Assembly: GCA_029940535.1 (NCBI GenBank)
Contig: JAPYUM010000023.1
Span: forward strand, 1-54,068
Direction: 5' to 3'
Length of the DNA: 54,068 bases
DNA from: Vicinamibacterales bacterium
GTDB taxonomy: Bacteria > Acidobacteriota > Vicinamibacteria > Vicinamibacterales > UBA8438
Part shown: one piece after another, positions 1 through 54,068 of the stretch
How the letters are laid out: each line of letters starts with the position of its first letter
Numbering within the stretch: position 1 is the stretch's first letter
Made by a program: the position numbers and the translations under genes
The notes under the pieces: generated by a model
Databases searched by the model: none
Told to the model about the DNA's origin: nothing
The model's input: the letters and a program-made list of their open reading frames with translations, nothing else

Positions 1-205
1 TCCCGGTGGGGTCGCCGCCCTGCACCATGAAGTTGGCGATGACCCGATGAAACTTTAGGTCGTTGTAGTAGCCGCGTGTCACCAGGTTGACGAAGTTGGC
101 CACCGTCATCGGCGCCTCCGTCGGAAAGAGCGTGACGCGGATTTCCCCTTTCACCGTGTCAAACACGGCGACGAGATCGTTCGAAGCCTGACTATCGCTG
201 GACAT
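1..205 (-). CDS. Cyclophilin-type peptidyl-prolyl isomerase (N-terminal part)
   Basis: This is the first 68 codons of a cyclophilin-type peptidyl-prolyl cis-trans isomerase, which speeds proline isomerisation during protein folding. The gene runs off the left edge of the window. The visible part has the family N-terminus: [20 protein letters not shown], then [13 protein letters not shown], then [17 protein letters not shown]. The FHRV arginine and the FMVQGGD segment belong to the active site. No signal peptide is visible at the chosen ATG ([10 protein letters not shown]), so this version looks cytoplasmic. The remaining catalytic residues lie outside the window. Confidence 0.9.
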
Positions 206-395
206 GATCGTTTCTAACCTCCGTCGACGGCCGCGGAGCGCGGCCGTGCCGCGCGCTGGCGCGGTCTCACCGGCGACCATTCTCACACGACTGTCACGTC
301 GCCGGCTGCAACCGGACGGACATCCTTGGGTCTCGGCGTCGCGCACGTCCGCACGGTGACGGTGCTCCGGCGGGTCGAAGGACACTGACCCGCGG

Positions 396-2477
396 CTACG
401 ACGTGGCGAGCGTCAGTGCGATCAGCGCCGGCACTTCGCCACCCACGGTCAGGGCAATGTATTGACGGCCGTCCAACATGTAGGTCATCGGCGTTCCGAT
501 CGCGCCCCCCGGCAGATCGACGTCCCCGCGCGGTTCGCCGGTGGCCTTGTCGTAGGCCACCAGACGCGGTCCGCCGTTGGTGCCGCCGGCGGTGAGGGTG
601 TAGATGACCAGGGTGCTGGTCACGACGGGCCCATTCCGCCCCGCGTCGCCCCCCAGCGGAGGGAGATCGAGATCGCGCAATCGCGGATGGTTCCGGATCC
701 GATCACCGTCGCCAGTCGGGGTCATCCACGCATGCTCACCGGTGTTCATGTCAATGGCGGTCATCCGCGAATACGGCGGCTTCCAGAGTGGGAGTCCCTC
801 CGGCATCTGTGGCTGCCGGCGCTCGTTCCCCCCCGCAAGAAATTCGGCCCCGCCCTGGCTGAGCAGGTAGCGCAGGGTCGCCTCATCGTCAGGCACCGGC
901 TCACGAAACCGCATGACCGTATGCACGTTGCGTGACGGCACATACAGCAGGCCCGTCTCCGGATCGACGGCGGCCCCACCCCAGCTGGCACCGCCTCCCG
1001 CGCTAGGACGAAAGATGGTGCCCCGCAACGACAGCGGCGTGTACAGCGGGCCGAGGCGAAACCCGGCGACGGCCTGGACCGCCATCTGCCGGATCTCCGG
1101 CGTGAAATCGACCAGGGCGTCGATGGACGTGCCCTGATATTCGAACGGGGCTGGGCGGGTCGGAAACGGCTGCGTTTGCGCCAACAACTCACCGGCGAGA
1201 TCGGTGTCGGTCGAGACCGATCGTTCCTCTATCGGCCAGATCGGCTCGCCGGTCACCCGGTCGAACGTGTAGACAAACCCCTGCTTGGTCGCCTGCGCGA
1301 CCGCCTTCACCCGACGACCGTCGATGGTCACGTCGAGCAGATTTGGCCCGGTCGGGTTGTCGTAGTCCCAGACGCCGTGATGCACGAACTGGTAGTGCCA
1401 GACCCGCTGACCGGTTTCGATGTCGACGCAGACGATGCTCTCGGCGAACAGATTGTCGCCGAGCCGGTGTCCGCCATAGAAGTCCGAGGTCGGCGTACTG
1501 GTGGCCAGATAGACGTAACCCAGTGCCGGGTCGGCAGTGATGTTGCCCCAAATGTTGGTGTTGCCCGAGTAGCGCCACGCTTCGTTCAACCAGGTGTCGG
1601 CGCCAAACGCATCGCCGCTCTGCGGCACGCTGTGGAAGTCCCACTCGTGTCGCCCCGTGCGCATGTCATAGACCCGCGCGAACCCCGGCGGGTTCTCTCT
1701 GGTCGCCACGTAGTCATGAACCGAGGAGCCGACGATAACACGGTCGCCGACGACGAGCGGTGGCGACCTGGAGGGCGGGGGCAAGCCACTGGCGTGCTGA
1801 CGGGCGCGCGGGAGCCCGTCCTCGAGACTGACCCGTCCTCCGTCTCCGAAATCGGCCGCCAGCAGTCCGGTCTTGGCGTCGACCGCCGTGAGGAAACCGT
1901 CGCCTGTTCCCCAGACAATCCGAGCGTCGTCGCCACGCTCCCAGTAAGCGACCCCGCGGTGGTTCCAGGGGGCGGGCAGGGGCGGGCTCCCCTCTTCGTA
2001 GACACGCGGATTGTGGACCCACAGGGTCTCACCAGTCCGGGCATCGATGGCGGCGGCCTGATACAGCGGGGTTGCGAGATACAGAACGCCGGCCACCATC
2101 AGCGGCGTGGCGGAGAGGCGCCCGATGCTTGGCCGCGTCACCCACCGGTTGGGGTCGGCCTCGTCGAGGCGTGCGAACACCGTCGCGGCCGGCGCCAGTG
2201 ACAAGCCCTGCTCGCTCTCGTATGGCAGATGCGAATCGGCGGTGCGCCACCGCCAGGCCACTTCAAGCTGATCGAAATTGTCGGGAGTGATCTGGTCGAG
2301 TGGCGAATACTTCGTGCCCCACACGTCCCCAGCGTAGGACCGCCACTCGCCATTCGCCGTCCCGTCCTGTGCGCCGGCTGACGCCGACAGGCAGACCCAC
2401 ACCACAAGCAAGCCCAACATCCGGGCCCATAGCCAGCGCCCTGATCCTTCCAGCCTGTCGTGGGTCTGCCCGCTCAT
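396..2477 (-). CDS. PQQ-dependent dehydrogenase, quinoprotein glucose dehydrogenase-like, secreted
   Basis: Predicted periplasmic quinoprotein dehydrogenase of 693 aa that would oxidise a sugar or alcohol with pyrroloquinoline quinone and pass electrons to the respiratory chain. After a signal peptide (hydrophobic [17 protein letters not shown], roughly residues 21-37) come the PQQ propeller blades. Family motifs include [19 protein letters not shown], the conserved [16 protein letters not shown] segment, [19 protein letters not shown] and a C-terminal [19 protein letters not shown]. It lacks the multi-TM N-terminus of membrane glucose dehydrogenase and has no CxxCH heme motif, so it should use an external electron acceptor. 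It starts 7 nt after the stop of an HpcH/HpaI aldolase gene, so the two are probably cotranscribed. The real substrate is unknown. Confidence 0.9.
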
Positions 2478-2484
2478 CCAATTA

Positions 2485-3315
2485 CTAGAACAACGCGGTC
2501 GGACGCCGCTTCCAGTCCGGCATGATGCCTTCCAGCGCCCCCACGTGTGCGCCGGCCTGGGTCAGGAGGTGGTGGAGATCGTTCCCGATGCTGATCAGGC
2601 TGAAGCCTTGCTCGCGGAACTCACCCACACGATCGGTGCCAAACAGGAACAGGCCGAGAATCACGTTGTTCTTTTTGGCCGCCGCCTTCAGCGCGTCCGT
2701 CGCCTCTTTCAATTCGGGCGACGTGTACATCTCGGGGAACTGATATTTCTCGTACAGGCCCATCGACATGCAGAGGTCATTCTGGCCGAGAAACAACAGG
2801 TCGACACCCGGCACCGCCGCGATCTCCTCGATGTTCTCAATACAACTGGCCGTTTCGACCTGCAACGCGGTGATGATGTTGTCATTGGCCGAACCGGCGT
2901 AGCCGAGCAGCCCCCCCTTGTTCATGCATTTCTGCGGAAAATAGACTGAACGCGTCCCCGCCGTGGGATACCGCGTGCAGCTCACCGCCTGGCGGGCTTC
3001 GTCCGCGGTATTGATGTACGGCACGAGCACGCCGTCGGCCCCGACGTCCAGCGACTGCTGGATACCGGCGCGATCCGCGTACCCGGTGACCCGCACCAGC
3101 GATTTGGCCCCGCCGGCCGCGATACCCCCGATCATGTTGGACAGGGTCTCGTAGCCCATCGGACCATGTTGGGAATCAACCAGCAGCCAGTCGTAACCGG
3201 AGTGGGCCAGTTGTTCCACGACCGTGGTGCTGTGCGAGTTGATGAATAGTCCCAATTTTGGGGTGTTGTTTCGAAGAGCGGCCTTGAATTCCGCACCGGT
3301 CAGACTGTCGCTCAT
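2485..3315 (-). CDS. HpcH/HpaI-family class II aldolase
   Basis: Cytoplasmic metal-dependent pyruvate-type aldolase or lyase of 276 aa, related to 4-hydroxy-2-oxoheptane-1,7-dioate aldolase (HpaI). The key HpaI residues are present with a constant +5 offset: His50 in VDSQHGPMG, Arg75 in VRVTG, and the metal ligands Glu154 (QVETA) and Asp180 (LGQNDL). GADGVLVPYINT is the substrate-loop motif. The frame stays open 89 codons further upstream, but the ATG at 3315 has a strong AGGAGA ribosome binding site and opens the conserved domain, so the longer start is rejected. The PQQ dehydrogenase follows after 7 nt. The family cleaves various 2-keto-3-deoxy acids, so the substrate is not assigned. Confidence 0.92.
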   Translation of the reverse strand: MSDSLTGAEFKAALRNNTPKLGLFINSHSTTVVEQLAHSGYDWLLVDSQHGPMGYETLSNMIGGIAAGGAKSLVRVTGYADRAGIQQSLDVGADGVLVPYINTADEARQAVSCTRYPTAGTRSVYFPQKCMNKGGLLGYAGSANDNIITALQVETASCIENIEEIAAVPGVDLLFLGQNDLCMSMGLYEKYQFPEMYTSPELKEATDALKAAAKKNNVILGLFLFGTDRVGEFREQGFSLISIGNDLHHLLTQAGAHVGALEGIMPDWKRRPTALF

Positions 3316-3425
3316 GTAGCTTCTCCTCTGCTGCGATGTAATGTGTGGTTCGCGGTTCGCCGCCTTCGCGCGACGACAGGCGCAAAGTATACCCGGGGAC
3401 CGCCGAGGCCGCGGTCCCGCCGACA

Positions 3426-5783
3426 CTAGTCCCTGAGATCGAACATCCGGCTGAACTTGAGAATCAGGCTGCGGCCACCACCGGCCGGAATCGTCTCGTG
3501 CAGGCCGCGGGTGTCGTTGTAGACCAGAAAGAGGCCGGTATTGGCCTGACCCAGCAGGCCCAGACGAAGATTCGTCGACCACAGATCGGCGCTATCGTTG
3601 TATTGGATCAGGGCCTGCACAAAGCGGCGCGGCGTGAAATTGTAGGCGACCTGGGCACTCGTGAGATTGGCGATGAAGTGGCCGCCCGGCAGGTCCACGT
3701 CGTTCCGGCTCCACTCGATGGCGGCATTGAACGCATCGCCGGTCCGAATGTTGATCGTTGGCCCCCAGGTGGCTCGGTGGCCGCCGAAGAAGCCGCCGAT
3801 CCGCGTGCGGAGGCCAACGCTCACCGGCGCGCCCCGATTCGACTCGTAGGCGAGTTGTGCTTCGTGATGGTTGTAGGTGCCGATCGGCACCGTCACACCA
3901 TCGGCAATCTCGAAGGCCTCGATGACCCCCTCTCCGGTGATGTTCCACGCGGTCTTGATCAGCGTGCTGTCATTGAACTCCAGGTCGTTGTCGAGGTGCA
4001 GAAAGGAACTCTGCGCGAACCCGTCGAACAGCCAGAACCGGTTGAAGGTCGCGTGGGGGCGAATCTGTTGCAGCTTGAGAAAGTTCTTTGGCCGCGTAAT
4101 GAACGAAAACCCGGAGTCGATGTTTCGAAAGCCACGATCTCCGCGCCGCAGAAAGCCGACCTCTGGATTGAAGTCATCCGCGACCTCGACGTACCCGAGC
4201 GTAAACCGCCACCGCTCTGAGTTGTAGTCCCAGGCCAGGTTGTACGCGTGGTCGGCCTCCTCCAGCCCGGGGGTTGACGTCTTGGCCACGAATCCAGCGA
4301 CCTGTCCGTTCTCCCCTATCCCTACACGGCCGTCCACGGCAACGGTCCGGTTGAAATTGTCGGGCCCCGCCCCGGAACCCGTCGCTTGGCGGTTCACGAA
4401 CAGCGCCCCGATCTGTGAACTGTTCGGCAGGTCTCGCACCACTCGAGCCACGCTGAAATTGTTGGCCGGCGTCTCGCTGCCGACCGCCTCCGTCTGCATG
4501 TTGAGCAGCCCGACAGATACCGTGTCCGACACCTTGCCGGACACCCGCGCGCCTCCCAGAATCGGAATCTCGCGTCCGTCGGCGCCAATGCCGATGCGTC
4601 GGCTGAAGAACAGCTCCGTCTGGGCCGGATTCCCGCCAGCCACCTGGCGAACGCTGCTCACCGAGAACACCCCGGCGTTCTCGAGGAAGAACGGGCGTTT
4701 CTCCGGAAAAAACAGGTTAAATCGGTCCAGATTGATCTGCTGACGGTCCACTTCGACCTGAGCGAAATCCGTGTTGTAGGTCAGGTCGAGGGTCAGGCTG
4801 GGGGAGATCGCGTATTTCAGATCGACCCCGATGTCGCCAACGGCCGTCGTGCGCTCGCGGACGTCGCTATGGCCAATCTCGCCGGTCACATACGGCACGA
4901 TTTTCACGCCGCGCTCCTCCGCCGGGGGCACCCGAACGCCGGTCACGTGCCCCGCGAGTGACAGCCGCAGGAGGTTGTATTGCCGTGGAAGGGGCGCCCA
5001 GTAGGCAACCTCGTTTCGACGCCGAATGTTTCGCTGGATGTTCACGCCCCACGTCTGCACATCACGGGACGGGTAGTTCAGAGTCCGGAACGGGATGGAG
5101 AACTCGGCGCTCCACCCGATGTCGGAGACCGCCGTCCGCACATCCCACACACCGTCCCAGTTACCGTTGAACCCGGCGCCGGACCCGCTGGATGTGGTCG
5201 TACTGCGGCCGAGTCGGCCTTCGCCGGCGTTCACCACCTGACCGTCATACTCCTGACCGGCTGGGCTGGTTCCGAAGACGAAACCGCTCCGCTGGTCGAG
5301 GAACGTATCGAGGATGATCTGAATGCTGTCGCCATCGTCCAGCGACGCATCTCGACGACTGTCCGCGACAGTGATCGCCCCGGCTTCCCCGTCATAGCAG
5401 ACCACCCCGATATAGAGCGTTGTGTCGGAGAAGACGAACCGCACCTCGGTCTTCTCCGAGGACGGCTCCCCTTCATCGGGGCGGGTCTGCCAGAACTCTG
5501 CCGTGGGGTAGGCCTCGGACCAGGCCGGGTCACCCATGACCATCCCGTCCATGACGGGGGCCTGTTCCACCTCGACCGACACGAGCGTGGGTGGCAGCGC
5601 CGGGTCGACGCGCGAACGTGGCTGCGAGGCGGCCGGCCCGGCGGTCACCAAGACCCCGAAGGCCACGAGCCAGGCCAGGCCCGTGTCCCGATCGGCGGCG
5701 GCCCTCGGGTGCAGGCCGTCGAGAGAACGACGGTCGGGCGGCTCGGGCTCACGCATTGCGACACATTCTAGTGCCCTGGGCAT
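3426..5783 (-). CDS. Outer-membrane protein with CBM9-like and DUF5916 domains
   Basis: Large exported protein of up to 785 aa. A hydrophobic segment (GLAWLVAFGVLVTAGPAASQ) at about residues 34-53 fits a signal peptide with a long n-region; starting at the second ATG (5756) shortens this by 9 residues, and no clear ribosome binding site decides between them. Residues about 65-260 look like the family 9 carbohydrate-binding-like fold (PVMDGMVMGDPAWSEAYPT, TEVRFVFSDTTLYIGVVCYD, DGDSIQIILDTFLDQRSG). The rest matches DUF5916, including FNLFFPEKRPFFLENAGVFS and FFSRRIGIG, followed by alternating beta-strands to the C-terminus, suggesting an outer-membrane beta-barrel. Such proteins are common beside secreted hydrolases in Acidobacteriota and Bacteroidota; their function is unproven. 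Confidence 0.82.
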   Translation of the reverse strand: MPRALECVAMREPEPPDRRSLDGLHPRAAADRDTGLAWLVAFGVLVTAGPAASQPRSRVDPALPPTLVSVEVEQAPVMDGMVMGDPAWSEAYPTAEFWQTRPDEGEPSSEKTEVRFVFSDTTLYIGVVCYDGEAGAITVADSRRDASLDDGDSIQIILDTFLDQRSGFVFGTSPAGQEYDGQVVNAGEGRLGRSTTTSSGSGAGFNGNWDGVWDVRTAVSDIGWSAEFSIPFRTLNYPSRDVQTWGVNIQRNIRRRNEVAYWAPLPRQYNLLRLSLAGHVTGVRVPPAEERGVKIVPYVTGEIGHSDVRERTTAVGDIGVDLKYAISPSLTLDLTYNTDFAQVEVDRQQINLDRFNLFFPEKRPFFLENAGVFSVSSVRQVAGGNPAQTELFFSRRIGIGADGREIPILGGARVSGKVSDTVSVGLLNMQTEAVGSETPANNFSVARVVRDLPNSSQIGALFVNRQATGSGAGPDNFNRTVAVDGRVGIGENGQVAGFVAKTSTPGLEEADHAYNLAWDYNSERWRFTLGYVEVADDFNPEVGFLRRGDRGFRNIDSGFSFITRPKNFLKLQQIRPHATFNRFWLFDGFAQSSFLHLDNDLEFNDSTLIKTAWNITGEGVIEAFEIADGVTVPIGTYNHHEAQLAYESNRGAPVSVGLRTRIGGFFGGHRATWGPTINIRTGDAFNAAIEWSRNDVDLPGGHFIANLTSAQVAYNFTPRRFVQALIQYNDSADLWSTNLRLGLLGQANTGLFLVYNDTRGLHETIPAGGGRSLILKFSRMFDLRD

Positions 5784-5950
5784 CGCCCATAGTAGGGCAG
5801 CTGCGAGGTGGGGCTTTCGGAACCGATCCCGACCGCAGCGCTGGCAGTTCGCCTACACCGCACAATTCGCGAGGGAACACGGCATGGCAGCCAGGTTCGG
5901 CGAGCAGATCGCTCAATAGCAGGTTGCTGAAGAAAGTCCGCCGGGAAACA

Positions 5951-8002
5951 CTAGCGTCCGCGCGTGCCGGACCTGAGCAGCGTCCCAATGTCGGCGCGCC
6001 AGAGATTGGCCCGCCCCTCTCGGAGGCTGTAGACCAGGGCCGAGCCGTCCCGCAGCCATTCGTGGCTCCCGATGGCCCCAGTAGGGTCGGTCAGACGGGT
6101 CAACTCGCCGCCCACCGCGGAGACCACATGGAGGGCCCGGCTGTCCGTCTCGCCGGAGAGAAACGCCACTTGCGAGCCGTCGGGTGACCACCGTGGCGAG
6201 CCATCGTCGTCCTCCTCGCTGGTGAGACGGGTGACGGCACCACCGACCGCCGGCATGATGTAGATGTCGAACCCCACACCGTCGTGGCTCTGGTAGGCGA
6301 GCGCCTGCCCGTCGGGCGCGTACTCCGACTGTGCCGCATACCCGCCTTCTGTCAGCGGCGTGGCCGTGCCACCCGCCGCCGGCACCCGCCAAATCTGCAT
6401 CTGAGCGTCCTCCCCGGCTGAAGACTGAAACACGATGACCTGACCGTCGGGGCTCCAGCGTGGTCTCGACGCGCCTTGCGTGGTCAGCCGCCGAGCGTCA
6501 CCACCCGCGACGGAAATGAGCCAGACCTCGGACACATCGTCTTCGCGGTTGGACAGAAAGGCCAGCGTCGCACCATCCGGGGACCAGACCGGACTGGTAT
6601 CCCGAGCCGGGTGCGTCGTCACCGGCCTCGGGTCACCGCCCCGCGCCGGCACGACCCAGAGATCGGTGCTCCCCGCGCGGCTGGACTCGAACGCGATCTG
6701 CGCCCCGTCCGGCGACCACTGCGGCCCGGCCGTGCCGCCGGGATTCGTCGTGAGGCGCCGGGGCGCTCCCCCATCGAGATCCACGATGTAGATGTCGCTG
6801 GTGCTGCCCCCGCCCGACACAAACGCGACCTCCCTGCCGTTCGGCGAGACGACGGGGCTGCGCGCGTTTTCGTAGTCCGACGTCAATGACGATCGGGTCC
6901 CACCAGCCGCCGATACCGTCCAGATATCGGAACGGCGTTGGCTCACGCTGAACACGAGGGCGGTGCCGTCGGTCGACCAGCGGAGATGCGCCTGACCGAG
7001 GTCGTCATTCGTGATTTGAATCTCCGGACCGCCCGCGGCCGGCACCATCCAGACGTCCGACTCGTCATCGCGAATCGACCAGAAGGCCACCCACGCGCCA
7101 TCGGGCGACCACCGAGGCAAACTGTCGTTGCCACGTCCGGTTGTCAACGCCGTCGCCTCGCCACCCGTGGCCGGCATCACCCAGACATTGGGGCTCCCGG
7201 CTCGATTCGAGGTAAAGAGGACCCGGGTACCGTCCGGCGACCACTCCACGGAGCTGTCTTGGCCGTCATCGGAGGTCAACTGCGTGGCGACGCCGCCCCC
7301 GACGGACATCACCCAGATGCTGCGGGTGTCGCCATGACTCGAGGCGAAGGCGATCATGGTGCCGTCTGGTGACCATCGCGCGGGGCCGGCCACGCCGGTC
7401 GTGGTGAGCTGTCTCGCCCCACTGCCGTCCGCCGTCGCGGCCCAGACGTCGTTGTCGCCGTCGGTGTTATTGAGGTAGAGCAGGGTCGTCCCGTCCGGCG
7501 ACCACTGCGGGTCGTACACGATGCCGGAGTCGGACGTGATCCGAACCGAGTCGCCACCCAAGGCGGACACCACCCACACGTTCGTCGGCTCGTCTCGATC
7601 GGACACATACGCGATGTGGGAACCATCCGGCGACCACACCGGGAAGATCAGAAAGTTGTGCTCGCCGGTGAGCGCTACCGAGTCACCGCCCTCTGCCGAC
7701 ATCGTCCAGAGCCGCAACCCGCCGTCCCGGTCTGACACGAACACGATACGACTCCCGTCAGGCGAGTACCTGGCGAACTGGTCAGTTGACGCACCCCGGC
7801 TCAGTTGCGCGAACACCACGGACGCGTCGCCGCGCGGCCCAGTCCCGCCCGCCCCCGCTGCCGCCGCACCGCGGCCCGACGGTGCGCCGCCCGGCTCCAT
7901 CGCCGGGGCCTCCCCCGGTTCGACGAGAGGCTCGGACGCGCCACACGCGCCCCCGGCCAACGCCAGCGCGGCGACCAGGACTCGCCTACATCGATGTCTC
8001 AT
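5951..8002 (-). CDS. TolB-like PD40 beta-propeller lipoprotein with 14 repeats
   Basis: Lipoprotein of about 683 aa. The start at 8002 (MRHRCRRVLVAALA) is preferred over an ATG 21 nt upstream because GAGG lies 5 nt before it and it places the lipobox LAGGAC correctly. A low-complexity Gly/Ala/Pro linker is followed by 14 PD40/WD40-like repeats, each with a core resembling WSPDGxxIAF. Fourteen repeats would fit two seven-bladed propellers, which is an inference. PD40 repeats are found in TolB and in the propeller domains of exported peptidases, but no peptidase domain is present. The likely role is binding proteins or ligands at the cell envelope; the partner is unknown. Confidence 0.85.
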   Translation of the reverse strand: MRHRCRRVLVAALALAGGACGASEPLVEPGEAPAMEPGGAPSGRGAAAAGAGGTGPRGDASVVFAQLSRGASTDQFARYSPDGSRIVFVSDRDGGLRLWTMSAEGGDSVALTGEHNFLIFPVWSPDGSHIAYVSDRDEPTNVWVVSALGGDSVRITSDSGIVYDPQWSPDGTTLLYLNNTDGDNDVWAATADGSGARQLTTTGVAGPARWSPDGTMIAFASSHGDTRSIWVMSVGGGVATQLTSDDGQDSSVEWSPDGTRVLFTSNRAGSPNVWVMPATGGEATALTTGRGNDSLPRWSPDGAWVAFWSIRDDESDVWMVPAAGGPEIQITNDDLGQAHLRWSTDGTALVFSVSQRRSDIWTVSAAGGTRSSLTSDYENARSPVVSPNGREVAFVSGGGSTSDIYIVDLDGGAPRRLTTNPGGTAGPQWSPDGAQIAFESSRAGSTDLWVVPARGGDPRPVTTHPARDTSPVWSPDGATLAFLSNREDDVSEVWLISVAGGDARRLTTQGASRPRWSPDGQVIVFQSSAGEDAQMQIWRVPAAGGTATPLTEGGYAAQSEYAPDGQALAYQSHDGVGFDIYIMPAVGGAVTRLTSEEDDDGSPRWSPDGSQVAFLSGETDSRALHVVSAVGGELTRLTDPTGAIGSHEWLRDGSALVYSLREGRANLWRADIGTLLRSGTRGR

Positions 8003-8250
8003 CGTGGCCTCGGTCATTGGCATGATGGCGGACGCGCGTGCTCCTCTTGCTCGGTCCGGCGACGCGTCTCGAGAAACTCGCAGAGGCGCCAGCCGATGTC
8101 AAGCGAAGCCAGTCCCACCTCGCGCGGCCGGACGGGCGCACAGGGGGCTCCCGACCGTCGCCCACTTGACAATACCAGCCCGAGGAGGCCATCTTGTCTG
8201 CCGGCGCGCGTGAGTCGCGGGTCTACCTGTCCAGCAAACTGAGGTAACTG

Positions 8251-9405
8251 ATGATCAAGAACTACAGTCCTGTCCAGACGTCAGGCGCGCGCCTGGCCAC
8301 GTGTGCGGCTCTGTGCGGCACACTCATCGCCCTGTCCCCACTCACTGCGTTGGCCCAGCGGGGTGCCACCGGTCCGGCCGCACACGCCGACGTCGAACCG
8401 ATCAACAACCTGCCGAACCCCTATGAGACCCAGCGAGACTGGGGCACGTTGCCAGACGGCCGATCGTGGGGTTCGGTCAGCGCGGTCAACGTCGATGTGG
8501 ACGGTGTGCACATCTGGGCCGGCGACCGCTGTGGCGCGAACTCCTGCGCGGAGTCGGACGTCGACCCGATCGTCAAGCTGGATCCAAGCGGCACCGTCGT
8601 GCAGGCGATCGGCGCGGGGATCTTCATGTGGCCCCACGGGATGGACGTCGACAGCGACGGCAATGTCTGGATCGCTGACGCGGCGACCGTCACCGCGGTG
8701 GGTCCATCTCCCACTCCGTCCGGAAGAGGGCATACGGTCGTCAAGCTGAGTCCGGAGGGCGAGGTGCTCCTCACCATCGGCACACCGGGCGTGGCCGGCG
8801 CCCCTCCGACGCACCTCACTCAGCCGAACGACGTCCTTGTGGCGCCGGACGGGAGCATCTTCGTCGGGGAGGGACACGGCGCTCAGTTCGAGGACGAAGC
8901 TGGTCCGGACTCCCTGAGCCGGATTTCCAAGTTCGCCCCCGACGGCACGTTCATCAAGAGCTGGGGCTCCTGGGGATACGAAGACGGGCAGTTTCGGGCG
9001 CCGCACTCACTCGCGATGGACTCTCAAGACCGTCTCTTCGTGGCCGACCGGGGCAACCGCCGAATCCAGATCTTCGACCAAGAAGGTGGTCATATGGCCA
9101 CCTGGTATCAGTTCAGTCGAATCAGCGGGCTCTTCATCGACGACAACGACATGCTCTACGCCATCGACTCGGAGTCGGACGACAACTACAACCCGGGCTG
9201 GCGGAAGGGCCTCCGGGTGGGGAGCGCACGAACCGGCGAGGTGCTCTATTTCGTCCCGGAACACGTCTCCGAGCGTCCCTCCGGAATGGGTGGCTACGGA
9301 TCGATGGGCGAAGGGGTCACGGTTGACGCAGCCGGCAACGTCATCGGCGGCGAGGTCGGCCCCGTTCAGGGACTCACGAAATTTGTTCCGCGGCTGCTAC
9401 CGTAG
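8251..9405 (+). CDS. Secreted NHL-repeat six-bladed beta-propeller protein
   Basis: Exported protein of 384 aa with a signal peptide ending at SPLTALAQ and an NHL-type propeller. Repeats are visible as WPHGMDVDSDGNVWIADA, LTQPNDVLVAPDGSIFVGEG, APHSLAMDSQDRLFVADRGN and ISGLFIDDNDMLYAID. This fold resembles the peptidyl-hydroxyglycine amidating lyase and SMP-30-type propellers; I see no basis to name a reaction. GAGG six nt before the ATG supports the start. A paralogue lies at 42302-43411 and shares the DRCGANxC...DPIxK motif. It stands alone on the plus strand and ends at a strong hairpin terminator. TTGACA at 8166-8171 could be a -35 element but no good -10 follows. Confidence 0.85.
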   Translation: MIKNYSPVQTSGARLATCAALCGTLIALSPLTALAQRGATGPAAHADVEPINNLPNPYETQRDWGTLPDGRSWGSVSAVNVDVDGVHIWAGDRCGANSCAESDVDPIVKLDPSGTVVQAIGAGIFMWPHGMDVDSDGNVWIADAATVTAVGPSPTPSGRGHTVVKLSPEGEVLLTIGTPGVAGAPPTHLTQPNDVLVAPDGSIFVGEGHGAQFEDEAGPDSLSRISKFAPDGTFIKSWGSWGYEDGQFRAPHSLAMDSQDRLFVADRGNRRIQIFDQEGGHMATWYQFSRISGLFIDDNDMLYAIDSESDDNYNPGWRKGLRVGSARTGEVLYFVPEHVSERPSGMGGYGSMGEGVTVDAAGNVIGGEVGPVQGLTKFVPRLLP

Positions 9406-9433
9406 CAGCCGCGCCCAGCCTGGATACAACTCA

Positions 9434-9464
9434 AGCCCCGCGACGGTCCTCTAGTCGCGGGGCT
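9434..9464. terminator. Bidirectional hairpin terminator
   Basis: A perfect 11 bp inverted repeat (AGCCCCGCGAC / GTCGCGGGGCT) encloses a 9 nt loop and is followed on the plus strand by a pyrimidine-rich CTCTCTCTC run. It lies between two convergent genes, the NHL protein ending at 9405 and the TPR gene ending at 9506, so it could stop transcription from both sides. Confidence 0.8.
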
Positions 9465-9505
9465 CTCTCTCGCTGGGCCGGCGCACCGGACGGTCCGCCG
9501 GCGCG

Positions 9506-11245
9506 CTACTGGGGACCAGCTCCCGCAGCCGGCGGCTCGTCGAACGCACCGGGCGGTTTGAACGGCGCTGGAAAAAAGACTGGATCGTTGGGCCTGAACG
9601 GCACTCGTGATGGCTGACCCCCGCGATACAGCGCCAGCGTGATGCGCATCTCGGCCGCCAGCTCTCTCATCCCGGCCTCTTCGGCCAGCCCGATCGCGAT
9701 TTCCTGATAGCGGACCGCAGCATCGAAACTGCCGACCTCCGCCAGCACCATCGCCGTCGTCTCGGCGGCCTGGCCATTCTGCACTTCCCGTGTCACCTGC
9801 TGTATCAACTCACCGGCCCGCCCCGCGTCCCGCACGTTCCCATCAGGAGACGCGGCCAACAGCCGCGTCAGCGTGTGCGGGAACGCCATCTCCGTCGGGC
9901 GCGCCAAGATGTCTTCCTCGAGCCGGGTCTTTGCCTCGGCGTGACGCCCGGCCCGAATCAGCGCAAACGCGCGTCCCAGCCGTGCCGGTGCGTTGCTCGG
10001 GTCGAGTGCGAGCAAGGCGTCGTAGATATCCGCCGCTTCCCCCGCCTCACCGGTGCGTAGCAGCGCTCCGGCGAGATTGAGGTATGCCATGTTGGCCCCC
10101 GGGTCCGCCTCGACCGCGGCGCGGAAACGGGCCACGGCCTCCTGCTCGCGACCGTCTTCCACCAGGAGCAGACCCAGTTGCAGGTTCGCTCTGGAATGCG
10201 TCGGATCAAGCCGCAGGGTCTCCTCATACTGGTGCCGGGCCCCGTCGCGATCGCCGGTCGTCAGCAGTGCCACCGCGAGCAAATTGCGAGAGACCGCGTT
10301 CTCGGGGTCGGCAGCCACGAGCGTGTTGAACTCGGCAATCGCCTCGGTCCAGCGTCCTTGGCGGGCGGCCATCACCCCGCGCGCTTCGATCGCCACATTG
10401 CCGGTGGCCGCCAAACCATCGAGTTCCAGGAGCAATGGATCGAAGACCCCAGGACGGTCCATCTGGCGCCCCATCCCAGTATTCAGGGTCGCCTCGGCCC
10501 GCGCGTCGAGTTGCGCCTGCGCCTTGGCGTCCTCTCCAAGCCCGCGATAGGCCAGGGCCAGCGGATATCGGATCGTGGCCGCTCCCGGCGCCAGCTGCAG
10601 GGCACCCTCGAGATGCTCGACCGCGGCCTCGAAATCGCGGTCCTGCAGGGACATCTGACCGAGCCCGACCAGGCACGGATTGCACGACGGATCCAGCGCC
10701 AACGCCTCGCGGTAGCGCCGTGTCGCCTCGGCGACGCGATCCTGCCCCGCCAGCAAGTCGCCAAGCCGAGCCAACCCGGGCACGTAGCCGGGGCTCAGTT
10801 CAAGCGCACGTTCAAGAGCGGGGATCGCCTGCTCGGGCCGCGACGTGGTGTCGTACAGGACCCCGATGTAGTACTGCCAACGAAACTCGACTGGAGCCAG
10901 CGCCTGGGCGTTGCGGTACGCCGCTTCGGCCCCGTCAACGAGTCCGTAGGCGGCAAACAGCATTCCAATGCGCCCGAACTGGTCGCCGGTCACCGTACGG
11001 GCCTCGATGGCGACTTGCAGTGCGACATGTGCGTCACGCAGTTGGATCTGGACGTCCGCTTCGAAGCCGTCGATCTGTGGGAGCGCCACTGATGGCGGCC
11101 CCTCGCGGTCGGCGGCCGGCGTCACATCGTCGACGGCACTGGCCGGCGGTGGCGCCGGCGCCTCGCCACAGGCACTCGCCAAGAGGCCGGCCCCCCAGAG
11201 CGCGGCGACCACAGTACGTAGACCCTGGGACCGGGCGGACATCAC
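9506..11245 (-). CDS. Tetratricopeptide-repeat lipoprotein
   Basis: Lipoprotein of about 579 aa with lipobox LLASAC near residue 26, an acidic/proline-rich linker, and about nine or ten TPR units. Clear units include AYRNAQALAPVEFRWQYYIG, ALERALELSPGYVPGLARLG, RYREALALDPSCNPCLVGLG and YEETLRLDPTHSRANLQLG. TPR arrays are protein-docking scaffolds. The start region reads GTGATG: either GTG (11245) overlaps the upstream FG-GAP gene stop by 4 nt or ATG (11242) overlaps it by 1 nt, so translation is coupled either way. FG-GAP plus TPR pairs are common in Acidobacteriota and Planctomycetota; the function of the pair is not established. Confidence 0.88.
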   Translation of the reverse strand: MMSARSQGLRTVVAALWGAGLLASACGEAPAPPPASAVDDVTPAADREGPPSVALPQIDGFEADVQIQLRDAHVALQVAIEARTVTGDQFGRIGMLFAAYGLVDGAEAAYRNAQALAPVEFRWQYYIGVLYDTTSRPEQAIPALERALELSPGYVPGLARLGDLLAGQDRVAEATRRYREALALDPSCNPCLVGLGQMSLQDRDFEAAVEHLEGALQLAPGAATIRYPLALAYRGLGEDAKAQAQLDARAEATLNTGMGRQMDRPGVFDPLLLELDGLAATGNVAIEARGVMAARQGRWTEAIAEFNTLVAADPENAVSRNLLAVALLTTGDRDGARHQYEETLRLDPTHSRANLQLGLLLVEDGREQEAVARFRAAVEADPGANMAYLNLAGALLRTGEAGEAADIYDALLALDPSNAPARLGRAFALIRAGRHAEAKTRLEEDILARPTEMAFPHTLTRLLAASPDGNVRDAGRAGELIQQVTREVQNGQAAETTAMVLAEVGSFDAAVRYQEIAIGLAEEAGMRELAAEMRITLALYRGGQPSRVPFRPNDPVFFPAPFKPPGAFDEPPAAGAGPQ

Positions 11246-13107
11246 GGTGACACCTGCCCTTGGCCCGACGAGTCAACCGCCGTCCCGGTCCCTTGCCGAA
11301 GTGTGGTCCACGCGTCCACGGTCACATCGGACCACTCCTCCGCGCGCCCGTCGGCCCACACGGCCCGTATCGCGGTCACGGCTTCCGTCGCACCGAGCCC
11401 CACCAAGACCCTCGGATCGTTGGCCGACGCATAGCTCCCATCCGATCGGACCCGCCGCCACATCGGCGCGCGGTCCGCGGTCACCACCGCCACCCGGGTG
11501 CCGAGCATGTCGCGAGCCGTCGACGCGCCCACCATTCGCAGTCCGACCCAGTGGTTCTGATTGCCGGTTCCGTTCAACAGCAGGCGAACCGGCCCATTGT
11601 TATTCGTGACCACCACATCCATATCGCCGTCGTTGTCGATGTCGCCGAACGCCGCACCGCGACTGACCTCGGACGACTCGAATGCAGCCCCGGCGCGGTC
11701 AGACACGTCTTCGAATCTCCCGTTACCCAGGTTGTGAAACAGTTGGTTCGTTTGATGCAGCGGGTACGGATCGCGCGCTTGCACCAGGCTCGGCAGCAAA
11801 TCAACCGCGCCGTTGACCACGATCACATCCAACCAGCCATCGTTGTCGTAGTCGAACCAGGCCGTGCCGAATCCGGTGAACGGGAGACTGGGCGGCCCCA
11901 GACCGGTGCGCACGCTCTGGTCCTCGAACAGCCCCGTTCCATCGTTGACATACAGCGTGTTGGTCTGAGTAACCAGGTGCGAAATGAACAGGTCCTCGTC
12001 TCCATCGCCGTCGAAGTCGCCGGCGTCGACCCCCATGCCTGCCTCGGCGTCACCAGCGTCGTTGAGCGCCGACCCGTTGAACAGACCGGTGTTCACAAAT
12101 GTCCCATCGCCCTGATTCATCCAACTCCGATTCTCCGACAGATCGTTGGCGACATAGATGTCGACCCAGCCATTGCCATCCAGATCGGCGGTGGCAACCC
12201 CGAGCGCCGGTCCGTACTCGGTGCCCACCTGCGAGACCGCCGTGGCATCCTCAAACGTGCCGTCGCCTCGATTCCGAAACAACCTATCCGGCACCGGCAC
12301 GAACCCGTCCGGGCCACAGTAGGTGCGGACGTTGTGGAAACACTCGACGTTGTTGGCCATGCTGTAGTTCACATAGTTGCCCACATACAGATCCAACCAG
12401 CCGTCCCGGTCATAGTCGAGGAACGCGGAACTGACACTCCACCGCGCGTCGTCGGCGCCGGAGGCAACGGTGCGATCACTGAAGGTGCCGTCACCGTTGT
12501 TTCTCCACAGCTGGTTCGGTCCGAAATTCGAGACATAGAGGTCGACCCACCCGTCATTGTCGATGTCTCCGGCTGCCACGCCCATTCCATATCCACGAGC
12601 ATCAAATCCGCTCTCGGCCGTCACGTCGGTAAAACCGAGCGAGTCCGGGTTCCCGGCGCCGTCCAGATCGTTGCGAAACAACCGGTCGGTCACCGGCCCT
12701 TGCAGGCCCGGCTCGACAGACGTGTCGCCCGGGGCGATGTCGGGGCCGAGCAGGTGGCCTTGGACGAGATAGATGTCGAGATCGCCGTCGTTGTCATAGT
12801 CGAACAACGCCACTCCCCCGCCGACCATCTCGTTAAAATAGAACTCGCCCGACATGCCGTTCACATGCTGGAAATCCAGACCCACCGCAGCCGCGACCTC
12901 GACGAACGGCTCATCCACGCGGGACGCGCCTGGAGGCTGCGTCACCGCGGCGGGCGGGGGCGTAGACGTATCGCGGGCTGGACCGCACCCGCCCAGCACC
13001 GCCCCGATCAATGTGATCAGCGACCAGGCGCGCCAGGCCAACGGACCGGGTGACTGCAGTTCGCGGGTTCGTCTCGTCACAGGAGGGCTCGACAGCAGGG
13101 CCCGCAC
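11242..13107 (-). CDS. CRTAC1-like FG-GAP/VCBS propeller lipoprotein with ASPIC/UnbV domain
   Basis: Envelope lipoprotein of up to 621 aa with a hydrophobic segment ending in the lipobox VLGGC. It contains at least seven FG-GAP/VCBS repeats with calcium-binding DxDxDG loops: YDNDGDLDIY, DIDNDGWVDLY, DYDRDGWLDLY, DLDGNGWVDIY, DFDGDGDEDLF, DYDNDGWLDVI and DIDNDGDMDVV. The C-terminus (LVGLGATEAVTAIRAVWADG) is the ASPIC/UnbV domain. The architecture matches the CRTAC1 family. The start is a GTG without an obvious ribosome binding site, so a start some codons later is possible. The stop overlaps the start of the TPR lipoprotein gene. Confidence 0.9.
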   Translation of the reverse strand: MRALLSSPPVTRRTRELQSPGPLAWRAWSLITLIGAVLGGCGPARDTSTPPPAAVTQPPGASRVDEPFVEVAAAVGLDFQHVNGMSGEFYFNEMVGGGVALFDYDNDGDLDIYLVQGHLLGPDIAPGDTSVEPGLQGPVTDRLFRNDLDGAGNPDSLGFTDVTAESGFDARGYGMGVAAGDIDNDGWVDLYVSNFGPNQLWRNNGDGTFSDRTVASGADDARWSVSSAFLDYDRDGWLDLYVGNYVNYSMANNVECFHNVRTYCGPDGFVPVPDRLFRNRGDGTFEDATAVSQVGTEYGPALGVATADLDGNGWVDIYVANDLSENRSWMNQGDGTFVNTGLFNGSALNDAGDAEAGMGVDAGDFDGDGDEDLFISHLVTQTNTLYVNDGTGLFEDQSVRTGLGPPSLPFTGFGTAWFDYDNDGWLDVIVVNGAVDLLPSLVQARDPYPLHQTNQLFHNLGNGRFEDVSDRAGAAFESSEVSRGAAFGDIDNDGDMDVVVTNNNGPVRLLLNGTGNQNHWVGLRMVGASTARDMLGTRVAVVTADRAPMWRRVRSDGSYASANDPRVLVGLGATEAVTAIRAVWADGRAEEWSDVTVDAWTTLRQGTGTAVDSSGQGQVSP

Positions 13108-13483
13108 TTGCAGCCAGGCCGAACGCCAGTGGTGTCTCCCTATGGCGTGGCCCCAACGGACACCGCTGGCACCACGCTCACGTATCCGTCAATCGTACAA
13201 CCTGACACGCGACACAACAATGGCGAACGGGATTGGTGCCAGAGCTGGCGCGATCAGGGCGTGTGAGGGAGAAGAGGCGGGTAGGACAAATCGTCGTGGG
13301 GGGGCGTGTGCGCGACAGCGTGCCGGTGTCAGTCAGGGAATCACGCGGCTCCGCCACCGCACCCGTCTGATTCTTGCTGGCACGACGGCGCTAGGACCCG
13401 ATCAGGTCGGGTCCTTAGGCCGCCCCGACCAGGACAGGGGCACGGCCGGCGCGCTGGCTCCGTAGCACGTCCAACTCGAGCAG
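13108..13483. other. Intergenic region upstream of the FG-GAP operon
   Basis: No coding sequence is supported on either strand across these 376 bases; the short open frames here show no family pattern. The left part should hold the promoter of the FG-GAP/TPR operon, but no clear -35/-10 pair was found. The right part holds a hairpin at 13393-13415 and a possible in-frame extension of the PAS gene (13415-13483). Confidence 0.5.
13393..13415. terminator. Hairpin downstream of the PAS gene
   Basis: A perfect 9 bp inverted repeat (AGGACCCGA / TCGGGTCCT) encloses a 5 nt loop. It lies about 70 nt beyond the annotated stop of the PAS gene and right after the stop of its readthrough extension. No T-run follows, so it is only a candidate terminator or mRNA-stabilising hairpin. 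Confidence 0.45.
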
Positions 13484-14152
13484 TTACGTTCGGGCTCGGT
13501 CTAGTGCCTGTCCGACCCTCCGGCGCTCCACCTCGCGCTCAGCCACGAATTTTCGCTCTCGGTCCTCCGCTGCCTGCTGGTGCTCCACTGACTGCTGCCG
13601 GAGCTGCTCCTCGAGTTGCTTGGACGCCTGGGTGGCGCTGTCCGACGGGTGCCGAAGTTGGTCCTCGAACTCACGCAGGTCGGTGAGATCCCGAGTGACC
13701 ATGAGCACCGCGGTGCCATGATCGGACGGTCGTTCGAGCGGCACCGCGTCGCTGACCACATCTCGCGACCGAGCGCCGGGCAGGACCATCAGATACTCGA
13801 GCGACCCGCTCTCCCCTTGGCTCACCCGGCGAACGAAGTCGTCCACGCGTTCGCGATCCGTCAATGAGACAAAGTCCTGATAGAACTGACCCACGCCATT
13901 GGCACCCATCAGAGCGACATGCGCGGCGTTCATGGCCAGCACCCGTCCGCCGGCCGTGACCTCCGTGAGGCAGCCGGGCTGATGTTCGACAATCTCCCGA
14001 AGGCGGTTGCCCGCGTCGGAGCCGAGCGGTTGGGGGTCAGGCTCGTCGGGGTGGAGCGGATCGAACGCGTCGAGCGCCTCGAGCGCATCTCCCGCCGGCA
14101 CGCCGGTGTCGGCTGGTTCCGCCGCCGGGCGGGTCAGCCCGATTGTCGTCAC
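13484..14152 (-). CDS. PAS-domain protein with C-terminal coiled coil
   Basis: Cytoplasmic protein of 222 aa with one PAS domain (about residues 50-155) and a long helical tail. PAS features are LREIVEHQPGCLTEVTAGGR, VLAMNAAHVALMGAN, a middle YLMVLPGARSRDVVSDAVPL strand pair and the closing GTAVLMVTRDLTDLREFEDQ. The tail, rich in Q, E and R (ASKQLEEQLRQQSVEHQQAA), is a predicted coiled coil. There is no kinase, cyclase or DNA-binding domain, so it is either a stand-alone sensor or the shortened form of a longer one. The GTG at 14152 has GGGAG upstream and no coding pattern precedes it, so the 169-codon upstream open frame is excluded. After the TAA stop the same frame continues for 22 heptad-like codons. 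Confidence 0.7.
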   Translation of the reverse strand: MTTIGLTRPAAEPADTGVPAGDALEALDAFDPLHPDEPDPQPLGSDAGNRLREIVEHQPGCLTEVTAGGRVLAMNAAHVALMGANGVGQFYQDFVSLTDRERVDDFVRRVSQGESGSLEYLMVLPGARSRDVVSDAVPLERPSDHGTAVLMVTRDLTDLREFEDQLRHPSDSATQASKQLEEQLRQQSVEHQQAAEDRERKFVAEREVERRRVGQALDRART

Positions 14153-14627
14153 GAGGCACTCCCTTCGAACGCTGCGCCGGGGCTCGCCCTCCGGCAACCA
14201 AGTCACTATTCGATAGCAAGCCACGCGCCAGCGTCCGGCCGCCGATCCGGAACCGCGGCCCTCCTCGCCGTCCGGGCGAGAGCCCGCGTCGCATCGATTC
14301 CAGCGTTGCGCCTGCCCCGGTGGGCAATTCGCGCGAAAACCCGGGCCGTCCCGAACCGATTCGGTGGATGCGGCTCCGGTCGACCACGGGGCCGGGGCCC
14401 GTAGACCTGGGGTCGGCCACCCGACGAGTCCCGCACGCCCGGCGTGGGCCGGGAGGGGCACCGACCTGCGTCCGCGTTCTTCACGCCGACACACGTCTGA
14501 TTCGCTACCTTGCCTGGTGTGGTCGGAACAGTGCGTCCCTCGAAATTGAGTCGTCGCCGACCGAGGAACCCGCGACCCCGAATTTGGCACGGCCATTGAG
14601 ATAGAGGGGAAGGGACAGGAAACGACA
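14153..14627. other. Divergent intergenic region between PAS and PilZ genes
   Basis: This 475 nt stretch separates the PAS gene (minus) from the PilZ pseudogene (plus). Its open frames look like GC-driven shadows, without recognisable domains. The right end holds a sigma-54-like promoter (14584-14599) and a purine-rich ribosome binding site before the PilZ ATG. Confidence 0.5.
14584..14599 (+). promoter_or_regulatory. Sigma-54-like -24/-12 promoter
   Basis: TTGGCACG, four bases, then TTGA matches the sigma-54 consensus TTGGCACG-N4-TTGC at all but the last defined position (the -12 GC is GA). It lies about 30 nt upstream of the PilZ pseudogene ATG. Sigma-54 control of PilZ/PAS regulators is common. 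The -12 mismatch may reflect decay along with the gene. No enhancer-binding protein gene is in the window. Confidence 0.45.
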
Positions 14628-15209
14628 ATGACGCTATCTACGGCCCCAGCGGAGCTCACCGCGGCTACGGGCGAAGAACTCGAGGCAGATCCGACACCGG
14701 GCCGGGCGATTCCCGCCCGGGATGATCAGGCGAGCGAACGACGGCGGGACCCTCGGTTGCCGCGTGACGCGGTTCCGGGCATCGGGTCGGTCACCTAGTA
14801 TCCGAGAGGCCCCGCCAAGCTCCTGAACATTTCAAAGTCGGGCATGCTGGTCAGTTGCGCGCGGCGTCTGATGCCGGACTCGCCCGCCAGTTCGTCTTGC
14901 GGAGCGGGGACCAGGACCTCGTCGTCACGGGACGTGTGTCACACCGAACGGCCAACTGCCCATCAGCGTCTCAGACATCAGCGACGGGGGATGTTTCATC
15001 GCGCAGGCCAACACCGTGGCCGCAGGAGACCAGCTCTCGTTGCACATCGAGGTCCCGGACGCAGAACCGATCATCACGGCGGCTAGGTGTTGAGTGCCGA
15101 TCCGGAACAGGGGTTCGCAGTTCGTTTTCTCGACCGCGACGAGGCCGGGGCCGTCGCGCCGGCCACGGACGACAGCAGCCCGTCGACGGGTCTGTTCAAC
15201 GACTGGTAG
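14628..15209 (+). pseudogene. Decayed PilZ-domain gene (c-di-GMP receptor type)
   Basis: The region encodes recognisable PilZ sequence split over three frames. Frame 1 from the ATG at 14628 gives ERRRDPRLPRDAV, an in-frame TAG at 14796-14798, then AKLLNISKSGMLVSCARR. The next frame gives RQFVLRSGDQDLVVTGRVSH. The third gives LPISVSDISDGGCFIAQAN and ends after PDAEPIITAARC. The first frame resumes with VLSADPEQGFAVRFLDRDE and stops at 15207-15209. The breaks, near 14888, 14950 and 15087, each fit loss of one base. Two PilZ-like halves are present with less sequence between them than expected, so an internal deletion is possible. A good ribosome binding site remains. PilZ domains bind cyclic di-GMP through RxxxR and DxSxxG motifs; RRRDPR and DISDGG are visible. 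Confidence 0.75.
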
Positions 15210-15312
15210 GGACTCTGGTCAGAGTCGTAGCCAGGGCGTACACACGACAGGCCGACACGCGCCAGAGGTCTGGCATGTGCCGGCCCGATTTTCTTGAGTC
15301 CCGCAGAGCCGG

Positions 15313-16290
15313 CTACGGACGTAGCTCTCGCCCAAGCAACTCGAGGTTCCGCGCGCCCGCCAAGATTCCGTGGAGCCCGATGTTGCCTTCGTGACAGGCA
15401 TACTCGAACAGCGGCCCGTCAGTCCGACGCAGCGGCATCATGACCGTGTACGGCGCCGTATACACCGTTGTGTCGGTCACGGTGTACTCGTAGGCGACGG
15501 TGTCGGAGTCGAGACGGGTCAGGCGTTCGACGAGATGCATGTCGGTCGAGGTGAGCCCACTGCTCCCGCCGGCGAACTGGTCGGTCTCGATGACCAGCGT
15601 GTCACCCTCCCAGCGGCCGCGGGACACGCCGCTGCGTTGCGAGAACGGCAGGTCTGGCCCATCGCCGATCGGGATGACTCGAGCGTTGTGCACCATTTCG
15701 TTGAGAATGGTCACGTAGCCCGGCGTCTGGAAGATCATCACGTTGTTGTTGTACGCGCTCGACCGCATCGGGGGACCTGCGTTGAACCCCATGATGCATC
15801 GGTCGCCCGAGCTGCGGTTTTCATACGAGTCATACATGTGCTCGCGCCGATCGGCCCCGGCCTCCCGCGCCGCCATCTGCGCCGACTCCGTTCGCGCCGG
15901 AAGACGGCCGTTCGCCGGATCGACGACGAGCGACGTCCGCTTGTCCGAGGTCAACTCGATACCTCGTTCATACCAGAACTCGTTGTAGGAGAGCACGCCT
16001 CCGTCGGCGCGCGGCGCATAGCCACCCGAACCCTTCTCCGGGTCGAAGAGGTCGCGATTCTGGCGTGTTCTCTCTGACGCCTCGAATTCTGCAGCGGTCT
16101 CCGCATCGAGCGTCTCCAGCTCGGCGAACTGACTGGGTCGCTGAAACGGGGTGATCGTGCGAAACGTGAACGTACCGGAGACGTCCGGCTGGCCATCCGG
16201 GGTCCGCATCGACTGTGCCGTAGCCGACAGCGGCACGAGCGTCAACGCCATCGCCGACGCCAGCGAGACCGCAAGAACTCTTCCTGTCAT
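15313..16290 (-). CDS. Secreted protein of an uncharacterised family
   Basis: Exported protein of 325 aa with a clear signal peptide (VLAVSLASAMALTLVPLSATAQ). The body starts with a TPDGQPDVSGTFTFRTITPF region and has conserved-looking segments such as GRWEGDTLVIETDQFA, SYENRSSGDRCIMGFNAGPP and a C-terminal EYACHEGNIGLHGILAGARN. I recognise these motifs from many hypothetical proteins of Acidobacteriota and other environmental bacteria, but know no function. It lies downstream of the enolase-superfamily and PhoD-like genes on the same strand, after a 149 nt gap. Confidence 0.8.
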   Translation of the reverse strand: MTGRVLAVSLASAMALTLVPLSATAQSMRTPDGQPDVSGTFTFRTITPFQRPSQFAELETLDAETAAEFEASERTRQNRDLFDPEKGSGGYAPRADGGVLSYNEFWYERGIELTSDKRTSLVVDPANGRLPARTESAQMAAREAGADRREHMYDSYENRSSGDRCIMGFNAGPPMRSSAYNNNVMIFQTPGYVTILNEMVHNARVIPIGDGPDLPFSQRSGVSRGRWEGDTLVIETDQFAGGSSGLTSTDMHLVERLTRLDSDTVAYEYTVTDTTVYTAPYTVMMPLRRTDGPLFEYACHEGNIGLHGILAGARNLELLGRELRP

Positions 16291-16439
16291 TTCAAGTCTC
16301 CAGTGGGTGCCAGTCGGCCGATTACCACGGGTCGGCTGAGAGGCGGCTCCAAGTCAATAGTCTTCTGAGATTACAGGGTAGATGCAGCCGCGATCAAACG
16401 CAAGACTTCACTCGTGGATCCCCCCCGCCACCCGACCAG

Positions 16440-17534
16440 CTACGCGACCAGATAGGCCGCCACGGCGTCTTCATTCCACTCAATGCCGACCCCCGGTCGG
16501 TCAGGAATGTGAAGCTGCCCGTCCCGAACCGCAAATGGTTCCCGCAGAATCGGGTCGGCCCAACTTTGCCATTCCAGCCAGTGCGCAGTGTCCGTGACCC
16601 GCATCACGTGCGCCGCGACTTCCGGGTAGAGATGCGTCGACATCGGTACCCCCGCGGCGCCGGCAATAGCGGCCGCTCGCATCCACCCTGTCACGCCACC
16701 AATACGCATGAAGTCGGGCATGACGAAGTCGCAGGCGCCCATCTGCAGGGCTCGGTGGAGGGCGCGAGGCCCGAAGAAGTTCTCGCCGATCTGGATCGGC
16801 GTCTTCAGATCCGCGGTCAGCTTTTGATATCCATCGAGGTCGTCATACACGATCGGCTCCTCGATCCAGGCCAGTCCCAGGTCGTCGATTCGGCGACAGC
16901 GGTCCATGGCTTCCGCCAGATCGAGCCCCTGATTGAAGTCGACCATCAGGTGCATGTCGTCGCCCACCGTGGCTCGCACCGCGTCGATCGTCGCGAGGTC
17001 GTCGGTGATCCGTTCGCGGCCCAGCCGCAGCTTCAGCCCGGTGAAGCCCCCTTCACCACGGAGCCGCGCCGCTTCCTCCGCCACGACCGACGGGGCGTGG
17101 AGCCAGAGCCCGTTGCTGTTGTAGGCACGCACGGGCCCGAGCGCACCGCCGAGGAGCCGACACAACGGCTGGTCGGCCGCCTTGGCCACGGCGTCCCACG
17201 CCGCCATGTCCAGACCGGACACGGCAATGGCCGCGACCCCCTCATACCCGACGAACTGGAGCGACTGCCTGGCCGTCCGATACAGGTCGGCCGGTGCCAC
17301 CGGCTGGCCTTTGAGCAGGTCACCCAGATCGTGAAGCGCCGGCACGAGATACCGCATCGTCTTCGGTGTGTACGGCTCGAGATAACTCCGACCGACGACG
17401 CCTTCCTCGGTCAGCAGGTCGATCAGGATCAGCGGCCACTCGGTGATGGTGGCGATACGGGCGACCACCGGTCGCTCGAGGGTGAGCAGAACGGGTCGGG
17501 CGGTCAGACTGCGGATGGTCAGTGTGGTTGGCAT
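16440..17534 (-). CDS. Mandelate racemase/muconate lactonizing-type enolase superfamily enzyme
   Basis: Cytoplasmic enzyme of 364 aa that abstracts a proton alpha to a carboxylate and works through an enolate held by a divalent metal. All catalytic positions of mandelate racemase are found with a constant +4 offset: Lys168 and Arg170 in GLKLRLG, metal ligands Asp199 (MVDFNQ), Glu225 (IEEP) and Glu251 (GENF), and Asp274 (PDFMRIGG), His301 (STHLYPE) and Glu321 (LEWQSW). This places it in the MR subgroup; Arg instead of Lys at position 170 favours racemases or sugar-acid dehydratases over strict mandelate racemase. It follows the PhoD-like gene by 27 nt. The substrate is unknown; an aldonic or hydroxy acid from the PQQ enzymes would fit. 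Confidence 0.92.
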   Translation of the reverse strand: MPTTLTIRSLTARPVLLTLERPVVARIATITEWPLILIDLLTEEGVVGRSYLEPYTPKTMRYLVPALHDLGDLLKGQPVAPADLYRTARQSLQFVGYEGVAAIAVSGLDMAAWDAVAKAADQPLCRLLGGALGPVRAYNSNGLWLHAPSVVAEEAARLRGEGGFTGLKLRLGRERITDDLATIDAVRATVGDDMHLMVDFNQGLDLAEAMDRCRRIDDLGLAWIEEPIVYDDLDGYQKLTADLKTPIQIGENFFGPRALHRALQMGACDFVMPDFMRIGGVTGWMRAAAIAGAAGVPMSTHLYPEVAAHVMRVTDTAHWLEWQSWADPILREPFAVRDGQLHIPDRPGVGIEWNEDAVAAYLVA

Positions 17535-17561
17535 CGCGATGGTCAGCGGGTCGCGCGGATC

Positions 17562-19205
17562 TCACCCGGGTCTGGGTAGTTCCGTCCGGTAGAACGGTTC
17601 CAAACGGTCAATGGCGTTGACCGATTCCCGGTCGACGTCCCACTTGAACTGCTGCAGCACCATCCGGTCTGGCAGAAAATCAACCAGCGTGAAGCCGTGG
17701 TCCTCCACGGGGGCGACCGACTCCTCGACGTCGAGGTGCGCGGGCGTCGTCGCTCCGATGCCCCGGACGACCGACGGGAAGCCCCTGATGGACGTGCCAA
17801 TCGGGCCGCTCAGTACGGTCGTGATCGGCCGCGCACTGAGATTGACCTGTCCCGCCCTATGCATCCGTCCCACCCCGACGGCATGCAGGTCGCCGCTGAT
17901 TATCAGCGGCGCCCGCTCCGGCTGAGTGCCGATCGCCTGCGCCAGCCGGTCGTGCTGTTTCAACCAGCCCTCTTGCCAGTAGGGCTTGGCCACCGCCGTC
18001 GTGAGGGCCGCGTTCTCCCGGTCGAGGATATCGGGATACCACTCGCCCCACTTACCTGCGCTCCACCCGAACGGATTCGACGGGGCGTGCACCAGATGGC
18101 TGACCCCAGACGCGCCCGTCCGGTCCATCAACCAGCGCTCCACCTGAGCATCGATAAAAACGGCGTTCGGGCCGGCCAGACTCATTGTGCGTCGGACGTC
18201 GTAGAGCAGGATCTCCGCCAGATTTCCGTATCGTAGGGTGCCGAAACTCTCCGAGAGATCCCCTCGGCCAGTGGCGGACGACCAGGGGAGCCCGGCCGGC
18301 CGACTGGCATCCGGCAGAAACTCGGGGTAATACAGTTGTTGGGTCGCACGAGCCAGCTGGAGCTGAAACCACGGGATCGGAAAGCTGGCGATGTCGTCGG
18401 TCACCGCATCGTTCTCCCAGTGGTCGTGGTCGTCCTGCAGGAAGAACACCGGAGTCGATCGAAAGTCGCTGCCGTAGACCGGGACGATTTGCGGTCCAGC
18501 CGCCGCCTTCATCGCCGTCTCGTTGCTCGTGCTGAACACCGTGTCGGCCTGGTCGAAATTCGACCGCCGACCGCTGGCGCTCAGCTGGCCTGCGTTCTCG
18601 CCCTGCCAGGTATGCAGATCCCAGTAGATGTGATCGCCGTTGGCCACCGCCGCATCCGGCGCGAAGGAGAGCGCCCGACGAAGTAGGCGATTGCGAATGA
18701 CCGTGGGCAGGAACCCTTGCCGTTGGCCGATCCCGTCATACGACCCGCCGGGCCCGCCGGCGCAGGTAAAGAACAGCATGCGAAACCGCTCGGGCCGCGC
18801 ATCGGGGGAGGGGAACGTCGACAACGGCCACGGTTCGCAAAGTGCGCGACCGTCAGCCGCCTGCAGCGAGAGCGTATAGCGGCGCGCCGGCTCGAGATCG
18901 GTCGCATAGAACTGCCAGTGCTCGCCCGCCGTGTCGTTCATGCGACCGACGACGGCACCGGCACCGACACGAAGTGTGGGCGTGGCCGACAGCGCCCGGT
19001 CGAACGACACCTTGAGCAGCATCCGCGAGTCGCTGACCGTCGGCAGCAGATGACGGACGTTGCCCGCATCCCAACCTTGCGCTGCCGGCGGCGCCCCTTG
19101 CTCTGCCATCGCACCGAGCGGGAAACGTCCAAAAAACGCCGCACCCATCGCGCCAGCGGTACCGGACAAAAACCTCCGACGATCGACGGGCCATCGTTTG
19201 GTCAT
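17562..19205 (-). CDS. PhoD-like metallophosphatase, Tat-exported
   Basis: Predicted exported phosphatase or phosphodiesterase of 547 aa. The N-terminus has a Tat signal (RRRFLSGTAGAMGAAFF). An N-terminal fibronectin-like part (about 55-145) precedes the metallophosphatase core with motifs ANGDHIYWD, FLQDDHDHWEND and IISGDLHAVGVGRMH, which supply metal ligands in PhoD-like enzymes. It differs from classical PhoD in lacking an obvious CRADYR-like cysteine segment, so the metal set may differ. CGGAGG precedes the ATG by 6 nt, and a TATAAT lies at 19224-19229. The enolase-superfamily gene follows after 27 nt. Confidence 0.85.
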   Translation of the reverse strand: MTKRWPVDRRRFLSGTAGAMGAAFFGRFPLGAMAEQGAPPAAQGWDAGNVRHLLPTVSDSRMLLKVSFDRALSATPTLRVGAGAVVGRMNDTAGEHWQFYATDLEPARRYTLSLQAADGRALCEPWPLSTFPSPDARPERFRMLFFTCAGGPGGSYDGIGQRQGFLPTVIRNRLLRRALSFAPDAAVANGDHIYWDLHTWQGENAGQLSASGRRSNFDQADTVFSTSNETAMKAAAGPQIVPVYGSDFRSTPVFFLQDDHDHWENDAVTDDIASFPIPWFQLQLARATQQLYYPEFLPDASRPAGLPWSSATGRGDLSESFGTLRYGNLAEILLYDVRRTMSLAGPNAVFIDAQVERWLMDRTGASGVSHLVHAPSNPFGWSAGKWGEWYPDILDRENAALTTAVAKPYWQEGWLKQHDRLAQAIGTQPERAPLIISGDLHAVGVGRMHRAGQVNLSARPITTVLSGPIGTSIRGFPSVVRGIGATTPAHLDVEESVAPVEDHGFTLVDFLPDRMVLQQFKWDVDRESVNAIDRLEPFYRTELPRPG

Positions 19206-19223
19206 GGTCTGCCTCCGAGGTTG

Positions 19224-19229
19224 ATTATA
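19224..19229 (-). promoter_or_regulatory. Possible -10 box for the PhoD-like gene
   Basis: A perfect TATAAT on the minus strand lies 19 nt upstream of the PhoD-like ATG, implying a very short leader containing the GGAGG site. No good -35 hexamer is found at 16-18 nt, so the assignment is weak. Confidence 0.3.
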
Positions 19230-19303
19230 AGCAACGGTCGGACGTTGCTCTTGATGGACCGCGACCGCCGGGTAATCCGAAAATATCAGCGAGCCCTTAC
19301 CCT

Positions 19304-19323
19304 AGGCGCGCACATGCGCGCCT
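19304..19323. repeat. Perfect 9 bp palindromic hairpin
   Basis: AGGCGCGCA and TGCGCGCCT form a perfect 9 bp inverted repeat with a 2 nt spacer. It sits in the 294 nt gap between the end of the 19500 gene and the PhoD-like gene and could be a hairpin or a dimer-binding site. There is no further evidence for a role. Confidence 0.4.
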
Positions 19324-19365
19324 CGCGGCTGCGGAGTGGGGATCTCGGGGCCCCCGCGTAGCGGT

Positions 19366-19394
19366 CGCGTGGGGTTCGGGGCGAAGCCCCGTCT
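19366..19394 (+). repeat. Hairpin repeat, family A copy 1
   Basis: A 29 nt element with hairpin CGGGGC-GAA-GCCCCG (19377-19391). It is identical to 46338-46366 except for one loop base. Both copies lie just past gene ends, so they probably act as dispersed extragenic palindromes or terminators. Confidence 0.65.
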
Positions 19395-19403
19395 GAAGAG
19401 GTC

Positions 19404-19480
19404 GCGTCTGTCTGGCTAGGCGCAAGGAGGGAGCAGCCAGGCGGGCTGTGCCCGACGCAGCAACGCCGCCAGACGGGCGC
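19404..19480. repeat. Structured repeat, family B copy 1
   Basis: A 27 nt core at 19420-19446 (contains CGCAAGGAGGGAGCAGCCAG) is identical to 49700-49726. It lies inside the loop of a long stem: 19404-19416 pairs with 19468-19480 over 13 bp including two G-T pairs. The stem sequence differs from that of copy 2. The element begins 19 nt past the stop of the minus-strand gene ending at 19500, in the same orientation relative to that gene as copy 2 relative to its own. Confidence 0.65.
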
Positions 19481-19499
19481 CGCGTCGGAAAACTCAGGG

Positions 19500-20432
19500 T
19501 CAGGGTGTGACCGTGACGACGACATCCTCCGCCGTAAAGAGGGCGCCGTCGCTCGCGAGGGCCCGGAGCACGTAGGTGCCAGGCTCGTCGAAGGTGGCCA
19601 CCGCCTCCCACTTGCCGTCAGGTGGCACCGGTGGAATCTCGAACGGGGGCGCCCAGGGCGAGTTGGCGTAGGGCCGGGTGTCCTGCCACACCTTCATCTG
19701 AACCGGTTCGAAGGCGACGGCGCCGCTCCCCCGGTAGACGAACCACGACAAGCGCAGCCCATTCGAATTCCCCGGTACGATCTGCTGTGGTGGACGGTAG
19801 GCCGGGTGCCGTTGACTACGCGGCCCCCGAGGCGCGCGTGGACGCAGGGTGACACCGGCTTTGGTCGACGACGGAATGCCGTCCTCATCGGAGGCAAACA
19901 CCACCAGCGGCAGCGGTTCCCCGACTCGCACGCGACGCGGCTGGTCGACTCCGAGCGTCACCGCCGGCGGTTCATTCCACTGCCAATCCTGACTCACGCC
20001 GCCGCGGTTCGCTCCGACCTCGGTCCCGATCACCTGTTTGTCGACCAAGTAGTCGGTCCGCAGAGAAGCGTACGCACGATGGGTGACCCCGTGGGTCGTC
20101 AGCGTCCAGACCAGCTCCTGGTCGCCGAAATCGGCCGGCACCTCGATCTGGAACAGAAACAGGTTTCGACGGGGCAGGAAATGGGTAGGTTGCCCCTGGT
20201 CCGGCCCGCCCGGCTCGATCTGATTCTCTGGCCCGATGGGCACGTCCAGTTCTTCTTCCCAGTTGTCGTTCATGTAGCCGAAGAACAACGTGTAGGTCCC
20301 GTCATCGTTCTGCCACCATCCCTCGAACGCCGGAGAGACCGGCTGGCCGCTCGAATAGGTGAGCTGGGCGCCGGCTCCGCCGGGGACGAAGAGCAGGGCC
20401 AGGGCACTGATGAGGAGAAGTCGAGAATACAT
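19500..20432 (-). CDS. Secreted protein of unknown function
   Basis: Exported protein of about 310 aa. The ATG at 20432 opens a standard signal peptide (MYSRLLLISALALLFVPGGA) and leaves a 17 nt gap after the upstream gene; the longer frame start would overlap that gene. The mature part has WWQNDDGTYTLFFGYMNDNW near the N-terminus and ends in DEPGTYVLRALASDGALF followed by a beta-strand, an Ig-like pattern. This protein type seems to occur repeatedly next to cytochrome c/copper-monooxygenase-like genes in environmental genomes (from memory). A partner role is inferred; no catalytic motif is seen. Confidence 0.75.
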   Translation of the reverse strand: MYSRLLLISALALLFVPGGAGAQLTYSSGQPVSPAFEGWWQNDDGTYTLFFGYMNDNWEEELDVPIGPENQIEPGGPDQGQPTHFLPRRNLFLFQIEVPADFGDQELVWTLTTHGVTHRAYASLRTDYLVDKQVIGTEVGANRGGVSQDWQWNEPPAVTLGVDQPRRVRVGEPLPLVVFASDEDGIPSSTKAGVTLRPRAPRGPRSQRHPAYRPPQQIVPGNSNGLRLSWFVYRGSGAVAFEPVQMKVWQDTRPYANSPWAPPFEIPPVPPDGKWEAVATFDEPGTYVLRALASDGALFTAEDVVVTVTP

Positions 20433-20449
20433 AGCTGCCGGGCACCCCG

Positions 20450-21871
20450 TCAGGGAGCCGTCTCCTGTGACGGGAAACGGACCTGGCATAGCGGACAGCC
20501 AATGACGACATCATTCTTGGTCAGTCCGAGGCGGTCACGCCGCTCACCCATTTCCCGCTCGAATTCCTCATCGGTCAACGCAATCCCCTCACCGAGGTCG
20601 ATGAACATGTTGGCCACGGACCGCCGTCCCCCACCGCCCCAATTCCTCGGGTCAGCCACGTTCCGGTTCCCGGGCGTGGTGTCCATGTAGCCAATCACGT
20701 GCAAGATCGTCCCCTCGGGCAGAAGCGGCGCCGCATCGTCGGCGTAGACGTAGCTACGCACCCAGTTGTGGTCGTAGCCCGCGCACGTCAAGGTCTGCAC
20801 GGCGGCGCCCCAAATCGCCTCCAGGCACATCCGAATCCCCGGCGCGTGCATGTGGGGCTCGAAGCTCAGAATCTTCGTGTGCTGCTCGAGCACGGCGTAG
20901 GCGTGCAGCTCCTGGTCGGCCATGGTCGGCTTGATCGAAATGTCGACACCGTTGCCGGTGAACCGCCGAACCCACGTCACGCTGGGTTTGTACCCAACCG
21001 GATGGAGCTTGAAGGCAAATTCCAGATAGGCCTTCGTCTCGCGTCCATTCGAGTGGAGATGGGCCGTCTCGAGATTCAAGACCGACCCGGCGGCCAGAAT
21101 GCGACCCGCGTTCGGCGGAAAGATGTCGGCGTTGCGTCCGACCTCATGAACCGGCCACACCGTCGTGGTGTCGGCCGTGAACGCGTCCGGCTGTTCATCT
21201 TCGACGACGTGCGACGAATAGTTCAGGTGATGCAGCACGAAGCGTCCGCCGACCGTATTGCTCGCACCATCTTTCGGAATGTCGTTGACCTCGCGGATCT
21301 CCACAGCTTCGACATACCGGTCCTCGGTGAGCCCGGTGGGGACGATGCCGATCGGCTCCCAGCGGTCGGCGCCGGTTGCCAGCACCGTGACTTCACGCGA
21401 CCGCAAGACCAGGTCGGGGGTCCCGATCCGCCAACTCTCCGTGTCGCCCGCGACATACTTTGGCGGTGGCAGATCGGCCGGGTCGCCACGAGGCGCGCCG
21501 TTGTCAGCCCAGGTCGCGATGGCTTCAATTTCGCTCTCGCTGAGCGAGGGATCGTCTTTGAACTGCTGGATGCCGATGTTCTTTTCGATGAACCACGGCG
21601 GCATCGCGCCTCGCTCATTGCGCAACGCGGTCCGGCTCTTCATCGCGCGCGCCCACGGCCGCGCCTCCTCGAATGTCAGCAACGACATCGGCGCCACCGA
21701 GTCAGGCCGGTGACAATGCTGACAGCTACGCTGAAGAATCGGCACGATGTCCCGGGTGAACGTCACATCTCCCGTGGCTGCGGTCTGAGCCGCCGACACC
21801 CCGGAGGTCATCGCCGTCGCCAGCCCGACGAACGCCGCGAGCCGGAACGTCTGTCGACGCGTCGTGTGCAT
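20450..21871 (-). CDS. Cytochrome c and copper type II monooxygenase-like fusion protein
   Basis: Exported protein of 473 aa. The ATG at 21871 has GGAG six nt upstream and is preferred over an in-frame TTG two codons earlier. After a signal peptide comes a cytochrome c-like domain with heme motif CQHCH (Cys50, Cys53, His54) and the MSLLTFEEARPWARAMK segment. The C-terminal half (about 170-460) resembles copper type II ascorbate-dependent monooxygenases, with histidine pairs in FVLHHLNYSSH, LETAHLHSNG and FEPHMHAPGIRM. The C-terminus has a CPLC pair. It may oxidise a small organic substrate using heme-delivered electrons; this is inference. The gene is divergent from a PQQ dehydrogenase. Confidence 0.82.
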   Translation of the reverse strand: MHTTRRQTFRLAAFVGLATAMTSGVSAAQTAATGDVTFTRDIVPILQRSCQHCHRPDSVAPMSLLTFEEARPWARAMKSRTALRNERGAMPPWFIEKNIGIQQFKDDPSLSESEIEAIATWADNGAPRGDPADLPPPKYVAGDTESWRIGTPDLVLRSREVTVLATGADRWEPIGIVPTGLTEDRYVEAVEIREVNDIPKDGASNTVGGRFVLHHLNYSSHVVEDEQPDAFTADTTTVWPVHEVGRNADIFPPNAGRILAAGSVLNLETAHLHSNGRETKAYLEFAFKLHPVGYKPSVTWVRRFTGNGVDISIKPTMADQELHAYAVLEQHTKILSFEPHMHAPGIRMCLEAIWGAAVQTLTCAGYDHNWVRSYVYADDAAPLLPEGTILHVIGYMDTTPGNRNVADPRNWGGGGRRSVANMFIDLGEGIALTDEEFEREMGERRDRLGLTKNDVVIGCPLCQVRFPSQETAP

Positions 21872-22069
21872 CGTCAACTCCCTGAACGTACGGTACCGAG
21901 CCTCTGCATGATGATTGCGATCGCGAACGTATCACGCGGATTTTCGACGGTCAATCGACATCGGGCCAGCGCCGACCGCCTCCGCCGGGGTCCAGAAGAA
22001 CCATGCGTCGCCCGTAGGAATCTTGTCCGGGGTCGACTACACTTCCCGGGTCGAAGGAGACCGTCCCCC

Positions 22070-23788
22070 ATGAATCTGACCCGCGCCAACACCCTTTGCA
22101 GTCTCACCATCGCGTCTGCGCTGCTCGCGCCGACACCGTCCGTGGCCCAAAACGTCGACTGGCCGCTCCACAATCTCGATCTGGCCGGCAGCCGTTTCGC
22201 CCAGACCAACCAGATCACGCCAGAGAACGCACATCTGCTCACGCCGCGCTGGCTCTTCCAGCATGGCGTGATCGATGGCGTCAGTAATCAGACGACGCCG
22301 CTGGTCATCGACGGCATCATGTATGTCACCGACTCGCGCGGCAGCGTGTACGCCGTCGATGCCCTCGATGGGCATCTGTTGTGGCTCTACGACGTCACGG
22401 AGCTCCTGGGCGGCGGACGCCAGCAGGGCTACGTCTTCCGGCACCGTGGCGTGACCTACGAAGACGGCGTCGTCTACAGCGCGGCCGGGTCGTTCGTCTT
22501 CGCGCTCGACGCCAAGACCGGTGAACCGTTGCCCGGATTCGGTGTCGATGGGCAAGCCAGTGTCATTCTCGACGTACTCAAGCAGCAGTACCCGGACGTT
22601 GAAACCGCCATTTCGATGGGGTACTGGTTCACGACCGCGCCCCAGATTCACGACGGCGTGCTGTATGTCGGGTCGACCCGTAGCGAAAGCCGGATCCCGG
22701 GTGGGCACGTCCTGGCCATCGACGCCAAAACGGGAGAGGTGGAGTGGCACTTCAATACCGTGCCGCAGAGTGAGGCGGACCAAGGATGGGACATCGCTGG
22801 TCCGACCTGGAACGGCGGCGGCCGTGAGGGAGGCGGCATCTGGGAAACGCCGTCGGTCGATGCCGACCTCAACATGATGTACGTCGCCGTGGGCAACCCC
22901 TTCGGCGACAGCACGCTGCGGGAGGGCCTCAACCTGTTCTCCGACTCGGTGGTCGCGCTGTCACTCGATACGGGTCAGCTCCAGTGGTACTACCAGCTGG
23001 TGCACCACGACGTCTGGGACTACGACAACGGCTCGCAGCCGATTCTGTTCGACATGGAGGTGGACGGCGAGCCGGTCAAAGCGCTGGCCCAGGCGAACAA
23101 GAACGGCTGGATGTATATCTTGAACCGAGAAACCGGCGACCCGGTCCATCCGATCATCGAGACACCCGTATCGACCGAGACCGACCGGGAGGGCGAGGTG
23201 CCGTACCCAACCCAGCCGATTCCGCACAAGGCGAACGGCGAGGTCATGGAGCCGGTATCTCCGGTCTTCCCCACCGACATCCCCGACGAGCACGCGGCCG
23301 ACAAGACGCTCGTGCCTCAATACACGCCTCTGGGCCAGGACCAGATTTTCGCGCCTGGCATGGGCGGCGGCGCCAGCTACGGGCCCATCGCCTACAGCGA
23401 CGACACCGGACTGCTGTATATCAACGCGATCGACCAACCATTCAACTCTGGCCGCGGCCCGAAAGGGTATTTCTCGGCCTACGACCCGACGACCGGGGAG
23501 CTGGTCTGGCGGCAGATCTTCGAAGGCTATGGGCAGGCCGGCGCGGTCGTGACCAAGGGCGGCGTCGTCTTCGTCGGTACCGGCAGCAACACCGCCGGGT
23601 ACTTCTTCGCGTATGACGCCAGGACCGGCGAGGAGCTCTGGCGGTATAACACCGGCTCCGGCGTCTTCGCGTCACCAGCCGTGTACATGGTGGACGGACA
23701 GGAGTTCGTCACGGTCGCCTCCGGCGGCGGCTCGCGGGGCCGCCGCGGCGGCGACCTCATCCTCAGCTTCGCGTTGCCGAAACAGTAG
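22070..23788 (+). CDS. PQQ-dependent dehydrogenase, alcohol/methanol-type
   Basis: Periplasmic quinoprotein of 572 aa. AAGGAG about 10 nt before the ATG at 22070 and a signal peptide ending at PSVAQ set the start; the frame is open for 457 further upstream codons, which overlap the divergent gene and are rejected. Propeller motifs include SRFAQTNQITPENAHLLTPR, GGGIWETPSVDADLNMMYVA, the active-site-like VHHDVWDYDNGSQPILFD and GGGASYGPIAYSDDTGLLY. The final blade ends in GSGVFASPAVYMVDGQEFVT. No heme c motif is present, so a separate cytochrome is needed; the neighbouring divergent cytochrome c protein is a candidate. The substrate is not assigned. Confidence 0.9.
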   Translation: MNLTRANTLCSLTIASALLAPTPSVAQNVDWPLHNLDLAGSRFAQTNQITPENAHLLTPRWLFQHGVIDGVSNQTTPLVIDGIMYVTDSRGSVYAVDALDGHLLWLYDVTELLGGGRQQGYVFRHRGVTYEDGVVYSAAGSFVFALDAKTGEPLPGFGVDGQASVILDVLKQQYPDVETAISMGYWFTTAPQIHDGVLYVGSTRSESRIPGGHVLAIDAKTGEVEWHFNTVPQSEADQGWDIAGPTWNGGGREGGGIWETPSVDADLNMMYVAVGNPFGDSTLREGLNLFSDSVVALSLDTGQLQWYYQLVHHDVWDYDNGSQPILFDMEVDGEPVKALAQANKNGWMYILNRETGDPVHPIIETPVSTETDREGEVPYPTQPIPHKANGEVMEPVSPVFPTDIPDEHAADKTLVPQYTPLGQDQIFAPGMGGGASYGPIAYSDDTGLLYINAIDQPFNSGRGPKGYFSAYDPTTGELVWRQIFEGYGQAGAVVTKGGVVFVGTGSNTAGYFFAYDARTGEELWRYNTGSGVFASPAVYMVDGQEFVTVASGGGSRGRRGGDLILSFALPKQ

Positions 23789-24073
23789 CGCCGACGGGCG
23801 GCAGGATCTCAAATAGACCAGCGGTTCCGGCTCTTTTTCGAACTGGATACCGGTGTCCGCCAGCCGCAGACTGAAGCCCAACGACACTTCGTCACCGTGT
23901 GTCACGGGGACGCCGCCCCGGTGACGACGCAAGAGCGCGTCTACCTCCGCATTCGTGCCGGACGACGTGCGAATCAGAGCGACACGAAGCCGTCTGACTC
24001 AGACTTATCACCACCGGATATCGACCTCGGCCCTCGCGAGTGGGACCACTACGAGTGCAACAAGTGCAAGTAG
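23789..24073 (+). pseudogene. 5'-truncated MaoP/DUF413-like remnant
   Basis: Directly after the PQQ dehydrogenase stop, the same frame stays open for 94 codons to a TAG at 24071-24073 and has no ATG start. From about 23822 it reads FRLFFELDTGVRQPQTEAQ, then RHFVTVCHGDAAPVTTQERV. This resembles the second half of E. coli MaoP/YifE (DUF413), whose order is ELDxGxRxPxTxxExxFVxVCRGExxPxTxxERV. The N-terminal half of the family is missing. The last codons (EWDHYECNKCK) have an unrelated CxxC-like end. I call it a remnant; a selenium-free, ATG-less functional gene is unlikely. Confidence 0.45.
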
Positions 24074-24083
24074 TCTGCGCCCT

Positions 24084-24133
24084 GTGGCGCAGGCCTTCAC
24101 GCCTGCGATCGCACGGCTGAAGCCGTGCGCCAC
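24084..24133. repeat. REP-like double-hairpin palindrome
   Basis: The outer arms GTGGCGCA and TGCGCCAC are perfect inverted repeats. Inside are two hairpins, GCAGGC/GCCTGC and GCACGGCT/AGCCGTGC, so the whole can form a cruciform. A further partial copy of the arm (CTGCGCCACA) follows near 24150. This layout is typical of dispersed extragenic palindromes and marks the non-coding stretch between the PQQ gene and the small 141 aa gene. Confidence 0.6.
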
Positions 24134-24275
24134 AATGTGATCTGAAACCCTGCGCCACACTGAGACCTGTGGTCGGTCGAGGCGGGCCAGCTCGTGCGAT
24201 TTCTCAGCCGCGTCAACGTCGGAGTTTCCTTCGGCGTGGTCCTCGTCCTATACTGCCGGTCGAGGGGAGGTTTCC

Positions 24276-24701
24276 ATGGCCTCGGACTCCAGCTCTTCGA
24301 TCACGATCCGCCCATCCCACCACCTGCATCGTCGCTCGCCCGCCGTCGTGCCTCGGCACCGCACACTGCACGGGTTCGCCGACGCGGTGTCCCAGGCAGA
24401 CGGAATCGGGTTGAACGACGTAGACGCTTTCACGACCCTGGTCGTACGCACCCGCAACTCCGTCTACCGGATCACGATCCTCACGCCACACCGGCACGAG
24501 GTGTTGGTCCAAGGCGGAGCGTTCTTCCCCGAGGGCACGCGGGCGCGTCTGAACGGGTCGAGTCTTGGCGGTAGCTGTCTCAAGCTCGGTTGGGTCGGTG
24601 TCGGCCTGCACCTCGAGTTCCACGCTGGAGACCAGTGGGTGATCACGTCTCACGTGCGATCCATCGCGATCGAGCCGCTCGCGACCGGTCGGCCGTGTTA
24701 G
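24276..24701 (+). CDS. Small conserved protein of unknown function
   Basis: Protein of 141 aa with a good GGGGAGG site 6 nt before the ATG. The first 45 residues are Ser/His/Arg-rich and variable-looking. The core reads AFTTLVVRTRNSVYRITILT, then VLVQGGAFFPEGTRARLNGS, GGSCLKLGWVGVGLHLEF and VITSHVRSIAIEP. This beta-rich pattern is one I associate with short hypothetical proteins in Acidobacteriota and related phyla, without a known role. No signal peptide or membrane segment is seen. The flanking gene is convergent and 50 nt away. Confidence 0.75.
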   Translation: MASDSSSSITIRPSHHLHRRSPAVVPRHRTLHGFADAVSQADGIGLNDVDAFTTLVVRTRNSVYRITILTPHRHEVLVQGGAFFPEGTRARLNGSSLGGSCLKLGWVGVGLHLEFHAGDQWVITSHVRSIAIEPLATGRPC

Positions 24702-24750
24702 TCCTGCAACCGCGGAAGCATCTGTAATCCGGCGAGAGAACCGCCATTCG

Positions 24751-25248
24751 CTACCGGGTGAGGACCTGCGATCCGCTCACGGGGCCCAGACAGCTTGTCC
24801 CTGAGTAGTCGATCTCGATCTGCTCGCCGACGACGCGTGCGGTTCCGTTCAGAGTGAATGAACACTGCACTCCGCCCGAAGTGGCTAGACCGTCCGCGGT
24901 GACGGTCACCAGCCCGTTGACGTAGGTGCCGGTTGCGCTACCAGTCAGCACGATGCCATCCGCACAGGTCGCACTGAACGTGCCGGTGTACGTGTCTCCC
25001 TGCTGCTCGTCGAAGGTGAATTGCAGATCCGTGCACGACTCCGCCGAGGGCAGGCCTACGCCGGTACTGCTCGCCGCTGCACTGAAGCTCCAAGAACCCA
25101 GGAGCACCGGCGAGATGGTGACGTCGGAAGGCGCCAACGGCGCCAAGGGCGTGTGCTCACTCTCGCGCGCAAACTCGCAGCCGACAAGCAGGATTGTCAG
25201 CACATCGATCACGCTTGTCATCCCTCGTCGTCGCAGTCGCTGTCGCAT
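24751..25248 (-). CDS. Small lipoprotein, unknown function
   Basis: Lipoprotein of 165 aa. The ATG at 25248 has GGGAGAG upstream; the frame is open further upstream but without coding character. A short hydrophobic segment (SVIDVLTILLVGC) gives the lipobox LVGC. The mature part is a beta-rich domain with repeated Thr/Ser/Gly strands (LLGSWSFSAAASSTG, GDTYTGTFSATCADG, GSATGTYVNGLVTVTADG) and four to five cysteines that could form disulfides. Similar small lipoproteins are frequent in Acidobacteriota. It is divergent from the next PQQ dehydrogenase gene. Confidence 0.65.
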   Translation of the reverse strand: MRQRLRRRGMTSVIDVLTILLVGCEFARESEHTPLAPLAPSDVTISPVLLGSWSFSAAASSTGVGLPSAESCTDLQFTFDEQQGDTYTGTFSATCADGIVLTGSATGTYVNGLVTVTADGLATSGGVQCSFTLNGTARVVGEQIEIDYSGTSCLGPVSGSQVLTR

Positions 25249-25459
25249 GCGCGTCTCTCCCGTGGACCGTACGTTTCGTCCGATTCCGAGCGACATGCAG
25301 GCGCAACACCTGTGCCGTGGAGCCGAGGGCACCAAAACCCTCGACGTCTCGACGCCGCCGCCGGGAACACCTGCGGCGCGTGTCCGACCGGACACCAACG
25401 GCGGGTTGTGTGACACAGGCCACTTCTGGCCCGTCGACAGGGCGAACCTCGGTTCCCCC

Positions 25460-25465
25460 TATAAT
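25460..25465 (+). promoter_or_regulatory. Possible -10 box for the PQQ dehydrogenase at 25522
   Basis: A perfect TATAAT lies 56 nt upstream of the ATG in the divergent intergenic region. A TCGACA at 25434-25439 resembles a -35 box but the spacing of 20 nt is too long, so support rests on the -10 alone. Confidence 0.35.
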
Positions 25466-25521
25466 CGCGCTATTCCGTGGTGCCGACACTGCCCCGAGAT
25501 CGTGGGGCTGGGAGCCTGAAC

Positions 25522-27300
25522 ATGCCTCGTGCTTCGAGACCCGTTCTTCGAACGGTGGTCATCCTCGCCGTCGCCCTCTCTTGGTGGTCGGTTCCAACGT
25601 TCGCGCAAGCCCCGGCGTCCGACAGCTTTGTTCCGGTCACCGACGCCATGCTGCACAACCCCGCCCCGGAAGATTGGTTGATGTGGCGCCGGACCCTCGA
25701 TGGTTGGGGCTACAGCCCGCTGGACCAGATCACTCGCGACAACGTGGGCGACCTGCGCATGGTGTGGACCCGGGCGATGAACCGAGGCAATCAACAGGGC
25801 ACGCCACTCGCGTACCGTGGCGTGCTCTACATGCCGAACCCGGGTGACGTGATCCAGGCGATTGACGCCGCGACCGGCGACCTGATTTGGGAGCACCGCC
25901 GCGAACTACCGGACGACCTCATGGAACACATGGGGGGACTGGTGACGACCAAGCGAGCCATCGCGATCCACGGGAATGTGATTCTCGATACCACCGGTGA
26001 CGACTTCCTGATGGCACTCGATGCCTCAACCGGTGAGATGGCGTGGGAAACGCAGATCCTCGACTACCGGGTCAACCCGGCACTGCAAACAGCGGGGCCA
26101 ATCGTGGCCGACGGCAAGGTGATTTCGGGACGAAGCTGCCGAGGCACCGCGACCGCCGATGCCTGCGTCATCACGGCTCATGACGCCGCTACCGGGGCCG
26201 AGCTCTGGCGGCGGCGGACGATTCCGGGGCCGGGCGAACCGGGCGACGAGACGTGGGGTGGGGTCCCGTTCGAAGACCGGAAACATGTCGGCACCTGGAT
26301 GGTGCCGAGCTACGACCCCGAGTTGAAGCTCATCTATATCGGCACCTCCGTCACCTCACCGGCGCCGAAGTTCATGCTCGGCGGGGCCGACAACGCGCAC
26401 CTGTATCACAACTCGACGTTGGCGCTCGATGTCGAGACCGGCGAGATCGTCTGGTACTACCAGCATCTGAACGACAACTGGGATCTCGACCATCCGTACG
26501 AGCGGCTCTTGATCGATACCGCGGTGACCCCCGACGCCTCGGCGGTCAGCTGGATCAACCCCCGACTCCGACCGGGCGAGGTCCGAAAAGTGATGACCGG
26601 TATTCCGGGCAAGACCGGGGTGGTCTACACGCTGGACCGAGAGACCGGGGAGTTCTTGTGGGCCACACCGACGGTGGCGCAGAACGTCATCAACGACATC
26701 GATGGCGCGACGGGTGAGGTGACGGAGAACCCCGAGCTCATCTTCACCGCCTTGGGTCAGGAACTGCTGGCTTGCCCGAGCTGGGCCGGCGGCAAGGACT
26801 GGGAGGCCGGCGCCTACAGTCCCTTGACCCACACCATGTATTTTCCGCTCCGTAACGCGTGCCAGCGTCTGCTGACCACCACCGAGGGCGGGAACGCCAC
26901 CTACGCGCTCGCCGCACGCCACCAACTGGCCCCTGGCACCGACCAACTCGGCACTGTGCGGGCCATTTCTGTCGACACCGGACGAACCGACTGGCTGTAT
27001 GAACAACGGGCGGCCACCATGTCGCTCGTGGCGACGGGAGGCGGGCTGCTGTTTGGCGGCGACACCAACGGGCGGTTCCGTGCGTTCGACCAGAACACCG
27101 GCGCCATCCTGTGGCAAATCAACTTGGGCTCACCCGTCAGTGGCTACCCGATTACGTTCGCCGTCGACGGGCGGCAGTATGTGGCGGTGAGTACCGGGAC
27201 CGCCGGCAACGCCTCGATCAACCTTCGGATGACGCCCGAATTGCGGCCAAGCGCCGGCAACAACCTCTTCGTCTTCGCCCTGCCGGAGTCCAATCGATGA
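25522..27300 (+). CDS. PQQ-dependent dehydrogenase, methanol/ethanol family-like
   Basis: Periplasmic quinoprotein of 592 aa. GGGAG seven nt before the ATG at 25522 and a signal peptide (TVVILAVALSWWSVPTFAQ) set the start. Propeller motifs are [20 protein letters not shown], the LALDVETGEIVWYYQHLNDN strand followed by WDLDH where the catalytic Asp of this class lies, CPSWAGGKDWEAGAYSPLTH (close to the GGxxW motif of methanol dehydrogenases) and a final AFDQNTGAILWQINLGSPVS blade. No heme motif is present. It is distinct from the PQQ enzymes at 396 and 22070, so the genome probably has several periplasmic oxidases of different specificity. Confidence 0.9.
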   Translation: MPRASRPVLRTVVILAVALSWWSVPTFAQAPASDSFVPVTDAMLHNPAPEDWLMWRRTLDGWGYSPLDQITRDNVGDLRMVWTRAMNRGNQQGTPLAYRGVLYMPNPGDVIQAIDAATGDLIWEHRRELPDDLMEHMGGLVTTKRAIAIHGNVILDTTGDDFLMALDASTGEMAWETQILDYRVNPALQTAGPIVADGKVISGRSCRGTATADACVITAHDAATGAELWRRRTIPGPGEPGDETWGGVPFEDRKHVGTWMVPSYDPELKLIYIGTSVTSPAPKFMLGGADNAHLYHNSTLALDVETGEIVWYYQHLNDNWDLDHPYERLLIDTAVTPDASAVSWINPRLRPGEVRKVMTGIPGKTGVVYTLDRETGEFLWATPTVAQNVINDIDGATGEVTENPELIFTALGQELLACPSWAGGKDWEAGAYSPLTHTMYFPLRNACQRLLTTTEGGNATYALAARHQLAPGTDQLGTVRAISVDTGRTDWLYEQRAATMSLVATGGGLLFGGDTNGRFRAFDQNTGAILWQINLGSPVSGYPITFAVDGRQYVAVSTGTAGNASINLRMTPELRPSAGNNLFVFALPESNR

Positions 27301-27347
27301 ACGCCTGCGAGCGGGGCCCAAACCACACCGTCCGGGGTGGGGGCTGG

Positions 27348-27363
27348 CGGGTCTGAAGACCCG
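27348..27363. terminator. Hairpin between convergent genes
   Basis: CGGGTCT-GA-AGACCCG is a perfect 7 bp hairpin located between the PQQ gene ending at 27300 and the VWFA gene ending at 27420. It resembles the dispersed hairpins elsewhere in the window and may end transcription in both directions. There is no T-run. Confidence 0.5.
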
Positions 27364-27419
27364 CGCCTACGTCGAGCTTGGCGGACGGGGTGGATCGTGA
27401 GGGGAGTCGCGAACGAAGG

Positions 27420-28418
27420 TCAGCGGACCATGATGGGACGGGATGGCGTGCTCCGAACGCGATGCCGGCGGCGGGTCACCTTGACCTCGACTTCCTCAGG
27501 TGGGATCAACCCCACGGGGCGCGCGTAGGTCACCAGATACTGGTTGCTGATCTCGTTGGCCATTTGCGCCAACAACTTCGGCACGGCCGAGGTCGTTCCC
27601 AGCTCCTCGCGCCCACCGCCGGTCACCTTGGGCAATTGCTGCAGCAACGACGCGCGATCGCGATCCCCCGAATCCTGCATGAGCGCGCCTCTCGTGGCAG
27701 TCGAGAAGCCCGGCGTGGTGGCGAACTGCGGGATGCCGACGTCGCGCACGACCAGCGAGTGAACTGCGACCATCGTCTCCTTCAGCACCTCCAGCACGAA
27801 CCTGTAGTCCAATCCGGTACCGCCGCGCGGAGAAATCGGTGTATCGCCCTGCCGGCCCAGGCTCACCCGAGACATCTGGGTATTCGCTCCTTCAGAGGTA
27901 AGGAGCACGATGATCGGCCGGATGGCGCCGCGACGGTCCAGATCGGCCGCCGTCTGCGCGAGAGCGTTCAGTAGATACGAGCTGGTCTCGGAGAACGGCG
28001 CATACAGGGACGCTTCCTCCAAAAGCACGTCTTTGTTTGTCGTAAAGTCCACGATATTCGTCACGTGCTCGCCGAAGGTCGACAGGGCGATCTGCTGACC
28101 GTCCGGGAGGCTGTTGATGAGTTCGGCGAGACCGTTCCGCACGTGGGACAGGTTCCGGGCGAACCCCCGACTGTCGTCAACCAGGATCGCCACCTGCATC
28201 GGTACGTCGGCGGGCTCGACGCGTAGCACCTCCCGCCGCTCTCCATCTTCCTCGATGACGAACTCGTCAGCCGTCAGGTCGGTGACCGGGTCCCCACTCC
28301 GGAGCACGCTGACAAACAGCGACTGCTGGAGTATCTGGGCCGCAAGCTCGGCCCTAGAGCCAACCACAAAGGTAGACGCCATCACCGCTGCGACGAGGAG
28401 CGTTCGATCAGCTCTCAT
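27420..28418 (-). CDS. VWFA-domain protein of the acidobacterial type, secreted
   Basis: Exported protein of 332 aa with signal peptide ending near SRAELAAQ. The N-terminal beta domain (VTDLTADEFVIEEDGERREV) precedes a von Willebrand A domain from about residue 75 (VPMQVAILVDDSRGFARN) to 265. This matches the Acidobacteria-specific VWFA-related family (TIGR03436 type), which is abundant in that phylum. The metal site DxSxS is degenerate here: DDSRG has the first Asp and Ser but Gly in place of the last Ser, so metal-dependent ligand binding may be weak. GGAGAAGCC precedes the ATG and a TATAAT lies 74 nt upstream. Confidence 0.85.
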   Translation of the reverse strand: MRADRTLLVAAVMASTFVVGSRAELAAQILQQSLFVSVLRSGDPVTDLTADEFVIEEDGERREVLRVEPADVPMQVAILVDDSRGFARNLSHVRNGLAELINSLPDGQQIALSTFGEHVTNIVDFTTNKDVLLEEASLYAPFSETSSYLLNALAQTAADLDRRGAIRPIIVLLTSEGANTQMSRVSLGRQGDTPISPRGGTGLDYRFVLEVLKETMVAVHSLVVRDVGIPQFATTPGFSTATRGALMQDSGDRDRASLLQQLPKVTGGGREELGTTSAVPKLLAQMANEISNQYLVTYARPVGLIPPEEVEVKVTRRRHRVRSTPSRPIMVR

Positions 28419-28491
28419 GGCTTCGCTTCTCCACCCCCCGCGCGGAATTCCGCGCCGTCTGGAGCATGACGACCTGTGGCCGAGTGACGCG

Positions 28492-28497
28492 ATTATA
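28492..28497 (-). promoter_or_regulatory. Possible -10 box for the VWFA gene
   Basis: A perfect TATAAT on the minus strand, 74 nt upstream of the VWFA gene ATG, in the gap after the FAH-family gene. No convincing -35 is present. Confidence 0.3.
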
Positions 28498-28529
28498 CCC
28501 TGGCGTAGCCGTGTCCGGTCGTCCCCGAT

Positions 28530-29303
28530 TCACGCCGCCTCGTAGCGGTTCCGCAAGGTGCCGACCCCGTCTATCGTCACCTCGACGGTGGTACCCGGTT
28601 TCATCGACCCGACACCCACAGAGGTGCCGCAGCAGATGACATCGCCGGGGTGCAGGGTCATGTCTCGTGACAGCCGGCTCACGATCCGCGCCGGCCCCAT
28701 GAACAGGTCGCTGACTGGGTAGTTCTGACGCTCCTGGTCCTTGTATACGGTGCGAATGGAGAGCGTCGTCGGGTCGAGTCCCGTCGCGACAACCGGTCCG
28801 AACACCCCGAACGTGTCGAAGCTCTTGGCCCGCGTCCATTGTTGAAACGTCGGATCTTGCATCGTGATGCCCGCAGCGGTCACGTCGTTAATGCAGGTAT
28901 AGCCAAAAATGTATCGAGCGCTGTCGGCTTCCGGCGCTGCGCGGCAAACGGTGCCGATGACAATCCCGAGCTCGCCCTCGAACACCACCTTGCCGTCATA
29001 GGATGCCGGCTTCCGAATGGTCTCACCGGTGGCAAGATACGAACCGTTAGCCTTGATGAAGTACAGCGGCTCGGGCGGCTCTACCTGACCGAGCTTCTCG
29101 GCCATCGCCCGTGAATTGTTCCAGAGGGCCACCATCTTGCCAGCCGCGGTCGGCGTCAGCGTGGTCACCTGCCCGAGACGCAGACGGGCACCGGTAGGGC
29201 TCGGAGTGGCGAACATGTCACCCTCGTACACGTCTATCGTGTCTTCGGCCAATGTCCCGAATCCAACGGTCCCCTCATATTCAAAGCGCATCCATTGCGT
29301 CAT
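28530..29303 (-). CDS. Fumarylacetoacetate hydrolase-family protein
   Basis: Cytoplasmic enzyme of 257 aa in the FAH superfamily, which hydrolyses or isomerises beta-diketo and 2-oxo-diene acids with a divalent metal. The metal ligands are Glu109 and Glu111 in FEGELGIVIG and Asp140 in CINDVTAAG, and GDVICCGTSVGVGSMKPGT is the conserved C-terminal segment. Its size resembles single-domain HpaG- or YcgM-type members. Together with the HpcH/HpaI aldolase it suggests catabolism of an aromatic or sugar-derived 2-oxo acid, but the genes are 25 kb apart, so a common pathway is only an idea. Confidence 0.9.
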   Translation of the reverse strand: MTQWMRFEYEGTVGFGTLAEDTIDVYEGDMFATPSPTGARLRLGQVTTLTPTAAGKMVALWNNSRAMAEKLGQVEPPEPLYFIKANGSYLATGETIRKPASYDGKVVFEGELGIVIGTVCRAAPEADSARYIFGYTCINDVTAAGITMQDPTFQQWTRAKSFDTFGVFGPVVATGLDPTTLSIRTVYKDQERQNYPVSDLFMGPARIVSRLSRDMTLHPGDVICCGTSVGVGSMKPGTTVEVTIDGVGTLRNRYEAA

Positions 29304-29397
29304 TCGACCCTACCCTCCTTGCTCCAACTCCCGGCGGCTCGCCACAGGCTGCTAGCATATCCCCTGACTACTGCACTCGCTTCCTGGGAGGCCATCG

Positions 29398-30756
29398 GTG
29401 ACCCTGGCTCGAACCACGCTCACACTCGCCTTGGTGACGACCGTCACGGTCGGTCTGTCGGCCCAGACCGACTGGCCGCAGTTTCGCGGCCTGCAGGGCG
29501 GGATCGCCGAGAACGACCCCGCGCTGCCGGAGACGTGGGGCCCTGACGAGAACATCGTCTGGCGAATCGACGTTCCTGGCCGTGGGTGGAGTTCTCCGAT
29601 CGTCTGGGGCGACCACGTGTTCATCACCTCGGTCGTCAACACGTCCGGCGTGGAGACCCCGCTCAAACCGCTCAGCCAGTATCAGTCCCGATCGTTCGAC
29701 GGCCCTATGACCGGGGCCGATCTCGAGACGCCCTCGGTGCCGCTGCGCTGGATGCTCTACGACGTGGACTTCGAGACCGGCGTGATTCGCTGGGAACGCA
29801 CCCTGCACACGGCGACGCCCGACTCCAAGCACGAAAAGAACAGCTATGCCTCGGAAACCCCGGTCACCGACGGAAACCGCGTCTATGTCTATCTGGGCTA
29901 CGTCGGCCTGTTCGCATTCGACCTCGACGGCACCCAGCTCTGGCACACGCCAATGGACGCGCCCGAGATGCGCGAAGGCTGGGGGACGGCCTCGTCGCCG
30001 GTGGTACACGGCGACCGGCTCTTTCTGGTCAATGACAGTCTTGCGCAGTCGTTCGTCGCCGCCTACGACACCGCCACCGGATCGGAATTGTGGCGGGTTG
30101 ACCGTGACGAGGCGTCCAACTGGTCCACCCCGTTCGTCTGGGAGAACGACGTCCGCACCGAGGTCGTCACCACGGGGACGGGCGGTGTGCGGTCGTATGA
30201 CCTCGATGGCCGCTACCTCTGGGGACTCGAAGGCATGTCGTCGATTCATGTGGCCACCCCGTTCACCAGACACGGACTGCTCTACATCAACTCGGGCTAC
30301 ACGGCAGACCCGAACCGACCCGTCTACGCCATTCGACCCGGGGCGGCTGGCCACATCTCACTGCCGGAGGGCGCGACGAGCAATGACTATGTGGTCTGGT
30401 CTCACCCCACGCTAGGGTCCTACAATCCGTCGGCGCTGGTCTACGGCGACTATCACTACACGTTGCTCGACCGCGGCATCTTGATTTGCCATGATGCCCG
30501 GACCGGAGCCGAGGTGTACCCACGCCAGCGCGTGTCTCGCGGGGGCACACTGTTCACGGCGTCGCCGTGGGCCTACAACGGGAAGATCTTCGCCATCAGC
30601 GAGGACGGCGACACCTACGTGGTGAAGGCGGGACCTGAATTCGAGCTATTGGGTACGAACGCGCTGAATGAGTGGACACTGGCGACACCGGCCATCGCCA
30701 ACGGCAGTCTGATCGTACGGACGGTGTCGAACCTCTATCGCATCTCAGAGGGATAA
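29398..30756 (+). CDS. Secreted PQQ-like beta-propeller protein
   Basis: Exported protein of 452 aa starting at a GTG with GGGAGG six nt upstream. The signal peptide (LTLALVTTVTVGLSAQ) leads into DWPQFRGLQGGIAEN, the usual start of PQQ-like (BamB-like) propellers in environmental bacteria. Blades include GRGWSSPIVWGDHVFITSVV, YDVDFETGVIRWERTLHTA, FAAYDTATGSELWRVDRD-like (AAYDTATGSELWRV) and SYDLDGRYLWGLEGM. It lacks the WDYD region of true quinoprotein dehydrogenases, so it probably does not bind PQQ and acts as a scaffold. The gene stands alone between divergent and convergent neighbours. A similar gene lies at 44942. Confidence 0.87.
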   Translation: MTLARTTLTLALVTTVTVGLSAQTDWPQFRGLQGGIAENDPALPETWGPDENIVWRIDVPGRGWSSPIVWGDHVFITSVVNTSGVETPLKPLSQYQSRSFDGPMTGADLETPSVPLRWMLYDVDFETGVIRWERTLHTATPDSKHEKNSYASETPVTDGNRVYVYLGYVGLFAFDLDGTQLWHTPMDAPEMREGWGTASSPVVHGDRLFLVNDSLAQSFVAAYDTATGSELWRVDRDEASNWSTPFVWENDVRTEVVTTGTGGVRSYDLDGRYLWGLEGMSSIHVATPFTRHGLLYINSGYTADPNRPVYAIRPGAAGHISLPEGATSNDYVVWSHPTLGSYNPSALVYGDYHYTLLDRGILICHDARTGAEVYPRQRVSRGGTLFTASPWAYNGKIFAISEDGDTYVVKAGPEFELLGTNALNEWTLATPAIANGSLIVRTVSNLYRISEG

Positions 30757-30814
30757 CCGTGCGATCGCGCTCGGTGACCGACCCGCGTGTCCCGCCGGGG
30801 AATCGTCTCGAGTG

Positions 30815-32251
30815 TCAGCGACTACACCGCGCGGGGTATCCCGGTTCCCCATACGGCGGAGGGCTGCCAGGGGCGGTGGGTGAGGTGGCGTCCAGCCCGA
30901 GCAGGACCACTTCGAGCTCGGGAAAACGACGTCCGAGATTCCCGTAGAACACGCCTTGGGCGATGGTCAGCGGCGTCCACCGGCACTCGTTCACGTGATT
31001 CAGCTCCGCGCCCTGCTCGAGCAGGAACAACGTCAACTCCTTCGAGCCCCGCATGACAGACCCATGGAGCGCGCTATCGCCGTGCGCATCAATGGTCGTC
31101 ACCACATCGCCAAGCTCGAGCATCAACTTCACCGCGTCAAGCGCTTCTTCCTTGCTCCCAGCACTCTCGTTCGGCCACACAGCCACGCCCGCAGCGATAA
31201 GCAACGCCGTCGTGCCATCCTCATTGGTCACGAGAGGGTCAGCCCCCAGGTCAAGCAGCAGCCGCATCAAATCAAGGTCGACGACCTGCGCCGCGAGCAG
31301 AAAGGGTGTCGCGTCAATACGATTCAGCTTGTTCCGGTACCCATCTCTGGGTTCCTTCGTTTGCCGGGCATTGACGTCTGCCCCGTGTGAGACCAGCGCC
31401 TTGACCAGTTCGAGATCCGTCACCCGTCCGCTCTGCCGCGGGGATGGATTGTGCTGGTTCTTGTTCGTATTCGGCCGTCGTGTCCACACGAGTTGGTGTA
31501 GCGCCGTCCACCCCTGTTCAGAGGAATTTGGATCGGCGCCACGTTCAAGCAGACGAACCGCCAGATCGTAGTGCGCGTTGATCACGGCGGCCACCAGCGG
31601 CCCGGTCCCATCCGGAAGCGTCTGGTGTATATCTGCCCCCGCATCCAGCAAGGCGTCCACCGTGTCGATATGCCCGAGGCGCACCGCAAACATGAGTGCC
31701 GTAAAGCCGCCATCCGTCTGACCATCCACGTCAGCGCCGCCGGCGACCAGTGCCGGCACGACACTGGCGTGACGTTCGGCGGCAGCCCACATCAACGCGG
31801 TCTGTCCCCTCCAACTTTCTCGGGCCAACGGGTCGGCCCCATGTTCCAGCAAGGACACCACACTGTCGACGACACCAGTGCGCGCCGCGACCATCAGTGG
31901 CGTCTCACCAGTGGGCGAGGCCTGATTGGGGTCAGCACCTGACTCCAACAGCAGTTGGACAGCCGCGACATGGCCGCCTCGACTGGCCAACGCCAAGGCC
32001 GTCACACCAAAACGGTTCGTCGTGTTTGCGTCGACGCCTTGGTCGAGCTCCCGCTGCAGGGACACGACATCGCCACGATGCGCCGCCTGATGTAGTGCCA
32101 TCTCACCATTGGCGCTATCTGAGGCTGCTGACTGCGCTCTCGCGTGCTTAGAGACACCCCCTAGGCAGGCAACCGTCAGGACGGCAATCACGGCAGGTTT
32201 CAGACCTGCTGTACGCCTCCACGACCGTCGCACGTCGAAACACTCAGTCAT
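30815..32251 (-). CDS. Secreted ankyrin-repeat protein
   Basis: Exported protein of 478 aa with a signal peptide (AVIAVLTVACLGGVSKHARA). The rest is a run of about ten ankyrin repeats, such as FGVTALALASRGGHVAAVQL, TGETPLMVAARTGVVDSVVS, GFTALMFAVRLGHIDTVDAL and DGTTALLIAAGVAV. The C-terminus turns proline-rich. Ankyrin arrays bind proteins. It starts 22 nt after the DUF1552 gene and is the last gene of the long minus-strand run. DUF1592/DUF1552/ankyrin triplets occur in Acidobacteriota and Planctomycetota (from memory), so the three may act together. Confidence 0.87.
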   Translation of the reverse strand: MTECFDVRRSWRRTAGLKPAVIAVLTVACLGGVSKHARAQSAASDSANGEMALHQAAHRGDVVSLQRELDQGVDANTTNRFGVTALALASRGGHVAAVQLLLESGADPNQASPTGETPLMVAARTGVVDSVVSLLEHGADPLARESWRGQTALMWAAAERHASVVPALVAGGADVDGQTDGGFTALMFAVRLGHIDTVDALLDAGADIHQTLPDGTGPLVAAVINAHYDLAVRLLERGADPNSSEQGWTALHQLVWTRRPNTNKNQHNPSPRQSGRVTDLELVKALVSHGADVNARQTKEPRDGYRNKLNRIDATPFLLAAQVVDLDLMRLLLDLGADPLVTNEDGTTALLIAAGVAVWPNESAGSKEEALDAVKLMLELGDVVTTIDAHGDSALHGSVMRGSKELTLFLLEQGAELNHVNECRWTPLTIAQGVFYGNLGRRFPELEVVLLGLDATSPTAPGSPPPYGEPGYPARCSR

Positions 32252-32273
32252 TTACGCAATCTGAGTAGTTCAT

Positions 32274-33626
32274 TTAGATGTCTGCCAACGCCGACAGTTC
32301 CACAAGCCGCCCGGTGCTGTCACCCAACCCGTCATCAAGTCGAACACCCGCCTTGTCAAGCTGACTCACGAGCAGGTTCGTCATTGGCGTATCGCGCGGG
32401 TATTGGAGGTGACGCCCTCCCTCGAGCTGCCCCGCCCCCCCGCCAACCAGCAGCAACGGCAGATCAAAGTGCAGGTGTTTGTTGCTGTCACTCAACGACG
32501 CGCCATACATGAGCAAGGAATGGTCAAGGAGCGAACCATCCCCATCCGGCGTGTTCTCCAGCTCATCAAGAAAGTGCCTGAACAGCGACACGTGGTAGGT
32601 GTTGATCTTGGCAAGCTGCGAAAGTCGTGTCGTGTCGTAACGATGGTGTGACAACCCATGGTGCGAGTCAGGAATCCCGATCTCCGGATAAGCACGCCCA
32701 TTGAGCTCACGCCCCAGCATGAAGGTAAACACGCGAGTCAAATCAACCTGATACGCCAAGGCCATCAGGTCGAACATCAGCTCGACGTGCTCCTGATACG
32801 ACTCCGGAATGCCGACTGGTCGCTCGAGTTCGGGCAACTCCGTATCGTTCTGTTCCGAGAGCTGAATTCGACGTTCAATCGCCCGAACCGCATCGAGGTA
32901 CTGGGTCACGCGAGCTCGATCACTCGAACCCACCTCACGCTGCAACCGCGCCAGGTCACTGGTGATGGCATCGAGAATGCTGCGGTCTTTTTGAAATTCT
33001 AATCGCCGGTTGGCCGGTGAACCACCTTCACCAAAGAGCCGCTCAAAGATGACACGCGGATTGTTTTGCATCGGCAGCGGCGTCGTGGCATCCCGCCACG
33101 CGATGGTGTTCATGTAGATGCAGCTGTATCCGTTATCGCAACTCCCAACGAGAAAGTCCTGATCGATGGCGAGCTCCAGTGAACTGAGCGGCGTGGTACG
33201 CCCAAGCTGGTCCGCGGCAATCTGATCGGCCGTCTTCCCGGCGCGAACATCCGCGCCTTCTGTTTCACGGGGATGCACACCGTTCAACCATGTGGCGGTC
33301 GCACGTGTGTGCTCGCCGTTCCCGTCCCCAAGCGCCTCAGCCTGACCTTGTGCCAACCCGCTGACCACAACCGTCTGTCCTCGATACGGTGCAAGCGGGC
33401 TCAGTGTCGTCGATAGTTCGAGCGACCCCGTGGTCGCGGGTGTCCATGCATCCATCGCCATCCCGTTTGGACTGTAGACCCAGCCCAGACGCCGGACCGG
33501 CTCCGCCGCCCGGCCGGAAATGCCAGACAACGCGGGCACCATCGCTTCGAGCATCGGGAGCGCCAGCGTCGCGCCCACACCACGCAACACGGTTCGACGC
33601 GCGAGGGTCTTCTTCGAAATGATCAT
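32274..33626 (-). CDS. DUF1552 family protein, Tat-type signal
   Basis: Exported protein of 450 aa. The start at 33626 has GAGGAGA upstream and its ATG overlaps the stop of the DUF1592 gene by 4 nt. The N-terminus (LARRTVLRGVGATLALPMLE) fits a Tat signal. Family segments are RRLGWVYSPNGMAMDAWTP, VVVSGLAQGQ, GDGNGEHTRATATWLNGVHP and GASLSDSNKHLHFDLPLLLV. DUF1552 proteins are related to the DUF1501/sulfatase-like fold and are almost always next to DUF1592 proteins. The biochemical role is unknown. Confidence 0.9.
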   Translation of the reverse strand: MIISKKTLARRTVLRGVGATLALPMLEAMVPALSGISGRAAEPVRRLGWVYSPNGMAMDAWTPATTGSLELSTTLSPLAPYRGQTVVVSGLAQGQAEALGDGNGEHTRATATWLNGVHPRETEGADVRAGKTADQIAADQLGRTTPLSSLELAIDQDFLVGSCDNGYSCIYMNTIAWRDATTPLPMQNNPRVIFERLFGEGGSPANRRLEFQKDRSILDAITSDLARLQREVGSSDRARVTQYLDAVRAIERRIQLSEQNDTELPELERPVGIPESYQEHVELMFDLMALAYQVDLTRVFTFMLGRELNGRAYPEIGIPDSHHGLSHHRYDTTRLSQLAKINTYHVSLFRHFLDELENTPDGDGSLLDHSLLMYGASLSDSNKHLHFDLPLLLVGGGAGQLEGGRHLQYPRDTPMTNLLVSQLDKAGVRLDDGLGDSTGRLVELSALADI

Positions 33627-36085
33627 GACTCCGTTCTCCTCATCCTGAACGGCGTACTTTTGACGATGCCGAGCACGATCGACGAAAAACGAAAGTCGTC
33701 GTTTGCCGCATCTCGCAGAATGCGGCGCACGGTCGGCGCATCGTAGTGCTCCAGCCCTCGACCGAGCGCATAGGTCATGAGCTTCTCCGTCAGTGTCCCG
33801 ACAAAACGACCGGGCTTGGACACCAACGCGTCCCGCAAACCAGAGACCCCATCGAATCGCGTACCGTCCGGCAACTCGCCGGTCGCATCGATCGGCGTGT
33901 TCGCCGCCGAATGGGTGCGAAATCGTCCCACCGCGTCGAATTGCTCGAGGGCAAAGCCTGGCGGATCCATCAGTCGGTGACAACTCGCGCAGACCGGATT
34001 CGCTCGGTGGCGCTCCATAGCCTCCCGCATCGACAGCGCCTCGCCGCCATCGGTCGTCTCTTCCAATGAGGGCACGTCCGGCGGCGGATCCGCTGGGGGC
34101 GTGCCCAGGAGATTCTCCAGGACCCACTTGCCGCGCAAGACCGGCGACGTGCGATTGGGATAGGCGGTGACGGCGAGGATACTGGCGTGCCCCAGGAGGC
34201 CCCGTCGCGCACCATCCTGTAGCGGCGGTAACCGGTCGAGCGACACGCGCCGGAAGTGACTCCCATAGACATGTGGGATGTCGTAGTGCCGCGCCAACCG
34301 CTCGTTGACGAACGTGTAGTCGGCGGTGAGTAACTCCAGAACGTTCCGGTCGCCACGAAACACGGACTCGACGAACAACTCCGTTTCCCGTCGCATCGCC
34401 TGCCGCAGCGCCTCGCCGACATGCGGAAACAGATCCGCGTCCGGATACACCGCCGGCACATTTCGTAGATAGAGCCACTGGCTGGCGAAATTCGTGACGA
34501 GCGCACGGGCCCGGTCATCACTGAGCATGCGCCGGGTTTGTCGCTCCAACACGGCAGGGTCACTCAGTCGACCCGCACTTGCCAGGTCGATCAACTCGTC
34601 ATCAGGCAGACTGGACCACAGGAAAAACGAGAGCCGTGAGGCCAATTCAAGATCGGTGATCTCGTAGTTTGTGCCGGCCGCAACGCCGACCGGGTCTCGC
34701 TCGACACGAAGAACGAACTCCGGACTGGCTAACAGCCATCGCAACGCGAATTCGATACCGGCATCAAATCCCTCTGCGGCGCGGCCCTCTTCAAAAAACC
34801 GCAACAGCACATCCAGGTCATCCGTCGTGACCGGACGCCGATACGCGCGCCGGGCCAGTGTCGACAATATCTCGCGGGCGCAGGCGGTCTGCTCCCGTCT
34901 CGAGTCCGCCTGAGATGACTCGCAGACAAGAATCCGCTGTCGACTCGGCGTCGACCCTACCGGGGACACGTCGGTTGTCTCGTACGGACCCGTGACGGTA
35001 ATTTGACCCAGATACGGCTGACGCCGCGTATCGGTGCCTGTATACGGCCGCAGATAGGGTTCGCGCACCGTTTCCTGATACGCCCATGTCCGCCGCGCAA
35101 AGGTCACCTGGATGTCCCGAGGACCCGCCCGAACAGGCAGACGAAACTCCCAGTCACTATCGACGGTCCGTTGTCTGGCTTGCCAGTCGCGATACGCGTC
35201 ACTGCCCCGGGATGCATCCACTGGAGGTCGTTCACCGACGGTATAGGACTGAACAATCTCGTTATCGAGACTGACTTCAACGGTATGCGGCGCATCAAAT
35301 ATTGCGAGGCTTCCACCGGCATTTCGCGCCAGAAACACCCTGACGACGTATTCGCCGTCTTGTGGAAAGTTGTAACGAAAGGTGGCTCCCCCCCGCGTGC
35401 CGAACGGCATGCCAGCAACCCAATCATCTTGTGACAGGTCGTTCGCCACGCGAAACGTTTCCGTAGCCGCTGACGGCGCCGGTCTGCCCACCGCGATTCG
35501 ACTGATTTTCCGTGCCGCCCCCAAGTACCGCTCGAGGAGCGTCGGGGAGATACCGAGGACCCCAGCGATGTTGTCGAACCCGTAGCTACCGCCGTCGGCC
35601 GGCAGCAGCTCGGCCACGTCGACCTCCAAGTCCAGCAGATCCCGAACCGCGTTGTGATACTCGGTCCGATTCAATCTATGAAACGCTTCAGTACGGCCAG
35701 GATTTGGAGAGACGGCAGCGACCCGATCCAGCTCCAGTTCGAGCCAGGACACAAAACGGCCGTAGGTCTCCGCGTCTGGCCTCGGCCGAGCCGGGGGTGG
35801 CATGGCGCCCGCACGCAACTTACGGACGACAGTCTCCCAGGTCGCCGGGGCCTCATGCACCGACAGCACATCGAGGTCTTCGAGCACTAGTTCGCCGGCC
35901 CGGACCCGCTCGTTGTGACAGGTCACACAATAGCGGTCGAGCAGACTGCCCTGCCACGACGACGTTTGTGGCTCGGGCGGTTGAGCCGATCCCGCACCGG
36001 CCATGGCCAGCCGTGCCGCAAGCAGCCCCGCCACGGTGGCCGCGAACGTGACCCGCGAGAGGCTTCGTGACAGTGCCATCACCAT
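33623..36085 (-). CDS. DUF1587/1592/1588/1585 (planctomycete-type) cytochrome-like protein
   Basis: Large exported protein of 820 aa with two heme-binding-like motifs, CVTCH near residue 53 and CASCH near residue 713. Domains in order: N-terminal cytochrome-like segment with VVRKLRAGAMPPP, DUF1587 (TEAFHRLNRTEYHNAVRDLL), a carbohydrate-binding-like beta domain (about 220-330), DUF1595 (about 410-470), DUF1592 (ELASRLSFFLWSSLPDDELI), DUF1588 (HASILAVTAYPNRTSPVLRG) and DUF1585 at the C-terminus. Family members are widespread in Planctomycetota, Verrucomicrobiota and Acidobacteriota and are thought to be surface redox proteins linked to polysaccharide use, without biochemical proof. The gene follows the carboxylesterase by 27 nt. 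Confidence 0.92.
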   Translation of the reverse strand: MVMALSRSLSRVTFAATVAGLLAARLAMAGAGSAQPPEPQTSSWQGSLLDRYCVTCHNERVRAGELVLEDLDVLSVHEAPATWETVVRKLRAGAMPPPARPRPDAETYGRFVSWLELELDRVAAVSPNPGRTEAFHRLNRTEYHNAVRDLLDLEVDVAELLPADGGSYGFDNIAGVLGISPTLLERYLGAARKISRIAVGRPAPSAATETFRVANDLSQDDWVAGMPFGTRGGATFRYNFPQDGEYVVRVFLARNAGGSLAIFDAPHTVEVSLDNEIVQSYTVGERPPVDASRGSDAYRDWQARQRTVDSDWEFRLPVRAGPRDIQVTFARRTWAYQETVREPYLRPYTGTDTRRQPYLGQITVTGPYETTDVSPVGSTPSRQRILVCESSQADSRREQTACAREILSTLARRAYRRPVTTDDLDVLLRFFEEGRAAEGFDAGIEFALRWLLASPEFVLRVERDPVGVAAGTNYEITDLELASRLSFFLWSSLPDDELIDLASAGRLSDPAVLERQTRRMLSDDRARALVTNFASQWLYLRNVPAVYPDADLFPHVGEALRQAMRRETELFVESVFRGDRNVLELLTADYTFVNERLARHYDIPHVYGSHFRRVSLDRLPPLQDGARRGLLGHASILAVTAYPNRTSPVLRGKWVLENLLGTPPADPPPDVPSLEETTDGGEALSMREAMERHRANPVCASCHRLMDPPGFALEQFDAVGRFRTHSAANTPIDATGELPDGTRFDGVSGLRDALVSKPGRFVGTLTEKLMTYALGRGLEHYDAPTVRRILRDAANDDFRFSSIVLGIVKSTPFRMRRTES

Positions 36086-36112
36086 GTGCCGATCTTACTC
36101 TCTTGCTCCGCG

Positions 36113-37687
36113 TCAGGGGCGCCGGGCCGGATCGCTGGTGCCGTCCGGCGGTGGGTCGTCAACCAGACGATCGAGCAGGTCCAGCCCGTCGGATCGTGGC
36201 CATGCACCGGTGGTGATCTCGCCGTCCAGGACGAGAAGCGTCTCGTCATCTGCGTAGGCTGGCCAGACCGGTCGCCCGTCGCCATTGGGGTCGCCCGTCT
36301 CCGCGAACTGGATCCAATAGCGCATCATCGCCTGAGACAACCGGCGGTCCGCCAGCTCGAGCGTCGAGAGCCTGCCCTGACGCGCCGCGAACTGGAGATT
36401 GCCAAACAGATAGGGCAACTCAGCCGTGTGCGTGGCGCCCAACCCGGTCCACCGGTGGTGCGGTGACACGCGTGCGAACAGATACACGTATGTCGACGCC
36501 CGGCCTGCCGACGCCCAGCGGCCATGCTGGCGCGCATGCCGGGCCACTCCGCGGTCTGTGTCGAACCGGGTCAGCGTCTGATACACCTCCGCGTCGGCTC
36601 CCGCCGGATACCGAGCCAGTACCTCGTCGGCCCCGGTGGCCACCGAGGCGCGCACGTAGGCTTCGTAGTCGGCAACGGTTGTGATCGGCGTGCGTCGACC
36701 CAGCATGGAAAACGTCCCTTCATCCGCGTTGCCGCCAATGATCATGGGAACGTCATGCTGCCGTCCTTCGGCGTACACGACCCGCGGGTCTTCCGGAATC
36801 AACCACCCATCGACGACCGGCCCGGTGTCGGACCCGACCGCGGCGGTCGCCAGCTCTTCAAACGGTCGCGCCCGCAGGCACCGGAGCGGGTCAGGTCGAT
36901 CGGCGCACCCGATCGCCTCGGCCAGACGCGCCCCAGCTTGTTCGCGCGCCGGCAGCAATGTGCTCACGCCGCGAACCGCGCCACTCTGTGCTACGGCCCG
37001 GTGAAAGAGCCCGTCCGCCAGCGGGGAGACCATCAGCAGCGACACGGCGCGCCCCCCGGCCGACTCTCCAAAAATCGTCACCCGGGCCGGGTCTCCGCCA
37101 AACTGGTGAATGTTGCGCTGTACCCATTCGAGCGCGGCTACCTGGTCCAACAACCCGTAGTTTCCCGACGATGCGTGCGTCGACTCCGCGGTCAACAGCG
37201 GGTGCGCAAGGAACCCGATGACGCCGAGGCGGTAATTAAACGTCACCACGACCACACCCTGCTTGGCCAGCTCGATCCCGTCGTACAGGGGTTCCGAGCC
37301 TGACCCGGTCGCGAATCCGCCGCCGTGGATGAACACCATCACCGGACGCGACTCGCCTTCTTGAGCCGGACGCCAGATATTCAAGTAGAGACAGTCCTCG
37401 CTCGCGACCATTCCGGGCCCGCCGGCGCCCGGTTGCCGGGCGACCGGGCCGTCTCGGCGCGCGGCACGCACGCGTGCCCAGGGCGCCACCGGCTGAGGAG
37501 GGCGCCAACGAAGCGGGCCGACCGGCGGCGCCGCGTACGGTATCCCTTTGAACATGGTGACACCGCCCTGACGAACCCCCGCCAGTTCTCCGGCGTCGAT
37601 CTCGACCCGCACTTCCTCCTGCGCCAGAACGGGCACCGTCAGCGCGCCCCACGCACAGATGACCGTGCACAGCACGACTCGCCTCAC
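36113..37687 (-). CDS. Secreted type B carboxylesterase
   Basis: Alpha/beta hydrolase of 524 aa that cleaves carboxylic esters, exported by a signal peptide (VVLCTVICAWGALTVPVLAQ). The catalytic triad is readable as Ser209 (FGESAGG), Glu323 (GNADEGT) and His420 (GATHTAELPY); the oxyanion loop is HGGGF near residue 121 and EDCLYLNIW is conserved. The start is a GTG at 37687 whose GTGA overlaps the stop of the small upstream gene and has GGGAGG six nt before it; the 36-codon longer frame is rejected. Translational coupling to the BON and small-protein genes suggests joint expression. Confidence 0.93.
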   Translation of the reverse strand: MRRVVLCTVICAWGALTVPVLAQEEVRVEIDAGELAGVRQGGVTMFKGIPYAAPPVGPLRWRPPQPVAPWARVRAARRDGPVARQPGAGGPGMVASEDCLYLNIWRPAQEGESRPVMVFIHGGGFATGSGSEPLYDGIELAKQGVVVVTFNYRLGVIGFLAHPLLTAESTHASSGNYGLLDQVAALEWVQRNIHQFGGDPARVTIFGESAGGRAVSLLMVSPLADGLFHRAVAQSGAVRGVSTLLPAREQAGARLAEAIGCADRPDPLRCLRARPFEELATAAVGSDTGPVVDGWLIPEDPRVVYAEGRQHDVPMIIGGNADEGTFSMLGRRTPITTVADYEAYVRASVATGADEVLARYPAGADAEVYQTLTRFDTDRGVARHARQHGRWASAGRASTYVYLFARVSPHHRWTGLGATHTAELPYLFGNLQFAARQGRLSTLELADRRLSQAMMRYWIQFAETGDPNGDGRPVWPAYADDETLLVLDGEITTGAWPRSDGLDLLDRLVDDPPPDGTSDPARRP

Positions 37688-38055
37688 CGCGTCGCCTCCC
37701 TCACCCTTCCGGGGCTCTCGATCCGTCCTCCGCGGCCGCGAAACGCGGCCAGCACTTTCTCCACGTGGTGACGGTAGTCGTCGACCACCAACCACTCGTC
37801 GTCGACGAGCCGGAGCACATCGGCGCGCTGCAGCTGCCGCTCGATCTCGCCGAACAGCTGATCGGGCGTGCGCGCCGTCAACTCGGCCGCCGGCTCAGCT
37901 TCTCCGCGCTCCGGCACGGCATGACGCTCAGCCTCGGCGGTTGGCATCGTCGTCACCCGCGCATGCTGATAGTGCATGTACAGACGCTCGCACGACAACT
38001 CCGCCACGCGTATCGCCGCCTCGGTGCGCAGCCGCAGAAAGTCGCGTCGCTTCAC
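37684..38055 (-). CDS. Small protein of unknown function in a coupled operon
   Basis: Protein of 123 aa starting at GTG with GGAG seven nt upstream; start and stop overlap its neighbours by 4 nt each, so it is a real gene. The N-terminus (MKRRDFLRLRTEAAIRVAEL) is helical and basic with SCERLYMHY, and is not a clear signal peptide. The C-terminal half (GEIERQLQRADVLRLVDDEW, LVVDDYRHHVEKVLAAF) is a helix-rich segment with conserved-looking tryptophan. I recognise no domain. The Tat-like look of MKRRDFLRLR is misleading because no hydrophobic stretch follows. It lies between the BON lipoprotein and the carboxylesterase. Confidence 0.75.
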   Translation of the reverse strand: MKRRDFLRLRTEAAIRVAELSCERLYMHYQHARVTTMPTAEAERHAVPERGEAEPAAELTARTPDQLFGEIERQLQRADVLRLVDDEWLVVDDYRHHVEKVLAAFRGRGGRIESPGRVREATR

Positions 38056-38423
38056 CGGCCAGCTCCTGGATTCTCCACCTGGAGATCGAACCGCACGCGC
38101 GTCACCCCCGGCACCGCACGCACGATGGCGCCGACCGATTGTTGCTCGAATCCGCTAGCGACTCGACCGCGTACGATGACCAGACCGGCGTCTGCTTCCA
38201 CCTCCACGAGGCTCGCGTTCACATCCAGCGCCGTGGACAGCACGTCCAGGACACGCGACCGCAAGACGTCGTCCGTCGGGATCTGCGGCGGCAGGCGCTC
38301 ATTCACACGTCGGTCTGAACCCGGCGACCGGGTCCGGGCCGAACACGCACCAACCCCGACCACCAAGGTCGCGGCGACGCCGAGCGCGAGCCACGACCGG
38401 ATGAAGGAACGACGCATCATCAT
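38052..38423 (-). CDS. BON-domain lipoprotein
   Basis: Lipoprotein of about 123 aa with lipobox VGVGAC. The mature part carries one BON domain: DDVLRSRVLDVLSTALDV, then LVEVEADAGLVIVRGRVAS, then VRAVPGVTRVRFDLQV. BON domains (as in OsmY) bind phospholipid or membrane surfaces. Three consecutive ATG codons at 38423, 38420 and 38417 are possible starts; the frame upstream begins only with a TTG. The stop overlaps the GTG of the following small gene by 4 nt. It follows the FAD subunit gene of the molybdenum enzyme by 46 nt, so the two groups may be cotranscribed. Confidence 0.82.
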   Translation of the reverse strand: MMMRRSFIRSWLALGVAATLVVGVGACSARTRSPGSDRRVNERLPPQIPTDDVLRSRVLDVLSTALDVNASLVEVEADAGLVIVRGRVASGFEQQSVGAIVRAVPGVTRVRFDLQVENPGAGR

Positions 38424-38469
38424 CGAGTGTCTCAGAACGAGGGCTCGGATCAAACTTGAAGCCCCGCGG

Positions 38470-39456
38470 CTACGCGGGGAGCAGTTCGACGAGCGTTCGC
38501 TCGACCACGCCTTTCGTGAGCGGCACCTTGTATCTGTTCCTCGAGAGCGGCCGGGCGCCTTCGAGAGCCACCTCGGCCGCGCGCGCCGCCACCGCCGCGG
38601 TCACACGGTTGCCGACTAGTACTTGCTCAGCCGCGGGGACCCGCCACGGGGTGGGGGCCACCCCGCCGAGTACGATACGCGCACCCCGACACACGTCACC
38701 TTCCAGATCCAAGACGACCGCGGCGCTGACCACCGCGTGGGTCCACGATTCCCGATCCATCACCTTGTGATACGCGCTCCGGGTGCCGGGCGCCGGGGCT
38801 GGAATCTCGACCCCGGCCACAAGCTCATCCTCCCGAAGCACGTTCTCACGCGCCGGGTTCGCGCTGGGCAAGACAAAGAACTGCGCCGCCGGCACGGGTC
38901 GGTCCCTGGACGGGCCTACCAGGCGAAACGTCGCGTCCAGGGCGACCAGGGCCACGGCGGTATCCGACGGATGGACAATGTAGCTTGGTCCCCCTCCGAA
39001 AATGGCGTGAAACTGGTTCTCACCCGTGGCCGAGAAACACTGCGTTCCCCCGGCCTTGTAGCAGTCAAACCCTCGGCGATAGTACCAGCACCACGGCCGC
39101 TGAGACACGTTGCCGGCCAGGGTGCCGACGTTGCGAATCTGCGGCGTGGCCACCGTGTCGGCCGCCTGCGCCAGCACGGCAAATTGGTCTCGGACCAGTT
39201 GGTGCCGGCTGAGCGTGTCGAGCGTGATCAATCCACCGATGCGAACCCCGTCGCCGGTCGTCTCGACCTGGTCGTGCCCGACCACCGTCTTGAGGCTCAC
39301 CACCAGATCCGGTGCCTCGATCCGTTCCTTGACCATCCCCAGCAGATCGCTGCCGCCGCCGGCGTACGACGCGCGGGCGCCGTCGTCGCGGGCTCCGCGC
39401 GCCAGGGCCACCGCCTCATCAAGCGTCCGCGCGTTCGCGTTGCGCAACGGCTTCAT
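38470..39456 (-). CDS. FAD-binding subunit of a periplasmic molybdenum hydroxylase (PaoB/XdhB-type)
   Basis: Subunit of 328 aa with the FAD-binding PCMH domain and C-terminal CO-dehydrogenase flavoprotein domain. Motifs: SYAGGGSDLLGMVKE, TPQIRNVGTLAGNVSQRP and PSDTAVALVALDATF. A cysteine segment (CWYYRRGFDC to TQC, Cys123, Cys132, Cys140) followed by GENQFHAIFGG resembles the region that holds an extra [4Fe-4S] cluster in PaoB and HcrB-type subunits; I count three cysteines, so cluster binding is open. The ATG overlaps the stop of the fused Mo subunit gene by 4 nt, so they form one complex. It has no signal of its own and would be exported bound to the Tat-carrying partner, as in E. coli PaoABC. 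Confidence 0.92.
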   Translation of the reverse strand: MKPLRNANARTLDEAVALARGARDDGARASYAGGGSDLLGMVKERIEAPDLVVSLKTVVGHDQVETTGDGVRIGGLITLDTLSRHQLVRDQFAVLAQAADTVATPQIRNVGTLAGNVSQRPWCWYYRRGFDCYKAGGTQCFSATGENQFHAIFGGGPSYIVHPSDTAVALVALDATFRLVGPSRDRPVPAAQFFVLPSANPARENVLREDELVAGVEIPAPAPGTRSAYHKVMDRESWTHAVVSAAVVLDLEGDVCRGARIVLGGVAPTPWRVPAAEQVLVGNRVTAAVAARAAEVALEGARPLSRNRYKVPLTKGVVERTLVELLPA

Positions 39457-42233
39457 GTCAACGCCTCGATGATCTTGTCGCGCGTGATCGGCAGGTCTGT
39501 CATCCGCCGCCCGATGGCATTGAAGATGGCGTTTCCGACCGCGGCCGGCGCCAGCACGATGCCGGACTCTCCGACATACTTGCCCCCGAACGGACCGTAG
39601 CCGTCGTCCGTCTCGAGGAACGTCGTCTCGATGTCCGGCGCGTCGAGATGGGTCATGTGTCGCGCGCCGTAGAAACCGGGTGTCAGCGGCTGCCCGTTGC
39701 GGGGGTCGTACAAGAGGTCTTCATGCAGCGCCTGACCGATGCCCTGAATGACGGCGCCACGAATTTGGTCCTTCGCGGTCTGGTGGTTGATGATGCGGCC
39801 CGACTCGTGAACCGCGACATATTTGGTAATCCGCACATGGCCGAGTGCCGTGTCTACCTCCACCTCGACGAAGTGCGCGCCAAAGCAGTTGCGGACCTTG
39901 CCGCCGGTGCTCGGGTCTGGCGTAGCGGAGGCGATCAGCACGTTCGGTCCGGTCGGCATGCCCCGCTCGGCTAGTTGCCCGACCAGGTCGCGCGCCGCCT
40001 CGACCACGGCGGTTCCGGTCATGACCGTGGTGCGCGCGCCTGATTCCCCGACAGAGAACGGACACCGATCGGTATCGCCAGACACGACCTCCACCTGCGC
40101 CAACGGCACCCCCAGTGCCTCGGCCGCAATCATCCCCATCGTCGTCTTGGCGCCGCCGCCAATGTCTGTCACGCCGACAAACAGGGTGTACTGTTCGCGG
40201 GAATCCACCCGAATGATCGCGCTGCTGCGCCCCACCGCCGAACGGAAGAGCATGAACGACATGCCGGCGCCGCGCTTGACGGGATCGACATCCGACCCTG
40301 CCGGTGAGCGCCAGCGTCTCGTCCAGTCGAACTGCCGGGCCGCTTCCCGGATGCACTCGTCGAGCGTGTAGTTCGTGTAGTCGATGGTGCCGCCAGGGTG
40401 TTGGGCGTTCTTGAGCACAAACTCGACCGGGTCGATGCCCATCTTGTCGGCAACATCGTCCATCATCGACTGGATACCAAAAAAACCCTGCGGGTAGGTG
40501 GGCGCCCGGAAGTTCCCCGAGGTGGTGCGGTTGGTATAGACCGGGGACACCTCACGCCGCACGTTGGGACAACCGTAGAGCTCGATGCCGCTGATGCCGC
40601 CGCTGTTCTTCCGGTAGCCACCCATGCCGCTGTAGCCACGTAGGTCGATAGCGGTGACGACACCGTCATTCTTCACGCCGACGCGGTAGTACTGCACCGT
40701 CGGCCAACGACCGTGCACGCCCAGCCAGTCCTCGTGCCGAGACAACTCCAATGCGACCGGCGCACCGGCGCGCCTGGCGAGTATCGCGGCGATCAGGTCC
40801 GCGTCCTGATTCTGGTTCTTGTTCCCGAAGCCGCCGCCCATGAACTTGCACACGACCCGGACCTGATCGTCCGGCATTCCGAGGTCGCGCGCCGTATCGT
40901 GTCGGCAGTTCGAGATGCCTTGGGTCGGCGTATAGAGCGTCAGCTTGTCGCCCTCCCACTGCGCCAGGCAGGTGCGCCGCTCCATCTGCGCATCGTGCAC
41001 GAAGGCCGTGGAATACCGTTCTTCGAAGACGTGGTCAGCCTCGGCAAACCCCGCGTCCACGTCCCCCAATGTGGTCACCATCGGCTCGTGGCGATTCTCG
41101 ACGTCCGGCGACAGATTGCCTTCTGGCCACACCTTCGGCGCGTCGGGTTCCAAAGCCGCCTCGGGCTCCAGCACGAACGGCAGCAGCTCGTAGTCCACGT
41201 CAATGAGCCCAAGGGCCTCTTCCGCGACATGCCGGTCGACGGCCGCCACCGCCGCCACCGGGTCGCCAACGAACCGCACCGGGTTGTTGAACAGGTGCCG
41301 TCGCTGCGTGGTGATCTCTTTGACCTGGTCGTTGTACTGACGCCCACCCGCCACCGAGCCGGCGCCCCAGACGATCGGGGCGCGTTCGTGGGTGATGACC
41401 GCCGTCACGCCGGGAAGCGCCTCGGCCCTCGATACGTCAATCCGCCGGATCCGCGCGTGCGGATGCGGGCTCCGCAGAACCCGGCCGTAGACCATCCCCG
41501 GAAGGGTGACGTCGCCCGAGTAGGTGGCCCGACCGGTCACGCGCTCGACGGCGTCGACACGCGCGGTGGGCGGCCCCACCGTGGCCAGAGTGGAGATACC
41601 GGACCCGCCATCGTCGGCCGCGGCATCGCCTGCCGCGGTGCCCGCCACCGCTTCTACGGCCTCGACGAGCGCGTTGTAGTTCGAGCACCGGCACAGGTTC
41701 CCGGTCATCCCCTGCTGAATCTCAGCCCGCGTCGGCGCCCCGTTGCTGGCCAGGACCGCCGTGGCCGACATCAGCTGTCCCGACGTGCAGAAACCGCATT
41801 GCGGGCCATTGCCGTCCACAAACGCCTGCTGTAGCGGAGAGAGTCGCCCCCCCTCCTCGAGCCCTTCGACCGTCGTGATCTCCGTGCCGTCGACCCAGGG
41901 CGCCAGCTGGCTGCAGGCGTAGACCGCACGACCATCCAGGAGCACGGTACAGGCGCCACACTCGCCCCGGTCGCAGCCGATCTTCGTACCGGTCAGATGC
42001 AGGTGGTCACGCAGCAGTTCGACCAAGGTCCACCGATCTTCCACTTCGACCCGGTGGGTCGTCCCGTTCACGATGACGCGGATCTGGGTGCGGGCGACCG
42101 CCTCCTGCGCGACCTCCGAGGCCATCGCCGTCGCCTCGCCAGGGGCCACGGTGGCGACCGCCAGGGTGCCTCCAGCACCCTTCAGGAACGTACGCCGCGA
42201 CCACCCATCCGCGATCGGTCCGTGTTTGTCCAT
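39453..42233 (-). CDS. Fused [2Fe-2S] and molybdopterin subunits of a Tat-exported molybdenum hydroxylase
   Basis: Protein of 926 aa. A Tat signal (SRRTFLKGAGG) is followed by the small [2Fe-2S] subunit (about 50-195) with cluster ligands Cys87, Cys92, Cys95, Cys107 and Cys146, Cys149, Cys181, Cys183. A short Gly/Ala linker leads to the xanthine-oxidase-family large subunit (about 215-926) with GVTAVITHERAP, the MPT-binding GGGFGNKN, VGVTDIGGGAKTT and the active-site-like VGESG near the C-terminus. E. coli PaoABC has these two parts as separate proteins, with the Tat signal on PaoA; here they are one chain. The likely reaction is oxidation of an aldehyde or N-heterocycle in the periplasm. A GTG directly precedes the ATG (42233). 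Confidence 0.93.
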   Translation of the reverse strand: MDKHGPIADGWSRRTFLKGAGGTLAVATVAPGEATAMASEVAQEAVARTQIRVIVNGTTHRVEVEDRWTLVELLRDHLHLTGTKIGCDRGECGACTVLLDGRAVYACSQLAPWVDGTEITTVEGLEEGGRLSPLQQAFVDGNGPQCGFCTSGQLMSATAVLASNGAPTRAEIQQGMTGNLCRCSNYNALVEAVEAVAGTAAGDAAADDGGSGISTLATVGPPTARVDAVERVTGRATYSGDVTLPGMVYGRVLRSPHPHARIRRIDVSRAEALPGVTAVITHERAPIVWGAGSVAGGRQYNDQVKEITTQRRHLFNNPVRFVGDPVAAVAAVDRHVAEEALGLIDVDYELLPFVLEPEAALEPDAPKVWPEGNLSPDVENRHEPMVTTLGDVDAGFAEADHVFEERYSTAFVHDAQMERRTCLAQWEGDKLTLYTPTQGISNCRHDTARDLGMPDDQVRVVCKFMGGGFGNKNQNQDADLIAAILARRAGAPVALELSRHEDWLGVHGRWPTVQYYRVGVKNDGVVTAIDLRGYSGMGGYRKNSGGISGIELYGCPNVRREVSPVYTNRTTSGNFRAPTYPQGFFGIQSMMDDVADKMGIDPVEFVLKNAQHPGGTIDYTNYTLDECIREAARQFDWTRRWRSPAGSDVDPVKRGAGMSFMLFRSAVGRSSAIIRVDSREQYTLFVGVTDIGGGAKTTMGMIAAEALGVPLAQVEVVSGDTDRCPFSVGESGARTTVMTGTAVVEAARDLVGQLAERGMPTGPNVLIASATPDPSTGGKVRNCFGAHFVEVEVDTALGHVRITKYVAVHESGRIINHQTAKDQIRGAVIQGIGQALHEDLLYDPRNGQPLTPGFYGARHMTHLDAPDIETTFLETDDGYGPFGGKYVGESGIVLAPAAVGNAIFNAIGRRMTDLPITRDKIIEALT

Positions 42234-42301
42234 CACGTTGTCTCAGCCGGCGCCACCGCCGACCCCTCCGAAGAACGGTCCGGGAACCTCGACGGGCTGG
42301 C

Positions 42302-43411
42302 TCACCGGCCGCTCAATTCGGACGGCCGATGCGGCACGTATTTCACCAATCGCCGCCGCTGCACCTCGCCCGCGTAGATGTTCCCCTCGAAGTCTACGCC
42401 CAGAAACTCGATGCCTGCCCCGACATCCACGTCGTGTTGCGGAATGAAATGGGTCACCCACGCTTGCTCGGTTTTCAAGTCGCCGATGCGTATGCCCTTC
42501 TCCCAACCGATATTGCTGCGCCAGTTATCAGGAGGGCCGGCACGCACCATGCCGGAGAGGCCGTCACCAGCGTACAGAATATCGTTGCGGTCGATGAACA
42601 GTCCGCTCGGCTTGCCGTAGTGGGTCCAGATGTAGAGGAGATTACCCTCCTGGTCGAACACCTGGATACGACTGTTGCCGCGGTCGGCCACGAAGACCCG
42701 ACCTTGCGAGTCCATCTTGATATCGTGGGGATCACTGAACCGCAGCGCCTCCTTGCTCTCGGACCCAACGCCACCGCCGACCGCCAGCAGAAACCTCCCA
42801 TCGCGGTCGAACTTGACGATGCGGTTATTGCCGCCGCGGTGTCCGTCCGACACCCAGATGTCGCCGTTCGGCGCCACCACGACCCCGGACGGGCCATTGA
42901 AGTGACGCTCGTCGTCGCCCCAGACCGCCGCCTCGCCGAGTCGCATCACGACCTCGCCCCGCTGGTTGAGCTTGAGCACCTGATGGCCGATACCCAGACT
43001 CTCGCCCAGGGTGGCCCTGGCGTCGCCGTGTGAGCCTCCCTCAGTCACCCACAGGAAGCCATCGTGGTCGAGGAAGAACCCGTGCGGAAACCCGAACAAC
43101 CCGGCCCCGAAGCTGTGGACCAGATTGCCTTCGAGATCGAACTTCATGATCGGGTCCAACTCGGTGCCCGCGCACTGGTTCGCCCCGCAGCGGTCCATGA
43201 TCCAGAGGTGATCGCCGTCAGGGTCCGGGAACACGCCGCTGACCGTGCCCATGACCCGGCCCGCGGGCAGCTGCTCCCACCCGAACGTCGCGCGGTACGG
43301 ATTGGTGGTCGAGGACTGCGCCTGGAGGGCAGCCGGCGCACCGACCAGCATCGCCACCGCCACGACCATGACCCCGAGTGGCGAGGCGCCACTCGTCGCA
43401 GTATTCAGCAT
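42302..43411 (-). CDS. Secreted NHL-repeat beta-propeller protein
   Basis: Exported protein of 369 aa when started at 43411, which gives a normal signal peptide (LGVMVVAVAMLVGAPAALQAQ) and has AGGGGA upstream; an 11-codon longer start is possible. NHL blades include FPHGFFLDHDGFLWVTEGG, FNGPSGVVVAPNGDIWVSDG, FSDPHDIKMDSQGRVFVADR and PSGLFIDRNDILYAGD. It is a paralogue of the protein at 8251, sharing MDRCGANQCAGTELDPIMK. It precedes the fused molybdenum hydroxylase gene by 68 nt. Function is unknown; the fold suits lyases and binding proteins. Confidence 0.85.
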   Translation of the reverse strand: MLNTATSGASPLGVMVVAVAMLVGAPAALQAQSSTTNPYRATFGWEQLPAGRVMGTVSGVFPDPDGDHLWIMDRCGANQCAGTELDPIMKFDLEGNLVHSFGAGLFGFPHGFFLDHDGFLWVTEGGSHGDARATLGESLGIGHQVLKLNQRGEVVMRLGEAAVWGDDERHFNGPSGVVVAPNGDIWVSDGHRGGNNRIVKFDRDGRFLLAVGGGVGSESKEALRFSDPHDIKMDSQGRVFVADRGNSRIQVFDQEGNLLYIWTHYGKPSGLFIDRNDILYAGDGLSGMVRAGPPDNWRSNIGWEKGIRIGDLKTEQAWVTHFIPQHDVDVGAGIEFLGVDFEGNIYAGEVQRRRLVKYVPHRPSELSGR

Positions 43412-43609
43412 TCGTCGTCCCCTGCCGCGGTCGGGCCGCGTCATCGTGCGCGTTCGTGCCGCGGCCGCGTCGAGAATCTAACCTCTATTCGCGGCGCCCG
43501 ATGTCGCTCCTACATATGCACTATATCCAACCTCCGCCACGATTCCGCCACGCGCTCGCCGCGCGGTCGACGTGGAACCCGGTCGCTGCGTCGGCCGTCT
43601 ACCGTCACC

Positions 43610-44522
43610 ATGACGTGGCTCCACACCTCCGCCAGACGGCTGGCCGGGCGACGACCAGGGCCGCCGAGTGCACCATCGTCGGCTTGCTGCCCCTGGTTCC
43701 CGTCTGCGCCCCCAATGACGACGCGGGACACGGACGCGACGACGCGGTCATCGACTTGGCGTCCGTGGGAGCTGGGAGACTCTCGGCCCAGCCGACGCCA
43801 GGCTACGGGTTGGCGTTGGGCCTGACGTTCACGCGCATCGAACCCGGCACGTTTCGAATGGGATCGACCGATGGACAGGCGGACGAGCGTCCCACCCACA
43901 CTGTGACGCTCTCCCAGGCCTTCGAGCTGGGCACCCACGAAGTGACCCAGGCGCAGTGGTTCGCCGTGATGGAGACCACCCCGGCGGACCAGCTCGACCT
44001 CATGCGGGCTGCCGTGGGGAATCCGGAGTCTCAGCGGCTCCGTGGTGTCGGAGACGACCTGCCGATGTATCTGATCTCCTGGACCGAGTCGCGCCAGTTC
44101 GTCGACCGACTCAGTCGCCTGGATACAGACTACGACTACCGGCTACCGACCGAAACCGAATGGGAATACGCGGCCCGGGCCGGCACCGCCTACTCGTTCG
44201 GCGACGGTCCCGGCGTCCTGAACGACTACGCCTGGTTCATCGAGAATGCGAACCTCAGCGTGCACCCGGTAGGCAGCAAGCGGCCCAACCCATGGGGTCT
44301 GTACGACATGCATGCAACGTCTGGGAGTGGGTGTCCGACCACAACGCGCGGTACTCGCGTCGACCCGCCGTCGACCCACGTGGTCCGTCATCGGGCGAGG
44401 GGCGATCGATGCGTGGCGGCGGTTGGGCCACCCTCGACCCGACGTTGCCGATGCGCCTGATGTACGCCAGCCGCATTGACCCTGTCTCCGCCGAGTATCG
44501 GGTCGACGCGTATTACCGCTGA
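43610..44522 (+). pseudogene. Frameshifted formylglycine-generating enzyme (SUMF1/FGE)-like gene
   Basis: The middle part (about 43800-44313) encodes a clear FGE-sulfatase domain: FTRIEPGTFRMGSTDGQADE, FELGTHEVTQAQWFAVMETT, YRLPTETEWEYAARAGTAYS and NPWGLYDMH. After ATG CAT the family continues GNVWEW, but here one G is missing near 44314, so NVWEWVSDH is in the next frame, which goes on through RSMRGGGWA to the stop at 44520-44522. The N-terminus also appears shifted: a likely start MTWLHTSARRLAGR at 43610 is in another frame than the hydrophobic ECTIVGLLPLVPVCAP. An ATG at 43501 is in frame with the core but starts no normal signal peptide. Other FGE-like proteins act as oxygenases or activators. 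Confidence 0.75.
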
Positions 44523-44554
44523 GAGATCCGCGACGCGTCGTATGATCGGCAGTC

Positions 44555-44908
44555 ATGGCTGACGTCCAGATTTTTCACAACCGACATTGAAACTCCTCCG
44601 TCAATGCCGTGCGCATTGCACAGGAGCTAGGCGTAGACTTTGAAGAGGTGAACTACATCAAGGCGCCGCCGGACGCGGAGACGCTTCGGGCGATCATCGC
44701 CAAGCTCGAAGATCCGTCAACGAATCTCGTTCGCCGGGACTCGATGTTCAAGAAACTCGCCCTCACCGACGGCGACGTCGAGACGGACGACCAGATCATC
44801 GACGTGCTGGTGCGACACAAACAACTGCTGCAGCGCCCCTTGGTGGTCACCAAGGAGCGGGCCATCATCGGGCGGCCAAAAGATCGGGTCCGGGCGCTCC
44901 TCGGCTAG
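44555..44908 (+). CDS. ArsC/Spx-family thioredoxin-fold selenoprotein (Sec at position 12)
   Basis: Predicted 117 aa oxidoreductase of the ArsC family with an in-frame TGA at 44588-44590. The sequence reads MADVQIFHNRH-U-NSSVNAV, then VDFEEVNYIKAPPDAETLRA, and ends RPLVVTKERAIIGRPKDRVR. The TGA is codon 12, the same position as catalytic Cys12 of E. coli ArsC (MSNITIYHNPAC), so selenocysteine would replace the nucleophile. A SECIS-like hairpin follows (44593-44626). The rest of the frame keeps ArsC signature blocks (NYIKAPP, RPLVVT, IIGRP) and shows no decay. ArsC reduces arsenate; relatives have other thiol-redox roles, so arsenate reduction is not certain. A gene caller ignoring Sec would start at the GTG at 44609. 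The ribosome binding site is weak. The next gene starts 33 nt on. Confidence 0.82.
44593..44626 (+). promoter_or_regulatory. Bacterial SECIS-like hairpin
   Basis: Directly after the TGA, 44593-44597 pairs with 44622-44626 (CTCCT/AGGAG), 44600-44601 with 44620-44621 (GT/AC), and 44602-44607 with 44613-44618 (CAATGC/GCATTG), leaving a CC bulge, a C bulge and a 5 nt apical loop CGTGC. That is 13 bp. The loop starts 17 nt after the TGA and has a G in its first two bases, as the general bacterial SECIS model (recalled: spacing about 16-37 nt, G in first two loop positions) requires. SelB would bind here to deliver Sec-tRNA. Confidence 0.7.
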
Positions 44909-44941
44909 CGTCCTGTATCCGTGATGGGCTGGCGGAGAAAC

Positions 44942-46303
44942 ATGCTAACGAACTTCGTCCCACTGGCGAAAATGACCAGTTGTCTGACGGCGGCCACGCT
45001 GGCTCTGACCGTAACGGGACATGCCAAGGACTGGCCGCAGTGGCGGGGCGCCGGTCGGCTGGCGGTGTGGCACGAGACGGGCATCGTCGACCAGCTGCCG
45101 GACGAGGGGCTCAAGGTCGCCTGGCGCGTGCCGATCGGCTCGGGTTACGCCGGGCCGGCCGTCGCAGACGGGCGGGTGTTCGTGCTGGATTGGCGTGAAG
45201 ACCAAGCGTCTCGCACGCTCGACGGCATGGAGCGGCTGCTGGTGCTGGATGAGCTGACGGGCGCTGTCCTCTGGACCTACGAATGGCGCACCTCGTATCG
45301 GAGGTTGATGGGCTCCTACGCGATCGGTCCCCGTGCGACGCCCACGGTCGACGACGACCGGGTCTATGTCGTCGGTGCGACCGGTCGACTGTTCTGCCTC
45401 GATGTCGTCACCGGCGAACGGGTCTGGGAGACGGACTTTGTGGAGGGCTATGGCCTGTCGCTCCCGCCGTGGGGGGTGACAAGCGCCCCGCTGGTCGACG
45501 GCGACCGCGTGATCGCCATCGTCGGTGGCGAGCCTGACGCCCTCGTTGTGGCCTTCGACAAAGAGACGGGGGCCGAACAGTGGCGCGCGCTGGATGTCGT
45601 CGCGGAGGCGGGCTATGGGCAGCCCGTGATCTACGAGGCCGGTGGGGCACGTCAGCTCATTGTCTGGCATCCCACGGGTCTGGCGTCGCTCGACCCCGTC
45701 ACCGGAGGCGTGTACTGGGAGCAGGCGTTCGACACGACGAATGGGATGACCATCGCGACACCGGTCAAGAGCGACCGATATCTCCTGGTCACCCAGCTCT
45801 ACAACGGCGCGCTGATGATGCGGCTGGGCGCCGATCGTCCCACCGCCGAGCTGTTGTGGAAGGGGTCGAGCAACAGCTATGAGCCCGATGAGACGGATGG
45901 TCTCCACGCGATGACGACCACCCCGATCGTAGCGGGGGACCATGTGTACGGGGTGGGCGCCCACGGCGAACTCCGGGGCTTGGACGCCCGCACCGGTGAG
46001 CGGCTCTGGATGAGCGACCGGATGACGACCCAGACCTCGTTTTCCACCGCGTTCTTCGTGCGGCACGACGATCGATATTTTGTCAACAACGACGAGGGCG
46101 ACTTGATTCTCGCCCGGTTTACACCGACAGGTTATGTCGAGCTTGACCGCGTGCGGCTGATCGAGCCAACCTCAAGACCCGCGCGTGGGCATGGCGCGGA
46201 TCGACTGGTCAACTGGGTACACCCGGCCTACGCCAACGGCCATGTGCTCCAGCGCAACGATCGCGAAATTTTGAGGGCGTCGCTCCAGGCCGCCGACTAC
46301 TGA
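44942..46303 (+). CDS. Secreted PQQ-like beta-propeller protein
   Basis: Exported protein of about 453 aa. Starts at GTG 44921, ATG 44924 and ATG 44942 are in frame; the last is chosen because GGAG lies 4 nt upstream and the signal peptide (MTSCLTAATLALTVTGHA region) is then normal. It begins KDWPQWRGAGRLAVWHETGI, and blades include RVFVLDWREDQASRTLDG, RLFCLDVVTGERVWETDFVE, GLASLDPVTGGVYWEQAF and GELRGLDARTGERLWMSD. This is the PQQ-like/BamB-like propeller type without dehydrogenase active-site motifs. It follows the selenoprotein gene closely and may be cotranscribed with it. Confidence 0.87.
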   Translation: MLTNFVPLAKMTSCLTAATLALTVTGHAKDWPQWRGAGRLAVWHETGIVDQLPDEGLKVAWRVPIGSGYAGPAVADGRVFVLDWREDQASRTLDGMERLLVLDELTGAVLWTYEWRTSYRRLMGSYAIGPRATPTVDDDRVYVVGATGRLFCLDVVTGERVWETDFVEGYGLSLPPWGVTSAPLVDGDRVIAIVGGEPDALVVAFDKETGAEQWRALDVVAEAGYGQPVIYEAGGARQLIVWHPTGLASLDPVTGGVYWEQAFDTTNGMTIATPVKSDRYLLVTQLYNGALMMRLGADRPTAELLWKGSSNSYEPDETDGLHAMTTTPIVAGDHVYGVGAHGELRGLDARTGERLWMSDRMTTQTSFSTAFFVRHDDRYFVNNDEGDLILARFTPTGYVELDRVRLIEPTSRPARGHGADRLVNWVHPAYANGHVLQRNDREILRASLQAADY

Positions 46304-46337
46304 CCATTCCGTCAGCACGAACGTGCGACCCGACAAC

Positions 46338-46366
46338 CGCGTGGGGTTCGGGGCGCAGCCCCGTCT
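46338..46366 (+). repeat. Hairpin repeat, family A copy 2
   Basis: Identical over 29 nt to 19366-19394 except one loop base. The hairpin CGGGGC-GCA-GCCCCG (46349-46363) lies between two convergent genes ending at 46303 and 46373, a position fitting a bidirectional terminator. Confidence 0.65.
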
Positions 46367-46372
46367 ACGTCC

Positions 46373-47992
46373 CTAGAGGGTCCGACCGGCGACGCGGGCG
46401 CGCAGCACCTTCTTGTCGAACTTCCCCACGCTCGTCTTCGGCAGCTCGTCGACGAACACGAACCGGTCCGGAATCTCGAATTTCGCGAACTTGTCGGCCA
46501 GCAACCGGCGCAGCTCGTCAGTGTCGACCTGGCTCTCCGCGGTGCGGACCACGACCGCCAGCGGGCGCTCGGACCATTTCTCATCCGGCACCGCGATGAC
46601 GGCCGCCTCCAACACCCCATCGTGCGCCATCAGCGCGCCCTCGAGGGCCACGGTAGAAATCCACTCGCCTCCGCTCTTGACGAGGTCCTTGGTACGGTCC
46701 GTGATTCGCATGTAGCCGTCGGGCGTCATGGTGGCGACGTCGCCGGTGCGGAACCAGCCATCGGTCGTGAAATGCTCTGACGTCGGGTCACGCTTGAAAT
46801 AGCCGCGGATGACCCACGGTCCCCGCGCCTGCAGCTCGCCCATCGTCTCGCCGTCCCAGGGCAGCTCGGCACCCTCGTCGCTGACGATCCTGAGCTCAAC
46901 GCCGGCGAGCGGTATCCCCTGAAGCGCCTTCACATCCAGTTGCTCCGCCTCGGTCAGACCCAGGTGGTGCCGCTGCAGCTTTGAGACGGTGCCAAGCGGC
47001 GAGAGCTCGGTCATCCCCCAGGCCTGAAGCACGTTGACGTTCAGTTCTCGCTCGTACCCGTCGATCAGGGATCGGGGCATAGCAGAGCCACCGACCACCA
47101 GCGCGCGCACGCATGAGATGTCGCGAGGCGTGGTCTTCAGCTCCTGGTAGAGGCCGTTCCAGATGCTTGGCACGCCGGCCGCCACCGTCACCTGTTGCGA
47201 CTCGATTAGCTCAGCCAGCGCGGCCGGTTGCAGGTGCGGGCCCGGCATCACCACGTCGGCGCCGGCCATGGCACAGGCGTACGGCAGGCCCCAGGCCATG
47301 GCGTGAAACTGCGGGACGACCGGAAGCACGACATCGGTCTCGGTCAGGCCGAGCCCCATCGCCTGGTTCTCGCCCAGGGTGTGGAGAAACATCGACCGAT
47401 GGCTGTAGAGCGCGCCCTTGGGGTCGCCGGTCGTGCCACTCGTGTAGCAGAGCCCCATCGCCATCTGTTCATCGGTGGACCGCCACGTGAAGTCGTCGTC
47501 CGCACCATCGATGAGGTCTTCGTAGTGCAACACATTCGGCAACGTCGTCTCGATATCTCGTGGCGCGTTCACGAGCACGTGATGTTGCACACAGGAGATC
47601 TCGCCGGCCACTCGCTCGTAGAGCGGCAGCACCGACGCGTCGATGCACACCACCCGGTCCTCGGCGTGATTGACGATGTAGGCCAGCTGGCTGGGAAACA
47701 GTCGGACGTTGAGCGTATGGCAGACCGCTCCGGCACCCGGGATGCCGAAGTACATCTCCAGATGCTGGTAGTGATTCCACGCGAACGTGCCGACCCGATC
47801 CCCTGATTGCACCCCCAGTGCCACCAACCCGGCCGCGAGTCGCCGGCTCCGCCGAAGCACGTCAGCGTATGTGTACTCGTGCATGCTGCCGTCCGGTTGC
47901 TTGGTCCGGACGGCCTTGTGGGGAAACATGCGGCCCGCATGCTCGACAATCCGGTCGAGCGTGAGCGGGTACTCCATCATCAAACCGTGCAT
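46373..47992 (-). CDS. Fatty-acid/long-chain acyl-CoA synthetase (AMP-binding)
   Basis: Adenylate-forming enzyme of 539 aa that activates a carboxylic acid with ATP and transfers it to CoA. The ATP-binding loop is [11 protein letters not shown] (183-193); [15 protein letters not shown] carries the adenine-binding part, [17 protein letters not shown] the ribose-binding Asp and hinge, and [10 protein letters not shown] near the C-terminus the catalytic lysine. Length and motifs match medium/long-chain fatty acyl-CoA ligases of the FadD3/AlkK type. GAGGA lies 7 nt before the ATG. It is monocistronic, with an ATG at 47992 and a family A hairpin at its end. The acid substrate is unknown. Confidence 0.92.
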
Positions 47993-48019
47993 CGTTGATT
48001 CCTCGCCAACCGCCGTAAC

Positions 48020-49051
48020 TTAGGACAGATCGGTTAGCAGGACCCACATCGGGCGATTGCCGCCTTCGTAGGTTTCCAGCGGGGTCAGTTGGCCGGTGTC
48101 CTGGGCGATCCGGTAGGCGGCCAGCCGTCCCGAGTCCAGTCCCCCGACAAACAGAAAATTCCCGGACGGGTCCAGATTGAACGCCCGTGGTACGGGCTCA
48201 GTCGCCACTCGCCCCGTGGCGGTCAGACGGCCAGACACCGGATTAATCGTGAAGCTGGCGACACTGTTGTGCCCACGATTCGGAGCATAGAGAAACTTGC
48301 CGGACGGGGCCATGTGTATCTGCGAACACGTGTTCGGCTCCGAATACCCGGCCGGTAAGGTCGAAATCGTCTGGAACGGTGTCAATGTACCGGCCGATGG
48401 GTCCAGCGTGTAGCCCGTCACGCTGCCATTCTGCTCGTCCGAGAAATACACCGTGCTGAGCGTCGGATGGAAGACAAACGCTCGGGGTCCCAGATACTCG
48501 GTCGGCGAGTGCCGATCCGGCGCGCTTGGCGTCAAGCGGCCGGAGCGCTCATCGAACTGGAATTGGAAGATGGCGTTCGGACCACGGTTCGCGATGTGGG
48601 GGACGAAGGCAAAGCGGTTCGACCGATCGGTCTGGATGGCGTGCGCGCCATGGGCGGTCATCCGCCACTCGACCGGCGGGATCGTCGCCGCCCCGTCGCT
48701 CGCGACCGCGTGCACCGCCGCCGTGCTCTGATAGTAGTAGGCGGACAACACGAAGCGTCCGGTTCGATCGGTCGAGACGTAGACCGGCTCACCCTGAAGC
48801 GGTACGGCGCGGATGTGGCTCAAGCCGCCGGTGCTCTGGTCGACCCGGTAGCTCGAGAGCTGCTGCCCTCCTCGGAGCCCGATATGGAGCACCTGGCGGT
48901 CCGGGCTGAGTGCCATCGGGCCCGGTCCGCCCACCATCGCCACCTCCTCCTGCAGCGCTACTTCTCCCGACCCCCGATCCACTCGGTAGATCGAGACTGT
49001 GTCGTCGTCCTGATACGACACATACATATGAAATCCGGCGTTCTGACGCAT
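48020..49051 (-). CDS. Lactonase-family seven-bladed beta-propeller (6-phosphogluconolactonase-like)
   Basis: Protein of 343 aa of the lactonase family (PF10282 type), to which YbhE/Pgl 6-phosphogluconolactonase belongs. AGGAGG lies 7 nt before the ATG at 49051; the frame is open further upstream but overlaps the preceding lipoprotein gene. Blades show MYVSYQDDDTVSIYRVDRGS, PDRQVLHIGLRGGQQLSSY, LGPRAFVFHPTLSTVYFSDE and DPSGNFLFVGGLDSGRLAAY. No signal peptide is visible, so it acts in the cytoplasm, where it could hydrolyse a sugar lactone such as the product of a sugar dehydrogenase. It follows the lipoprotein gene by 41 nt. Confidence 0.85.
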   Translation of the reverse strand: MRQNAGFHMYVSYQDDDTVSIYRVDRGSGEVALQEEVAMVGGPGPMALSPDRQVLHIGLRGGQQLSSYRVDQSTGGLSHIRAVPLQGEPVYVSTDRTGRFVLSAYYYQSTAAVHAVASDGAATIPPVEWRMTAHGAHAIQTDRSNRFAFVPHIANRGPNAIFQFQFDERSGRLTPSAPDRHSPTEYLGPRAFVFHPTLSTVYFSDEQNGSVTGYTLDPSAGTLTPFQTISTLPAGYSEPNTCSQIHMAPSGKFLYAPNRGHNSVASFTINPVSGRLTATGRVATEPVPRAFNLDPSGNFLFVGGLDSGRLAAYRIAQDTGQLTPLETYEGGNRPMWVLLTDLS

Positions 49052-49092
49052 CGCTGTTCCTCCTCGATTCCCGAGACCCGAACCACCGGTCG

Positions 49093-49551
49093 CTATTGCA
49101 ACGCCGCTGCGCGGTCGCGAGCCAGGTCGGCATCCGCGACCATCTGTGTCGCCGCGCCGGCATCGACGGTCAATTGCGCCCGCATCCGAAGCAGGGTGTC
49201 CTTGTATCGCAGCGCGTCGACGTAGTCGCCATCGACCCTGAGCGCCTGCTCCACCTCGGTCAGGGCGGGGACCAGGTAGACGTGCTCTTCCTCTGCGGTC
49301 AGATGCGAGTCTTCCATCGCCTCCTTCCAGTAGAAGGTGGCGATGGCGTAGAGCGCCTCCGGGTTCTCTGGTTCCAGTGCGACCCATCTCCTCAACGCGC
49401 CGATGGCCAGGCGCAACAGCCGATGGGCCAACTCGATCGAGTGGTCGGCTCGAAGCCCGTTCACCCACTGGCAGGACGCCCCCAACAGCGCCATCACCGC
49501 CACCAGGGCCACTTTCGCTACGTGCGCGTGCCCGCCAATCCATCTCCGCAC
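49093..49551 (-). CDS. Small TPR-like lipoprotein
   Basis: Lipoprotein of 152 aa starting at GTG with AAGGAG seven nt upstream; the 84-codon longer frame has no coding character. The hydrophobic segment (VALVAVMALLGASC) ends in the lipobox LGASC. The mature part has helix pairs (ALEPENPEALYAIATFYWKE, VEQALRVDGDYVDALRYKDT) that look like two TPR units. It may serve as a docking protein. The lactonase gene follows after 41 nt, so they are probably cotranscribed. No closer assignment is possible. Confidence 0.78.
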   Translation of the reverse strand: MRRWIGGHAHVAKVALVAVMALLGASCQWVNGLRADHSIELAHRLLRLAIGALRRWVALEPENPEALYAIATFYWKEAMEDSHLTAEEEHVYLVPALTEVEQALRVDGDYVDALRYKDTLLRMRAQLTVDAGAATQMVADADLARDRAAALQ

Positions 49552-49670
49552 GCCAGAACTCCTTTCCTTCCCCGGGCCGTCGCCAGGTCGCTCGCGTGGC
49601 TTCAGCGTCTTTATACACTGACTGGCGCCTGGCCCTGGCCTAGGAGGCGGCAAAAAAGCGCCGCCGGGGT

Positions 49671-49742
49671 GGTTTCCGGGCGAGGCGTTCGTCTGACTAG
49701 CGCAAGGAGGGAGCAGCCAGGCGGGCGCCCCGCCCGGAAACC
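49671..49742. repeat. Structured repeat, family B copy 2
   Basis: Perfect 12 bp arms GGTTTCCGGGCG (49671-49682) and CGCCCGGAAACC (49731-49742) plus an inner GGCG/CGCC pairing enclose the 27 nt core at 49700-49726, identical to 19420-19446. The right arm touches the stop codon of the O-antigen-ligase-like gene. A smaller hairpin GGCGGC/GCCGCC with an A-rich loop lies at 49646-49665. This is a good candidate for an operon-end element. Confidence 0.7.
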
Positions 49743-51769
49743 TACGGATCGATGAACCTCCACCGTAGTCCGGGACCGAGCTCGCGGGTGTCTGCCTCCC
49801 CACGGTCGCTCGGCCGCCAGGTGCGGTCGACCGCGGTCTCGATCACGACTCGTAAGCGACCCTCTGGAATGCGAACGGCCCGGATAATCGGCTCCCCGCT
49901 CTCGCGGAGACTATCAATCAGCGGCTCGCCATCGATCCACACCTTGAGGTCAACGGGTCGCTCCTGCACGTCCGGGTGGTGCGTCCACGCCGTCACTTCG
50001 ATCCAGCGGTCAGTGAGGGGGACGACCGCCAGTGCGCGACTGGACGCCCAGCGAAACTCAGCCGCCGTGCCGGCTCCCTCCGGTTCGTAGAACCCGTAGC
50101 TATAGTCCCAATTTGCTCGTTGGGCTCGATAGGGCACGCGGAAGTCGGCCCAGGACACATAGGCCAGCCCACCGGTGTAGACCAGCGTGAGCAGCCAGAC
50201 CGCGGCCCACGTACGACCGCTGGCGCACCAGCGCGGCGCGGGCCCCGCCGACGGCTGCACGAGCATGGTGTACCAGAACACGAGGACCCAGAAGGTCACC
50301 GTAACCGCCACGTTCTGGCTGGGCACACCAACCAACGACCCCAGACCGAATGCGACCAACGCTCCCCGCACCAGGTTGGCCGGCACTGCCCCCCGCTCAA
50401 CCGGGCGTGCCGCGACCAAGAGCCGCAGAAACATCGCCACCCAGAGCATCCATCCGAGGCTCCCGATCACCCCGAACTCGGCGACCTGATGCCGGAACCA
50501 GTTCTGGGCGTTGTCGGGCTCTAGCCGACCGTGCCCGAGCTCATGTCCCACATCCGGCACTAGGAGGCGGAATGACCCGACACCGACCCCGACCAGCGGT
50601 GAGTCCGCGATCATCTGGGTGGCGGTCGTGCCGTACCCATACCGGTCCCACAGCTCGATCCCCACCTCTCGAACCGAGGCGATCGAGGCCGACGGACGCT
50701 GCGGCGCCAACCGCTCCCAGGGCCCCACCATCAGCGACAATGAGCCTGCCCCCACCCAGACCGCGCCGACGAGCACCACGCCCGCCGCCCCGACCGCGGC
50801 CAGGCGCCCTCGGGGTACGCCGGCCGACAGTCCTTTGAGTTGCCACAACATGAAGACGAGCACCACTCCGCCGGCGCCCAACGCCGACCGCGATCCGGAG
50901 ACCCACAACCCGTACCACGAGGCTGCGAGCACCAGGAGGGCCAACGCCAGGTGAGCGGTGTGGGACAGACTGCCGGCGGCGCCCGACCGGGGCCGCCCCA
51001 CTACCAGGGCGACCCCCATCGCGCCCCACAGGGCCGCGATCATGCCGAACGGATTCGCGTCCATCAACGTCCCGGACGCGCGTCCCATCGCGGCCCAGAA
51101 CCCCGTATTGAGGAATACCGGGTCGACCACTGACTGATACAGCCCCACCAGAAACGCGCCGATCCAGCCCAGCGCCAAGGGCATCAGCACCACACGCTGG
51201 AACCGCGCCCGGTCGTTCCGGTCGAAGGTTGCGAACAGCCAGTCGAGCAGCAGCAGGCCCAGTAAATGGACGGCCACGACGCCATACACCCACAGGAGGG
51301 CGATCCCCGGCGGGACGCCGGCCCCGTTGTTCGACACGTCGGCCACCGACAGCACCGACGGGAGAAAATCGAGTTCCCGGAGCCACACGATCGGCCACGA
51401 GGCCGCCACCACCAGCCCCCAGCCGACAAGCGGCGCCCGCCACTGGACCGGCAGATGCCAGCGTGTCGGGTCGGCGGTCGCCGTCATCGCGCCAGTCAGA
51501 CCGGCGAACCACGGGGTCAGGTCCCAGAGGCGGAAGTCACCCAGCCCGAGCATCGCGAGTGCGGGCGCCAGATAGGTGATCAGGAGCCACCCGGTCACGA
51601 CGGTCTCGCGGAGTCGGCGCGCGGCGACATGCGACCCCACCAGCGCTGCCACGCTGACCCAGGGCAGCAGGGGCCACTCGATGGGGGTGGTCACCAACAT
51701 CGCGCCGACACCGATCAGCGAGACGATGATGAACGGCTTGGTGCCGCGCTCGACCAGCGTTGGTGTCAT
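49742..51769 (-). CDS. O-antigen ligase/polymerase-like membrane protein
   Basis: Integral membrane protein of 675 aa with about twelve hydrophobic segments and a periplasmic loop typical of the Wzy/WaaL O-antigen ligase family (PF04932): the loop holds PLVGVGVGSFRLLVPD and LEPDNAQNWFRHQVAEFGVI, where the conserved H/N residues of ligases (NxxHNxxL-type) are only loosely matched. A soluble C-terminal domain of about 130 residues follows the last helix, which is unusual. It would join or polymerise glycan at the membrane surface. The ATG at 51769 overlaps the stop of the glycosyltransferase gene by 4 nt. Confidence 0.85.
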   Translation of the reverse strand: MTPTLVERGTKPFIIVSLIGVGAMLVTTPIEWPLLPWVSVAALVGSHVAARRLRETVVTGWLLITYLAPALAMLGLGDFRLWDLTPWFAGLTGAMTATADPTRWHLPVQWRAPLVGWGLVVAASWPIVWLRELDFLPSVLSVADVSNNGAGVPPGIALLWVYGVVAVHLLGLLLLDWLFATFDRNDRARFQRVVLMPLALGWIGAFLVGLYQSVVDPVFLNTGFWAAMGRASGTLMDANPFGMIAALWGAMGVALVVGRPRSGAAGSLSHTAHLALALLVLAASWYGLWVSGSRSALGAGGVVLVFMLWQLKGLSAGVPRGRLAAVGAAGVVLVGAVWVGAGSLSLMVGPWERLAPQRPSASIASVREVGIELWDRYGYGTTATQMIADSPLVGVGVGSFRLLVPDVGHELGHGRLEPDNAQNWFRHQVAEFGVIGSLGWMLWVAMFLRLLVAARPVERGAVPANLVRGALVAFGLGSLVGVPSQNVAVTVTFWVLVFWYTMLVQPSAGPAPRWCASGRTWAAVWLLTLVYTGGLAYVSWADFRVPYRAQRANWDYSYGFYEPEGAGTAAEFRWASSRALAVVPLTDRWIEVTAWTHHPDVQERPVDLKVWIDGEPLIDSLRESGEPIIRAVRIPEGRLRVVIETAVDRTWRPSDRGEADTRELGPGLRWRFIDP

Positions 51770-54021
51770 GTCGTGCGGGGGATGCTCACGGATCGACGCG
51801 CCCGAACACCTGGATCTCGGGGTTGATCGTGGCCAGGTTCGAAAAATCCGTCCGGACAGACGGCACGCCACAAGCGCGCTGAACCGACGGGCGGCCACGG
51901 TGTCTGGTAGCGATGCGCGACCACACGGCGGTATCCGTTGGCCGGATTGGCCAATCGCGCATAGAACTCCTCTTCCTCTGAGTCGGGTATGGCCCGGCAA
52001 CTGAACCCGCGATTCATGACAATGAAGCGAGGCTGGGTCTCGACCACGTCGGGCCAATACCGGCTGATCTCTGCCGTCCGCAGCTCGTCGAATCGTGGCA
52101 AATAGATATCGAAGCCAGCCATCCGGACCGAGGCATTCAGGTGATCCGGACGCCGCAACCAACGCTCGACGTAATACCGAGCGTCATTGACCATCATGAC
52201 ATCGACCAGCGCGCCGTTGCACAGTCCGTAGAGCAGCAACGCCGCGACCCCGAGGCGCCTCCACCCCACGCGGGTGAGGGACTCGAGCTGGCTGGCGATC
52301 AACGGACCGCCGTACAGCGCCAGGAGGAGGCCGACCCCAAGGAAGAACCGGTCGAAGTGGTACATCACCACACTGATGAAGAAGACGTAGTACGACAACG
52401 CGGGCAGGAGCAGGAACCGATCACCGCGAGCGCCCTGACTCATGACGCCGGCCACGCACACGACGAACGCGGGCCATCCGAGCATCCACGACAGCTGAAC
52501 CACGGCTTGCCCGGCCATGGCCAGATGTCCCGCCAGGCTGCGGTCCCACATCTGATAGTCCTGACTGGCGTCTCCCGTGATGATACCCACGTGGTCGACA
52601 AAACCGGCCGCGTTGAACAGCAGGTTGTGCCCCACCACGAAGACCAGGACCGCGCCTCCGAACGACAGCCAGAGACGGCGGTCCGCGGCGAAGCCCTGGA
52701 CCCGAGCCCAGCCGGCCCCAGTCGTGGAGCGATAGCGGCGCCAAATCAAGTGAACGGCCGGCAGCACGTAGAAGCCATACGCCTGGTCCTTCGTGCACAC
52801 GGCCAGCATGCCGGTGACGGCGAACCACCAGTACGCCCGTCTCTCATCGGTCCGGACGGCGCGAATGTAGAACAGGATGGAGAGGGCAAACCAACACAGA
52901 TACGGGATGTCGACGTTCGCCAGCTTCCCGTAGAAGACGAACGGCGGCATCAGCGCGACCAGGATGGCCCCACACAACCCGGCCAGCCGGCTCTTGCCGA
53001 GCTCGAGACTGCAGAGATAGACCACATACACCGTGCCCACCGCCATGAGGACGCTCACACTCCGCGCGAGCAGATAGAGCGCAAGATAGCGATGGTCGGC
53101 CCACACGTCCGTCAGACCAAGTCGTCCGGCCACGTGGAACGGGAGGAAAATGAACCCCAGGAGGTAGTAGTGCACGGGGGGATAGATCGTGCTCCAGCCG
53201 CCGGAGAACGACTCCTGCAGGCCTTCGAGCACGTCACGGGGAAGGAGCTCGTCTGGCGCCCAGCTCCAGAACTGCGGCAGCCCCCACCAGACCCCGCACA
53301 CATTCAGGACCAGGCTCAGCGTCAAGAGCCCGTACAGCGCGAGATTCACGCGAGGCTCAAAGCGGCGGGCCGCGCAATGGCGCCGGAGGTGCGCCAGCGG
53401 TCGCCAGGCCAGGAGACCCACCAGGACCAAGGACCAGAGCAACGGGAGCAGGTAGCCCTCAAGGGTAACCGCTCGACGAATGGCGTAGGCGATCGGGGAC
53501 GGAAACAGTGCTGATCTCGCGATCGGGGTCGGCGCTTCGCCGTCGAACCCCGTCGTCAGCTCGAGCGTGGGATCGCCGCCGGCGCTCAGATAGCGCACCT
53601 CGAAGGCGTGCAGCCCGGCCGCGGCGCGGGTGGTCGCCGACACGGTCAGGGTCTCATGCGAGCCGCCGTTGTCGACCAGGAGCCGGTCATCCAGAAACAG
53701 CCAGGCCGCACCGGTCGAGGTCACGGTGAACGTGTGTGAGCCGGCGGCCACGAGATGGATGAAACCGTCCCAACTGACGCTCTGGGGCAGGTCGTCGAAC
53801 GTCGCCAGACGGGCCACCACGGTGTCGGTCGACACGCCGTCGTCGACAACAACGAGTGTCGGCGTCCCACTCCAGGCGCCGCCGGCGTAGTAGCGCCCGA
53901 CCAGACCGGGTCGCAGGGCGGTGTGCCACGCCAGCGCGCACAACGAGGCCAGCACGAGGAATCCGAGACCGTGCCTCCGAATCGTCCTCGCCGGACTCGC
54001 CCGAGGTAGACGTTCACTCAC
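51766..54021 (-). CDS. GT39-type membrane glycosyltransferase with N-terminal PA14 domain
   Basis: Membrane protein of 751 aa. It starts with one hydrophobic segment, then a PA14 domain (about residues 37-165; GRYYAGGAWSG, DGFIHLVAAGSHTFTVTSTG, AWLFLDDRLLVDNGG), then about 10-12 membrane segments with the ArnT/PMT-like signature WSWAPDELLPRD (acidic pair in the first loop) and YPPVHYYLLG. GT39/GT83 enzymes transfer sugars from polyprenyl phosphate to lipid or protein at the outer face of the membrane. PA14 binds glycans. The start is a GTG that overlaps the TGA of an upstream reading frame ending at 54018. Acceptor and sugar are unknown. Confidence 0.87.
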   Translation of the reverse strand: MSERLPRASPARTIRRHGLGFLVLASLCALAWHTALRPGLVGRYYAGGAWSGTPTLVVVDDGVSTDTVVARLATFDDLPQSVSWDGFIHLVAAGSHTFTVTSTGAAWLFLDDRLLVDNGGSHETLTVSATTRAAAGLHAFEVRYLSAGGDPTLELTTGFDGEAPTPIARSALFPSPIAYAIRRAVTLEGYLLPLLWSLVLVGLLAWRPLAHLRRHCAARRFEPRVNLALYGLLTLSLVLNVCGVWWGLPQFWSWAPDELLPRDVLEGLQESFSGGWSTIYPPVHYYLLGFIFLPFHVAGRLGLTDVWADHRYLALYLLARSVSVLMAVGTVYVVYLCSLELGKSRLAGLCGAILVALMPPFVFYGKLANVDIPYLCWFALSILFYIRAVRTDERRAYWWFAVTGMLAVCTKDQAYGFYVLPAVHLIWRRYRSTTGAGWARVQGFAADRRLWLSFGGAVLVFVVGHNLLFNAAGFVDHVGIITGDASQDYQMWDRSLAGHLAMAGQAVVQLSWMLGWPAFVVCVAGVMSQGARGDRFLLLPALSYYVFFISVVMYHFDRFFLGVGLLLALYGGPLIASQLESLTRVGWRRLGVAALLLYGLCNGALVDVMMVNDARYYVERWLRRPDHLNASVRMAGFDIYLPRFDELRTAEISRYWPDVVETQPRFIVMNRGFSCRAIPDSEEEEFYARLANPANGYRRVVAHRYQTPWPPVGSARLWRAVCPDGFFEPGHDQPRDPGVRARRSVSIPRTT

Positions 54022-54068
54022 TGCGCCGATGCGGACACCTCGATGCTCCGGGCCGCCGACGTGTTCAA
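54018..54068 (-). CDS. C-terminal end of an upstream gene (partial)
   Basis: The last 16 codons (LNTSAARSIEVSASAQ) of a frame ending with TGA at 54018-54020. Its stop overlaps the GTG start of the glycosyltransferase by 4 nt, a typical operon junction, which is the only support. Identity cannot be judged from so few residues. Confidence 0.35.
   Translation of the reverse strand: MNTSAARSIEVSASAQ

Follow-up and report, generated by a model that had tools for sequence, protein, structure and literature searches.

The locus at 14628–15209 (+ strand) of the 54,068-bp stretch of Vicinamibacterales DNA analysed here (the window) raises the question of whether a PilZ gene that can be followed only by changing reading frame is a decayed gene, an intact gene misread in the assembly, or a gene that is still expressed in some form. 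An ATG at 14628 opens a frame that runs to an in-frame TAG; beyond the TAG, PilZ-like sequence continues in the original frame, passes into two other frames, and then returns to the original frame, in which the remnant ends at the NDW stop (15207–15209). The distribution of PilZ pieces over three frames given in an initial annotation of this DNA is confirmed. The same annotation attributed the frame changes to three successive −1 shifts, and on that point the comparisons with related genomes lead to a different account.

The best-preserved part of the remnant (the mid piece, 14947–15090, + strand) was compared with 60 related genomes at a threshold of E ≤ 0.001, and four were matched: the window's own genome and three members of the same genus, G002 (an Acidobacteria MAG), G003 and G004. 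In G002 and G004 the gene is open, with products of 254 and 246 aa, respectively. The G002 product has two stretches over the PF07238 (PilZ) threshold, with 68.3 bits in all, and RxxxR and N/DxSxxG motifs can be read in each half of the translated sequence; the G004 product scores 34 bits against PF07238 in its first half only, and its second half is degenerate, with no motifs and no Pfam match. We infer that the ancestral gene coded for a two-PilZ protein. c-di-GMP is the ligand of PilZ domains that carry RxxxR and D/NxSxxG, so the open homologue, and the ancestral protein like it, is probably a c-di-GMP receptor, judging from the family. Both open genes adjoin a divergent PAS gene, as the window remnant does; G002 also keeps the window gene order downstream, and in G004 two genes of the window order are missing after the PilZ gene, so that the third follows it directly. 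A fourth congener, G001, gave no PilZ match; it carries the genes of 16440–19205, and its contig ends before the place of the PilZ gene.

High similarity to this gene is confined to the genus among the genomes searched: at E ≤ 10−12 four of 28 family genomes match, these being the window's own and the three congeners. At E ≤ 0.001 homologues are matched in 40 of the 60 relatives, those outside the genus being weak (best E-value 7.9 × 10−14) and nearly all restricted to one domain. A scan of genome contigs, which may omit records closely similar to the window's genome, returned one locus, CALBET010000634.1 (uncultured Acidobacteria MAG), whose product is identical to that of G002. Within the window's own assembly, the DNA of the region used as a query gave one match only (eight of 48 first-look candidates scored), and the G002 protein, with all 20 of its 20 candidates scored, gave two matches at the locus and two more to distant PilZ genes at other places; no second copy of this gene was found in the assembly among the candidates scored, the other PilZ genes there being distant.

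The remnant is a degraded homologue of these 246–254 aa proteins with two PilZ-like halves, and has 194 codons, compared with 255 in G002 and 247 in G004 (stop counted). Its 5′ piece alone has no Pfam match, and is 66% identical to the G002 protein (E-value 2.1 × 10−24). The mid piece, which is part of the second PilZ domain and includes DISDGG (DxSxxG), scores 22.6–23.3 bits against PF07238 on its own, just over the curated cut-off of 22.5. RRDPR with NISKSG is also kept in the window translation, and the second RxxxR is gone.

Relative to the open homologues the window carries four lesions: a nonsense codon, a deletion of 172 bp, and the loss of a single base at two places. The TAG, at 14796–14798, lies inside the first PilZ domain where G002 and G004 both have a sense codon; the initial annotation had recognised it, but set its first base at 14797. 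One single-base loss lies within 14884–14893 (near 14888) by comparison with G002 and G004, and the other within 15080–15090 (near 15084–15087) by comparison with G002, G003 and G004; because the latter is absent from G003, it most simply arose on the window's branch. These two losses account for two of the three proposed −1 shifts, but a single −1 shift at about 14950 is ruled out: the sequences that meet at 14927–14938 in the window, with nothing between them, are separated by 172 bp in G002 and in G004 alike, and the interval 14927–14950 is the scar of a 172-bp deletion. Since 172 equals 3 × 57 + 1, the deletion mimics one lost base. What was removed is the last part of the first PilZ domain together with the beginning of the second, including the RxxxR motif of the latter. 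The overall span is a multiple of three, to which the initial annotation had drawn attention; this is a coincidence with a one-in-three chance, in that 1 + 172 + 1 is divisible by three. Direct-repeat recombination as the cause of the deletion is only weakly indicated, as its ends in G002 agree at seven of 12 bases, a score attained at 20 of 459 downstream places (this one among them). With four lesions, the gene as assembled cannot yield its full product.

The most similar genome by DNA identity among those compared, G003, is broken at the same locus in a different way. Its contig is largely colinear with the window (42,823 of 54,068 bases aligned, counting alignments that reach 80% identity and 500 bases, as for the gap counts below), and alignments over 2 kb are 86–91% identical to the window. 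Of the PilZ gene it retains just the 3′ half, and upstream is the 3′ part of the PAS gene, antisense. The deletion in G003 is the larger one and runs from mid-PAS to mid-PilZ, so that the two genes are joined; the interval from 13129 to 14927, about 1.8 kb in the window, measures about 0.8 kb in G003. Close to its end, the PAS remnant of G003 also appears to shift frame.

Comparison of the window with G003 also bears on whether the remnant is still under selection as a protein. Over 46 codons of the mid piece there are 20 differences, distributed 6/7/7 by codon position, with a dN/dS of 0.82; in the adjacent gene at 15313–16290, the single control gene, the distribution is 16/3/65 and dN/dS is 0.07. 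Third versus other positions differ between remnant and control gene with p = 0.0007 (Fisher test). The remnant thus appears to have lost protein-level constraint, as read from these 46 codons and one control. Against G002, two pieces of the remnant give dN/dS values of 0.34 and 0.26, in line with constraint on the gene that lasted until relatively recent times, and the mid piece differs at 12/5/20 by codon position; the shift between the G003 and G002 patterns over this same piece is not significant (p = 0.27). The two open homologues, in G002 and G004, are only 63% identical in DNA with a dN/dS of 0.45, from which the gene was already weakly constrained.

These data can be set against two ways in which the locus might still be expressed. 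The return to the original frame by the 3′ end is what programmed recoding, with frameshifting and stop read-through, would lead one to look for, but there are four separate disruptions to be bypassed, one of them a 172-bp deletion that takes away parts of the domains, the open homologues need no recoding, and the codon positions change evenly; we consider the chance of such expression to be vanishingly small. A shorter gene, such as a fragment of the second domain that is still translated and useful, would find a candidate in a 73-codon open stretch with the DxSxxG motif. This fragment, however, is without the RxxxR half of the c-di-GMP site and stops in mid-domain, and its differences from G003 have no third-position excess, which makes a useful short product highly improbable.

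The rest of the window provides a control for errors in the assembly. ORFs were called mechanically, and of the 34 obtained one was skipped at the window edge, three (24751–25416, 43378–44460 and 51766–54021) have no match on the G003 contig, and 30 were compared, with matches above 70% identity considered. For 22 of the 34, a match on the G003 contig covers at least 95% of the ORF in a single frame and without a stop, although for one of these, 25477–27300 (73%), the matching sequence does not lie in order along the contig and probably belongs to a paralogue. Among the other eight, 13484–14659 is the PAS gene with a false upstream extension, 32658–33002 and 44921–46303 have no match above 70%, 2485–3582 and 20699–23788 have their 5′ parts in another frame and are probably false upstream extensions, 37765–38619 has one stop in G003, 48020–49618 is 66% covered, and 49742–52162 is 87% covered with one stop in G003. 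Gaps that are not multiples of three inside called ORFs mostly cancel or sit near the ORF ends, the clearest exceptions being in the doubtful 5′ parts of 2485–3582 and 20699–23788.

An intact gene marred by an error in sequencing or assembly might be entertained, given that two of the four lesions affect one base each and that the draft assembly is in 228 contigs. A 172-bp deletion, however, is not a homopolymer error, the G003 homologue is broken separately by a different lesion, the substitutions in the remnant look neutral, and the 22 ORFs above match G003 over nearly their whole length in a single frame. The combination of in-frame ORFs, the deletion, and the broken G003 copy makes such an error very unlikely, and the judgement in the initial annotation that general sequencing error is not the easiest explanation is upheld on these grounds.

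Several features of the flanking genes were recorded in the course of these comparisons. The overlapping ORFs 32274–34478 and 33623–36085 (− strand) were considered as another frameshift and this was ruled out; they represent two neighbouring genes, the first of DUF1592 type and the second a DUF1552 (HXXSHH) gene (32274–36085), and their overlap of about 850 bases is probably a spurious upstream extension. The 325-aa protein of 15313–16290 (− strand), adjacent to the remnant, is a member of a very large unnamed paralogous family, with 114 matches in its own genome and 57–89 in four congeners, and no match in Pfam, NCBIfam or PDB sequences (E ≤ 1 in each). The genes at 17562–19205 and 19500–20489 (− strand) code for proteins of 547 and 329 aa that are about 96% conserved in G003 and have no Pfam match at E ≤ 0.001.

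The neighbours of the remnant had been described as intact, and this holds for many of them, but the divergent PAS gene, the probable former partner of the PilZ gene, ends at a TAA where the G002 and G004 genes continue. In the window it occupies 13484–14152 (− strand) and codes for 222 aa with a PAS_4 match (PF08448, 30.7 bits); the G002 gene (272 aa) reads on for 36 residues, and the G004 gene (at least 232 aa, being cut by the contig end) for at least 23. Alignable residues continue beyond the window stop. The dN/dS of the window PAS gene is 0.38 against G002 and 0.19 against G004, and since the latter equals the value between G002 and G004 (also 0.19), relaxed constraint is not established; the evidence for decay of this gene in the window is mixed. 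The PAS and tandem-PilZ proteins perhaps work together. We regard it as possible, and somewhat short of probable, that this divergent pair, found at high similarity only within the genus among the genomes searched, constitutes one c-di-GMP signalling unit that is being lost in parallel, through different lesions, in closely related species.

We conclude that the PilZ remnant is very probably a genuine and ordinary pseudogene, in agreement with the initial annotation that the gene is broken: it has disrupting lesions relative to open homologues at the matching locus, and protein-level constraint seems to have gone. The intact counterpart anticipated in related genomes is present as open copies in G002 and G004, but in G003 it is broken by another lesion. 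We propose an ancestral locus with two divergent genes, one (− strand) for a PAS-domain protein and the other (+ strand) for a protein with two PilZ domains. In the window lineage the PilZ gene would have acquired the nonsense codon, the two single-base losses and the 172-bp internal deletion, and in G003 a larger deletion would have fused mid-PAS to mid-PilZ. As both loci are broken, PilZ function would have been lost along both branches, or before their split, and the remnant would now be changing without protein-level constraint. One probable c-di-GMP receptor locus would be dispensable in this acidobacterial genus. For annotation, the locus is a warning that a large deletion can be concealed in what looks like a series of −1 shifts with no net effect on the frame; its importance beyond annotation is little.

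In relation to known systems, the G002 homologue resembles PilZ proteins (PF07238) in its two passing stretches (68.3 bits) and in having motifs in both halves, whereas both domains are broken in the window and the second half is degenerate in G004. The second domain of G002 also scores 41.1 bits against TIGR02266, a paralogue domain family (gmx_TIGR02266), but this is under the curated cut-off of 68.7, and the domain is therefore not a member. With ordinary bacterial pseudogenes the window remnant shares a nonsense codon, small indels, a deletion, open homologues in relatives and relaxed constraint, and it differs from them in nothing unusual, except that a different lesion disrupts this locus in G003, the most similar genome.
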